Source of the DNA: Oscillospiraceae bacterium
Lineage (GTDB): Bacteria > Bacillota > Clostridia > Oscillospirales > Oscillospiraceae
Reading direction: 5' to 3'
DNA: 41,684 bases
NCBI GenBank assembly: GCA_017415775.1
Contig: JAFQFC010000038.1
Location: 1-41,684 of the forward strand
Shown here: in pieces, positions 1 through 41,684 of the stretch
How the letters are laid out: the number at the start of each line of letters is the position of its first letter
How positions within the stretch are numbered: the stretch's first letter is position 1
Made by a program: the position numbers and the translations under genes
The notes under the pieces: model-generated
The model's input: only the letters and a program-made list of their open reading frames with translations
The model's database searches: none
Told to the model about the DNA's origin: nothing

Positions 1-528
1 CCCGAGATCATGATCCCCCTGGTTGGCGAGATCAAGGAGCTGAAGTATGTCAAGAGCGTCGTGGTTGCTACCGCTGACGAAGAGCTGGCCGCTGCCGGCG
101 TGGAGATGAAGTACATGGTCGGTACCATGATCGAGATCCCCCGCGCTGCCCTGACTGCTGACGAGATCGCTACCGAGGCCGAGTTCTTCTCCTTCGGTAC
201 CAACGACCTGACCCAGATGACCTTCGGCTTCTCCCGTGACGACGCCGGCAAGTTCCTGGATGCTTACTATGATCGCAAGATCTATGAGAACGATCCCTTC
301 GCCCGTCTGGACCAGAACGGCGTTGGCAAGCTGGTTGCTATGGCCGCTAAGCTGGGCCGCAGCACCCGCGAGGATCTGCACCTGGGCATCTGCGGTGAGC
401 ACGGTGGTGACCCCACGTCCGTGGAGTTCTGCCACAAGGTGGGCCTGGACTATGTGTCCTGCTCCCCCTTCCGTGTTCCCATCGCTCGTCTGGCTGCCGC
501 TCAGGCTGCCATCAAGGAGAGCAAGTAA
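1..528 (+). CDS. ppdK: Pyruvate, phosphate dikinase, C-terminal part (5' end outside window)
   Basis: PPDK interconverts pyruvate + ATP + Pi and PEP + AMP + PPi in the cytosol. In anaerobic clostridia it usually works as a PPi-linked glycolytic enzyme. The 175 codons present cover the end of the TIM-barrel PEP/pyruvate domain. Recognisable blocks are PEIMIPLV, the [11 protein letters not shown] segment and [10 protein letters not shown], whose Cys (codon 391-393) is the catalytic acid/base Cys of the family. The C-terminal [17 protein letters not shown] ending is typical. The frame is open from base 1, so the gene starts upstream; full-length PPDKs have about 870-900 residues. A 14-bp hairpin follows the stop codon. 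Identification is firm. Confidence 0.96.
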
Positions 529-538
529 TTGTTTTTCC

Positions 539-570
539 GAAGCCCCCGTTTGCTTTCAAACGGGGGCTTC
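539..570 (+). terminator. Hairpin after ppdK
   Basis: A perfect 14-bp stem (539-552 with 557-570) with loop CTTT starts 11 bases after the ppdK stop. No U-tract follows (CCCCGAT), so it may be a weak terminator or a 3'-end stabiliser that lets some transcription reach the next gene, for which I see no promoter of its own. Confidence 0.7.
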
Positions 571-595
571 CCCGATAAAATAAGGAGAAATACAT

Positions 596-832
596 ATGGA
601 TTTTCTGAAGAAGTTCTGGCCCTTTTCCTTCCGTGCCAAGGATGTTTCCAACCTGATCATCTCCCTGCTGATCTACATCGTCATTGACATTGTCTGCGGT
701 GTGGTCATCGGCCTGCTGGCCAAACTGCCCCTGATCGGCTGGCTGTTCGCACTGGTGGGCTCTCTGGTGGGCCTGTACGCCTTTGTGGGCATCGTTGTCA
801 CTGTTCTGGTGTTCCTCAAGGTGCTGAAGTAA
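596..832 (+). CDS. Small membrane protein, 78 aa, unknown function
   Basis: I do not recognise this protein. It is short and very hydrophobic. A basic, aromatic N-terminus (MDFLKKFWPFSFRAKD) is followed by two likely membrane segments, about residues 19-41 and 47-74, rich in Gly, Val and Leu with glycine spacing that would suit tight helix packing. The ATG has AAGGAG about 10 bases upstream. It lies between the hairpin after ppdK and a strong terminator, so it is probably made from ppdK read-through. A real gene is likely because of the ribosome binding site, the coherent topology and the terminator right after the stop. I infer no function. Confidence 0.75.
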   Translation: MDFLKKFWPFSFRAKDVSNLIISLLIYIVIDIVCGVVIGLLAKLPLIGWLFALVGSLVGLYAFVGIVVTVLVFLKVLK

Positions 833-842
833 AAGAAGTACC

Positions 843-877
843 AAAAGAGGCTGTCCGACCGGGCAGCCTCTTTTTTT
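843..877 (+). terminator. Rho-independent terminator
   Basis: Stem 843-856 pairs with 861-874 (loop GACC, one G-U pair) and runs into a tract of seven T (871-877). The end of the T-tract doubles as the -35 element of the MATE gene promoter. Confidence 0.9.
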
Positions 878-904
878 GACTTTTTGCCGGTGGTGAGATA
901 TACT
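876..904 (+). promoter_or_regulatory. SigA-type promoter of the MATE gene
   Basis: -35 TTGACT (876-881), 17-base spacer, -10 TATACT (899-904). The -35 overlaps the T-tract of the preceding terminator, so termination and initiation share bases. Confidence 0.8.
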
Positions 905-941
905 ATATAAATGTAAACCCTCCCAAGAAAGGATACACCCC

Positions 942-2312
942 ATGCAGCAACACGACAAAACCTATCTCTTTGAATCTGCACCCATCCCCAAGGCGGTGAT
1001 GACGCTGGCCATTCCCGGTGTTCTCAGCTCGCTGGTGATGGTGCTGTATAATCTGGCTGACACCTTTTTTGTCAGCATGCTGGGCAGCGCTGTGGAGAAC
1101 TCCGCCGTCACGCTGGCGGCGCCGGTGATGCTGGCCTTCAATGCGGTCAACAACCTTTTTGGTGTAGGCTCGTCCAGCATGATGAGTCGTGCCATGGGAC
1201 GCAAGGACCTGGACACGGTGCGTCGGGCTTCTGCCTTTGGCTTTTACTGCGCCTTAGGCAGCGGCATTCTCTTTTCTGTGCTGGTAACGCTGTTTTTCGA
1301 CCCGCTGCTGACGCTGCTGGGTGCTGACAGCGTTACCCGTGATGCCACTGCCGACTATATGTTCTGGACGGTGTGCCTCGGCGCGGTGCCGTCCATCCTC
1401 AATGTGGTGCTGGCCTATCTCTTCCGTGCCGAGGGCGGTGCGCTCCACGCCAGTATCGGCACCATGTCCGGCTGTATTCTCAACATCCTCCTCGACCCCG
1501 TTTTTATCCTCCCGTGGGGTCTGGATATGGGCGCTGCCGGTGCCGGCTGTGCCACCTTTGTGTCCAACTGCGTGGCGTGCGTGTATTTCCTGGTGATGCT
1601 GCTGGTGCGCCGGGGCAAGACCATGGTCTGTGTGAGTCCCCGCTATTTCTCCTTCCGCCGTGATATCGTCAAAGGCGTGTGCAGCGTGGGCATTCCCGCT
1701 TCCATCCAGAACCTGCTGAACGTGGTGGGCATGACGGTGATGAACAATTTCACCGCCGTCTATGAAGCTGACGCTGTGGCTGCCATGGGCATTGCGCAGA
1801 AAATCTGCATGGTGCCGATGTATGCGGCCATGGGTGTGGGACAGGCGGTGATGCCCCTGGTGGGCTACAACTTTGCCAGCGGCAACGCCCGACGGATGAA
1901 GGATGGCTTCCTCTTTGCTACAAAAGTGTCGCTTGCCTTCCAGCTGCTGATCGTGGCGGTGTGCTGCCTGTTCCCGTCTGCTATCGTGGGGCTCTTCATT
2001 CAGGAAGGCACCATTGTGGCCCACGGCAGCCGCTTCCTGCGAGGCCTGGTGCTGGCCCAGCCCTTCTTGTGTATGGACTTTCTGGCGGTGGGCGTGTTTC
2101 AGGCTTGCGGCATGGGCGGGAAATCCCTGCTTTTTGCCGTGCTGCGCAAGGTGGCGCTGGAGATCCCGGCCCTTGTGATCCTCAACGCCCTGTTCCCGCT
2201 GTACGGCCTGGCCTATGCCCAGCTGTGTGCCGAAGTGGTGCTGGCCGCTGCGGCGGTGTGGATGCTGCGCCGTATTTTCCGCCGTGCAGAACAGGGGACG
2301 TCCCTTTCGTAA
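942..2312 (+). CDS. MATE family efflux transporter
   Basis: Multidrug and toxin extrusion transporter, 456 aa, usual family length. It is predicted to export cationic or other small molecules by Na+ or H+ antiport across the cytoplasmic membrane. About twelve hydrophobic segments are seen in two halves. The first half begins with AIPGVLSSLVMVLYNLADTF, the typical MATE helix 1 pattern, and the repeat half with SVGIPASIQNLLNVVGMTVM. It also has the family-like GVGSSSMMSRAMGR and AMGIAQKICMVPMYAAMGVG segments. The ATG at 942 has an AAAGGA ribosome binding site and its own promoter (876-904), so it is a single-gene unit ended by the hairpin at 2336-2369. The substrate cannot be told from sequence. 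Confidence 0.93.
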   Translation: MQQHDKTYLFESAPIPKAVMTLAIPGVLSSLVMVLYNLADTFFVSMLGSAVENSAVTLAAPVMLAFNAVNNLFGVGSSSMMSRAMGRKDLDTVRRASAFGFYCALGSGILFSVLVTLFFDPLLTLLGADSVTRDATADYMFWTVCLGAVPSILNVVLAYLFRAEGGALHASIGTMSGCILNILLDPVFILPWGLDMGAAGAGCATFVSNCVACVYFLVMLLVRRGKTMVCVSPRYFSFRRDIVKGVCSVGIPASIQNLLNVVGMTVMNNFTAVYEADAVAAMGIAQKICMVPMYAAMGVGQAVMPLVGYNFASGNARRMKDGFLFATKVSLAFQLLIVAVCCLFPSAIVGLFIQEGTIVAHGSRFLRGLVLAQPFLCMDFLAVGVFQACGMGGKSLLFAVLRKVALEIPALVILNALFPLYGLAYAQLCAEVVLAAAAVWMLRRIFRRAEQGTSLS

Positions 2313-2335
2313 AAATCGACAAAAAGTTGCAAATT

Positions 2336-2369
2336 CCGCCTTCGGCCGACGGCCGAAGGCGGCTCTTTT
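2336..2369 (+). terminator. Terminator after MATE gene
   Basis: Perfect 12-bp GC-rich stem (2336-2347 with 2351-2362), loop GAC, followed by CTCTTTT. Confidence 0.85.
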
Positions 2370-2646
2370 CCCGATACGCCCGGAACAATTCACCAAAAAA
2401 CCGTGTTAACATAACTTGGTGGAAAACTCTGTGGAAACTGTGAAAAACCTTGTGCTGACAGGGAAAACCACAGGTTGCGGCTGTATTATCGGGATTTTGC
2501 CAAGGTCTGCTTTTTTGCCCGATTTTGTTCCAAAACGGGCAGGGGAGAACAAGTCTTTGGGGTAGTACTTGCCAGAATGGGAAAAATACGATAAAATATA
2601 AGAGTTATGGATTGAAACCGCCGGGGATCCCGGCACGGAGGAATAT
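2370..2646. other. Non-coding leader region before the topoisomerase pair
   Basis: This 277-base stretch (334 bases counted from the MATE stop) holds no gene I can support. It has three close copies of GTGGAAA-like repeats (2419-2426, 2431-2438, 2440-2447) that look like degenerate DnaA boxes (TGTGGATAA), and the topoisomerase promoter at 2569-2597. The mapped promoter leaves a leader of about 40 bases. Confidence 0.5.
2569..2597 (+). promoter_or_regulatory. Promoter of the topoisomerase operon
   Basis: -35 TTGCCA (2569-2574), 17-base spacer, -10 TAAAAT (2592-2597). A good ribosome binding site (GGAGG, 2637-2641) precedes the first gene. Confidence 0.65.
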
Positions 2647-4632
2647 ATGGTTAAGAAGAAAGTATACGACGACGAAAGTATCTCCATGCTCAAAGGTGCG
2701 GACCGCATCCGCAAGCGCCCGGGTGTTATGCTGGGTTCTGATGGTCTGGATGCGTGCCAGCACACCATGTTTGAGATTTTGTCCAACTCCATCGACGAGG
2801 CCCGGGGCGGCTACGGCAACCTCATTACAGTGACCCGCTATCAGGACCTCAGCATTCAGGTGGAGGACCAGGGCCGTGGCTGCCCGGTGGACTGGAATGC
2901 CAAGGAAGGCCGCTATAACTGGGAACTGGTGTACTGCGAGCTGTACGCCGGCGGCAAGTATGACGCATCCGGCAACAGCTACGAATACTCTCTGGGCACC
3001 AACGGCCTGGGCGTGTTTGCCACGCAGGCGTCCTCCCGTTACATGGACGTGACCGTCTGGCGTGAGGGCAAGGAGTACCGCCTCCACTTTGAGCGGGGCG
3101 AGATCGTGGGCAAGCTGGAGGTCACGGAGCTGACCGCCAACAAGCGCCGCACCGGCACCTGCACCCGCTGGCTGCCCGATTTGGACGTGTTCACCGACAT
3201 TCAGATCCCGGTGGAATATTTCCGGGAGGTGATGAAGCGTCAGGCCGTGGTCAACGCCGGTGTCACCTTCCGCTTCCGCAATCAGCTGGAAAACGGCAAG
3301 TTCGAGACGGAGGACTTTTACTACGAAAACGGTATCGCCGACTATGTGGCCGAGCTGGTGGGCGAGGACGCACTTACCGAGCCGGTGTTCTGGGATGCCG
3401 AGCGCCGCGGCCGTGACCGTGAGGACAAGCCGGAGTACAAGGTGAAGCTGAACGTGGCCTGCTGCTTCTCCAACCGGGTGCATATTACCGAGCATTACCA
3501 CAACTCCAGCTTCCTGGAGTACGGCGGCAGCCCCGATAAGGCCACCCGCCTTGCTTTGGTCGGTGCCATCGACAAGTACCTGCGGGAAAACAACAAGTAT
3601 CTCAAGGGCGAGGCCCGCATCACTTATAACGATATTGCCGACTGCCTGGTGCTGGTTTCCAGCAACTTCTCCACCCAAACCAGCTACGAAAATCAGACCA
3701 AGAAGGCCATTACCAACCGTTTCGTGCAGGAGACCATGACGGAGTTCCTGCGCAGCCGTCTGGAGATCTACTTCATCGAAAACCGGGAGGCTGCCGACAA
3801 GATCGCCGCACAGGTGCTGGTGAACAAGCGCAGCCGTGAAACGGCGGAACGCACCCGCATCAACCAGAAAAAGAAGCTCACCGAGAAGATCGACATTGCC
3901 AACCGTGTCCAGAAGTTTGTGGACTGCCGCACCAAGGATGTGGACCGCCGGGAGATCTATATCGTGGAGGGCGACTCCGCATTGGGCGCCTGCAAGCAGT
4001 CCCGTGACGCAGAGTTCCAGGGCCTGATGCCGGTGCGCGGCAAGATCCTCAACTGTCTGAAGGCGGATTATCCCCGGATTTTCAAAAGCGAGGTCATCAC
4101 CGACCTCATGAAGGTGCTGGGCTGCGGCGTGGAGGTTTCCGGCCGTGCTGTCAAGGACCTGAACCAGTTTGACATCAACAACCTGCGGTGGAACAAGGTG
4201 ATCATCTGCACCGACGGTGACGTGGACGGCTTCCAGATCCGCACGCTGATCCTCACCATGCTCTACCGTCTGTGTCCCACCCTGATCGCCGAGGGCTTCG
4301 TCTATATTGCCGAGACGCCCCTGTTCGAGATCAGCTACAAGGAAAAAACGTGGTTTGCCTACTCCGAGAAGGAGAAGTCCGACATTCTGCGTGAACTGCA
4401 GGGCAAAAAGGTGACGGTCCAGCGCTCCAAGGGTCTTGGCGAGAACGACCCGGAGATGATGTGGCTGACCACCATGAATCCTGAGACCCGCCGGCTGATC
4501 AAGGTGATGCCGGAGGATGCGGCCCGCACCGCCGAGGTCTTTGACCTGCTGCTGGGCGACAATCTGGCCGGGCGCAAGGATTATATCGCCGAAAACGGCT
4601 ACAAGTATATGGAAATGATCGACGTAAGTTAA
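2647..4632 (+). CDS. Type IIA DNA topoisomerase subunit B (GyrB/ParE-like, divergent)
   Basis: ATPase and toprim subunit of a type II topoisomerase, 661 aa. The GHKL ATPase part shows EILSNSIDEA (Glu43 catalytic, Asn46 for Mg2+), the DQGRG motif (residues 74-78) and GTNGLG (117-122). The transducer domain follows. The toprim motifs are EGDSA (441-445) and DGDVDG (523-528), so the acidic metal ligands are kept. The usual EGDSAGGS is EGDSALGAC and the usual DADVDG is DGDVDG. The C-terminal QRSKGLGE and ExxWxTTMNPETR blocks are typical. Length matches ParE or short GyrB proteins. The subunit A gene starts 16 bases downstream. It may be an extra topoisomerase IV-like enzyme rather than housekeeping gyrase; a parE symbol would be a guess. 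Confidence 0.92.
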   Translation: MVKKKVYDDESISMLKGADRIRKRPGVMLGSDGLDACQHTMFEILSNSIDEARGGYGNLITVTRYQDLSIQVEDQGRGCPVDWNAKEGRYNWELVYCELYAGGKYDASGNSYEYSLGTNGLGVFATQASSRYMDVTVWREGKEYRLHFERGEIVGKLEVTELTANKRRTGTCTRWLPDLDVFTDIQIPVEYFREVMKRQAVVNAGVTFRFRNQLENGKFETEDFYYENGIADYVAELVGEDALTEPVFWDAERRGRDREDKPEYKVKLNVACCFSNRVHITEHYHNSSFLEYGGSPDKATRLALVGAIDKYLRENNKYLKGEARITYNDIADCLVLVSSNFSTQTSYENQTKKAITNRFVQETMTEFLRSRLEIYFIENREAADKIAAQVLVNKRSRETAERTRINQKKKLTEKIDIANRVQKFVDCRTKDVDRREIYIVEGDSALGACKQSRDAEFQGLMPVRGKILNCLKADYPRIFKSEVITDLMKVLGCGVEVSGRAVKDLNQFDINNLRWNKVIICTDGDVDGFQIRTLILTMLYRLCPTLIAEGFVYIAETPLFEISYKEKTWFAYSEKEKSDILRELQGKKVTVQRSKGLGENDPEMMWLTTMNPETRRLIKVMPEDAARTAEVFDLLLGDNLAGRKDYIAENGYKYMEMIDVS

Positions 4633-4648
4633 AGGAGGTGCGGAGAAA

Positions 4649-6889
4649 ATGGCTAAGAAAAAAGTAACGGAGCAGCCTGCCCGCCGCACCGATAACCCCA
4701 ATGTGATGGGTCTGCGAGGCGTGGTGCTGGACCAGCCTATTACCGAAACGCTGGACAGCAACTATATGCCCTACGCCATGAGCGTCATCGTCTCCCGTGC
4801 TATTCCGGAGATCGACGGCTTCAAGCCCTCCCACCGCAAGCTCCTCTATACCATGTATAAGATGGGCCTGCTGACGGGCGGCCGCACCAAGAGCGCCAAC
4901 ATCGTAGGCCAGACCATGCGTCTCAATCCCCACGGCGATCAGGCCATCTACGAGACCATGGTGCGTCTTGCCAAGGGCAACGAGTCCCTGCTGCACCCCT
5001 TCGTGGACAGTAAGGGTAACTTCGGTAAGGTCTATTCCCGGGATATGGCCTACGCCGCCAGCCGTTATACGGAGGCAAAGCTGGCCCCCCTCTGCGCCGA
5101 GCTGTTCCGTGATCTGGACTGCGACGCCGTGGATTTTGTGGACAACTACGATAATACCATGAAGGAGCCCGCCCTGCTGCCCACCACCTTCCCCAATGTG
5201 CTGGTGTCCTCCAACCAGGGCATCGCCGTGGGTATGGCCAGCAGCATCTGCGGCTTCAATTTGGGCGAAGTGTGCGACACCACCATCGCCTACCTCAAGA
5301 ACCCGGAGCACGACCTGACCACCACCCTGCTGGCCCCCGACTTCCCCACCGGCGGCGAGCTGATCTGCGATATGGACGAGCTGCGCCGTATCTATGACAC
5401 GGGCCGCGGCAGCGTGAAGGTGCGGGCCAAGTGGCGCTACGATAAGAAGGAAAACCTCATCGAGATCTACGAGATCCCCTATTCCACCTCCATCGAGGCG
5501 ATTCTCGATAAGGTGGCCGAGCTGGTGAAGGCCGGTAAGGTGAAGGAGATCAACGACATGCGTGACGAGACGGACCTGAGCGGCCTGAAGCTGGCCGTGG
5601 ACCTCAAGCGCGGCGCAGATCCCGATAAGCTGATGCAGAAGCTTTTCAAGATGACGCCCCTGCAGGACGCCGTCAGCTGCAATTTCAACATCCTCATCGC
5701 CGGTATGCCCCGTGTGATGGGCGTGGGCGAGATCCTGGAGGAGTGGACGGCCTGGCGCACCGAGTCGGTTCGCCGCCGTGTCTACTATATCCTGAACAAG
5801 AAGAAGGAAAAGCTCCACCTGCTGCTGGGCCTGAAGCGGATCCTGCTGGACATCGATAAGGCCATCGCCATCATCCGCAACACGGAAGAAGAGGCGGAGG
5901 TCATCCCCAATCTGATGATCGGCTTTGGCATCGATCAGGTGCAGGCCGAGTACGTGGCGGAGATCAAACTGCGCAACATCAATAAGGAATATATCCTTAA
6001 GCGTGTGGCCGAAACGGAGCAGCTGCAGGACGAGATCGCCGATCTGGAGGATACCCTGCGTCAGAGCCGCCGCATCCGCAAGATCATCATCGACGAGCTG
6101 ACGGCGGTGCGCAAGAAGTATGCCCAGCCCCGTAAGACCGACATCATCTACGATCACGAGGTGGAGGAATACGACGAGGAAGAGGCGGTGGAGGAGTCTC
6201 CTGTTCACATCTTCCTTTCCAAGGAAGGTTACTTCAAGAAGATCACGCCTCAGTCCCTGCGCATGTCCGGTGAGCAGAAGTTCAAGGAGGGTGACAGCCT
6301 GCGTGTGACGGTGGAAACCACCACTGCCGCCGAGCTGATGTTCTTCACCGACAAGTGCCAGGTCTACAAGACCCGTGTGGGTGAGTTCGGCGACTCCAAG
6401 GCATCCCTGCTGGGCGACTATCTGCCGGCCAAACTGGGCATGGACAGCGGTGAGAACGTGATCGCCATGGTGCTGCCCGGCGATTACAGCGGCCATGTGC
6501 TGTTCTTCTTCGAAAACGGCAAGGCGGCCCGTGTGGAGCTGAAGGCCTACGCCACCACCTCCAACCGCCGCAAGCTTACCGGTGCCTACAGCGACAAGAG
6601 CCCTCTGGTGGCCATTCATGTGGTGCGGCAGGAGGAGGAATTGGTCCTGTACTCCACGGAGCCCCGTGCCCTGATCTTCAATACTGCGTTGCTGGCCCCC
6701 AAGGCCACCCGTGCCACGCAGGGCGTGGCCGTGATGACCATGAAGCCCAAGTTCCATCTGGAGCGTGTGGCTGCCTTGGTAGAAACCGGCATCGTCAACC
6801 AGTCCCGCTACCGTGTGCGCAGCGTGCCGGCTGCCGGCGCCCTGCTCAGGAGCGAGGACAGCGACGAAAAGCAGCTGGAGATTCTTTGA
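4649..6889 (+). CDS. Type IIA DNA topoisomerase subunit A (GyrA/ParC-like, divergent)
   Basis: DNA-cutting subunit, 746 aa, which joins the B subunit encoded just upstream into an A2B2 enzyme. The winged-helix domain carries the catalytic tyrosine Tyr140 in AASRYTEAKL and the preceding basic IDGFKPSHRKLL. The quinolone-contact loop reads NPHGDQAIYE (93-102), so the usual Ser (GyrA Ser83/ParC Ser80) is Gln98, while the acidic partner is Glu102. The tower and coiled-coil exit gate follow to about residue 500. The C-terminal part (510-735) has several beta-pinwheel-like repeats, but I see no GyrA box (QRRGGKG), which fits a ParC-like decatenase better than a supercoiling gyrase. The start has AGGAGG about 10 bases upstream. 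Confidence 0.92.
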   Translation: MAKKKVTEQPARRTDNPNVMGLRGVVLDQPITETLDSNYMPYAMSVIVSRAIPEIDGFKPSHRKLLYTMYKMGLLTGGRTKSANIVGQTMRLNPHGDQAIYETMVRLAKGNESLLHPFVDSKGNFGKVYSRDMAYAASRYTEAKLAPLCAELFRDLDCDAVDFVDNYDNTMKEPALLPTTFPNVLVSSNQGIAVGMASSICGFNLGEVCDTTIAYLKNPEHDLTTTLLAPDFPTGGELICDMDELRRIYDTGRGSVKVRAKWRYDKKENLIEIYEIPYSTSIEAILDKVAELVKAGKVKEINDMRDETDLSGLKLAVDLKRGADPDKLMQKLFKMTPLQDAVSCNFNILIAGMPRVMGVGEILEEWTAWRTESVRRRVYYILNKKKEKLHLLLGLKRILLDIDKAIAIIRNTEEEAEVIPNLMIGFGIDQVQAEYVAEIKLRNINKEYILKRVAETEQLQDEIADLEDTLRQSRRIRKIIIDELTAVRKKYAQPRKTDIIYDHEVEEYDEEEAVEESPVHIFLSKEGYFKKITPQSLRMSGEQKFKEGDSLRVTVETTTAAELMFFTDKCQVYKTRVGEFGDSKASLLGDYLPAKLGMDSGENVIAMVLPGDYSGHVLFFFENGKAARVELKAYATTSNRRKLTGAYSDKSPLVAIHVVRQEEELVLYSTEPRALIFNTALLAPKATRATQGVAVMTMKPKFHLERVAALVETGIVNQSRYRVRSVPAAGALLRSEDSDEKQLEIL

Positions 6890-6922
6890 TGAGATTTATA
6901 AGATAAGAGGATCGGATTTGCT

Positions 6923-7780
6923 ATGAAACGCAATGCTTTTATCCAATACGCCATGATCACCGTGTCCTGCGCCGTCTACGCCTTTGGCTTTGACTGGTGC
7001 TACGATGCCAACCACATCAGTGTGGGCGGCTTTACCGGCATCGCCCAGATCATCAACTATTTCCTGCCCTGGGCCCCGGTGGGTACGGTGGCATGGATCC
7101 TGAATATCCCCCTGTTCATCATCGGCTGGAAGATGATCGGTCGGCGGCTGTTCTTTGCCTCACTGTACGGCATGACGGTCACCTCTGTATTCATTGACCT
7201 TTTTGCTTCGCTCCACGAGTTCCAGCCCATGGATCCCATCCTGGCGGCGCTGTACGGCGGCGTCATTGCCGGTGTAGCTGCCGGCATTATGATGCGGCAG
7301 GATGCCAATACCGGCGGCACGGAGATGGCGGCCCGCATTATGAAGCTGAAGTTTGAAGGGGCCTCCATCGGCACGCTGATGCTGTCGGTGGACCTGGTGG
7401 TCACGGTGGTCTATGCCCTGATCTTCCGGGATTTCACCCGTGCGCTCTACGGTCTGGTGGGCCTGTATGTGTCCTCCATCGCCATGGACCGTGTGGTCTA
7501 CGGTGCCAATGCCTCCAAGGTGGCCTATATCATTTCCAACCATCAGGAGGCCATCACTGCCGAGCTTCTGAAGCTGGAGCGGGGTGTCACCCTGATGGAG
7601 GGCAAGGGTGCCTACAGCGGCGAGAATAAGCAGGTCATCCTCTGCGCATTCCCCCGCATCCACTTCGTCCCCATCAAGCGTCTGGTACGTGAGATCGACC
7701 CCGACGCCTTTATCATCGTCTGCGACGCCCATGAGATCCTGGGTGAGGGTTTCCTTGCCAACGTGTCCGGCGGTCTGTAA
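6923..7780 (+). CDS. YitT family membrane protein
   Basis: 285 aa. The N-terminal part has about five to six membrane segments with the YitT/DUF161 signature pattern (ISVGGFTGIAQIINY and DANTGGTEMAARIM). The C-terminal 80 residues form a cytosolic DUF2179-type domain (VAYIISNHQEAITAELLKLERGVTLMEGKGAYSG is the region; key features are the ISN..E start and the GxYSG turn). Family function is not established. It follows the topoisomerase A gene after 33 bases with no terminator and lies 21 bases before a lipoprotein gene, so all four are probably one transcript. The ribosome binding site (AGAGGA) is rather far (about 12 bases) from the ATG. Confidence 0.9.
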   Translation: MKRNAFIQYAMITVSCAVYAFGFDWCYDANHISVGGFTGIAQIINYFLPWAPVGTVAWILNIPLFIIGWKMIGRRLFFASLYGMTVTSVFIDLFASLHEFQPMDPILAALYGGVIAGVAAGIMMRQDANTGGTEMAARIMKLKFEGASIGTLMLSVDLVVTVVYALIFRDFTRALYGLVGLYVSSIAMDRVVYGANASKVAYIISNHQEAITAELLKLERGVTLMEGKGAYSGENKQVILCAFPRIHFVPIKRLVREIDPDAFIIVCDAHEILGEGFLANVSGGL

Positions 7781-7801
7781 GAAACGGAAAGGAGTGCGCC
7801 C

Positions 7802-8437
7802 ATGAAGAAGATCGTCATTCTGCTCCTGCTGGCCGGAGTGCTGCTGCTGACGGGCTGCAGCTCCTTCCTGCACCGGGAGTACAGCGTGGTGGAACCCCAT
7901 TCCTCCACCTATTACGAAAACGAGGATGTGCTGCGTGCCGAGAACTATCAGGACATCGTCAATGACTTGCTGATGCTGGTGGGCCAGCAGGCCAAGGAGG
8001 GCGCCATCTGGCTGTACCTTGATGATGGCGCCGATGCCGCCGAGCTGGCAGAACGGGCCTGCCGTGAGGTCCAGACGGAGACGCCGTTGGGCGCCTACGC
8101 CGTGGATTACCTGACCTATACCATCGACTCCACGCCCCGCAACTATGTGGCCATCGATCTGACCATCGGCTATCGCCGCACGGCGGCGCAGATGGACGCT
8201 ATTGTCCACACCACCAGTATTTCCGCCCTGCCCAATCTGCTGACGGCCGCTGCGGAGCAGAGGGAAGAAGAGCTGACGGTGCAGCTGTCCTATTTCCACG
8301 ATCAGCAGCAGGAGGTACGCAATATGGTTGCTGCTGCGCAGAAGGAACACGGTGGGCAGAATCAGGAACCGTGGCAGGTGAACTTCTATCCCGAAGGTGC
8401 CGATGCAGGCATTATTGAAATTATTTTGAAAAAATAA
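7802..8437 (+). CDS. Putative lipoprotein, unknown function
   Basis: 211 aa. It has a classical lipoprotein signal: MKKIV, a hydrophobic stretch and the lipobox LLTGC, so cleavage before Cys19 by signal peptidase II (lspA is in this window) and anchoring to the outer face of the membrane are expected. The mature part is soluble and acidic, with two similar alpha/beta-looking segments and a C-terminal pattern ending in IIEIILKK. I recognise no domain. Ribosome binding site AAAGGAG precedes the ATG. It is the last gene of the topoisomerase-yitT unit, and no clear terminator follows before the tRNA-Gly promoter. Confidence 0.8.
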   Translation: MKKIVILLLLAGVLLLTGCSSFLHREYSVVEPHSSTYYENEDVLRAENYQDIVNDLLMLVGQQAKEGAIWLYLDDGADAAELAERACREVQTETPLGAYAVDYLTYTIDSTPRNYVAIDLTIGYRRTAAQMDAIVHTTSISALPNLLTAAAEQREEELTVQLSYFHDQQQEVRNMVAAAQKEHGGQNQEPWQVNFYPEGADAGIIEIILKK

Positions 8438-8448
8438 TGAAAACGGGG

Positions 8449-8477
8449 TTGACAAACGACAATTTATGCCGTATAAT
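8449..8477 (+). promoter_or_regulatory. Consensus promoter of tRNA-Gly
   Basis: Perfect -35 TTGACA (8449-8454), 17-base spacer, perfect -10 TATAAT (8472-8477), 12 bases before the mature tRNA. It may also be the only promoter for the riboswitch-mntP unit downstream. Confidence 0.92.
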
Positions 8478-8489
8478 CAATCCTGTTCT

Positions 8490-8565
8490 GCGGGCGTAGC
8501 TCATCTGGTAGAGCGCGACCTTGCCAAGGTCGAGGTAGCGAGTTCGAGCCTCGTCGCCCGCTCCA
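8490..8565 (+). tRNA. tRNA-Gly (anticodon GCC)
   Basis: 76 nt cloverleaf. Acceptor GCGGGCG (8490-8496) pairs with CGCCCGC (8555-8561), followed by discriminator U and an encoded CCA (8563-8565). The D-arm is GCTC/GAGC, the anticodon stem CGACC/GGTCG with loop TTGCCAA, and the T-loop TTCGAGC. Confidence 0.97.
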
Positions 8566-8567
8566 CA

Positions 8568-8599
8568 AATGCTCTTTCACGAAAGTGGAAGAGCATTTT
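8568..8599 (+). terminator. Hairpin after tRNA-Gly
   Basis: 13-bp stem (8568-8580 with 8585-8597, one G-U), GAAA tetraloop, then TTTTCC. The T-tract is short, so partial read-through into the riboswitch is possible. Confidence 0.8.
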
Positions 8600-8619
8600 C
8601 CTTGCCGTTAAGGCAGCCG

Positions 8620-8720
8620 CACTTTCCGTGAGGGAGTAGCGAGCGTCCCTTCGGGACGTGGCAAGTCAACATACTGGCTGCAAAGCCTGGCTTGCCTTCA
8701 ATCGCGAGACTCACATGTAT
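8620..8720 (+). promoter_or_regulatory. yybP-ykoY family (Mn2+) riboswitch aptamer
   Basis: The aptamer core shows both conserved loops of this family: GAGGGAGTAGC (8630-8640) and GTCAACATACTGGC (8665-8678). The closing helix P1 is GTGAG (8628-8632) with CTCAC (8710-8714). P2 is a cgtccc/gggacg hairpin at 8644-8658. P3 is GGCAAG (8660-8665) with CTTGCC (8691-8696). The CGCGAGACTCAC 3' side is also typical. It sits directly upstream of mntP, the classical target of this riboswitch. Known biology: Mn2+ binding turns on Mn2+ exporters. Confidence 0.9.
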
Positions 8721-8733
8721 CCCCATTTTCCGG

Positions 8734-8809
8734 GCTGTACATGGAGTCTTGCTGCGTGAAAGAGAGAGACCTGTGTACAGCTTCAAGGCTGTGCGCAGGT
8801 CTTTTTTTC
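8734..8809 (+). terminator. Riboswitch expression platform: antiterminator and terminator
   Basis: The terminator is a long stem (8767-8781 with 8788-8802) followed by seven T. Its 5' arm contains TGTACAGC (8774-8781), which is the exact reverse complement of GCTGTACA (8734-8741) just after the aptamer. Pairing of those two would break the terminator. Inference: Mn2+ favours the antiterminated, mntP-on state. Confidence 0.85.
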
Positions 8810-8836
8810 GTGCGGCAGACAGAGAGGAGTATCGCT

Positions 8837-9418
8837 ATGTGGAATTTTGTCTTTTTCTTCAACAGCTTTCTGCTGGGCGTGGGCCTTGCCATGGACGCCT
8901 TTTCTGTGTCTCTGGCCAACGGCCTCCATGAGCCGAAGATGGTGCGGCGCAAGATGTGCGCTGTGGCCGGTGTGTTTGCCGTCTTTCAGGCCTTGATGCC
9001 GCTTCTGGGCTGGGTGTGCGTCCATACCGTTATGGAGCATTTTAGCGCCTTTGAGAAGTTCATCCCCTGGATCGCACTGGTGCTGCTGTGCTGGATCGGT
9101 GGTAAGATGCTGCTGGAAGGTCTGCGTGGCGAGGAATCTCCGGAGGAGGGCGGCGGCGTAGGCGTGGCAGCGCTGCTGGTGCAGGGCGTGGCCACCTCCA
9201 TCGATGCGCTGAGCGTGGGCTTTACCATTGCCGCTTACGAGACGGTGATGGCGCTGGCCTGTGCGGCCATTATTGCCGTCGTCACCTTCGTCATTTGCCT
9301 GGGCGGTCTGGCCATCGGCAAGAAGTTCGGCACCCATCTGGCCGGCAAGGCCGGCATCATGGGCGGCGTGATCCTGATTTTCATCGGCTTGGAGATCTTT
9401 ATCTCCAGCTTCCTGTAA
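8837..9418 (+). CDS. mntP: Manganese efflux pump MntP
   Basis: 193 aa, close to the usual family length, with six membrane segments. It exports Mn2+ across the cytoplasmic membrane. Family signatures are GLAMDAFSVSLANGL near the N-terminus (conserved Asp in helix 1) and its repeat VATSIDALSVGF in the second half; both acidic residues are thought to be essential in E. coli MntP. I chose the ATG at 8837 (AGAGGAG 8 bases upstream). The same frame stays open upstream to an ATG at 8741, but that lies inside the riboswitch platform and would run through the terminator. A GNAT gene starts 10 bases after the stop. The riboswitch makes Mn2+ the likely inducer. Confidence 0.95.
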   Translation: MWNFVFFFNSFLLGVGLAMDAFSVSLANGLHEPKMVRRKMCAVAGVFAVFQALMPLLGWVCVHTVMEHFSAFEKFIPWIALVLLCWIGGKMLLEGLRGEESPEEGGGVGVAALLVQGVATSIDALSVGFTIAAYETVMALACAAIIAVVTFVICLGGLAIGKKFGTHLAGKAGIMGGVILIFIGLEIFISSFL

Positions 9419-9428
9419 GAGGTGTGGG

Positions 9429-9917
9429 ATGGACTGGCGCATTGTACCCGGCTACGATCGGCCGGAAGAAGTGATGGTGTTGTTTGATGCCTATACCCGC
9501 ATGCTGGTGGAGGGGGAGCCGGCTATGGCGGGCTATCTGCAGCAGCAGAATTACCAGACGGAGATCGCCCGTCTGGGAGAAAAGTACGGCCCGCCCGCAG
9601 GCCGGTTCTATCTGGCGGAAGCAGCCGGCCGGGCAGTGGGATGTATTGCCCTGCATGCCTATGACGAGAGCTGCTGCGAGCTGAAGCGTCTGTATGTGAT
9701 GCCGGCCTTCCGTGGTCATGGCATCGCCCGGGCCCTGACCCGTCGGGTGATCGCCGATGCCCGGGCCATCGGCTACAAGGCAATCCTGCTGGATACGCTG
9801 CCTTTTTTGAAGGAAGCCATCGCCCTTTATGAAAGCGAGGGTTTTCGCCGGGTGGCCCGGTATAACGACAGCCCGCTGCCGGAGGACCGCACCTATTTTT
9901 ACTGTCTGGATCTGTAA
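9429..9917 (+). CDS. GNAT family N-acetyltransferase
   Basis: 162 aa, single GNAT domain that would transfer acetyl from acetyl-CoA to an unknown amine. The acetyl-CoA pyrophosphate loop is RGHGIARALTRRV (about residues 97-109), preceded by the core strand CELKRLYVMPAFRG. The C-terminal ALYESEGFRRV block is also typical. It follows mntP by 10 bases (AGAGGTG ribosome binding site overlapping the mntP stop), so it is under the same Mn2+ riboswitch. Whether it has any role linked to manganese is unknown. Confidence 0.9.
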   Translation: MDWRIVPGYDRPEEVMVLFDAYTRMLVEGEPAMAGYLQQQNYQTEIARLGEKYGPPAGRFYLAEAAGRAVGCIALHAYDESCCELKRLYVMPAFRGHGIARALTRRVIADARAIGYKAILLDTLPFLKEAIALYESEGFRRVARYNDSPLPEDRTYFYCLDL

Positions 9918-9918
9918 G

Positions 9919-9957
9919 AGAAAACGCACGCAGGGAGAAGCCTTGCGTGCGTTTTCT
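9919..9957. terminator. Bidirectional terminator between GNAT gene and leftward regulator pair
   Basis: Perfect 14-bp stem (9919-9932 with 9944-9957) with further pairs towards the loop. The arms carry AAAA and TTTT, so it can act on both strands for the convergent units. Confidence 0.85.
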
Positions 9958-9974
9958 GCTTTGGGCGGAAAGGG

Positions 9975-10256
9975 CTATACAGTGTACAGCAGAATGTGCT
10001 GCAGCTTCCGGGCGGAGCGCTGCAGGGAGCGTGTGACGGTGGATGGATGTACCCCCAGTTTTTGGGCGATCTGCGTCACAGACAGTCCGTCGTAAAAGTG
10101 AAGATGTACGATCTGCCGCTGGCGGGCTGTCAGTTCCTCCTCGATGGCCCGGGGCAGATGGGCCACCAGCCGTGCCAGCTTTTCGGAGGGTTCGTCTCCC
10201 TCTGCCGAGCGCCAGTGCCGCAGCTCCATCAATTCATCGGTGTATGTCAGGCGCAT
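9975..10256 (-). CDS. Sigma-70 region 4-like helix-turn-helix protein, 93 aa
   Basis: Small basic DNA-binding protein. Residues about 40-85 match a sigma factor region 4/LuxR-type HTH: LTARQRQIVHLHFYDGLSV followed by the recognition part TQIAQKLGVHPSTVTRSLQRS. There is no region 2, so it is not a full sigma factor. The N-terminal 35 residues are charged. Its start overlaps the end of the upstream gene (10234-10470) by 23 bases, implying translational coupling. Such short region-4 proteins occur as ECF remnants and as phage or mobile-element regulators. I cannot tell the target. An AAGGAGG ribosome binding site lies just before the ATG (reverse strand). Confidence 0.8.
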   Translation of the reverse strand: MRLTYTDELMELRHWRSAEGDEPSEKLARLVAHLPRAIEEELTARQRQIVHLHFYDGLSVTQIAQKLGVHPSTVTRSLQRSARKLQHILLYTV

Positions 10257-10470
10257 GACGTACCTCCTTTCCGTCGTAGTAGTGCTCCGTCAGTCGGGCC
10301 ATGGACCGGCTCTGCCGCAGCAGAGGCTGCAGCTCGGCCATGCGCCGCTTCAGCTGCCGCTGTCGCTCCGCCTCCGGTTCCCGAACCAGTGCCCGCTCCA
10401 ATTCCCGGATGCGTCGGTCAAAGCGTTGGGCGTCGGCGCTGTACTGGTGGGATATTTCCCGTAATGTCAT
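10234..10470 (-). CDS. Small coiled-coil protein, 78 aa, unknown function
   Basis: I recognise no family. The protein starts MTLREISHQYSADAQ and is almost all charged helix. A heptad-like stretch (about residues 15-55, rich in Arg and Glu: RRIRELERALVREPEAE then RQRQLKRRMAELQPLL) suggests a coiled coil. I chose the ATG at 10470 because GGAAAGGAG lies 8-16 bases upstream; a longer frame to 10530 lacks a ribosome binding site. The next gene overlaps its 3' end by 23 bases. The coiled coil may pair with the HTH protein, as an anti-sigma or partner subunit, but that is inference from adjacency only. Confidence 0.65.
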   Translation of the reverse strand: MTLREISHQYSADAQRFDRRIRELERALVREPEAERQRQLKRRMAELQPLLRQSRSMARLTEHYYDGKEVRHAPDIHR

Positions 10471-10523
10471 GTTGTATCGCTCCTTTCCTCGGTAAAAAAG
10501 TGGCATTTGCCGAAAAATAATGG

Positions 10524-10552
10524 TTGACAAAACACCTCCTTTCTGTTATGAT
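10524..10552 (+). promoter_or_regulatory. Promoter of the tRNA-Thr/tRNA-Tyr unit
   Basis: -35 TTGACA (10524-10529), 17-base spacer, -10 TATGAT (10547-10552). Confidence 0.85.
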
Positions 10553-10571
10553 AATCCTCGCTGGTTAACTT

Positions 10572-10647
10572 GCTGGTATAGCTCAGTTGGTAGAGCAGCT
10601 GATTTGTAATCAGCAGGTCGGGGGTTCGAGTCCGTCTACCAGCTCCA
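10572..10647 (+). tRNA. tRNA-Thr (anticodon UGU)
   Basis: 76 nt. Acceptor GCTGGTA (10572-10578) pairs with TACCAGC (10637-10643); U discriminator; encoded CCA. Anticodon stem GCTGA/TCAGC with loop TTTGTAA. The T-stem (GGGGG/CCGTC) contains one G-G mismatch and a G-U pair, slightly imperfect but compatible with a working tRNA. Confidence 0.95.
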
Positions 10648-10658
10648 AAATTGTATAT

Positions 10659-10743
10659 GGGGGATTTCCCGAGTGGCCAAAGGGGACAGACTGTAAATCT
10701 GCTGGCACTGCCTTCGGTGGTTCGAATCCACCATCCCCCACCA
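10659..10743 (+). tRNA. tRNA-Tyr (anticodon GUA)
   Basis: 85 nt class II tRNA with a long variable arm. Acceptor GGGGGAT (10659-10665) pairs with ATCCCCC (10733-10739); A discriminator; encoded CCA (10741-10743). Anticodon loop CTGTAAA. It lies 11 bases after tRNA-Thr and shares its promoter. Confidence 0.96.
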
Positions 10744-10780
10744 AAAATCGCTGATCTTCGCAAGAAGATCGGCGATTTTT
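10743..10780 (+). terminator. Terminator after tRNA-Tyr
   Basis: 17-bp stem (10743-10759 with 10764-10780, one U-G), GCAA loop. The 3' arm ends in five T. Confidence 0.9.
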
Positions 10781-10815
10781 ACTTTACTGTTCAAAATATC
10801 ACCGCCCCGGATGTC

Positions 10816-10844
10816 TTGTTCCTCCTGCGGTTTTGTGCTATATT
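10816..10844 (+). promoter_or_regulatory. Extended -10 promoter for the DUF2809-nitroreductase-oxidoreductase unit
   Basis: -35 TTGTTC (10816-10821), 17-base spacer ending in TGC, -10 TATATT (10839-10844). The TGn before the -10 makes it an extended -10 promoter. Confidence 0.65.
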
Positions 10845-10866
10845 CTAACAAAGGTGGTGAACGGCC

Positions 10867-11262
10867 ATGAAAAAAGCCAGGGCTATCTATACATCTGCGT
10901 TCTGCGCACTTTTTTTGATAGAAGTATGTATTGCACTGTTTGTCCACGACAACTTCCTCCGTCCTTATATGGGCGATGCACTGGTAACGATCCTGCTTTG
11001 CTGCCTGTGCAGAATCGTTGTGCCTGACGGCACACCTGCCCTGCCGCTGTATGTGTTTGTTTTTGCGGCGCTGGTAGAGGCTGCCCAATATGTTGATGTT
11101 GTAAAGCTGCTGGGTCTGGAAGGCAACGCTGTGATTTCCACCATCGTGGGCAGAACCTTTTCGTGGGCCGATCTGATCTGTTACGCCGCCGGATGTCTCG
11201 CTTTTTGGTCTGCGGAAACGGCTGTCTGTGCTGTTTTGCGAAAGAAAACCATGCAATCCTGA
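10867..11262 (+). CDS. DUF2809 family membrane protein
   Basis: 131 aa with four likely membrane segments. The pattern FVHDNFLRPYMGDALVTILL in the first third is the hallmark of the DUF2809 family, whose function is unknown. Ribosome binding site AGGTGGTGA precedes the ATG. It is the first gene of a three-gene unit: the nitroreductase starts 24 bases later and the Gfo/Idh/MocA oxidoreductase follows. Confidence 0.88.
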   Translation: MKKARAIYTSAFCALFLIEVCIALFVHDNFLRPYMGDALVTILLCCLCRIVVPDGTPALPLYVFVFAALVEAAQYVDVVKLLGLEGNAVISTIVGRTFSWADLICYAAGCLAFWSAETAVCAVLRKKTMQS

Positions 11263-11286
11263 TAATCCCCCAAAGGAGGACCACTG

Positions 11287-11817
11287 ATGAACTTTATGGA
11301 AATTGCCCAAGCCCGCCAGTCCTGCCGCAGCTACGATGCGGCTCGCCCGGTGGAGCAGGAGAAGCTCGACGCCATGCTGGCCGCTGCCCGGCTGGCACCC
11401 TCTGCCTGTAACGGCCAGCCCTATCACTTCACCGTCTGCCGCGGCGAGGTGGCCAAAGAGGTGGAAAAAGCGGCCCGCGGCGTGGCGGGCCTGAACAAGT
11501 TTGCCACCGAAGCTCCGGTGGTCATCGTGGTGTCGGAGAAGCCCTATGTGAAAACTGCCGCCGTGGGCGCTAAGCTGAAGAACAACGACTACCGTTCCAT
11601 CGATATCGGCATCGCTGTGGCCTATCTCACGGCGGAAGCTGCCGCACAGGGGCTGGGTACCTGCATCCTTGGCTGGCTGGATGATGCCAGGATCCGCCAG
11701 ATCTGCGGTCTGGACCAGCCGGTGCGCCTGTTGGTGACGGTAGGATATCCTGCCGAAGGCGACCCGCTGCGTAAAAAAGTACGCAAGGATCTGTCGGAAC
11801 TGGCGAAAGAGATGTAA
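11287..11817 (+). CDS. Nitroreductase family protein (FMN-dependent)
   Basis: 176 aa. Nitroreductase-fold oxidoreductases bind FMN and use NAD(P)H to reduce nitro, quinone or similar groups. The N-terminal FMN phosphate site reads ARQSCRSYDAARPV, followed by LAAARLAPSACNGQPYHFTV, where the Asn-Gln-Pro segment lines the flavin. The later stretch DIGIAVAYLTAEAAAQGLGT is typical of the helix contributing to the dimer, and LLVTVGYPAEG ends the domain. An AAAGGAGGA ribosome binding site precedes the ATG. Short members like this often have unknown substrates. Confidence 0.92.
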   Translation: MNFMEIAQARQSCRSYDAARPVEQEKLDAMLAAARLAPSACNGQPYHFTVCRGEVAKEVEKAARGVAGLNKFATEAPVVIVVSEKPYVKTAAVGAKLKNNDYRSIDIGIAVAYLTAEAAAQGLGTCILGWLDDARIRQICGLDQPVRLLVTVGYPAEGDPLRKKVRKDLSELAKEM

Positions 11818-11834
11818 GCGAGGAGGTTTGCACC

Positions 11835-13079
11835 ATGAAATGTGTCCTGATCGGCGCCGGTTCCCGTGGCATGCTGTATGCCCGGTGGGCCCATGAACAC
11901 GGCGTAGAAATTGTGGCGGCAGCGGAACCCCGGGCCGACCGTCTGGCGCAAGCGGGGCGGGAATTGTGCATTCCTGCCGAGCGTCTTTTCCCTGACGCAG
12001 AGGCGCTGTTCGCCTGCGGTAAGCTGGGCGATACAGCCATTATCGCCAGCTTGGACCGGGCGCATTTCGGCCATGCCATGCTGGCAATGGAGCGGGGCTA
12101 TGATCTTCTGCTGGAAAAACCGATTTCTCCCTCCGGTTGGGAGTGCGTGACGTTGGAACGGCGTGCGCTGGAACTGGGAAGAAAAGTGACGGTCTGCCAT
12201 GTGATGCGCTATCATGCACTGGTGGCCGCTATCCGGGAGATTCTGGATTCCGGCGAATTGGGCCGGGTGGTCAATATCAAACATACGGAGAATGTGGGCA
12301 ACTGGCATATGGCCCACTCCTTTGTGCGCGGCAATTGGCACAGCAGTGGGGAAACGGCACCGATTATTCTGGCCAAATCCTGTCACGATATGGACCTGCT
12401 GCTTTGGTTCACCCAAGCCCATTGTACACGCATCGCAGCCTTCGGTTCGCTGGACTATTTTTGCGCCGCCAATGCGCCGGCAGGCAGCGCAGAGCGCTGC
12501 TGCGACTGTGCCGTGGCTGGGCAATGCCGCTTTGAGGCTGCGAAAGTCTATCTGCCCGGCCTGGGTGCATGGCCGACCGATATGGTGTGCCTGGAGCAGA
12601 CAGAGGCAGCGGTAACGGAAGCGCTCCGCACATCGCCCTACGGCCGCTGTGTGTTCCGCTGCGACAATGATGTGTGCGACCACATGAGTGTGGCCATGGA
12701 GTTCGACACGGGCGCCACCGCCACCTTCACCCTCAACGGCCACAGCGACCGGATGTATCGCCAGTTTCACATTATGTGTACAGAGGGGGAGCTGGAGGCA
12801 GACGATCGCACCAACCGCCTGACGATCCGGCGCTTTCCTGCCAACGGCACAGACCCGGAACTGGTAGAGGTGCGGCAAATCGAAACCTCTGGCATTGGCC
12901 ACGGCGGCAGCGACCTTGTGATGATGGAGGACTTCTTCCTCCGTGATGGTGCCGACCGCAGTTCCGTTACGCTTTCGGTGGAAAGCCATTTGATGGCGCT
13001 GGCGGCCGAGGAATCCCGTGTGACGGGCCAAGTGGTGTCGCTGGACGAATTCCGCAAAAAAATGCTGCAGAATGCTTGA
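11835..13079 (+). CDS. Gfo/Idh/MocA family oxidoreductase
   Basis: 414 aa. The N-terminal Rossmann fold begins VLIGAGSRGMLYA (nucleotide-binding GxGxxG-like) and contains the family motif LLLEKPISPS with the conserved Lys95. The C-terminal alpha/beta domain has HDMDLLLW, the usual substrate/dimer region. A cysteine cluster, CCDCAVAGQC near residues 222-231, resembles the CxxCxxxxxC segment of sugar-acting family members. The substrate is probably a sugar, inositol or derivative, but cannot be set. It starts 17 bases after the nitroreductase (AGGAGG ribosome binding site). The strong leftward promoter at 13144-13172 would produce RNA antisense to this gene. Confidence 0.92.
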   Translation: MKCVLIGAGSRGMLYARWAHEHGVEIVAAAEPRADRLAQAGRELCIPAERLFPDAEALFACGKLGDTAIIASLDRAHFGHAMLAMERGYDLLLEKPISPSGWECVTLERRALELGRKVTVCHVMRYHALVAAIREILDSGELGRVVNIKHTENVGNWHMAHSFVRGNWHSSGETAPIILAKSCHDMDLLLWFTQAHCTRIAAFGSLDYFCAANAPAGSAERCCDCAVAGQCRFEAAKVYLPGLGAWPTDMVCLEQTEAAVTEALRTSPYGRCVFRCDNDVCDHMSVAMEFDTGATATFTLNGHSDRMYRQFHIMCTEGELEADDRTNRLTIRRFPANGTDPELVEVRQIETSGIGHGGSDLVMMEDFFLRDGADRSSVTLSVESHLMALAAEESRVTGQVVSLDEFRKKMLQNA

Positions 13080-13143
13080 TGAAAAGCCCCGCTTCGGCGA
13101 GTCTTTGTGTTGCCCTGTTACCAAGAAACTTGTGACACGCTCT

Positions 13144-13172
13144 ACTGTATCACAAGAATGTTGGCGTGTCAA
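13144..13172 (-). promoter_or_regulatory. Strong leftward promoter, antisense to the oxidoreductase gene
   Basis: Reverse strand: -35 TTGACA (13172-13167), 17-base spacer ending in TGA, -10 TACAGT (13149-13144), an extended -10 promoter. The transcript would start near 13137 and run leftwards against the gene at 11835-13079. I see no credible small leftward gene at its start. An 8-base inverted repeat TGACACGC (13133-13140)/GCGTGTCA (13164-13171) brackets the degenerate operator. Confidence 0.65.
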
Positions 13173-13204
13173 GGCTAAAATCACAAGTTTCTTGTTAAAA
13201 TGAA

Positions 13205-13233
13205 TTGACAAAACCAAGATTATGCGTTACTAT
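13205..13233 (+). promoter_or_regulatory. Promoter of the S24 repressor gene
   Basis: -35 TTGACA (13205-13210), 17-base spacer, -10 TACTAT (13228-13233). One operator lies in the spacer and one at about +7 to +17, so autorepression is expected. Confidence 0.75.
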
Positions 13234-13275
13234 GATGTCGAATTAACAAGAAACTTGCCGAAGGAGGGCTGGATC

Positions 13276-14022
13276 ATGAGCTTTGGCGAACGTTTGCGCC
13301 TTCGTCGTGAAGAACTGGGGATGAGCCGGATCGAACTGGCAGAAAAGCTGGGCGTGTCCCGGTCGGCTGTCGGTAACTATGAGATCGGCGTTAGTTTTCC
13401 GAAGGAAGAAGTGCTGCTGCGGCTGTTTGATGCGCTGGGCGTGGATGCCAATTACCTTTACCGTGACAGTTTCCGTACCCGTGATGCGGAGATATCGAAG
13501 GAAGAGCGGGGCGTGCTGGAGCGCTATCGCCGCCTGAGTCTGACCGGTCGACGCACCGTCTGTGCGCTGCTGGATGCCTTGGGCGAGTGGCAGGAGGAAC
13601 TGGAAGCTGACCGGGGTGCTGCAGAACCTCGTGTGATCCCGCTGTACCGCAGTCCGGCGGCGGCCGGCTATGCTGCCCCGGTGTTTGGTGAGGACTTTGA
13701 GCCGCTGACCGTCACCGGCGATGTGCCGCCCGGCGCAGAGCTGGCGGTACGCATTCAGGGAGACTCCATGGAGCCGGTGATCGCCGACGGCTCGGTGGTC
13801 TACGTCAACCACGACCCGCTGCAAAACGGCGACGTGGGCATCTTCTGTGTGGACGGCGATATGCTGTGCAAGCAGTACTATAAAGATCCTTTGGGCGTGG
13901 TGTATCTCTTCTCGCTTAACCGCCGCCGTGCCGACGCCGATGTGGTGCTGTTTGGCGACAGTGGCCGCAGCCTGACCTGCTTCGGCCGGGTCATGATGCA
14001 CGCCCAGCCCTTGCCCCAATAA
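13276..14022 (+). CDS. XRE-S24 self-cleaving transcriptional repressor (LexA/HdiR-like)
   Basis: 248 aa. Residues 5-60 are an XRE helix-turn-helix (MSRIELAEKLGVSRSAVGNYE). A linker leads to an S24 peptidase domain. Catalytic Ser164 is in GDSMEP and Lys199 in CKQYY, 35 residues apart as in LexA. An Ala-Gly bond (Ala130-Gly131 in SPAAAGYAAP) is at the right distance for RecA-stimulated autocleavage. Known relatives (LexA, phage CI, Lactococcus HdiR) release their targets after DNA damage. I chose the ATG at 13276 because AAGGAGGG lies 7 bases upstream; the frame also opens at 13222, but that lies within the promoter. The operator array upstream indicates autoregulation. The sites do not resemble the Firmicute LexA box (GAAC-N4-GTTC). 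Confidence 0.93.
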   Translation: MSFGERLRLRREELGMSRIELAEKLGVSRSAVGNYEIGVSFPKEEVLLRLFDALGVDANYLYRDSFRTRDAEISKEERGVLERYRRLSLTGRRTVCALLDALGEWQEELEADRGAAEPRVIPLYRSPAAAGYAAPVFGEDFEPLTVTGDVPPGAELAVRIQGDSMEPVIADGSVVYVNHDPLQNGDVGIFCVDGDMLCKQYYKDPLGVVYLFSLNRRRADADVVLFGDSGRSLTCFGRVMMHAQPLPQ

Positions 14023-14030
14023 ACGAGAAA

Positions 14031-14064
14031 CACCGCCCGGACATGCGTTCGGGCGGTGCTTTTT
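14031..14064. terminator. Terminator between convergent repressor and SDR genes
   Basis: 12-bp stem (14031-14042 with 14047-14058, one G-U), loop ATGC, CTTTTTG on the plus side and TTTCTCG on the minus side. Serves both convergent genes. Confidence 0.85.
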
Positions 14065-14076
14065 GATTGTGTCAGA

Positions 14077-14811
14077 TCACAGCAGATAGCCGCCGTCGGA
14101 AAGCAGCACCTGTCCGGTGATGAAGGATGCTTTTTCATCTGCCAGGAAGCAGACGGCGTGGGCGATATCTTCCGGCGTACCCAGACGGCCCACAGGTGTT
14201 TCCTGCTCCAGCATGGGCAGCGCTTCGGGGGGCAGCGCATCCAGCATGTCGGTTTTCACCACGCCGGGAGCGACGCAGTTGACCCGGATACCGGTGGGTC
14301 CCAACTCGGCGGCCAAAGACTTGGTCAGGCCGATAAGGGCGTGCTTGGTGGCGGAATAGACGGCTTCGCAGCTGGCGCCCCGAACACCCCAAATGGAGGA
14401 GATGTTGACGATGCAGCCCTCGTGCTCATGGAGCATGTGGGGCAGCACGGCCTGCGTGGTGTGGAATGCACCGTCCACATTCACGCCGAAGTAACGGCGC
14501 CACATTTCCGGCGTTACATCCTGAATCAGGCACTGGCCGGCAATGCCGGCGTTGTTCACCAGCAGCGAAACGGGGCCAAAATTCTCCTCGATGCGCCGTA
14601 CCATGGCGTTCACGGCCTCCCGGTCGGCCACATCGGCCTGACAGACCATCACACGGCAGCCCTCGGCGGTGAGTCGGGCGGCCAGATCCTCGGCGCAGTC
14701 CTGCCGCTCGATATAGTTGATGCACACGGCCCAACCGCTGCGGGCCAGCTGGGCGGCGATGGCCCGGCCGATGCCGCGGGAAGAGCCGGTGACCAGAGCA
14801 ATTTTCTCCAT
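14077..14811 (-). CDS. SDR family oxidoreductase (FabG-like)
   Basis: 244 aa classical short-chain dehydrogenase/reductase. The cofactor motif TGSSRGIG is at residues 8-15, NNAG at 86-89, and the catalytic set is Asn111, Ser139, Tyr152 and Lys156 (YSATK). The closing block IRVNCVAPGVVKTDML is typical. Length and pattern match 3-oxoacyl-ACP reductase (FabG), but many SDRs of unknown substrate look the same, and no fatty acid genes are nearby. Start: ATG with AAGGAGGC 5 bases upstream. Promoter at 14852-14857. It is a single gene running towards the S24 repressor. Confidence 0.9.
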   Translation of the reverse strand: MEKIALVTGSSRGIGRAIAAQLARSGWAVCINYIERQDCAEDLAARLTAEGCRVMVCQADVADREAVNAMVRRIEENFGPVSLLVNNAGIAGQCLIQDVTPEMWRRYFGVNVDGAFHTTQAVLPHMLHEHEGCIVNISSIWGVRGASCEAVYSATKHALIGLTKSLAAELGPTGIRVNCVAPGVVKTDMLDALPPEALPMLEQETPVGRLGTPEDIAHAVCFLADEKASFITGQVLLSDGGYLL

Positions 14812-14851
14812 AATAAAGCCTCCTTGCAGGGATGTAAGAAGAGTATAACAA

Positions 14852-14860
14852 AATTTTTTA
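14852..14860 (-). promoter_or_regulatory. Extended -10 element of the SDR gene
   Basis: Reverse strand TGTTATACT: TGn followed by TATACT (14857-14852). There is no good -35, which extended -10 promoters can do without. Confidence 0.5.
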
Positions 14861-14878
14861 AATTTAGCAAGAAAAGTG

Positions 14879-14907
14879 TTGACAAAGGGAAGCTTTTCGT
14901 GTATAGT
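14879..14907 (+). promoter_or_regulatory. Promoter of tRNA-Val
   Basis: -35 TTGACA (14879-14884), 17-base spacer, -10 TATAGT (14902-14907), 14 bases before the mature tRNA. Confidence 0.88.
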
Positions 14908-14921
14908 AGCTAATGTTCTCC

Positions 14922-14997
14922 GCGCGGTTAGCTCAGCTGGTAGAGCACATGCTTGACGTGCATGGGGTCACAGGTTCGAGTCCTGTACCGCGCACCA
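14922..14997 (+). tRNA. tRNA-Val (anticodon GAC)
   Basis: 76 nt. Acceptor GCGCGGT (14922-14928) pairs with ACCGCGC (14987-14993); A discriminator; encoded CCA. Anticodon stem CATGC/GCATG with loop TTGACGT. T-arm ACAGG/CCTGT with loop TTCGAGT. Its last 18 bases plus three following A are repeated at 15148-15168. Confidence 0.97.
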
Positions 14998-15000
14998 AAA
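14980..15000 (+). repeat. Direct repeat, copy 1 (3' end of tRNA-Val)
   Basis: First of two identical 21-base copies, offset by 168 bases. It covers the 3' half of the T-arm, the acceptor arm, CCA and three A. Confidence 0.9.
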
Positions 15001-15033
15001 AAAGTACCGACCCATCGGGTCGGTACTTTTTTT
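14997..15033. terminator. Terminator after tRNA-Val
   Basis: Perfect 17-bp stem (14997-15013 with 15017-15033), loop ATC, with seven A and seven T at the arm ends. Works on either strand. Confidence 0.92.
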
Positions 15034-15147
15034 ATCGGGCGGTCGGGCGAGAACCTGCGGTTCGACCCACGACGCCCCAAAAATACGAGTGTAAGCACGA
15101 TGGATTTTTGGCTGGCGGAGTGCGTGCGAGGGCGTTAGCCCGTAGCT
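15034..15147. other. Islet between duplicated tRNA-Val ends
   Basis: 114 bases with no gene. It contains an 8-base inverted repeat CCAAAAAT (15077-15084)/ATTTTTGG (15104-15111) and a small hairpin GGGC-GTTA-GCCC (15130-15141). I could not match it to the rest of a tRNA. It may be the scar of an integrated element or of a tRNA duplication. Confidence 0.5.
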
Positions 15148-15168
15148 GTCCTGTACCGCGCACCAAAA
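15148..15168 (+). repeat. Direct repeat, copy 2 (orphan tRNA-Val 3' end)
   Basis: Exact second copy of 14980-15000, without a tRNA 5' part. It leads straight into its own hairpin, as the true tRNA does. This is the arrangement left at attachment sites of tRNA-integrating elements. Confidence 0.9.
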
Positions 15169-15199
15169 TCCCGACAGCCGAAAGGCTGCCGGGATTTTT
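15165..15199 (+). terminator. Second hairpin terminator after the orphan tRNA end
   Basis: Stem 15165-15179 with 15184-15198, GAAA loop, one A-C mismatch, ending in five T. Confidence 0.85.
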
Positions 15200-15237
15200 C
15201 TTTTCCCAAAGAGGATTTCGCAGCAACAGGCGGTTGC

Positions 15238-15266
15238 TTGTTTGCAGAAGCGCCTTGTGTTACAAT
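15238..15266 (+). promoter_or_regulatory. Promoter of the XRE/zinc-ribbon gene
   Basis: -35 TTGTTT (15238-15243), 17-base spacer ending in TGT, -10 TACAAT (15261-15266), extended -10 type. Confidence 0.6.
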
Positions 15267-15285
15267 TGTTTTGAGGTGATGCTTG

Positions 15286-16050
15286 ATGGACGCAAAAGAT
15301 ATGATTCTCCGCCTGCGGATGCAGAAGGGTCTTTCGCAGGATGAACTGGCTGAACGAGTCTTTGTTACCCGGCAGGCGGTATCCCGCTGGGAAAACGGGG
15401 AGACAACACCCAATATTGAAACGTTGAAATTATTGTCCAAGGTTTTCGGTGTTTCTATCAATACGATCCTCGGCTCTCCACGCCGGCTGGTCTGCCAGTG
15501 CTGCGGTATGCCGATGGAGGACTCCGTGGTCAGTAAAGAAGTCGACGGTGTCTTCAACGAGGAATACTGCAAGTGGTGCTATGCTGATGGTGAATATATG
15601 TATCACGACATGGATGATCTGATCGATGTCTGTGTAGGCCACATGGCAAATGAGCAGTTTACGCCGGAGCAGGTACGGGCATATCTGCGGGATATGCTTC
15701 CGAAGCTGAATTATTGGAAGCGATATGCCCATCTGGCTGAAAAGGCAAAGTTTGAAGAATTCAAACAGCAGCTCATGGCGGAGATCAATGCGCTGCAGAT
15801 AGAGGGCATGCCGAAAGTGGAAAAGCTCCATGCGCTGGTGGGCGGATATATCAATCTGCCCTATCGCCTTCCTAACGGGAGCGAAGTTAAGTTTCTGGAC
15901 GATGGTGCGACCTATTTGGGAACGCAGCTGCCGTCGGTGTTTGGCGGAAACAGATGCTTCGGCGTCGCTGCCAATATGGAGTTTATTCTGGTATGCACTT
16001 ATGAGGAAAACGGGGCCGATCCGGAGTTGGTGATTTATAAGAAGCGGTGA
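15286..16050 (+). CDS. XRE regulator with zinc-ribbon domain
   Basis: 254 aa. Residues 6-60 are an XRE helix-turn-helix (LSQDELAERVFVTRQAVSRWENG, so a strong match). Next comes a zinc-ribbon-like segment with CQCCGMP and YCKWCYADGEY, four Cys likely to bind one Zn2+. The middle (about 105-180) is helical. The last 75 residues form a beta-rich segment I do not recognise (ALVGGYINLPYRLPNGSEV to the end). I chose the ATG at 15286 (GAGGTG 7 bases upstream); TTG at 15283 is the alternative. Similar HTH plus zinc-ribbon proteins are common in gut Clostridia without known targets. It is a single gene closed by a terminator. Confidence 0.85.
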   Translation: MDAKDMILRLRMQKGLSQDELAERVFVTRQAVSRWENGETTPNIETLKLLSKVFGVSINTILGSPRRLVCQCCGMPMEDSVVSKEVDGVFNEEYCKWCYADGEYMYHDMDDLIDVCVGHMANEQFTPEQVRAYLRDMLPKLNYWKRYAHLAEKAKFEEFKQQLMAEINALQIEGMPKVEKLHALVGGYINLPYRLPNGSEVKFLDDGATYLGTQLPSVFGGNRCFGVAANMEFILVCTYEENGADPELVIYKKR

Positions 16051-16055
16051 TTTGT

Positions 16056-16091
16056 GCCGCCCTGTCGAGGGACAGGGCGGCCGTTTCTTTT
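16056..16091 (+). terminator. Terminator after XRE/zinc-ribbon gene
   Basis: Perfect 11-bp stem (16056-16066 with 16071-16081), loop GAGG, followed by CGTTTCTTTTT. Confidence 0.88.
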
Positions 16092-16104
16092 TCCCCGAAA
16101 CCCA

Positions 16105-16133
16105 TTGACACCCCCTCCCCCAAGTGCTATCAT
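16105..16133 (+). promoter_or_regulatory. Promoter of the MFS gene
   Basis: -35 TTGACA (16105-16110), 17-base spacer ending in TGC, -10 TATCAT (16128-16133), extended -10. The start point near 16140 leaves only about 15 bases of leader, just enough for the ribosome binding site. Confidence 0.8.
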
Positions 16134-16154
16134 CGGCGGCGAGGTGAACGCTTC

Positions 16155-17420
16155 ATGGAACAACAAATCACACCCCGCAGCCTGCGCCGGAATAACCGGC
16201 TCTACATTGCGCAGGCGGCGGTGGAATACCATATCAACCTGCTGCTGACGGGCTCTTTTCTGGCGGCGCTGACGACGGCGCTGGGCATTTCCGATGCCTT
16301 GACGGGTGTGCTCAGCTCGGTGATTTCGCTGGGCTGCGTGTTCCAGATGCTGAGTCTGCTGCTGCACCTGCGGCGCTCCCGGTCTTTTGTGCTGGGCATG
16401 AGCGTGGCCAATCAGCTGCTTTTTGCGGCCCTCTATTTTATTCCCTTCCTGCCCTTGGGGGGACGGGTGCGCATCGTCCTCTTTGTGGTGCTGCTCTTGC
16501 TGGCCTACTTCGTTTACTATGTGGCCCACCCGGAAAAGGTGAGCTGGCTGATGTGCTGGGTGGAGGATAGCCGCCGCGGCATCTTCACTGCCAATATGCA
16601 GATCGTCTCTCTGGTGACGGGCATGGCCTTTTCTCTGCTGATGGGAGCGGTATTCGATCATTTCCTGGGAAAAGGGCAGAAAAATGCGGCCTTTCTCGTG
16701 TGCGGCATCACGATTTTGGCGCTGCTGGCTGTCCATACGGCGCTGCTGTGGGGCGTGACGGACCGCAAATTACCGCCGCAGCAGCGAGACGGTCTGCCGC
16801 AGCGCTTTGGGCGGGTGCTGCAGAATAAAAAGGTGCGGCGTGTGGCCGTGCTCTATCTGCTTTGGCAAACGGCCAACTATGCCGCCGTTCCCTTCTATGG
16901 CACTTATCAGATCAAGGAGTTGGGCTTCAGTCTGACGCTGGTGTCTCTTTTGGGCGTTCTGGGCAGTTTCGTCCGGGCGGTGGTGTCTCAATGGTGGGGC
17001 CGCTACGGCGACCGCCGCTCCTTCCCGGTGATGGTGCGGCTGGGCCTTTTGGTGGCGGCGGCCAGCTTTGCGGTTTGTGCCTTGGCGGTACCGGGACGGG
17101 CCGTTCTTCCCTTTGCGGCGTACAATGTGCTGTACGGCATTTCTATGGGTGCTATCGAGATCGGGCGCAATAACCTGATCTTCGACGCTGTGCCGGAGGA
17201 GGAACGCTCCGACGCACTGGCCCTGAGCCAGAGCTTGTGCGGCCTGGCAGGCTTTGCCGCCACGGCGGTGTGCGGCGTTCTCGTCAGCGCCGTACAGGCC
17301 GGCGGCAACCGGGTGCTGGGCCTGCCGCTCTATGCCCAGCAGCTGATGAGTATTCTGGCGGCCGTTTTGGCCTTGCTGGCGGCGGTCTATGTCCATCGAA
17401 CGCTGATCAAAACAAAATAA
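16155..17420 (+). CDS. MFS transporter
   Basis: 421 aa with about twelve membrane segments in two halves. It is a major facilitator superfamily transporter, probably an exporter. The helix 1-2 region has AAVEYHINLLLTGSFLAALTTALGISDALTG, and loop 8-9 has the Arg-rich QWWGRYGDRRSFPVM, the degenerate repeat of the MFS motif A (GxxxDRxGRR). The charged middle loop separates the halves at about residue 200-225. The ATG at 16155 has GAGGTG 8 bases upstream; the frame is open further upstream but that part overlaps the promoter and reads as low-quality sequence. The substrate is unknown. Confidence 0.88.
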   Translation: MEQQITPRSLRRNNRLYIAQAAVEYHINLLLTGSFLAALTTALGISDALTGVLSSVISLGCVFQMLSLLLHLRRSRSFVLGMSVANQLLFAALYFIPFLPLGGRVRIVLFVVLLLLAYFVYYVAHPEKVSWLMCWVEDSRRGIFTANMQIVSLVTGMAFSLLMGAVFDHFLGKGQKNAAFLVCGITILALLAVHTALLWGVTDRKLPPQQRDGLPQRFGRVLQNKKVRRVAVLYLLWQTANYAAVPFYGTYQIKELGFSLTLVSLLGVLGSFVRAVVSQWWGRYGDRRSFPVMVRLGLLVAAASFAVCALAVPGRAVLPFAAYNVLYGISMGAIEIGRNNLIFDAVPEEERSDALALSQSLCGLAGFAATAVCGVLVSAVQAGGNRVLGLPLYAQQLMSILAAVLALLAAVYVHRTLIKTK

Positions 17421-17425
17421 AAGAG

Positions 17426-17456
17426 AAGCAGTCGCCATGCGGCTGCTTTTCTTTTT
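17426..17456 (+). terminator. Terminator after MFS gene
   Basis: 10-bp stem (17426-17435 with 17439-17448, one U-G), loop CAT, then TTCTTTTT. Confidence 0.85.
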
Positions 17457-17510
17457 CCCCGAAAACGCCCCGAACTGTGCGGTTGTGCGGATACCGACGG
17501 CGTGGTGTGA

Positions 17511-17555
17511 TGATACTGTGCTATTCCGGCGTTTTGCCGCCGGGACACAGTATCA
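17511..17555. promoter_or_regulatory. Large dyad before the 1714-aa helicase gene
   Basis: Outer arms TGATACTGTG (17511-17520) and CACAGTATCA (17546-17555) are a perfect 10-base inverted repeat. Inside is a second perfect 6-base pair CCGGCG (17526-17531)/CGCCGG (17538-17543). It ends 11 bases before the ribosome binding site. No U-tract follows. It could be an operator or a leader RNA structure. I find no convincing promoter hexamers nearby. Confidence 0.7.
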
Positions 17556-17580
17556 TATTATATTATAAGGAGGAAGCACA

Positions 17581-20500
17581 ATGGAACTGAAATTGAAGTT
17601 CGATGTGGATATGGCCCGCACGGCCCACTATGTCAAGCAGCAGTGCGGTAAGCCGGTGATCGGCCGCCTGCTGCTGAAAAACGAAGGCAGCGAAACGCTG
17701 CGGGATGTGACGGTGACGGTCGACTCTGTGACAGACGGTCTTGCCCTGCCGGTGACGGCGTATCTGGAGGCCGTTCCTGCCGGCGGAATCGTGGAGATCC
17801 CGGAGGCCAAGAAGCTGCTGCTGAGCAGCGAATTTTTGCGCAAGCCTACCGCCAAGCTCAGCACGGAGATCGTGTTTTCCGTGACCCGTGAAGGCGAAAC
17901 GTTGTACAGTGAAGCCCGTGAGCTTGCGGTGATGCCCATGGACTATTGGGAAAATGATCCCCATTTTCGTGAACAGATGGCGGCATTTGTTCTGGACAAG
18001 CATCCTTTGGTGGCCGTGATCCTGCGCCGTGCCAGCGAGATCCTGGAACAGTGGACCGGCTCACCCTCGATCACAGGCTATCAGCATCTGGAACAGGAAC
18101 CTGACCGCCCCAGACAGATCATGGCTGCCATTTACGCAGCCATTGCCGAGCGCAAGATCCCCTATTCCGGACCCCTGACGGATGGCACAGAGCCCAGTGG
18201 TCAGTTTGCCCGCTTGCCCCACGACATTCTGGATGAAGAAAAAGGCGTGTTTACCTGTTTGGACGGGTGCTTGCTGCTGTGCGCCTGCGCATTGGCTGCC
18301 GGCCTCTACCCCGCCATGTCCTTTTTCTCCGATCACGTCATTACCGTGATCCATCTGGAGCCCACCTTCTTTTCTGTCCCCGTCATCGAGGGTGGAGATG
18401 CCATTCGCAAGCGTCTGCCTCGGGATCTGGGCGGCGGCAGCAAGATCAACGGCTCCCTGTTGGTGCTGGAATCCACCGCTATGGCTGCCGGTCACGACGC
18501 TTCCTTTGAGGATGCCGTGGCCAGTGCCACGAGAAGCCTGGAAGAGAGACCTCTGGACTACACCGTGGACATCATGGCCGCCCGTCAGGCCGGTGTGGCG
18601 GCACTGCCGGTGTTTGTGGATGACGCCGGTGATTACCACATCTGCGATGACCCCGAAGGCGTCACCGAGGCCGCCGCTCCCGACGCCGCAGACAACGTAG
18701 AACCCGACGAGGGCGAAGCCGTGGTCTACACCAAGCCCGAGCAGTGGATGCGCCGCCTGCTGAACCTGACCATGCGTAACCCTCTGATCAACAGCGGTTT
18801 TGGCAAGAATCATAGCATCCCCCTGTATTGCGGCAGCGTGCAGCAGCTGCTGGAGGCCATGGCCGACGGCGGCGAGTACGAGCTGTGCAGCAAGCCCGGC
18901 CGGCAGGATGTTCCCAAGACCTTCGATGCGCTGGCCGCCTATGACGGCAATGACGCATTGGATCTGCAGCAGCGCCGCCTGCGTGCTCCGTTGGAAGAGG
19001 ACGAGGTGTGCAAGCGTGCCAAGGAACTGTGCAAGGCCGACAAGACCTCTCTGGAGGAGCGTGGCTCCGGTATCCTGTACCTGACCGCCGGCATGCTGCG
19101 CTGGCAGGAGAGCGGTTCCGACAAATCCACAGCCCGCTATGCGCCGATTCTGCTGTGCCCGGCGGAACTGGTCCGCAGCGGCAGCAGCTATAAGGTGCGC
19201 CTGCGTGAAGAAGAGGTGCAGCTCAACGCCGCCCTGGTGGAGAAGATCCGTCAGGACTTTCAGGTGGAACTCCCGGCCTGGGAAACCCTGCCTGCCATCA
19301 ACGGCGTGGTGGACGTGCAGAAGGTACTGGCCAGCTTCCGCCGTGCCGTTCGTGATCTGAAGCGCTGGGACGTGCTGAAATGTGTGGGTCTTGCCACCTT
19401 TAACTTTGCCGATTTTGTTTTGTGGCGCGACATTCGTGAGAACCTGCCGGTGCTGCAGGAGAACAAGTTGGTGGACAGCCTTGTGTCCGGCTATCAGAAG
19501 TGGGAGAGCGACCCTGCTGCCTTTACCGCAGCGCCTTGCGATGCTGAGCCCATTCCTGTGGCGGTGGACAGCAGCCAGCTGCTGGTGATCCGTTTGGCTG
19601 AGAACGGCGAGACCTTTGTGGTGCAGGGCCCCTCGGGTACCGGCAAATCCCAGTGCATCGTGGGCGTGATCCTGCAGGCCCTGCGTAAGGGCATGCGTGT
19701 GCTGCTGGTGGCCGAGAAGAAAGCGGCGCTGGATGTGGTGAAAAAGCGTCTGGAAGCGCTGGGCCTGGGCGATGTGTGCCTGATGCTCCACAGCACCGAC
19801 ACCAAAAAGGGACAGGTATTGGGCCAGCTGGAAGCCGTGCTGGATCAGGCACAGCAGCCCGAGGAGGAAAACAAGACCTTTGTTCCCGCCGCACAGGCGC
19901 TGGAAGAGGTCAAGGATGAACTGGACGCCTATGTCCGGGCCCTGCACGGCGAGGGTGCCTGCGGCATGACGCTGTACGAGCTGCTCAGCGCCTACGAGGA
20001 GATGGCCTCTTCCGGCGCAGAAAATGGCCCTTGCTTCGACCCTGATGAACTGGCCGGTGCAGAGCAGCTGGACGCCGCCGGCTTGAAGCGCCGCATGGAC
20101 TATCTCTTCCGTCTGAATGCTACCGCCAAAGCGGTGGATGGCGGCAGCGGCGTTGGTGTGGGTCGTCTGGCCGGCGTGGAGTACAGCCGGAAGTTCAAGC
20201 ATAAGGCCGAGACGGCGGTGAAGAATTACCAGCGTGCGCTGCATGAGCTGGCTGCAGCAGCCCATGAGTTTGCGGCCAGCAGTGACCGTGCCGAAGCCGG
20301 CGATTACAACCATCTGCAGACGGAGATCCGGTTGGCAAAGCAGGTGCGGGAGCTGTCCGCCCTGCCTTCTGCCTGGAAAGACAACGGCGCCCTTGCCGAG
20401 ATCGTGGCGCCCCTGCGGGCTGCCGCCCAGCAGGCAGGCCGTGCCGACAAGCTGCGCAGCCTGCTGTTGGAAACCTGGCATGAGAGCTTTCTGGAGGAGG

Positions 20501-22725
20501 ACTGTGACGGTCTGATCCGCCAGTTCAACGAAATGGCTTCCAGCGGTCCGCTGAAAAGACGCTGGCGCATGGAACTGCTGGCCGGCCGTATTAAGCCGCT
20601 GGCCCGTGTGACGGTGGACCCGGAAACGCTGCGGATGCATCTCATTAAGCTTCGGGAGTACCAGAACTGCTGTGCGGATGCACGGGCGCTGCTGCAGGGC
20701 CACAAGACGGTGCTGCGGGAGAGCTTTGGAGAACCTCCTTACGATTGGGAGCGGGTCCTGACCACAGCCGAGCAGGCGGAGCGGGCGGAAGCCTGCCTGC
20801 GCAGCCTCGGCGGCGACAGTGAGGCCTTCCGTACCCGCTGCCTGGGCAACACCCGCTGCGAGACGGCTGCTGCCTGTCTGGCGCTGACTTGGGACGAGGT
20901 GGCCCATCACCGTGCCGCCCTGTATGAGATGCTGGATGCCAGCCCCTCTCAGTCCGGCGACAACTGGATCGAAGAAGAGTGCGGCCGCTGCCGCCTGTTG
21001 GCCCGGCAGGTGGAAATGCTGAAGGATTGGGCCAACTTCAACCGTATCTGCGCTGAAGCCGAGGCCGAGGGCATGGGCTGTGTGGTGGCGGCGTACCGCT
21101 GCGGCGAAGCGGCCGAGCAGGTGAACGCTGCCTACCGTGCGGCGCTGTACCGTGCCCTGATCTGCCACACCATTGACAGCAACCCCGTTCTCAGCACCTT
21201 CTCCGGCGCCGTGTTCAATGAGCAGATCGACCGTCTGCGCCGTTTGGACAATGAGGTGATGCAGCTGGCCCGCAAAGAGGTGTATCATCAGATCTACAGC
21301 CGCATCCGCAGTGTGGTGGATAAGGCCAAGCAGGAAACCGCAGAGCTGAGCACTCTGAAAAAGGCCATCCGCTCCAAAGGCCGTGGTTTGACGCTGCGCA
21401 AGATCTTTGCACAGAATCTGCCTCTCGTGCAGGAGCTGTGTCCCTGCATGATGATGTCCCCTCACGCCGCCGCCCAGTATTTGCCCATGCGCAGCGACCT
21501 CTTTGACCTGGTGATCTTCGACGAAGCGTCCCAGATCCCCACCAGCCGTGCGGTAGGTGCGCTGGCCCGCGGCAAGAATGCAGTGGTGGTGGGCGACTGC
21601 AATCAGATGCCGCCCACGTCCTTCTTTACTTCCACGGCGGTGGATGATGCCAACCTGGAGACGGAGGATCTGGAAAGCGTGCTGGATGATTGCAAGGCCC
21701 TGCATGTACCGGAGGTTTCTCTGAACCGTCATTATCGCAGTCACGAGAGCATTATCGCTTTTTCCAACAACCGCTTCTACGACAACCGCCTGCTGACCTT
21801 CCCCTCCGCCCGTGATCGCAGCTCCCATGTACGGCTGCATCTGGTGAACGACGGCGTTTACGACGGCGGCAAGACCCGCCGCAACCCGGTGGAGGCCAAC
21901 GCCGTGGTGGAATTTCTGCGCAGCCATTGCCGCAGCGAAGAGCGCAAGGGCATGAGTGTGGGCATCATTACCTTCAATATCCAGCAGCAGAAGCTGCTGG
22001 AGGAGCTGGTGCAGGAGGCCTGCCGCGGCGATGAGGTGCTGCGCACCTGGTGTGACCGTGCCGCTGAACCGATGTTTATCAAGAATCTGGAGAATGTCCA
22101 GGGCGATGAGCGGGATGTGATCCTCCTGAGCATCAACTACGGCCCCGACGCCAAGGGCAAGGTCTCCATGAACTTCGGCCCTCTGAACAGCGAAGGCGGC
22201 TGGCGCCGCCTGAATGTGGCGGTGACTCGTGCCCGCCACTGGATGGAGGTGTTCTCTTCTCTGGTGCCTGAGCAGATCGATCTGTCCCGCACCAACGCCA
22301 GAGGTGTTCACGAGCTGCGTGCCTTTCTGGAATATGCCGGCGGCGGCCAGCTGCCGGTGAACCGCCGTGCACTGCGTGCGCAGGATGTCCCCGGCGGTGT
22401 GACGGAAAGCCTGTGTCACGGACTGGAGGCTGCCGGCTATCAGGTGGTGCGTCATGTGGGCTGCTCCGACCTGCGTGTAGATGTGGCGGTGGTCCATCCC
22501 CGTTACCCGCAGCAGTATGTGATGGGCCTGCTGTTGGATGGCGCCGCCTACGCCGATGCCGGGACCACCCGTGACAGAGAGCTGTCTCATGTGGACGTGC
22601 TGCGCAGTCAGGGTTGGCAAATTCGCCGTGTCTGGGCGCTGGACTGGTTCGACAACCGTGACAAGGAACTGCGTGCCATCCTGCGTGAGTTGGAAGAACT
22701 CTGTGCGGCAGAAGGAGCCGTGTAA
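17581..22725 (+). CDS. Giant DUF4011-type SF1 helicase with transglutaminase-like and Vsr-like domains (putative antiphage protein)
   Basis: 1714 aa. Residues 1-120 look like a beta-sandwich. About 185-290 resemble the transglutaminase-like domain of this family (FTCLDGCLLLCACALAAGLYP with Cys226, then SDHVITVIHLE with His252). About 385-670 match the DUF4011 region (RRLLNLTMRNPLINS). The SF1 helicase follows: Walker A GPSGTGKS (683-690), a long insertion of some 600 residues rich in helix, Walker B DEAS (1314-1317), GDCNQMPP (1338-1345), LNRHYRSH (1381-1388), QGDERD (1507-1512) and LNVAVTRAR (1544-1552). The last 100 residues match the Vsr/REase-like tail (VDVAVVHP, LDGAAY, TRDRE, VWALDWF). 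Domain order is like the single-gene Hhe-type defence proteins. Start: ATG with AAGGAGG. Codon use resembles neighbours; it is a lone gene. Confidence 0.88.
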   Translation: MELKLKFDVDMARTAHYVKQQCGKPVIGRLLLKNEGSETLRDVTVTVDSVTDGLALPVTAYLEAVPAGGIVEIPEAKKLLLSSEFLRKPTAKLSTEIVFSVTREGETLYSEARELAVMPMDYWENDPHFREQMAAFVLDKHPLVAVILRRASEILEQWTGSPSITGYQHLEQEPDRPRQIMAAIYAAIAERKIPYSGPLTDGTEPSGQFARLPHDILDEEKGVFTCLDGCLLLCACALAAGLYPAMSFFSDHVITVIHLEPTFFSVPVIEGGDAIRKRLPRDLGGGSKINGSLLVLESTAMAAGHDASFEDAVASATRSLEERPLDYTVDIMAARQAGVAALPVFVDDAGDYHICDDPEGVTEAAAPDAADNVEPDEGEAVVYTKPEQWMRRLLNLTMRNPLINSGFGKNHSIPLYCGSVQQLLEAMADGGEYELCSKPGRQDVPKTFDALAAYDGNDALDLQQRRLRAPLEEDEVCKRAKELCKADKTSLEERGSGILYLTAGMLRWQESGSDKSTARYAPILLCPAELVRSGSSYKVRLREEEVQLNAALVEKIRQDFQVELPAWETLPAINGVVDVQKVLASFRRAVRDLKRWDVLKCVGLATFNFADFVLWRDIRENLPVLQENKLVDSLVSGYQKWESDPAAFTAAPCDAEPIPVAVDSSQLLVIRLAENGETFVVQGPSGTGKSQCIVGVILQALRKGMRVLLVAEKKAALDVVKKRLEALGLGDVCLMLHSTDTKKGQVLGQLEAVLDQAQQPEEENKTFVPAAQALEEVKDELDAYVRALHGEGACGMTLYELLSAYEEMASSGAENGPCFDPDELAGAEQLDAAGLKRRMDYLFRLNATAKAVDGGSGVGVGRLAGVEYSRKFKHKAETAVKNYQRALHELAAAAHEFAASSDRAEAGDYNHLQTEIRLAKQVRELSALPSAWKDNGALAEIVAPLRAAAQQAGRADKLRSLLLETWHESFLEEDCDGLIRQFNEMASSGPLKRRWRMELLAGRIKPLARVTVDPETLRMHLIKLREYQNCCADARALLQGHKTVLRESFGEPPYDWERVLTTAEQAERAEACLRSLGGDSEAFRTRCLGNTRCETAAACLALTWDEVAHHRAALYEMLDASPSQSGDNWIEEECGRCRLLARQVEMLKDWANFNRICAEAEAEGMGCVVAAYRCGEAAEQVNAAYRAALYRALICHTIDSNPVLSTFSGAVFNEQIDRLRRLDNEVMQLARKEVYHQIYSRIRSVVDKAKQETAELSTLKKAIRSKGRGLTLRKIFAQNLPLVQELCPCMMMSPHAAAQYLPMRSDLFDLVIFDEASQIPTSRAVGALARGKNAVVVGDCNQMPPTSFFTSTAVDDANLETEDLESVLDDCKALHVPEVSLNRHYRSHESIIAFSNNRFYDNRLLTFPSARDRSSHVRLHLVNDGVYDGGKTRRNPVEANAVVEFLRSHCRSEERKGMSVGIITFNIQQQKLLEELVQEACRGDEVLRTWCDRAAEPMFIKNLENVQGDERDVILLSINYGPDAKGKVSMNFGPLNSEGGWRRLNVAVTRARHWMEVFSSLVPEQIDLSRTNARGVHELRAFLEYAGGGQLPVNRRALRAQDVPGGVTESLCHGLEAAGYQVVRHVGCSDLRVDVAVVHPRYPQQYVMGLLLDGAAYADAGTTRDRELSHVDVLRSQGWQIRRVWALDWFDNRDKELRAILRELEELCAAEGAV

Positions 22726-22726
22726 A

Positions 22727-22766
22727 ACAAAAGAAGAGCAAGTCCGAAGACTTGCTCTTCTTTTGT
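22727..22766. terminator. Bidirectional terminator after helicase gene
   Basis: Perfect 18-bp stem (22727-22744 with 22749-22766), loop CGAA, A-rich and T-rich arms. Shared with the convergent membrane protein gene. Confidence 0.93.
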
Positions 22767-22779
22767 GTAGATTGAACCG

Positions 22780-23757
22780 TCAAACATTGTCCCAAGGGGA
22801 CCGCTCTGCACTATTCCGTGGAGGTGCATAGTCTGGGTGTGCTGCCGTGGGTGCCCGATCGGCATATGCGGCCTCCCGCTTGAGGCGGCGGTCCCGCAGC
22901 AGGATGAAGGCGGCGATCAGCAGTACGGCGACCGCCAGCAGCACAGCGCCGCCGATGAGCATGGCGCTGCCTGCCTGACGCAGCACCGGGGTGAAAATGT
23001 TGGGGACGCCCATCCCCTGTGAAAGGGCCTGCGACAGCTGTGCGCTCTTGATGGATACAGCGATGCCCAGCACCGGCAGCGCTGCCAGAGCGGTGTCAAT
23101 GCCCAGCCACAGGAATCCCTCCTGATGGGGCCAGCGGCACAGGAAAATGAGGAAGGCCAGCACCAACGCAGCGATCAGCAAGGCGGTGGTCACAAGAGGG
23201 CCGGCCAGCAGCGCCAGCGCAGGTCCGTATTCCGTTTGCAGATCGGCCTGCATATCCAAAAATGTGCCGGTCAGCTCCGCTTCCAGTCCGGCGGTATCGG
23301 CCAGCAGCTGGTCGACCACCAATCCCGCCTCCTCTACAGTCAAGGCTTCTCCTTCGGACTGCGCCAGCAGCGCAAAGATCTCCGCCAGCTCCTGTCGATG
23401 CTGGGTGCCGATCCGCTGCAGCGTTTCGGCGGTCAGCGCTGTGGAAACAAACCTGCCCTGCGCCACCTGACAGAGGTCCTGCCCCAGAAGGGGTGCGATC
23501 TCCCGCAGTGCGGCAGAATCAGCAACGGCCTGCGCCAGAGCGGGGTCGAGGCCCTCGGCGGTGATGTTGGAAGCATCGACCTGGAAATCCGTTTCCTGCA
23601 GTTCGTCCACGACTTCGGAAACCACCTGCTCCAGAAACTCCGGCTCCAGCAGGGCGGACACGCCTTCCCACACGGGAACAGCGATCAGCGTGGGGATCAG
23701 CGCAAACGAGAAGAGTACGGCAAGAATAATGCCAAAAACATTCAGAGCTTTTTTCAA
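22780..23757 (-). CDS. Membrane protein of unknown function
   Basis: 325 aa. There is one N-terminal membrane segment (about 6-28), then a helical, acidic domain of about 150 residues expected outside the cell (30-180), and three further segments (about 182-206, 217-236 and 262-287). A basic tail ends with Pro-rich sequence. I recognise no domain. The only start that fits is TTG at 23757 (MKKALNVFG): a GGGGGAAG ribosome binding site lies about 6 bases upstream, and no ATG occurs in the signal region. It has its own promoter (23785-23813), divergent from the amidotransferase gene. The topology suggests an envelope sensor or assembly factor, but this is only a guess. Confidence 0.8.
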   Translation of the reverse strand: MKKALNVFGIILAVLFSFALIPTLIAVPVWEGVSALLEPEFLEQVVSEVVDELQETDFQVDASNITAEGLDPALAQAVADSAALREIAPLLGQDLCQVAQGRFVSTALTAETLQRIGTQHRQELAEIFALLAQSEGEALTVEEAGLVVDQLLADTAGLEAELTGTFLDMQADLQTEYGPALALLAGPLVTTALLIAALVLAFLIFLCRWPHQEGFLWLGIDTALAALPVLGIAVSIKSAQLSQALSQGMGVPNIFTPVLRQAGSAMLIGGAVLLAVAVLLIAAFILLRDRRLKREAAYADRAPTAAHPDYAPPRNSAERSPWDNV

Positions 23758-23784
23758 AAAACTTCCCCCTTTCCATGTGACATC

Positions 23785-23813
23785 AGCATACTATATTTTG
23801 GCCGCCTTGACAA
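23785..23813 (-). promoter_or_regulatory. Promoter of the leftward membrane protein gene
   Basis: Reverse strand: -35 TTGTCA (23813-23808), 17-base spacer, -10 TATGCT (23790-23785). Confidence 0.6.
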
Positions 23814-23818
23814 GCGCC

Positions 23819-23847
23819 TTGCGCCGGGGAGACGATTGTGCTACCAT
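23819..23847 (+). promoter_or_regulatory. Promoter of the amidotransferase gene
   Basis: -35 TTGCGC (23819-23824), 17-base spacer ending in TGC, -10 TACCAT (23842-23847), extended -10. The -35 lies 5 bases from the divergent promoter's -35. Confidence 0.5.
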
Positions 23848-23870
23848 GACAGGGAAAGGATGTGGCGTCT

Positions 23871-24575
23871 ATGAAGGGGAACCGCCCGCTGATTTGCATT
23901 TCTGCCGATATCAAGCCCATGGAAAGTGATTTGCGCCGTTACGACAGCGAGCTGCACGATACCTACTCCAATGCGGTGTACTGCGCCGGCGGCTTGCCGA
24001 TCCCCACGTGTGCCGTGGGTGCGGAGGAACTGGCAGAGCTGTGCGACGGTCTGCTGCTCTCCGGCGGTGCGGATCTGGACCCGTGTTATTATGGCGAGGA
24101 GATCCTGAACGATACCGTTAAAATCCGTCCGGAGCGGGATGCGTTTGAACTGGCGCTGTTCCGTGCCTTCTATGATGCGGGTAAGCCCATCTTCGGTATC
24201 TGCCGCGGCTGCCAGCTCATCAACGTGGCCTTGGGCGGCACTTTGTATCAGGATCTGGCGGTGCAGAAAGGGCTGAACCACTCGGATCCGGCGCTGCGCC
24301 ATGAGGTTTACACGCAGAAGGATTCTCTGCTGTACCGCCTGTTTGGTGAGCGCTTTCTGACCAACTCCACCCACCACCAGTCGGTGAAGCGGTCGGCAGA
24401 CGGCTTGCGCATTACCGCCCGCTCATCGGAGGGCATCGTGGAGGCGTTGGAACACGAATCCCGGCCCGTTTTTGCCACCCAGTTCCACCCGGAGCGGCTG
24501 ACGGGCATCCTCTGGGATGACCGCACCCCGGATTTCCTGCCGCTGTTTACGCATTTTATATCCCTTTGTAAATGA
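23871..24575 (+). CDS. Gamma-glutamyl-gamma-aminobutyrate hydrolase-like class I amidotransferase
   Basis: 234 aa, PuuD/peptidase C26 family. The catalytic triad is Cys111 in the nucleophile elbow GICRGCQ with His207 and Glu209 in QFHPE. Other family blocks are DGLLLSGGADLDP and NSTHHQSVK. In E. coli PuuD cleaves gamma-glutamyl-GABA in putrescine breakdown, but related proteins hydrolyse other gamma-glutamyl compounds, and no polyamine genes are near. I chose ATG 23871, 10 bases after AAAGGA; the in-frame GTG at 23862 is too close to it. The stop codon lies next to a terminator shared with rluD. Confidence 0.9.
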   Translation: MKGNRPLICISADIKPMESDLRRYDSELHDTYSNAVYCAGGLPIPTCAVGAEELAELCDGLLLSGGADLDPCYYGEEILNDTVKIRPERDAFELALFRAFYDAGKPIFGICRGCQLINVALGGTLYQDLAVQKGLNHSDPALRHEVYTQKDSLLYRLFGERFLTNSTHHQSVKRSADGLRITARSSEGIVEALEHESRPVFATQFHPERLTGILWDDRTPDFLPLFTHFISLCK

Positions 24576-24605
24576 AGAAAAGCACCCGTCAAGGGTGCTT
24601 TTCTT
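24575..24605. terminator. Bidirectional terminator overlapping both stop codons
   Basis: Perfect 13-bp stem (24575-24587 with 24593-24605), loop GTCAA. It touches the amidotransferase stop (24573-24575) on one side and the rluD stop (24606-24604) on the other. Confidence 0.9.
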
Positions 24606-25518
24606 ACTTTTGCAGCTTTTTCAGATATCTTTCAAATTCCTCCGGCAGGCCGCAGGAAAGCTCCACCGCCTCGCCGGTGCGGGGATGGATGAACCGCAGG
24701 CCTACGGCGTGGAGGCATTGGCCGGTGAGACCGGGAACGGGCTTCTTGGCGCCGTACACCGTGTCGCCCAGAATAGGGTGGCCGATGTGGGCCATGTGGA
24801 CACGGATCTGATGGGTACGCCCCGTTTCCAGACGGCAGCGCACATGGGTGACGCCGCTGTAGCGGGCGATGACCTCCCAGTGGGTGATGGCGTGACGGCT
24901 GTTGTGGGGCGTCACGGCCATCTTCTTGCGGTCGGTGTGGTGCCGGCCGATGGGGGCGTCCACCGTGCCGCTGTCCTGGCGGAGCTTGCCCACCACCAGA
25001 CACTCGTACGTCCGGGCAAGGGTGTGGTCAGCCAGCTGGGCAGCAAGACCCAGATGGGCGGCGTCATTCTTGGCGGCGATGATGAGACCGCTGGTGTCCC
25101 GGTCGATGCGGTGTACGATGCCGGGCCGCTTTTCTCCGCCTATGCCGGAGAGAGAGTCTCCGCAGTGGTGCAGCAGGGCGTTCACCAGCGTGCCGTCGGG
25201 ATGGCCCGGGGCAGGATGGACCACAAGGCCGGTAGGCTTGTTGACCACGATCACGTCCTCATCTTCATACACCACGTCCAGGGCGATGTCCTGTGCCGCC
25301 ACTTCCGTCTCCGCTGCCTCGGGCAGGGTGACGAACACCGTTTCGCTGCCCGTCATGCGGTAGCTCTTGCCGGGAGCCTTGCCGTTGCAGACCACGCAGC
25401 CGCTTTCCAGCAGCCGGGCCGCAGCGCTGCGGCTGATACCTTCCAGCTGCGATGCCAGAAAACTGTCGAGGCGCTGGCCGGCGTCTTCAGTTGTCGCCTG
25501 CAGGATCTTCGGTTCCAT
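24604..25518 (-). CDS. rluD: RluD-type 23S rRNA pseudouridine synthase
   Basis: 304 aa RluA/RluD-family enzyme that isomerises uridines in large-subunit rRNA. An N-terminal S4 RNA-binding domain (RLDSFLASQLEGISRSAAARLL region) leads to the catalytic domain with HRIDRDTSG, catalytic Asp139. VVNKPTGLVVHP and ETGRTHQIRVHMAHIGHPILGD are other family signatures. I chose ATG 25518, 8 bases from AAGGAG; GTG at 25524 sits only one base after it. It overlaps the end of lspA by 32 bases; this lspA-rluD order is common in Firmicutes. Which uridines it modifies cannot be told from sequence, so the symbol is by family. Confidence 0.92.
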   Translation of the reverse strand: MEPKILQATTEDAGQRLDSFLASQLEGISRSAAARLLESGCVVCNGKAPGKSYRMTGSETVFVTLPEAAETEVAAQDIALDVVYEDEDVIVVNKPTGLVVHPAPGHPDGTLVNALLHHCGDSLSGIGGEKRPGIVHRIDRDTSGLIIAAKNDAAHLGLAAQLADHTLARTYECLVVGKLRQDSGTVDAPIGRHHTDRKKMAVTPHNSRHAITHWEVIARYSGVTHVRCRLETGRTHQIRVHMAHIGHPILGDTVYGAKKPVPGLTGQCLHAVGLRFIHPRTGEAVELSCGLPEEFERYLKKLQK

Positions 25519-25987
25519 CGGCACTCTCCTTTTTGGGTGCGTCGTACTTTTCGTATAGCCACAGGTAGTAGATGCTGCCTAAAATGGTGCCCACCACCAC
25601 GAAACAGTCGGCCAGATTGAAAATGGGATAATCAAACAGCAGCAGGTCGAACATATCCACCACGTAGCCCAGCATAATGCGGTCGATCATGTTGCCGATG
25701 CCGCCGCCCAGGATCAGCACGCAGGCGATGACGCCCAGCGGATGGCGCACGATCTTCCTGAACAACACCACCGCCACGGCGATGAGCAGCACAGAGGTCA
25801 TGGCCACCAGCAGCATTGTTTTGCCCGAAAGGCTGGACCATGCGGCGCCGTAGTTGTGCAGCCGCTGCAGCTGCATGATGTGGGGGATGAAGGGGACAGA
25901 TTCGCCCACCGCCAGATGGGTGACGGTCCAGTACTTGAGCCACTGGTCGGCGGCGATGGTCAATACAAAAAGAAATGCGTACAGCAT
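25487..25987 (-). CDS. lspA: Lipoprotein signal peptidase (signal peptidase II)
   Basis: 166 aa, four membrane segments. It removes the signal peptide from diacylglyceryl-modified prolipoproteins, such as the lipoprotein encoded at 7802. The two catalytic aspartates are Asp102 in GNMIDR and Asp127 in FNLADCF; RLHNYGAAWS is the usual NxGAAF-like block. I chose ATG 25987 (GAAAGGAA upstream); the frame extends to 26065 but that part is charged and not membrane-like. It forms an operon with rluD through a 32-base overlap. The last 25 residues are a polar tail. Confidence 0.95.
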   Translation of the reverse strand: MLYAFLFVLTIAADQWLKYWTVTHLAVGESVPFIPHIMQLQRLHNYGAAWSSLSGKTMLLVAMTSVLLIAVAVVLFRKIVRHPLGVIACVLILGGGIGNMIDRIMLGYVVDMFDLLLFDYPIFNLADCFVVVGTILGSIYYLWLYEKYDAPKKESADGTEDPAGDN

Positions 25988-26017
25988 GAAAGCGTTCCTT
26001 TCGGTGCGTTTTTTCTT

Positions 26018-26046
26018 ATCATAGCGCAAATGCCCCGGTTTTGCAA
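26018..26046 (-). promoter_or_regulatory. Promoter of lspA-rluD
   Basis: Reverse strand: -35 TTGCAA (26046-26041), 17-base spacer, -10 TATGAT (26023-26018). Confidence 0.7.
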
Positions 26047-26082
26047 CCATCCCTTTTCGACGCAAAAATTCCCCATCCTTTC

Positions 26083-26111
26083 TTGTGTGCTGTCGCTGTT
26101 TGTGCTATAAT
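26083..26111 (+). promoter_or_regulatory. Promoter of the miaB-divIVA operon
   Basis: -35 TTGTGT (26083-26088), 17-base spacer ending in TGC, consensus -10 TATAAT (26106-26111), extended -10. It leaves a leader of about 54 bases. This is the only promoter I recognise before the nine-gene run ending at 36627. Confidence 0.75.
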
Positions 26112-26171
26112 ACATTAGTTAAAGTAGATTACTATCGCCTTTTTTCGAAACGGGCGGTTTGGAGGTCAATT

Positions 26172-27584
26172 TTGGATAGAAAACTGGTGGTGCTGGACGA
26201 GACACAGATGTCCCGTCAGCGTGATTTTGAACAGAAGATTCGTGCCATCCACGAGAGCCGGGGCGTCACGCCCAAGGCACTGGTGGACACCTTCGGCTGC
26301 CAGCAGAACGTGGCCGACAGTCAGAATATCATGGGCATGCTGCGTGCCATGGGCTGCGAGCTGACCGACGAGGTCAAGGAAGCTGACATCGTGGTGCTCA
26401 ATACCTGTGCCATCCGTGACCACGCCGAAAAGCGGGTCTACGGCACCCTGGGCGCCCTGACCCACACCAAGAAAGCCAACCCCGGGCAGATCATCTGCCT
26501 GTGCGGCTGCATGGCCCAGCGCAGCGAGGTAGCCGAGAAGGTCCGCAAGTCCTATCGCCATGTGGATCTGGTCTTCGGCCCCCAGGCCATGTGGAAGTTC
26601 CCGGAGCTTCTCCATCAGGTCTATACCCGCCGCGGCCGGGTCTTCAGCGTGGAGGACGAACATGGTCACATCGCCGAAGGCATGCCCGTGGTCCGGGAAG
26701 GCGGCATCCGTGCGTGGGTGTCCATCATGTATGGCTGCAACAACTTCTGCTCCTACTGCATCGTCCCCTATGTCCGGGGCCGGGAACGCAGCCGCGATCC
26801 CGAGCGCATTTTGGAAGAGGTGCGTGAGCTGGCCGCTGCCGGTTATAAGGAGATCACCCTGCTGGGTCAGAACGTCAACTCTTACGGCAAGGATCTGGGC
26901 ACCGGTTATAACTTCGCCGCTCTGCTGCGGGACATCGATAAGATCGAGGGCGACTACCTGATCCGCTTCATGTCCTCCCAGCCCAAGGACGTCACCCATG
27001 AGTTGTTTGACGCCATGGCCGAGTGTAAGCATGTGGCCAAGCAGCTGCACCTGCCGGTGCAGTCCGGCTGTGACCGGGTGCTGCGTGCCATGAACCGCCC
27101 CTACAACAAGGAAAAATATCTGGAACTCATCACCTATGCCCGCAAGGTCATGCCGGAGCTGGTGCTGACCAGCGATGTCATCATCGGCTTCCCCGGTGAA
27201 ACGGAAGCCGAGGCCATGGAAACGGTGGAGCTGGTGCGTCAGGTGGAATTCGACGCCCTCTTTACCTTCATTTTCTCCCCCCGCCCCGGTACACCGGCGG
27301 CCAAGATGGAAGACCCCGTTCCCCGTGCCGAGAAGCAGGTGTGGTTTGACCGCCTGTGTGACGCCCAGAACGAGATTTCTGCCCGACTCCACGCCGAATA
27401 CGTGGGCCGTACGGTCCGTGCGCTGGTGGACGGCGAAACGGACGATGCACGCTGGCCCCTGTCTGCCCGCACGGCCGGCGGCCGTCTGGTGCATCTGGTG
27501 GGCGACAAGAGCGCCCTTGGCACGTATCAGGACGTGAAGATCACCGACAGCAACACCTGGGCTCTCTTTGGAGAGATCCTTTGA
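26172..27584 (+). CDS. miaB: tRNA-2-methylthio-N6-dimethylallyladenosine synthase MiaB
   Basis: 470 aa radical SAM methylthiotransferase that adds the 2-methylthio group to i6A37 of tRNAs. The N-terminal UPF0004 domain has cluster-binding Cys43 (TFGCQQN), Cys79 (NTCAIR) and Cys113 (CGCMAQ). The radical SAM motif CNNFCSYC gives Cys189, Cys193 and Cys196. The QNVNSYG, SSQPKDVT and DVIIGFPGETEAEA blocks follow, and a C-terminal TRAM domain ends the protein. I chose a TTG start at 26172: GGAGG lies 6 bases upstream and no ATG fits. MiaA, which makes its substrate, is encoded in the same operon. The MTTase subtype (MiaB rather than MtaB) is supported by the neighbours. Confidence 0.95.
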   Translation: MDRKLVVLDETQMSRQRDFEQKIRAIHESRGVTPKALVDTFGCQQNVADSQNIMGMLRAMGCELTDEVKEADIVVLNTCAIRDHAEKRVYGTLGALTHTKKANPGQIICLCGCMAQRSEVAEKVRKSYRHVDLVFGPQAMWKFPELLHQVYTRRGRVFSVEDEHGHIAEGMPVVREGGIRAWVSIMYGCNNFCSYCIVPYVRGRERSRDPERILEEVRELAAAGYKEITLLGQNVNSYGKDLGTGYNFAALLRDIDKIEGDYLIRFMSSQPKDVTHELFDAMAECKHVAKQLHLPVQSGCDRVLRAMNRPYNKEKYLELITYARKVMPELVLTSDVIIGFPGETEAEAMETVELVRQVEFDALFTFIFSPRPGTPAAKMEDPVPRAEKQVWFDRLCDAQNEISARLHAEYVGRTVRALVDGETDDARWPLSARTAGGRLVHLVGDKSALGTYQDVKITDSNTWALFGEIL

Positions 27585-27615
27585 CTTTGAACCACACTTT
27601 TGAGGAGGTAGTACA

Positions 27616-30216
27616 ATGGCAGAGCTGACCCCCATGATGCGCCAGTATCTGGAGATCAAGGAACAGAATCAGGACTCCATCCTCTTCTTCCGACTGGGCG
27701 ATTTTTACGAAATGTTCGGTGCCGACGCCCGCACCGCCTCCCGGGAACTGGATCTGACCCTCACCAGCCGGGACAAGGATAAGACCAAGTCCGCCGAGGA
27801 GCGCATCCCCATGTGCGGCATTCCTTACCACGCCAGCGACGCCTACATCGCCCGGCTCATCGCCAAGGGCTACAAGGTGGCCATCTGTGAGCAGACGGAA
27901 GATCCCGCCACCGCCAAGGGGCTGGTCAAGCGTGATATTATCCGTGTCATCACCCCCGGCACGGTCATCGATTCTGCCTGCCTCGAGGAAGGCCGCAGCA
28001 ATTTCTGCGCCGCCATCTATCTCGATGACGACAATGCCGCCCTCTGCGCCTGCGATATTTCCACCGGCCAGACCCACGCCACCGCCTTTTCCGGCCCGGA
28101 TCGGGTGGACCACCTGCTCAACGAGCTGAGCCGGTTCTCTCCTGCCGAGGCTGTGGTCAACGAGGGTGCGTATTTTGAAGAGCGGCTTCTTTCCGCCCTG
28201 CGGGACAAGCTGCGCTGTTATGTGGAAAAGCTGCCTGCCGCCCGCTTTAAGATGGAGGAGGCCGAGAAGGCCATCCGGGCCCAGTTCGGTGAGGAGGGCT
28301 TTGCTGTCCTGCCCCGCAATAACGGTGCCGCCGCCCTGGCGCTGGGCGCTCTGCTGGGTTATCTCCACGAGACCCAGAAGACGGACCTGAGCCACATCGA
28401 CACCCTGGATTACTACGAGCAGGGCCGCTTTATGGAGCTGGACCTGACCGCCCGCCGCAATCTGGAACTGACGGAGACGCTGCGCGGCAAGGAAAAGAAG
28501 GGCAGCCTCCTGTGGGTGCTGGACAAGACCAAGACCGCCATGGGCGCCCGCTGTATGCGCTCGTGGCTGGAGCGTCCTTTGCTGAATGTCAACGAAATCA
28601 ACCGCCGCAGCGCCGCCGTCACGGCGCTGGTGGACAATCTGATGGCCCGGGAGGAGCTGATCCTGGCCCTCACCGGCATCGGCGATATGGAGCGGCTCAT
28701 GGGCCGCATCGTCTACGGCAGCGCCGGCGGACGGGACCTGATGGCCCTGTGCCGTGCCATGGAGAAGCTGCCGACGGTAAAGCAGCAGCTTGCCGCCTTC
28801 CCTAAGGGCCGCCTGCATGCCCTGTATGAAGAGCTGGACACCCTGGAAGATCTGGCCGCCCTCATTGCCCGTACGCTGGTGGATGAGCCGCCCTTCTCCG
28901 TCCGGGAAGGTGAGCTGATCCGTGACGGTTTCGACGCCGAGGTGGACCGCCTGCGTGCCATCCTCCACGGCGGCAAGGGCATCATTGCCTCCATGGAGGC
29001 TCAGGAGAAGGAGCGCACCGGCATCCGTACCCTGAAGATCGGCTATAACAAAGTCTTTGGCTACTACATCGAGGTGTCCAACTCCTTCAAGGAGCTGGTG
29101 CCGGAAACCTATATCCGCAAGCAGACCCTGGTCAACGGCGAGCGCTTCATCACCCAGGAGCTGAAGGATCTGGAACACGATATCCTCTCCGCTGCCGACC
29201 GTGTCAGTGCGCTGGAGTACGACCTCTTCACCCGCCTGCGTCTGGAGATCGCCGCTGCCGTCAGCCGTGTGCAGCAGACCGCCGCCGCCGTGGCAGAGCT
29301 GGACTGCCTGTGCTCTCTGGCCGCTGTGGCGGTGAAGAACAACTATTGCTGCCCGGTGGTGGATGACTCCGATGTCATCGAGATCCACGCCGGCCGCCAC
29401 CCGGTGGTGGAGCGGATGCGCAGCGACAGCCTCTTCGTTCCCAACGATACTTACATGGGCAAGAACGAGGACCGTGCCGCCATCATCACCGGCCCCAATA
29501 TGGCCGGTAAGTCCACCTATATGCGTCAGGTGGCCCTCATCGTGCTGATGGCCCAGATCGGCTCCTTCGTGCCTGCCAAATCCGCCCATCTGGGCGTGGT
29601 GGACCGCATTTTCACCCGCATCGGCGCCTCCGACGACCTGAGTGCTGGTCAGTCCACCTTCATGGTGGAGATGACGGAGGTCAGCGATATCCTTCGTGCC
29701 GCCACCGATAAGAGCCTGCTGATCCTCGATGAGATCGGCCGAGGCACGTCCACCTTCGACGGCATGTCCATTGCCCGTGCGGTGCTGGAATACTGCGCCG
29801 ACCCCAAGAAGCTGGGTGCCAAGACCCTCTTTGCCACCCACTACCACGAGCTGACCGATATGGAAGGCCAGCTGCGTGGTGTGAAAAATTACAATATCGC
29901 CGTGCGCACCCGGGGCGAGGAGATCATCTTCCTGCGCAAGATCATCCCCGGCGGCGCCGACCGCAGCTACGGTATCGAGGTGGCCCGTCTGGCCGGCTTG
30001 CCCGATACGGTGATCGGCCGTGCCAAGAAGATCCTCCGTGAGCTGGAGGAGGAAGCCGGCCGTCCCGCTCCCGTTGCGGCGGAAGAGGATCAGGTGTCCT
30101 TCGCCGCCATGGGCGAAGCGGAGGCCATCGACGCCCTGCGCCGTGCGCAGGTGGACAGCATGAGTCCGCTGGAAGCGCTGAACCTGCTGTACGAGCTGAA
30201 ACAGAAGCTGAAATAA
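27616..30216 (+). CDS. mutS: DNA mismatch repair protein MutS
   Basis: 866 aa, normal MutS1 length. It recognises mispairs and small loops as a dimer. The mismatch-binding FYE motif is at residues 30-32 (RLGDFYEMFG). The connector, lever and clamp domains follow. The ABC ATPase has Walker A GPNMAGKST (626-634), the signature SAGQSTFMVEM and Walker B LLILDEIGRGTS, then THYHEL. The C-terminus has the short helix-turn-helix tail of the family. It starts 31 bases after miaB (GAGGAGG ribosome binding site) and lies 29 bases before mutL, so the two act together and are co-expressed. Confidence 0.97.
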   Translation: MAELTPMMRQYLEIKEQNQDSILFFRLGDFYEMFGADARTASRELDLTLTSRDKDKTKSAEERIPMCGIPYHASDAYIARLIAKGYKVAICEQTEDPATAKGLVKRDIIRVITPGTVIDSACLEEGRSNFCAAIYLDDDNAALCACDISTGQTHATAFSGPDRVDHLLNELSRFSPAEAVVNEGAYFEERLLSALRDKLRCYVEKLPAARFKMEEAEKAIRAQFGEEGFAVLPRNNGAAALALGALLGYLHETQKTDLSHIDTLDYYEQGRFMELDLTARRNLELTETLRGKEKKGSLLWVLDKTKTAMGARCMRSWLERPLLNVNEINRRSAAVTALVDNLMAREELILALTGIGDMERLMGRIVYGSAGGRDLMALCRAMEKLPTVKQQLAAFPKGRLHALYEELDTLEDLAALIARTLVDEPPFSVREGELIRDGFDAEVDRLRAILHGGKGIIASMEAQEKERTGIRTLKIGYNKVFGYYIEVSNSFKELVPETYIRKQTLVNGERFITQELKDLEHDILSAADRVSALEYDLFTRLRLEIAAAVSRVQQTAAAVAELDCLCSLAAVAVKNNYCCPVVDDSDVIEIHAGRHPVVERMRSDSLFVPNDTYMGKNEDRAAIITGPNMAGKSTYMRQVALIVLMAQIGSFVPAKSAHLGVVDRIFTRIGASDDLSAGQSTFMVEMTEVSDILRAATDKSLLILDEIGRGTSTFDGMSIARAVLEYCADPKKLGAKTLFATHYHELTDMEGQLRGVKNYNIAVRTRGEEIIFLRKIIPGGADRSYGIEVARLAGLPDTVIGRAKKILRELEEEAGRPAPVAAEEDQVSFAAMGEAEAIDALRRAQVDSMSPLEALNLLYELKQKLK

Positions 30217-30245
30217 GCATTTTCCCATGAAAGGAGGCCCGAGAA

Positions 30246-32165
30246 ATGCCTCAAATTCAATGTTTGCCCAGCCATGTGGCTGATTTGATCGCTGCCGGTG
30301 AGGTGGTGGAGCGTCCTGCCAGCGTGGCCAAGGAGCTGCTGGAAAACGCCATCGACGCCGGTGCTACCGCCATCGTGGTGGAGCTGGAGCGGGGCGGCCT
30401 GACCTACCTGCGCATCACCGATAACGGCTGCGGTATCGCTCCCGAGGAGCTGCCCACCGCCTTTTTGCGCCATGCCACCAGCAAGCTGCGCACCGCCGAC
30501 GACCTGGCTGCCATCGGCACGCTGGGCTTCCGTGGTGAAGCTCTGGCCGCCATCTCTGCCGTCAGCCGCATCGATGTCTTTACCCGCCGTAAAGGCGCTG
30601 ACAGCGGCGCCGTGCTCCATCTGGAGGGCGGCGTGCCCGGCGAGGTAACGGAGACCGGCTGCCCCGAGGGCACCACCATCTGTGTCCGTGACCTCTTCTA
30701 TAATACCCCCGCCCGCATGAAGTTTATGAAAAAGGACAGCGCCGAGGGCGCTGCCGTCAGCGGCATCGTCCAGCATCTGGCCCTGAGCCATCCGGACATC
30801 TCCTTCAAGATGATCCGTGACGGCGCCGAGGTGCTGCATACCCCCGGCGACGGCAAGCTGCTCAGCGCCATCTACGCCGCCATGGGTCGGGATTTCGCCA
30901 TGGGCCTGCTGCCCGTGAAGGGCTGCGGCGGCGAGGTAGAGGTGCAGGGCTTTGTCACCAAGCCTCTCCATGGCCACGGCACCCGGGCCCGGCAGGTGTT
31001 CTTTGTCAACGGCCGCTTCGTCAAGTCCCAGCTGCTGCAGGCGGCGCTGGAGGAGGCCTATCGCAACCGCCTGCTGAAGGGGAAGTTCCCCGGCTGCGTG
31101 GTCCATATCACCCTGCCTAAGGATATGGTGGACGTGAATGTCCATCCCGCCAAAACGGTGGTGAAGTTCGTGTCCGATAAGGCGGTGTTCGACGCCTTCT
31201 ACTATACGGTCCGTGATGCGCTGGACGGCGAGAACAAGCCGGAAGCTCCTGCTCCCCGGCAGGAGAGCTTCTATCAGACCATGACGGCCCAGCAGTTCAA
31301 GGAAAAGACTGCCCCCGCCCCCGAGGTCAAAAAGCCGCTGGGCTCCTATACCGCCCGCCCCGCTGCACCGATGAAGCCTGCCATCCCCGCCAAGCCGGCG
31401 GCGCTGGCCTTCCACGATGTGGCTCCGCAGAAGGATCAGCCCTTTACCGCCACTGTCCCCGACCGTTCCGGCCGGGAGATGACCTATCACATCACGCCTC
31501 CCGCTGCCGTGGAGGAGAAGCCAGCCCAGACGGCGGTGGAACTGCCTGCCGAACCTGCGCCCGTCGCCGAACCTGTTCAGCAGCAGCTGGAGGCGCAGGC
31601 CGCTCCCTGGCGTATGGTGGGCGAGGTGCTGCGCACCTATATCATCTGCGAGGACGAGGCCGACAACGTCTGGCTGATCGATAAGCACGCCGCCCACGAG
31701 CGTATCCGTTTCGATGCCCTGAAGGCGGATGATCATCCCCTTATGTCCCAGATGCTGCTGGCGCCCCTGACCGTCACGCTGGCGGCGGAAGAGGCTGCCG
31801 CCGTGCTGGAAAATCTGGAAACGCTGCACCGCTTCGGCTTTGTCTGCGAGGACTTTGGCGACGGCACGGTGCTGGTCCGTGAAGTGCCTGCCGACATCCG
31901 CACCGGCGACGCTGCCTCCACCTTGGAGGAACTGGCCCAAAAGCTGCTGCTGGGCCGCATCGACCCCGAAGGCGTCCGGGACGAGCTGTATCACACCATG
32001 GCCTGCAAGAGCGCCATCAAGGCCGGTATGGTCAGCAACGAAAAAGAGCTGGCCGCACTGGTGGGAAAAGTCCAGTCCGGCGAAATCAAGTACTGCCCCC
32101 ATGGCCGCCCCGTGGCTGTGAAGCTGAGCAAGTACGAGGTCGAAAAAATGTTCAAGCGAGCATAA
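30246..32165 (+). CDS. mutL: DNA mismatch repair endonuclease MutL
   Basis: 639 aa. The N-terminal GHKL ATPase shows ELLENAIDAGA and DNGCGI, then TLGFRGEALAAI. A linker of about 100 residues is rich in Ala and Pro. The C-terminal dimerisation/endonuclease domain has DKHAAHERIRFD (479-490), close to the DQHA(X)2E(X)4E metal motif of nicking MutL proteins (last Glu is Asp here), and the second metal motif CPHGRP (617-622). It therefore belongs to the endonuclease type found where there is no MutH. Ribosome binding site AAAGGAGG. Follows mutS by 29 bases. Confidence 0.96.
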   Translation: MPQIQCLPSHVADLIAAGEVVERPASVAKELLENAIDAGATAIVVELERGGLTYLRITDNGCGIAPEELPTAFLRHATSKLRTADDLAAIGTLGFRGEALAAISAVSRIDVFTRRKGADSGAVLHLEGGVPGEVTETGCPEGTTICVRDLFYNTPARMKFMKKDSAEGAAVSGIVQHLALSHPDISFKMIRDGAEVLHTPGDGKLLSAIYAAMGRDFAMGLLPVKGCGGEVEVQGFVTKPLHGHGTRARQVFFVNGRFVKSQLLQAALEEAYRNRLLKGKFPGCVVHITLPKDMVDVNVHPAKTVVKFVSDKAVFDAFYYTVRDALDGENKPEAPAPRQESFYQTMTAQQFKEKTAPAPEVKKPLGSYTARPAAPMKPAIPAKPAALAFHDVAPQKDQPFTATVPDRSGREMTYHITPPAAVEEKPAQTAVELPAEPAPVAEPVQQQLEAQAAPWRMVGEVLRTYIICEDEADNVWLIDKHAAHERIRFDALKADDHPLMSQMLLAPLTVTLAAEEAAAVLENLETLHRFGFVCEDFGDGTVLVREVPADIRTGDAASTLEELAQKLLLGRIDPEGVRDELYHTMACKSAIKAGMVSNEKELAALVGKVQSGEIKYCPHGRPVAVKLSKYEVEKMFKRA

Positions 32166-32192
32166 CGGCAAAGACGCACAGAAGTTCGGTAG

Positions 32193-32213
32193 GGTGCGCC
32201 GACCCGGCGCACC
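32193..32213. repeat. GC-rich hairpin between mutL and miaA
   Basis: Perfect 9-bp stem (32193-32201 with 32205-32213) with loop ACC and no T-tract. It sits in the largest gap of the operon (74 bases). It could be a REP-like unit or an RNA processing/stability element. Confidence 0.6.
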
Positions 32214-32239
32214 GTCCCAATGGAAAGAGGAGTAGAAGC

Positions 32240-33184
32240 ATGCCCCCTAAGATCGTCTGCGTGGTGGGTCCCACCGCTTCGGGAAAAACGAAAATGGGCG
32301 TCGCCATCGCCAAGCGCTTCGGCGGCGAGGTGGTCAGCGTGGATTCCATGCAGATCTACCGTGGCATGACCATCGGCACCGCTGCGCCTGTGCCGGAAGA
32401 GATGGAGGGCATCCCCCACCATATGATCGCCGTGGCCGACCCGGCCGAAAGCTGGTCGGTAGCCCGGTTCGTGGCGGCGGCAGACGACTGCGTGCAGGAT
32501 ATCCTGCGCCGGGGAAAGCTGCCGGTGCTGGTGGGCGGCACGGGCCTGTATCTGGACGCACTGGTGCGGGGCAACAGCTTCGCCGAAGGCTGCGCCGGTA
32601 CGAAGGTGCGTGAAGCGCTGCAAAAGCGCATGGAAGCGGAGGGTGCCGCTGCGCTGCTGGAAGAGCTGCGTTCCATCGACCCCGAAGCAGCCGAAAGACT
32701 CCATTTGAAAGACGAAAAGCGGATCCTGCGGGCTTTGGAAGTCTGGCAGGAGACAGGAAAGACCATTACCCAGCATAACCGGGAGACCCAGCTGCTGCCG
32801 CCCAAATACGAGGCGGTGTATATCGGCCTTGACTTTGAAAACCGTGACGACCTGCGTGAGCGCATCGACCGCCGTGTGGACCTCATGGTGGAGCAGGGCC
32901 TTTTGCAGGAGGTCCGGGATCTGCTCTCTTCCGGCATTCCCCGTACCGCCACAGCGCTGCAGGCCATCGGCTACAAGCAGTTCCTGGCGGTGGAAGAGGG
33001 CCGGATCACGGCGGCTGAAGCGGTGGAAGAGGTCAAGCTCCGCTCCCGCCAGTATGCCAAGCGGCAGCTGACCTGGCTGCGCCGCAATGAGGCCATCCAT
33101 TGGATTCGCTGGGAAAAAGTGCCCGATTTCCAATCGGCTCTCCAAAAAGCGACAGAAATCCTCACCGCTCTGGGATTATCCTAA
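32240..33184 (+). CDS. miaA: tRNA dimethylallyltransferase MiaA
   Basis: 314 aa. It transfers the dimethylallyl group from DMAPP to A37 of tRNAs reading codons that start with U, giving i6A, the substrate of MiaB. The P-loop GPTASGKT is at residues 10-17. The DMAPP/tRNA-site block is VVSVDSMQIYRGMTIGTA, followed by HHMIAVADP and VLVGGTGLYLDALV. TRxYAKRQLTWLRR-like sequence (SRQYAKRQLTWLRRNE) ends the core. It follows mutL in the same operon, as in many Clostridia and Proteobacteria, and precedes hfq. Confidence 0.97.
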   Translation: MPPKIVCVVGPTASGKTKMGVAIAKRFGGEVVSVDSMQIYRGMTIGTAAPVPEEMEGIPHHMIAVADPAESWSVARFVAAADDCVQDILRRGKLPVLVGGTGLYLDALVRGNSFAEGCAGTKVREALQKRMEAEGAAALLEELRSIDPEAAERLHLKDEKRILRALEVWQETGKTITQHNRETQLLPPKYEAVYIGLDFENRDDLRERIDRRVDLMVEQGLLQEVRDLLSSGIPRTATALQAIGYKQFLAVEEGRITAAEAVEEVKLRSRQYAKRQLTWLRRNEAIHWIRWEKVPDFQSALQKATEILTALGLS

Positions 33185-33190
33185 TCCCAG

Positions 33191-33218
33191 GCGGACGAGC
33201 TGTTTCCATATCGTCCGC
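33191..33218 (+). other. Hairpin in hfq leader
   Basis: Arms GCGGACGA (33191-33198) and TCGTCCGC (33211-33218), 12-base loop, no T-tract. It begins 7 bases after the miaA stop. It may affect mRNA processing or hfq translation. Confidence 0.55.
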
Positions 33219-33242
33219 AAATAGACAAAAGGAGCAGACGAT

Positions 33243-33476
33243 ATGCAGACAAAATCCAATTTGCAGGAAATTTTCCTGACCCGTGCCCGCAAGCAGAGCG
33301 TGGCCGTCACCGTGTTTCTGGTCAACGGCTTCCAGCTGCGGGGCACCGTGACCGGCTTTGACAACTTTACTGTGGTGCTGGACACCGACGGTAAGCAGCA
33401 GGTCATCTACAAACACGCCATTTCTACCATTGTGCCGCAGCGCGCCCTCTCTTTGCAGGAGCAGGAAGGGCCGTAA
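33243..33476 (+). CDS. hfq: RNA chaperone Hfq
   Basis: 77 aa, short Gram-positive type without a long C-terminal tail. Hfq forms a hexameric ring that binds U-rich sRNA ends and A-rich sequences. The Sm1 motif spans [19 protein letters not shown] (28-46), and the Sm2 motif has IYKHAIS with Tyr56, Lys57 and His58 of the proximal face. Gln8 is kept. An AAAGGAG ribosome binding site precedes ATG 33243. It lies 58 bases after miaA, a widely conserved pairing. No sRNA was recognised in the window. Confidence 0.96.
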
Positions 33477-33506
33477 GCGTCGTATTGCTGCCGAGAGGAG
33501 CTGCCT

Positions 33507-34718
33507 ATGAAACAATCCACCCCCATCTTCAAGATCCTGGCCGCCTGTGTGCTGTCGGGTGTGCTGCTGGTTCTGGGTATCCAGATCTGGCAGACCGCCT
33601 CCGACCCCACCGCTGTGGCCCGGGTATATAAAGCCAAGACGGAAGAGACCATCGCTGCCGACGGCTGGGTCATCCGCTGGGAAGAGTGCTTCCATACCAA
33701 CGGCGGCACGCTGATCCACCAGTGCGGCGAAGGGGAGAAGGTGGGCGCCAACCAGACGCTGGCCACCGCCTACAGCAGCATGGGCGCTCTGGAAACGGTG
33801 AAAGAGATCGAAGAGAAGCAGCTGCAGCTGCAGCAGCTGGAATATGCGCTGGAATCCTACCTGGATCCCGATGCCGCCATGAAGCTGGATGAGACCATTA
33901 CGGAAAACCTGCGCACCTTGCGCAGTGAGCTGAGTCGTGGCGACTATTCCTCCGCTGCCGAGAATATTTCCGAGCTGAAGGGCAACATCCTCAAGCGCAG
34001 CCACACGTATACCACCGGCCCTGAGATCCAGGCCGAGATCAGCAAGGTGCAGAAGGAGCTTTCCTCTCTGCGCAGCTCCCTTTCCGGCGTTACGCCGATC
34101 CGGGCCTCCCGTCCGGGTACGTATTCCGCCGTCTGTGACGGCTATGAAGAAGTGCTGACCCTCGATTTTCTGAAAGATCTGACCCCCTCCAAGATGGCTT
34201 CCGTTTCCGACGGCGGCCAGACGGGCAACGTGGGCAAGCTGATCTACGGTGACACATGGTACTACGCTTTCACGCTGAGCGAAGCCGATGCCCAGCGCCT
34301 GCTGGACGGCGGGGCCCCGGTGCTGCGCTTTGCCAAGGGCTTGGAGCGGGATGTGACGGTGAAGATCGTCTCCGTCAGCCCGGTGGAGGACGGCGAGCGG
34401 GCCATCGTGGTCTCCTGTGACCGGTATCTGGCCCAGATCACCCAGCTGCGCCGTCAGACGGCGTCGCTGCTGCTGGACAGCTACGAAGGATTGCGGATCC
34501 CCGCCAACGCCCTGCGCCTGAATGAGGAAGGCCGGAGCGGCGTTTACTGCATGGTGGGCATGTTTGCCCGCTTCAAGGCGGTGGATGTGGTGTATCAGGG
34601 CGACGGCTATACGCTGGTCCGTGCGGCGGAAGATGCCACCGGCAGCCGGATCCTGCGCCCCGGTGACGAGGTAATTATCAGCGCCGGCGAGCTGTACGAC
34701 GGCAAAGTGATGCAGTAA
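33507..34718 (+). CDS. HlyD-like membrane-anchored protein
   Basis: 403 aa. One N-terminal membrane segment (about 9-28) is followed by an extracytoplasmic part. It contains a biotinyl-lipoyl-like turn (GGTLIHQCGEGEKVGANQTLAT), a helical hairpin with coiled-coil character (about 90-205, EIEEKQLQLQQLEYALESYL onwards), and a beta-barrel-like end (RIPANALRLNEEGRSGVYCMVG). This is the pattern of HlyD/RND-type adaptor proteins, but no transporter gene is adjacent. In Clostridia similar proteins are found next to yggS and sepF, so a link to the cell envelope or division is plausible but not shown. It lies 30 bases after hfq, with GAGAGGAG as ribosome binding site. Confidence 0.82.
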   Translation: MKQSTPIFKILAACVLSGVLLVLGIQIWQTASDPTAVARVYKAKTEETIAADGWVIRWEECFHTNGGTLIHQCGEGEKVGANQTLATAYSSMGALETVKEIEEKQLQLQQLEYALESYLDPDAAMKLDETITENLRTLRSELSRGDYSSAAENISELKGNILKRSHTYTTGPEIQAEISKVQKELSSLRSSLSGVTPIRASRPGTYSAVCDGYEEVLTLDFLKDLTPSKMASVSDGGQTGNVGKLIYGDTWYYAFTLSEADAQRLLDGGAPVLRFAKGLERDVTVKIVSVSPVEDGERAIVVSCDRYLAQITQLRRQTASLLLDSYEGLRIPANALRLNEEGRSGVYCMVGMFARFKAVDVVYQGDGYTLVRAAEDATGSRILRPGDEVIISAGELYDGKVMQ

Positions 34719-34749
34719 CAACGGCCGAAAGAGAAAGAGAGGATACGAC

Positions 34750-35445
34750 ATGTCTATTGCAGAAAACATTGCAGCCATCCGTGCCCGCATTGATGCTGCT
34801 GCCCGGGAGGTCGGCCGCAGCGGTGACGATATTATTCTGGTGGGTGCCAGCAAGATGAACGATGCCGCAGCCTGCCGTGAGGCCATTGCCGCCGGCATTG
34901 ATGTGCTGGGCGAAAACCGTGTGCAGGAGATGACGGCGAAGCTCGCCGACAACGCCTACGAGGGCGCACCCCTTCACTTTATCGGCCACCTGCAGCGCAA
35001 CAAGGTGCGTCAGGTGGTGGGAAAGGTGGACCTGATCCAGTCCGTGGGCAGTGAAGCGCTGCTGCTGGAGATCGAAAAGGAAGCCGCCAAGCAGTCCATC
35101 GTGCAGGACATCCTGCTGGAGGTGAACATCGGCGACGAAGAGGCCAAAAGCGGCTTTGCCGCCGAAGCGCTGGCTGAGGCTGCGGCGCTGGCCAGGACGC
35201 TGCCCCATGTCCGTGTCCGGGGCGTGATGACCATTCCCCCCGCAGATGCCACACGGGAAGAAAATATGGTGTATTTGCGCAAAGTTCAGGCACTATATGT
35301 TGACATCAACGAAAAATTGTACGATAATAAACTGGAATATATCTCGATGGGTATGAGCGGAGATTTCGAGGACGCCATCCGGGCCGGCAGCAACATGGTC
35401 CGTGTGGGTACTGCGATCTTCGGCCAGCGATATTATGCCAAATAA
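34750..35445 (+). CDS. YggS family PLP-binding protein
   Basis: 231 aa, alanine-racemase-like TIM barrel that binds pyridoxal 5'-phosphate. The PLP lysine is Lys35 in LVGASKMN; GENRVQEM, HFIGHLQRNK and the end motif ISMGMSGDFEDAIRAGSNMVRVGTAIFG are hallmarks. Relatives (YggS, YlmE, PLPBP) keep PLP balanced in the cell and have no clear enzyme activity. It sits in front of sepF as ylmE does in B. subtilis, and starts 31 bases after the HlyD-like gene. Confidence 0.95.
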   Translation: MSIAENIAAIRARIDAAAREVGRSGDDIILVGASKMNDAAACREAIAAGIDVLGENRVQEMTAKLADNAYEGAPLHFIGHLQRNKVRQVVGKVDLIQSVGSEALLLEIEKEAAKQSIVQDILLEVNIGDEEAKSGFAAEALAEAAALARTLPHVRVRGVMTIPPADATREENMVYLRKVQALYVDINEKLYDNKLEYISMGMSGDFEDAIRAGSNMVRVGTAIFGQRYYAK

Positions 35446-35463
35446 AGCGGGAGGTCGAAATAT

Positions 35464-35916
35464 ATGAGCCTGTTCGATGAATTCAAGAAGATCATTCACC
35501 CCTACGACGACGAAGATGACTACGATGAAGATCTGCCCGAGCCCCGTGCCCGGGAGACTGCACCCACCTACTTTGATGATCGCCGCGAGGAGCGCCGTGC
35601 CGAGGACCGCCGCAACAAGGTGGTGAACATCCACGCCACCACCCAGCTGAAGGTGGTGCTGGTGAAGCCTGAGCGCTTTGAAAACGCCTCGGAGATCGCC
35701 GACCATCTGCGGGAAAAGCGCACCGTGGTGCTGAATCTGGAATCCACCAATAAGGACATTGCCCGCCGTCTGGTGGACTTCCTGTCCGGCGTGGCCTATG
35801 CCGGTGACGGCAAGATCAAGAAGGTGGCTGCCAACACCTATATCATCACCCCCTACAGCGTGGACCTGATGGGCGACCTGATCGACGAGTTGGAAAGCAG
35901 CGGTCTGTATCTGTAA
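35464..35916 (+). CDS. sepF: Cell division protein SepF
   Basis: 150 aa. SepF anchors FtsZ to the membrane and shapes the septum in Firmicutes and Actinobacteria. The N-terminal MSLFDEFKKII is the amphipathic membrane helix. An acidic linker (about residues 13-50) follows. The C-terminal SepF domain (62-148) includes VVLVKPERFENASEIADHL, the VVLNLESTNKDIARRLVDFLSG core and the ITPYSVDLMGD end. It starts 18 bases after yggS. The order yggS-sepF-divIVA is the classical ylm division cluster of Gram-positives. Confidence 0.96.
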   Translation: MSLFDEFKKIIHPYDDEDDYDEDLPEPRARETAPTYFDDRREERRAEDRRNKVVNIHATTQLKVVLVKPERFENASEIADHLREKRTVVLNLESTNKDIARRLVDFLSGVAYAGDGKIKKVAANTYIITPYSVDLMGDLIDELESSGLYL

Positions 35917-35940
35917 AGAAAAGAAAGCGGAGGGATATAC

Positions 35941-36627
35941 ATGTTTACACCCCAGGAAGTTTCCGAGAAAGTATTCCCCAGATCCTCCTTCGGCGGCTAT
36001 CAGATGTCCGCTGTGGATGAGTTTCTGGACAGCCTGACGGAGGATTATTCCTCCCTGTATAAGGAAAACGCCACCCTGAAGGCCAAGCTGAAAGTGCTGG
36101 CTGAGAAGATCGAAGAGTACCGTGCCACCGAGGATGCCATGCGCTCCACCCTGCTGACTGCGCAGCGTATGGGCGCCCAGATGGTGGAAGAAGCCCAGAG
36201 CGAGAAGGAGCGTATTCTGACCGAGGCCCGTGCTTCTGCCGCCGACGAAGTGGCTCGCCTGAGCGAAGAAACGGCTCTGGCCCGGCAGAAACTGGCCATG
36301 GCACAGGAAGAGCTGGCTGCCTTTGTACAGCGCAGCAAGGAGCTGTGTGTCCGTCAGGTGGAGTTCCTGACCCAGCTGCCCGAAGTGCAGCTGGCTGTCG
36401 CCGAGGAAGCTCCTGCGGCGGAGGAAAGCAGCGAGGACGACACCGTCCGCATCATCGAAGAAGGGATCGTAAGCAGCTTCGCTGCCGAGGAAGAGCAGCC
36501 CGCCGCCTCTGCGGAGGAAGCTCCCGCCGAGACTCCTGTGGTGGCGGAGGAGGAATCGTTTGCCGATGATTTCCGCCTGGATCTGGAAGGCCTGAAGTTC
36601 GGCCGCAATTACCCCACCGAATCCTGA
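35941..36627 (+). CDS. divIVA: DivIVA domain protein
   Basis: 228 aa. The N-terminal DivIVA motif (FTPQEVSEKVFPRSSFGGYQMSAVDEFLD region, residues 2-32) binds curved membrane at poles and septa. A long coiled coil follows (about 35-140). The C-terminal 80 residues are acidic and rich in Ala, Glu and Pro, probably disordered. DivIVA proteins recruit division and cell-wall factors. It is last in the operon, 24 bases after sepF (GGAGGG ribosome binding site), and a strong terminator follows at once. Confidence 0.92.
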   Translation: MFTPQEVSEKVFPRSSFGGYQMSAVDEFLDSLTEDYSSLYKENATLKAKLKVLAEKIEEYRATEDAMRSTLLTAQRMGAQMVEEAQSEKERILTEARASAADEVARLSEETALARQKLAMAQEELAAFVQRSKELCVRQVEFLTQLPEVQLAVAEEAPAAEESSEDDTVRIIEEGIVSSFAAEEEQPAASAEEAPAETPVVAEEESFADDFRLDLEGLKFGRNYPTES

Positions 36628-36630
36628 ATC

Positions 36631-36659
36631 AAAAAAGCGGCTCATTGAGCCGCTTTTTT
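36631..36659 (+). terminator. Terminator of the miaB-divIVA operon
   Basis: Perfect 13-bp stem (36631-36643 with 36647-36659), loop ATT, six A and six T at the ends, 3 bases after the divIVA stop. Confidence 0.93.
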
Positions 36660-36680
36660 CCCGAAAAGGAGTATTTTCCC

Positions 36681-37559
36681 ATGAATAAACCCATTATCGC
36701 TCTGTTGTACGACTTTGATAAGACCCTCTGCACCCAGGATATGCAGAACTACGCATTTATCCCTTCTCTGGGCATGAAGCCGGCGGAATTCTGGCAGGAG
36801 GCCAACACCTTCGGCTGGCGGGAGCATATGGACGGCATTCTGGCCTACATGTACACCATGCTGCGCAAGAGCCGGGAGAAGGGCCTGTCCATCACCCGTG
36901 AGCAGCTGGTGGAAATGGGCCGCTCCATCGTCCTTTTCCCCGGCGTGCAGGAGTGGTTCCGCCGCATCAACGAGTTCGGCCGCACCCAGGGTGTGGAGAT
37001 CGAGCATTACATCCTTTCCTCCGGCCTGCGGGAGATCATCGAAGGCTCCGGCATCAGCCATGAGTTCAAGGAGATCTACGCCAGCGAATTCTACTATGAC
37101 GAGACCGGCACCCCTGTCTGGCCCAAGCTGGATGTCAACTTTACCGCCAAGACCCAGTTCGTCTATCGTATCAACAAGGGTGTGCTGGACGTGGCCAATG
37201 ACCGGGACCTGAATGCCTCCATGCCCGACGACAGCAAGCGTGTGCCGTTTACCAATATGATCTACGTGGGCGACGGCCTTTCCGACGTGCCCTGCATGAA
37301 GATGATGCGTTCCTACGGCGGCCAGGCCATCGCCGTCTACCAGCCGGAGAGCCGCACTGCGGTGGAAGAGCTGCTGCAGAAGGGCCGTGTGGACTTTATT
37401 TTCCCCGCCGACTACCGGGAAGGCACCGGGTTGGATACCACGGTGAAAAACATCATCCGCAAGATGGCGGTGACAGACCTGCTGGCCGAGGAGCACGCCG
37501 GCCAGATGAGCCAGATCGGCAAGGGCGACCTGCCGTATCAGGCCAGCCTGTTTGAATGA
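36681..37559 (+). CDS. HAD family hydrolase (phosphatase-like)
   Basis: 292 aa. Motif I is YDFDKTL with nucleophile Asp11 and acid Asp13. A helical cap follows (about residues 20-90). Motif II is SSG in HYILSSGLREII, and motif IV is YVGDGLSDVPCM with the Mg2+-binding Asp residues. The nearest relatives by pattern are phosphoserine phosphatase-like HAD proteins (DxDKTxT), but the substrate is unknown. I chose ATG 36681, 9 bases after AAAGGAG; the frame opens earlier, inside the divIVA terminator, which is not credible. No promoter is evident in the 50 bases between, so some read-through from the operon may feed it. Confidence 0.88.
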   Translation: MNKPIIALLYDFDKTLCTQDMQNYAFIPSLGMKPAEFWQEANTFGWREHMDGILAYMYTMLRKSREKGLSITREQLVEMGRSIVLFPGVQEWFRRINEFGRTQGVEIEHYILSSGLREIIEGSGISHEFKEIYASEFYYDETGTPVWPKLDVNFTAKTQFVYRINKGVLDVANDRDLNASMPDDSKRVPFTNMIYVGDGLSDVPCMKMMRSYGGQAIAVYQPESRTAVEELLQKGRVDFIFPADYREGTGLDTTVKNIIRKMAVTDLLAEEHAGQMSQIGKGDLPYQASLFE

Positions 37560-37601
37560 AACAAAAAAAGAACTGACCGCAAGGTCAGTTCTTTTTTTGT
37601 T
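37560..37601. terminator. Bidirectional terminator between HAD and M23 genes
   Basis: Perfect 19-bp stem (37560-37578 with 37583-37601), loop GCAA, with runs of seven A and seven T. It overlaps the stop codon of the leftward gene. Confidence 0.95.
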
Positions 37602-39324
37602 AAGGCAGATAGTTCAGCGGATTGACCCAGGTGCCGTTTTTCGCAACGCCGAAATGGAGGTGGGAACCGCCGGAAATACCGGTGTTGCCCATGGCGGCGA
37701 TGTGCTGGCCCTTGTAGACCTTGGCCCCCTTGGAGACGTACAGCGCACTGCAGTGTGCATAGATGGTCTTAAAGCCGTTGCCGTGGTCAATGGACACGTA
37801 GTAGCCCAGACCGCCGCCCCAACCGGCGTAGGTCACGGTACCGCCGTCGGCGGCATAAATGGCCGTTCCTCTGCGATTGCCGATGTCAATGGCCTGGTGA
37901 TAGGTAGAGGCGCCGGGGATACCGGTGTTGCGGTAACCAAAGTAAGAGGTAATGACGCCGCTGGTGGGCCAGCGGAACTTGCCGGTGGGGAACCAGGTGG
38001 GCCGGGGCTTGGTGCCGCGGGCCTGCAGCTCGGACACGGGCTCTTTCAGCGTCACAGAGGCCACGATATCGCGTTCGGTTTCCTGACCGTTGACATAGGT
38101 CACGTTGGCGGTGATGTCGGCCTTGCCGTATACGCCCTTGCTCAGCACCTTGTAGTCACCCTTGTACATGTTGGGGTCATCCTTGTACTCCACGGTGTAA
38201 GGGATATTCTCCACATAGGCCTGCCGCTCCACGTTCTTGACCGTCAGGTAAGGCACGGCGTTGGAGATCGTCAGCACGTCGCCGGCATGCAGGCCATTGG
38301 CGCTGTAACCGGGATTCATCCGGCGCAGTTCGGAAACGGTGGTGTCATGCTTGGCAGCAATGCCGTACAGGGTGTCGCCGGACTTAACGGTGTAGGTAAC
38401 GGCGCCTTCCTTGGTGTCGTTGAGGATCTCGGCAATGTTGCCCAGATTCATCATATAGGTGCTGTCCACAAAGCCTTCGCGGATCTCCACATCCTCGGAG
38501 AAATCGCACTCCACAGTGCTTTCGCTGCGGAAGCCCACCTTCTGCTGCTCCAGCAGCTCTTCCAGAGCGCCGGGGAAGGTGGTGGCGGCCACCGGCTCAT
38601 CATTGACGTACAGAGCGTAGCCGTATTCCACCAGACCGATCTGGTCAGACAGCTTGCCTTCCAGCTCCTCACCGGTCTCCACTTCGCTGCGGGGCACCAC
38701 ACGGGTGGTGGTCTTCAGCAGCTGGGGATCTACCGTGTAGTTTTCGTTCTTCAGCGCTTCCCGGGTAATGGACTCCACCTCGGCCACCGCCAGAGAGACG
38801 GTTTCCTTACTGCTGACAGTGCCCAGATCCACACCATCATATGCGGCAGAGGTGCCCAGAGTGTACATGCTCAGCAGCACAGCCACCAGTGCAATGCCCA
38901 TGGCGCCGCCCAGGAAAGCGGCGGGATGCACATGGAGCTGCTCCAGGAAGCTGCGGCGCTTGCCGCCAGCCTGCACGGAGATCTTGCGGCGGACCTCCAG
39001 CTTTTCCCGGATGGTGCTGCCCAGACGAGGCAAACTGCCCCAGCCAAACAGCAGCAGCTGTCCGATGCGGCTTTCGGTCTCCGGCAGCTTGTACTCCCGG
39101 TGGTCTCGGCCCAGATCACCCAGATGGCGCAGCAGGTCACGGATCGGATGGAGGATATGCACTTTTACGACTTCCTGAAGATCAAAGTCCAGCCAGTCGG
39201 GATGCTCTCCCACATACCAGACCCAGTCCTTCAGGTTCTGCACCCATTTGCTCCAGAGGGAGCTGCGCTGCTCCGGAGAAATCTCGTGCTTCTTCAAAGT
39301 TTTCTTCATACGTTGGTGTCCCAT
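37600..39324 (-). CDS. Membrane-anchored M23 peptidase with LysM and G5 domains
   Basis: 574 aa. A cytosolic N-terminal part of about 135 residues is followed by one membrane segment (about 137-158). Outside come a helical region (165-305), a LysM domain (311-355, YTVKSGDTLYGIA), a G5 domain (about 361-436) and the peptidase M23 domain (445-574). The zinc site is complete: His476 and Asp480 (YHQAIDIG) and His557 of SHLHFG; the YAHCS loop is also present. Such enzymes cut peptidoglycan cross-bridges during growth. ATG 39324 and ATG 39309 are both possible, as neither has a clear ribosome binding site. A WalR box overlies its start point. Confidence 0.93.
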   Translation of the reverse strand: MGHQRMKKTLKKHEISPEQRSSLWSKWVQNLKDWVWYVGEHPDWLDFDLQEVVKVHILHPIRDLLRHLGDLGRDHREYKLPETESRIGQLLLFGWGSLPRLGSTIREKLEVRRKISVQAGGKRRSFLEQLHVHPAAFLGGAMGIALVAVLLSMYTLGTSAAYDGVDLGTVSSKETVSLAVAEVESITREALKNENYTVDPQLLKTTTRVVPRSEVETGEELEGKLSDQIGLVEYGYALYVNDEPVAATTFPGALEELLEQQKVGFRSESTVECDFSEDVEIREGFVDSTYMMNLGNIAEILNDTKEGAVTYTVKSGDTLYGIAAKHDTTVSELRRMNPGYSANGLHAGDVLTISNAVPYLTVKNVERQAYVENIPYTVEYKDDPNMYKGDYKVLSKGVYGKADITANVTYVNGQETERDIVASVTLKEPVSELQARGTKPRPTWFPTGKFRWPTSGVITSYFGYRNTGIPGASTYHQAIDIGNRRGTAIYAADGGTVTYAGWGGGLGYYVSIDHGNGFKTIYAHCSALYVSKGAKVYKGQHIAAMGNTGISGGSHLHFGVAKNGTWVNPLNYLP

Positions 39325-39330
39325 CTAAAG

Positions 39331-39347
39331 GTTACAAATTTGTTACA
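39331..39347 (-). promoter_or_regulatory. WalR (YycF) box at the M23 peptidase promoter
   Basis: Reverse strand TGTAAC-N5-TGTAAC (first hexamer 39347-39342, second 39336-39331). This matches the WalR consensus TGTWAH-N5-TGTWAH exactly. The site lies at about +1 to +17 of the predicted start point. Confidence 0.75.
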
Positions 39348-39353
39348 AACGGT

Positions 39354-39382
39354 ATCATACAACCTTTTCGCCCATCCGTCAA
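39354..39382 (-). promoter_or_regulatory. Promoter of the M23 peptidase gene
   Basis: Reverse strand: -35 TTGACG (39382-39377), 17-base spacer, -10 TATGAT (39359-39354). Confidence 0.82.
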
Positions 39383-39529
39383 GCAAAAACGTAATTTTTA
39401 ACAGAAAATACAAAAATAAAATTTGGAAATTGGCCGAAATCCACCGTTTTTTGTGCGAAAACGCCGCCGTGAGCCGTGTGGCCGCCGCAGCCGGGAGATA
39501 AAAAATTGTAACACACGGCGGAAAATCCA

Positions 39530-39558
39530 TTTACTTTATGTATAAAGCAGTGTATAAT
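39530..39558 (+). promoter_or_regulatory. Promoter and candidate operator of the XRE gene upstream of lepA
   Basis: -35 TTTACT (39530-39535), 17-base spacer, -10 TATAAT (39553-39558). A palindrome CTTTAT-GT-ATAAAG (39534-39547) lies between the two elements, where a bound repressor would block RNA polymerase. Confidence 0.65.
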
Positions 39559-39601
39559 TTACTTCCTGTAATAAATAGAACAAAAGGATTTGGGTGAAGA
39601 T

Positions 39602-40282
39602 ATGGCAACTGATTTTTCCCGTACGCTGAGCCTGCTGCGGCAGGATAAAGGGGTTTCCCAGCGTAAGGCTGCCGCCGAACTGGGGATCAGCCAGGCGCTG
39701 CTGAGCCACTACGAAAACGGCATCCGAGAACCGGGCCTGTCCTTCGTGGTGAAAGCTTGTGACTATTACCGTGTGTCGGCCGACTATCTGCTGGGCCGGA
39801 CCCTCAGCCGTGACGGCGCCATGATCGGCGCAGAGGACCTGTACGATTCCAGCGCCGAAAAAGGTTCCCTGAAGGGCAGCATTCTGGCCACGCTGCAAAA
39901 AAAGCTGGTGGTCAACACCGCCAGTCTGCTGTTTGATGCGTTGGGCAAGCTGGGCAGCCGGGAGGCCGTCCTTGCAGCCGGCGATTACCTGAGCGCCGCC
40001 CTTTACCGCCTGCTGCGTGCCCTGCACCGCCGTGCCGGTGAGAAAGAGGAATACTTCTCCACCACCCATACCGACTTTGATGCCGGTCTGGTGTCGGCAG
40101 AGATGGAGCTGAGCCGTGTCCGCTATGCCCGGGCACTGGAGACTTGTGCTGCCCGGGGCGATGCGTTTCCGGCCATGGATGCCCAGAGTCTCAGCGCCGC
40201 CTATCCCGGCCTGAGCCAGAGCAGCGCCCAGGTGCTGCACAATGTGGACGAGCGCTGCCGCACCCTGTCTGAAAAAGAATGA
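39602..40282 (+). CDS. XRE family regulator
   Basis: 226 aa. The N-terminal 60 residues form an XRE helix-turn-helix (VSQRKAAAELGISQALLSHYENGIREPGL is the region; recognition helix around residues 27-36). The rest is helical and not recognised; it may be a dimerisation or sensing domain. ATG 39602 follows the weak GGTGA site by 4 bases; the in-frame TTG at 39590 lies only 1-2 bases after AAAGGAT. The palindrome in its promoter suggests autoregulation. lepA follows after 30 bases with no terminator, so the two are probably co-transcribed. Confidence 0.83.
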   Translation: MATDFSRTLSLLRQDKGVSQRKAAAELGISQALLSHYENGIREPGLSFVVKACDYYRVSADYLLGRTLSRDGAMIGAEDLYDSSAEKGSLKGSILATLQKKLVVNTASLLFDALGKLGSREAVLAAGDYLSAALYRLLRALHRRAGEKEEYFSTTHTDFDAGLVSAEMELSRVRYARALETCAARGDAFPAMDAQSLSAAYPGLSQSSAQVLHNVDERCRTLSEKE

Positions 40283-40312
40283 TGTTCCCCCAACAAGGAG
40301 GTTTATTGATCT

Positions 40313-41684
40313 ATGTACGACCAGTCTAAAATCCGAAACTTTTCCATCATCGCCCATATCGACCACGGCAAGTCCACGTTGGCAGACCGCCTGCTGCAGC
40401 TGTGTGACGCCGTGCCGGAGCGTAACATGGAAAACCAGCTTCTGGATAACATGGATCTGGAAAAGGAGCGCGGCATCACCATCAAATCCCGCGCCGTCCA
40501 GATTTTTTACAAGGCCAAGGATGGCGAGACCTACGCTCTGAACCTGATCGACACGCCGGGCCACGTGGACTTCAACTATGAGGTCTCCCGTTCCCTGGCC
40601 GCCTGCGAGGGTGCCCTTCTGGTGGTGGACTCCAGTCAGGGCGTGGAGGCCCAGACCCTGGCCAACACCTATCTTGCCATGGAGCACGAGCTGGAGATCC
40701 TGCCCGTGTTCAATAAGATCGACCTGCCTGCCGCCGACCCCATGCGTGCCAAGCAGGAGGTGGAGGAGATCATCGGTCTGCCTGCGCTGGACGCCCCGGA
40801 GATCAGCGCCAAGCAGGGCATCAATATCGAGGCCGTGCTGGAGGATATCGTGCAGAACGTTCCTGCTCCCAGCGGCGACCCCAACGCCCCCCTGCAGGCG
40901 CTGGTGTTCGACAGCCAGTACGACCCGTATGTGGGCGTGGTGGTCCTTTTCCGTATCAAGCAGGGCATGCTGCGCCGCGGCCAGACCATTCGCCTGATGG
41001 CCACCGGTGCCCAATATACCGTTCTGGAGTGCGGCTACCTCAAGCCTCTGGGCTTTGAGCCCTGCGATGTGCTGCAGGCCGGCGAGGTGGGCTACTTTAC
41101 CGCCTCCATCAAGAACGTGAAGGATACCCAGGTGGGCGATACCATCACCGGCGCCGATGACCCCGCAGAGGAGGCCCTGCCCGGTTACCGCCCCGCCCAG
41201 TCCATGGTCTACAGCGGCATCTATACCGAGGACGGCTCCAAGTACCCCGACCTGCGTGATGCGCTGGAAAAGCTGCAGCTCAACGACGCTTCTTTGACCT
41301 TCGAGCCGGAATCCTCGGTGGCCCTGGGCTTCGGCTTCCGCTGCGGCTTTTTGGGTATGCTCCATATGGAGATCATTCAGGAGCGTCTGGAGCGTGAGTT
41401 CAATCTGGATCTGGTCACCACCCTGCCCTCTGTCATCTACCATGTGTATAAGAACGACGGCACGCTGGTGAAGGTGGATAACCCCCATAACTACCCCGAG
41501 CCCAACCATATCGAGCATGCTGAGGAGCCTTACGTCAAGGTCTCCATCATCGCCCCCAACGAGTTCGTGGGCAACATCATGCCCATGTGTCAGGACCGCC
41601 GCGGCGAGTTCAAGGATATGCAGTATCTGGATACCCGTCTGGTGGAGCTGCACTATCAGATGCCCCTCAACGAGATCATCTACG
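40313..41684 (+). CDS. lepA: Elongation factor 4 (LepA), 5' part; gene runs off the window
   Basis: 457 codons of a protein usually near 600 aa. LepA is a ribosome-bound GTPase that can back-translocate or help ribosome assembly under stress. G1 is AHIDHGKST (Lys20), the switch I region has ERGITIKS, G3 is DTPGHVDF, G4 is NKID, and G5 is SAKQG. The domain II barrel follows, then the LepA-typical [23 protein letters not shown]. The ATG at 40313 has AAGGAGG 11 bases upstream, a rather long spacing. The reading frame is open to the last base, so the C-terminal domain lies outside. Confidence 0.97.

What the first reader, a model, noticed from the sequence alone, without database searches (positions are those of the whole stretch)
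17581..22725. Stand-alone 1714-residue helicase protein that looks like a single-gene defence system
Seen: complete SF1 (Upf1-like) helicase motifs from GPSGTGKS to LNVAVTRAR, an N-terminal beta-sandwich plus Cys226/His252 transglutaminase-like region, a DUF4011-type segment, and a Vsr/REase-like tail. Known: proteins with DUF4011, helicase and Vsr-type domains have been reported as single-gene antiphage systems (Hhe type, from memory). Inference: this is such a system or a variant. The N-terminal beta-sandwich plus transglutaminase-like extension and the roughly 600-residue insertion between helicase motifs I and II may be what is new.
Basis: partly seen in the sequence, partly recalled or inferred. 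Interest (0 to 1): 0.72.

Follow-up and report, generated by a model that had tools for sequence, protein, structure and literature searches.

The report
Giant phage-defence helicase with eroded nuclease
This is a lone, patchily distributed gene for a very large helicase protein close to a family named as bacterial anti-phage defence, and it belongs to a branch in which the DNA-cutting domain has lost much of its expected active site, so the usual idea of how such proteins stop phages may not hold for it.

Summary
In detail: window 17581-22725 (+) encodes an intact 1714-residue protein with a transglutaminase-like N-terminus (C226, H252, E297), DUF4011, all SF1 helicase motifs and a Vsr-type (MTES_1575) nuclease-fold end. 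The best whole-length match is NCBIfam 'anti-phage protein ProA' (1446.7 bits, cut-off 1500), not Hhe (690, cut-off 2000). The domain plan was published in 2013, and the 620-residue span between motifs I and II is shared by the relatives aligned, so neither is new. The gene looks accessory: full length in 1 of 32 (partly incomplete) genomes of its genus, with an empty site in one sister genome.

A glutamate kept in 16 of 16 rows outside its clade is absent in all 30 rows inside (window included; one change on the tree). The window also lacks the Vsr His69 and Glu25 equivalents, and the C-terminal tail that 38 of 44 rows have (DUF3320 in 7 of 7 tested). Asp1634 and Asp1653 stay. Best reading: a ProA-like defence protein driven by its helicase, perhaps with the transglutaminase-like domain, the former nuclease binding DNA without cutting. 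Defence activity and nuclease loss are inferred, not measured.

The parts
17581..22725 (+). whole gene, 1714 aa, ProA/PDC-S37-like giant helicase protein
17567..17573 (+). ribosome-binding-site-like AAGGAGG, 7 bases before the ATG
   Evidence: read by eye
   Evidence: alignment
17947..18615 (+). residues ~123-345, transglutaminase-like region; C226 at 18256-18258, H252 at 18334-18336, E297 at 18469-18471
   Evidence: the three residues are invariant in 20 of 20 rows chosen to have the domain; weak Pfam Transglut_core in 7 of 20 rows, none for the window itself
18754..19245 (+). DUF4011, residues 392-555
   Evidence: E 1.1e-28
19567..19758 (+). SF1 helicase first core part with motif I GPSGTGKS (683-690)
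19759..21480 (+). residues 727-1300, long stretch between motifs I and II, present in the relatives aligned
21511..22251 (+). SF1 helicase second core part, motif II VIFDEASQIP (1311-1320) to motif VI RRLNVAVTRAR (1542-1552)
22408..22692 (+). MTES_1575/Vsr-type REase fold, residues 1610-1704; D1634, D1653 and D1665 kept; L1651 and A1658 (and T1608 just before the Pfam stretch) stand where relatives with an intact site mostly have E, H and E
22727..22766 (.). perfect 18-bp inverted repeat with 4-base loop, probable terminator between the convergent genes
   Evidence: I5
16047..17420 (+). left flank: MFS transporter gene, last gene before the insertion
22780..23757 (-). right flank: convergent ORF; its counterpart directly follows the MFS gene in sister genome G028

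Best explanation
A stand-alone, accessory (probably horizontally spread) defence gene of the ProA/PDC-S37 kind. Shown here: domain order, intact helicase motifs, transglutaminase-like C226/H252/E297, patchy distribution, an empty site in one genome, eroded nuclease residues and a missing C-terminal tail. Inferred: the protein patrols DNA; the DUF4011-SF1 helicase part loads on phage DNA or a phage replication intermediate and hydrolyses ATP. The Vsr-fold end no longer cuts DNA in the usual metal-dependent way but still holds DNA (compare the inactivated nuclease domain of RecC). The outcome is produced by helicase action on the DNA, by the transglutaminase-like domain acting on proteins, or both.
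For: Whole-length match to NF058533 'anti-phage protein ProA' (residues 19-1709, 1446.7 bits) and to PADLOC PDC-S37 (967 bits). Accessory: full-length gene in 1 of 32 genomes of the genus, own included; in G028 the two flanks (74% and 76.5% identical) lie 116 bases apart without the gene. ProA over its cut-off in 12 of 295 genomes of an order sample, 10 of 391 of a class sample and 5 of 299 of a phylum sample (the samples overlap). Relatives beside known defence: in G247 the gene lies about 40 bases behind a complete Shango SngABC on the same strand; in G208 it lies beside type I R-M genes. Nuclease: position 1651 is E in 16 of 16 rows outside the clade and in 0 of 30 inside it; position 1658 is H in 13 of 16 and 3 of 30; position 1608 is E in 14 of 16 and 7 of 30; the E state changes once on a tree built without the REase columns, branch support 100. 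A paper maps the Vsr active site E25, D51, H64, H69, D97 onto a DUF559 protein (PMC12907096, passage), which puts 1608, 1634, 1653, 1658 and probably 1665 at active-site positions (my mapping). DUF3320 lies over cut-off in the tail of 7 of 7 tailed relatives tested and in neither of two tailless ones; the best place in the window's own draft genome scores 13.5 bits, cut-off 25.
Against: The ProA cut-off is missed (1446.7 against 1500). No phage assay of this protein is known to me, and no paper on ProA or PDC-S37 was identified in the held library, so what was assayed for ProA is unknown. The window's neighbours are not a defence island: of 10 scanned only two HTH proteins gave weak HTH-level hits. 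Relatives in at least two loci sit among housekeeping genes (DnaE/DegV, Lon/MurT), and a large DUF4011 gene is core in P. aeruginosa (PMC10250203, passages). Base composition does not mark the gene as foreign. The empty site rests on one genome, and many genus genomes are incomplete. E. coli Vsr, as I recall it, lacks the ECDG glutamate too, and D1634, D1653 and D1665 are kept, so some cutting cannot be excluded.
Confidence: 0.6

Rival explanations
1. The nuclease end is still active: the clade has gone to a Vsr-like site that does not need the ECDG glutamate, with D1634 and D1653 binding metal and another residue replacing the histidine. The protein then works like other helicase-nuclease defence proteins and cuts phage DNA.
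For: D1634 is D in 46 of 46 and D1653 in 45 of 46 rows; D1665 is kept in the window and in 26 of 30 clade rows; 3 of 30 clade rows keep the histidine; the Pfam REase model still scores 74 bits.
Against: The window lacks E1651, H1658 and the E25 equivalent at once, and the histidine position varies freely in the clade (A, G, K, S, Y, R, F, C, E, N, or a gap in 4 rows).
Confidence: 0.25
2. A decaying or repurposed gene: the window copy has lost its C-terminal tail and nuclease site and no longer defends; it is on the way to loss, or to a non-defence role.
For: Longest end branch in its starred set of 16 rows (1.06); no DUF3320 tail; family f16 of the order carries relatives with most motifs eroded, matched in 12 of 22 genomes and in 10 of 11 good ones.
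Against: 1714 codons without a stop, all helicase motifs and the C/H/E triad intact, own ribosome-binding site and terminator; tailless relatives with intact helicase motifs exist elsewhere (L059, L110).
Confidence: 0.12
3. A housekeeping DNA-repair or RNA helicase of the Upf1/SMUBP2 type, not a defence gene.
For: The helicase core is nearest to SMUBP-2/SEN1/UPF1 among solved structures; three genomes of one genus keep a relative in the same gene layout, between DnaE and DegV where named; a DUF4011 gene is core in P. aeruginosa (PMC10250203, passages).
Against: Full-length gene in 1 of 32 genomes of the genus, with an empty site in one; whole-length match to families named for defence.
Confidence: 0.05

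Closest known systems
NCBIfam NF058533, anti-phage protein ProA
   Same: Whole-length match in one stretch, residues 19-1709 to profile 4-1708 of 1903: transglutaminase-like N-terminus, DUF4011, split SF1 helicase, Vsr-type REase.
   Different: 1446.7 bits, under the cut-off of 1500; lacks the last ~195 profile positions; nuclease site eroded. Over-cut-off members come in both kinds: intact site (plasmid proteins L086, L088) and site without E (for example L028, L057).
PADLOC PDC-S37 (candidate defence family)
   Same: 384-1709 matched to profile 8-1343 of 1550, 967 bits.
   Different: The model appears to start at DUF4011, so the N-terminal ~380 residues are not part of it; last ~207 profile positions absent.
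Hhe (named 'Gao Hhe' in PMC11291487, passage)
   Same: DUF4011-bearing single protein with SF1 helicase (NCBIfam title and PADLOC match; its Vsr-type end is recalled).
   Different: 690 bits against a cut-off of 2000; 479 bits in PADLOC, best stretch only 1096-1709.
[quoted passage not shown] passages)
   Same: Transglutaminase, SF1 helicase and Vsr REase in one protein, without modification genes.
   Different: No HEPN hit in Pfam and no C-terminal wHTH/DUF3320 in the window protein.
RecC inactivated nuclease domain (PMC1185551, abstract)
   Same: A PD-(D/E)xK-fold domain in a helicase machine that lost catalysis and handles DNA instead.
   Different: Analogy only; no homology between the proteins was tested.

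Membership tests
ProA (NF058533) | score at or above the curated cut-off of 1500 bits | tested here: not met
   1446.7 bits
ProA (NF058533) | match along the whole profile of 1903 positions | tested here: not met
   4-1708 matched; the tailless protein of L101 (the same gene as L059) still scores 1893, so tail loss alone is not why the window falls short
ProA (NF058533) | anti-phage activity | not testable with these tools
   needs plating assays; no paper on ProA identified
Hhe (NF042953) | score at or above the curated cut-off of 2000 bits | tested here: not met
   690.2 bits
PDC-S37 (PADLOC) | strong match from DUF4011 to REase | tested here: met
   967.5 bits, profile 8-1343 of 1550; PADLOC's own cut-offs were not shown
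SF1 Upf1-like helicase | motifs I, II, III, V, VI intact | tested here: met
MTES_1575/Vsr-type nuclease | fold by profile | tested here: met
   PF18741 74.1 bits, cut-off 38.2
MTES_1575/Vsr-type nuclease | active-site residues D, E (ECDG), D, H | tested here: not met
   D1634 and D1653 kept, L1651 and A1658 in place of E and H
transglutaminase-like peptidase | Cys-His-acid triad | tested here: inconclusive
   C226, H252, E297 conserved in 20 of 20 chosen rows, but no direct Pfam hit for the window and no fold prediction
Giant HEPN-transglutaminase-helicase-Vsr-wHTH class (2013) | C-terminal wHTH/DUF3320 | tested here: not met
   protein ends at 1714; no DUF3320 over cut-off in the own draft genome

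The most novel reading that the evidence does not exclude
A whole clade of ProA-like proteins, spread over the window's phylum and seen on one Bacteroides plasmid, lost nuclease catalysis once and is now a nuclease-dead helicase defence in which the transglutaminase-like cysteine domain is the effector: a single-protein phage sensor coupled to a protease or protein cross-linker. The window protein, which has also lost the C-terminal tail, would be the leanest natural form.
Probability: 0.25. Interest if true: 0.75.

Novelty: new variant of a known kind. Interest (0 to 1): 0.47.

Why it matters
Large DUF4011-helicase-Vsr proteins are easily read as helicase-nucleases that cut phage DNA. A clade that lacks a conserved active-site glutamate, and mostly the histidine, while keeping the helicase motifs and (in 19 of 23 clade rows with an N-terminus) the transglutaminase-like cysteine, makes the question 'which domain does the work?' directly testable with single-residue loss-of-function changes, and warns against annotating these genes as nucleases.

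Tried and rejected
Hhe membership: rejected on curated cut-offs. Defence island around the window gene: only weak HTH matches in 2 of 10 flanking ORFs. Mobile-element ends: no repeat of 14 bp or more within 17300-17620, and of the 20 direct families printed (of 32) and 20 inverted pairs in 17380-22900 none joins the two intergenic ends. Phage origin: 2 of 50,697 phage records match, one over 99% of the query at 33% identity, without annotation; no viral contig matched the peptide patterns. Foreign base composition: GC3 of the gene is 0.751, near its neighbours (0.75-0.82 for MFS, miaA, miaB, mutS, mutL), so no support. Link to the eroded f16 relatives: on a tree they form their own long-branched group and the window stays in its 16-row set (with the tool's long-branch warning). 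DUF3320 encoded elsewhere in the genome: none over cut-off, in a draft 75.66% complete. Transglutaminase fold from solved structures: no relative. Loose-threshold counts of the ProA family (93 of 295, 125 of 299) were not used as evidence of presence: the same threshold rings in 7 of 14 control genomes, none over the cut-off. Search for a ProA or PDC-S37 paper: none identified (in one search, 605 papers held two terms and 25 were listed).

Full report
Observation. The frame 17581-22725 (+) is intact and 1714 residues long. Pfam finds DUF4011, both helicase parts and the MTES_1575 REase; all SF1 motifs are in place, with 620 residues between motifs I and II. The transglutaminase-like region rests on family conservation (C226, H252, E297 invariant in 20 of 20 rows chosen to have the domain) and on weak Pfam hits in relatives (Transglut_core in 7 of 20, DUF553 in 4 of 20), none in the window protein itself. 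Among solved structures the helicase core is nearest to SMUBP-2, SEN1 and UPF1.

What it is. NCBIfam NF058533, 'anti-phage protein ProA', covers residues 19-1709 with 1446.7 bits against a cut-off of 1500; PADLOC PDC-S37 scores 967 bits and Hhe trails in both libraries. So it resembles, and probably shares descent with, ProA-type proteins, but by the curated cut-off it is not a member. The domain plan was described in 2013 as giant HEPN-transglutaminase-helicase-Vsr-wHTH proteins thought to act without modification enzymes (PMC3710099, passages read).

Accessory and stand-alone. A match at E <= 0.001 was found in 16 of 199 relatives, the own genome included. In the genus (32 genomes, own included; by handle number the other 31 are among the 199) only G003 also matched, with a different 1279-aa protein. 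Only 14 of the 32 are at least 90% complete and at most 5% contaminated, so absences are softer than the count suggests. The MFS gene on the left is in 2 of 32 genomes; the protein of 24517-25617 on the right is matched in 29 of 32, in 26 of them below 1e-50. In the one other genome with the MFS gene, G028, blastn places window 16182-17425 and 22823-26759 at 662-1905 and 2022-6001 of the fetched stretch: an empty site without the giant gene. This rests on a single genome, and loss there instead of gain here is not excluded. Base composition does not mark the gene as foreign. The family is sparse at its cut-off: 12 of 295, 10 of 391 and 5 of 299 genomes in overlapping samples of order, class and phylum; of 14 control genomes none passes it.

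Neighbours of relatives. I fetched 15 neighbourhoods of relatives (beside two other stretches) and picked 170 ORFs by a mechanical rule; 129 of the 170, from 13 of the 15 loci, were scanned against PADLOC at 1e-10. Dropped were all ORFs of L099 and L106 (taken as near-duplicates of L100 and L093), four ORFs of L094 that mirror those of L093 by layout, and 13 short ORFs. Only 25 of 174 matching families were printed, so absence elsewhere is not shown. Follow-up of 20 proteins found a complete Shango SngA-SngB-SngC directly upstream of the relative in L097, type I R-M genes next to the one in L095, with the R gene in two frames, and a PADLOC candidate (PDC-S05) near the one in L104. Others sit among housekeeping genes (DnaE, WhiA and DegV in L093; Lon and MurT in L092). 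No background rate was measured. On plasmids 440 records match, only 4 of them over at least 80% of the query at one place.

The nuclease end. From an alignment of the window and hand-picked relatives, 46 rows were counted; L042, L043 and L045 (very eroded) and the near-copies L029 and L056 were left out, and three loci gave no long frame. Close pairs such as L033/L034 and L113/L118 remain, so rows are not independent. The motif D..ECDG..YH is kept outside the window's clade: E in 16 of 16 rows (the rows were split on this residue), H in 13 of 16, and E at 1608 in 14 of 16. Eight further, more distant rows seen but not counted here (L065, L073-L076, L078, L080, L082) also show ECDG. In the 30 rows without E (window included) the residue is L, M, I, S or V, H remains in 3 of 30 and E1608 in 7 of 30, while D1634 is kept in 30 and D1653 in 29. 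On a tree of the DUF4011-helicase part (residues 390-1600, without REase and transglutaminase columns) the 30 rows are one side of a branch with support 100: one change against a shuffled mean of 13.5 (quick method, with warnings on long rows and letter make-up). The tree is unrooted; that the change was a loss is inferred from the E in the more distant DUF4011 helicases. The proteins over the ProA cut-off include both kinds. The paper on Caulobacter VsrA maps Vsr E25, D51, H64, H69 and D97 to DUF559 residues (PMC12907096, passage read); by my alignment 1608, 1634, 1653, 1658 and probably 1665 are the counterparts. From memory, E. coli Vsr itself lacks the ECDG glutamate, so loss of E alone is not proof of inactivity; the joint loss of E, H and the E25 equivalent in the window is stronger, but still indirect.

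The missing tail. Of 44 rows whose 3' end is held, four end within 50 residues of the window's end (WIN, L059, L110, L120), two more have short tails (L061, L131) and 38 have more than 150 residues. DUF3320 lies over cut-off in the tail of 7 of 7 tailed relatives tested; of the two tailless ones tested, G973 had no match and G557 only 12.1 bits on another contig. The own draft genome has no DUF3320 over cut-off. The 2013 paper proposed that the C-terminal wHTH domains, which overlap DUF3320, recognise invading DNA, so the window protein must do without that part.

How it most likely works. Shown: architecture, residues kept and lost, distribution, one empty site. Inferred: the DUF4011-helicase part senses and remodels phage DNA at the cost of ATP, as HamB does in Hachiman (PMC12278908, passages), and the Vsr-fold end acts as a non-cutting DNA module, by analogy with RecC (PMC1185551, abstract). 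The transglutaminase-like residues are kept in most clade rows with an N-terminus (C226 in 19 of 23, H252 in 20 of 23, E297 in 19 of 23 with D in 4), which makes the domain a candidate effector; four rows (L114, L115, L116, L119) lost the cysteine as well, which speaks against it being essential in every member.

Verdict. A new variant of a known kind. It is ordinary as a domain plan; the point of interest is a clade-wide erosion of the nuclease site in proteins named as anti-phage.

Noticed in passing
L042, L043, L045, L050, L052, L132, L133 (family f16 of the order): About 1680-residue relatives with the same plan in which the transglutaminase Cys position is S, G or A, the REase motif is lost, and, in the three rows printed (L042, L043, L045), helicase motifs III-VI are degenerate with Walker A partly kept. 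Matched in 12 of 22 f16 genomes, 10 of 11 good ones, all 8 genera: possibly a domesticated, mostly catalysis-free protein.
   Followed up: partly
L097:7564-18517: A ProA-like gene lies about 40 bases behind a complete Shango system (SngA, SngB, SngC) on the same strand: possible combined operon.
   Followed up: partly
L093, L094, L106: Three genomes of one genus (g117) keep a ProA-like gene in the same ORF layout, between DnaE and DegV as named in L093: persistence at one place, unlike the window gene.
   Followed up: no
L095:3991-7251: Type I restriction R subunit in two frames beside nearly full-length M and S genes, next to a ProA-like gene.
   Followed up: no
window:18061-22620 (-): A 1519-codon open frame lies antisense to the giant gene; probably a by-product of GC-rich third positions.
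   Followed up: no
window:15001-16182: Next to tRNA-Val (14922-14997) the window carries an HTH + zinc-ribbon gene of low GC (0.508) where sister genome G028 has only 118 bases between the tRNA stretch and the MFS stretch: a second difference at this locus.
   Followed up: partly
phage record MT836269.1: An 11.4-kb unannotated 'Bacteriophage sp.' record holds a relative over 99% of the query at 33% identity; it may be a bacterial or mobile-element contig rather than a phage.
   Followed up: no
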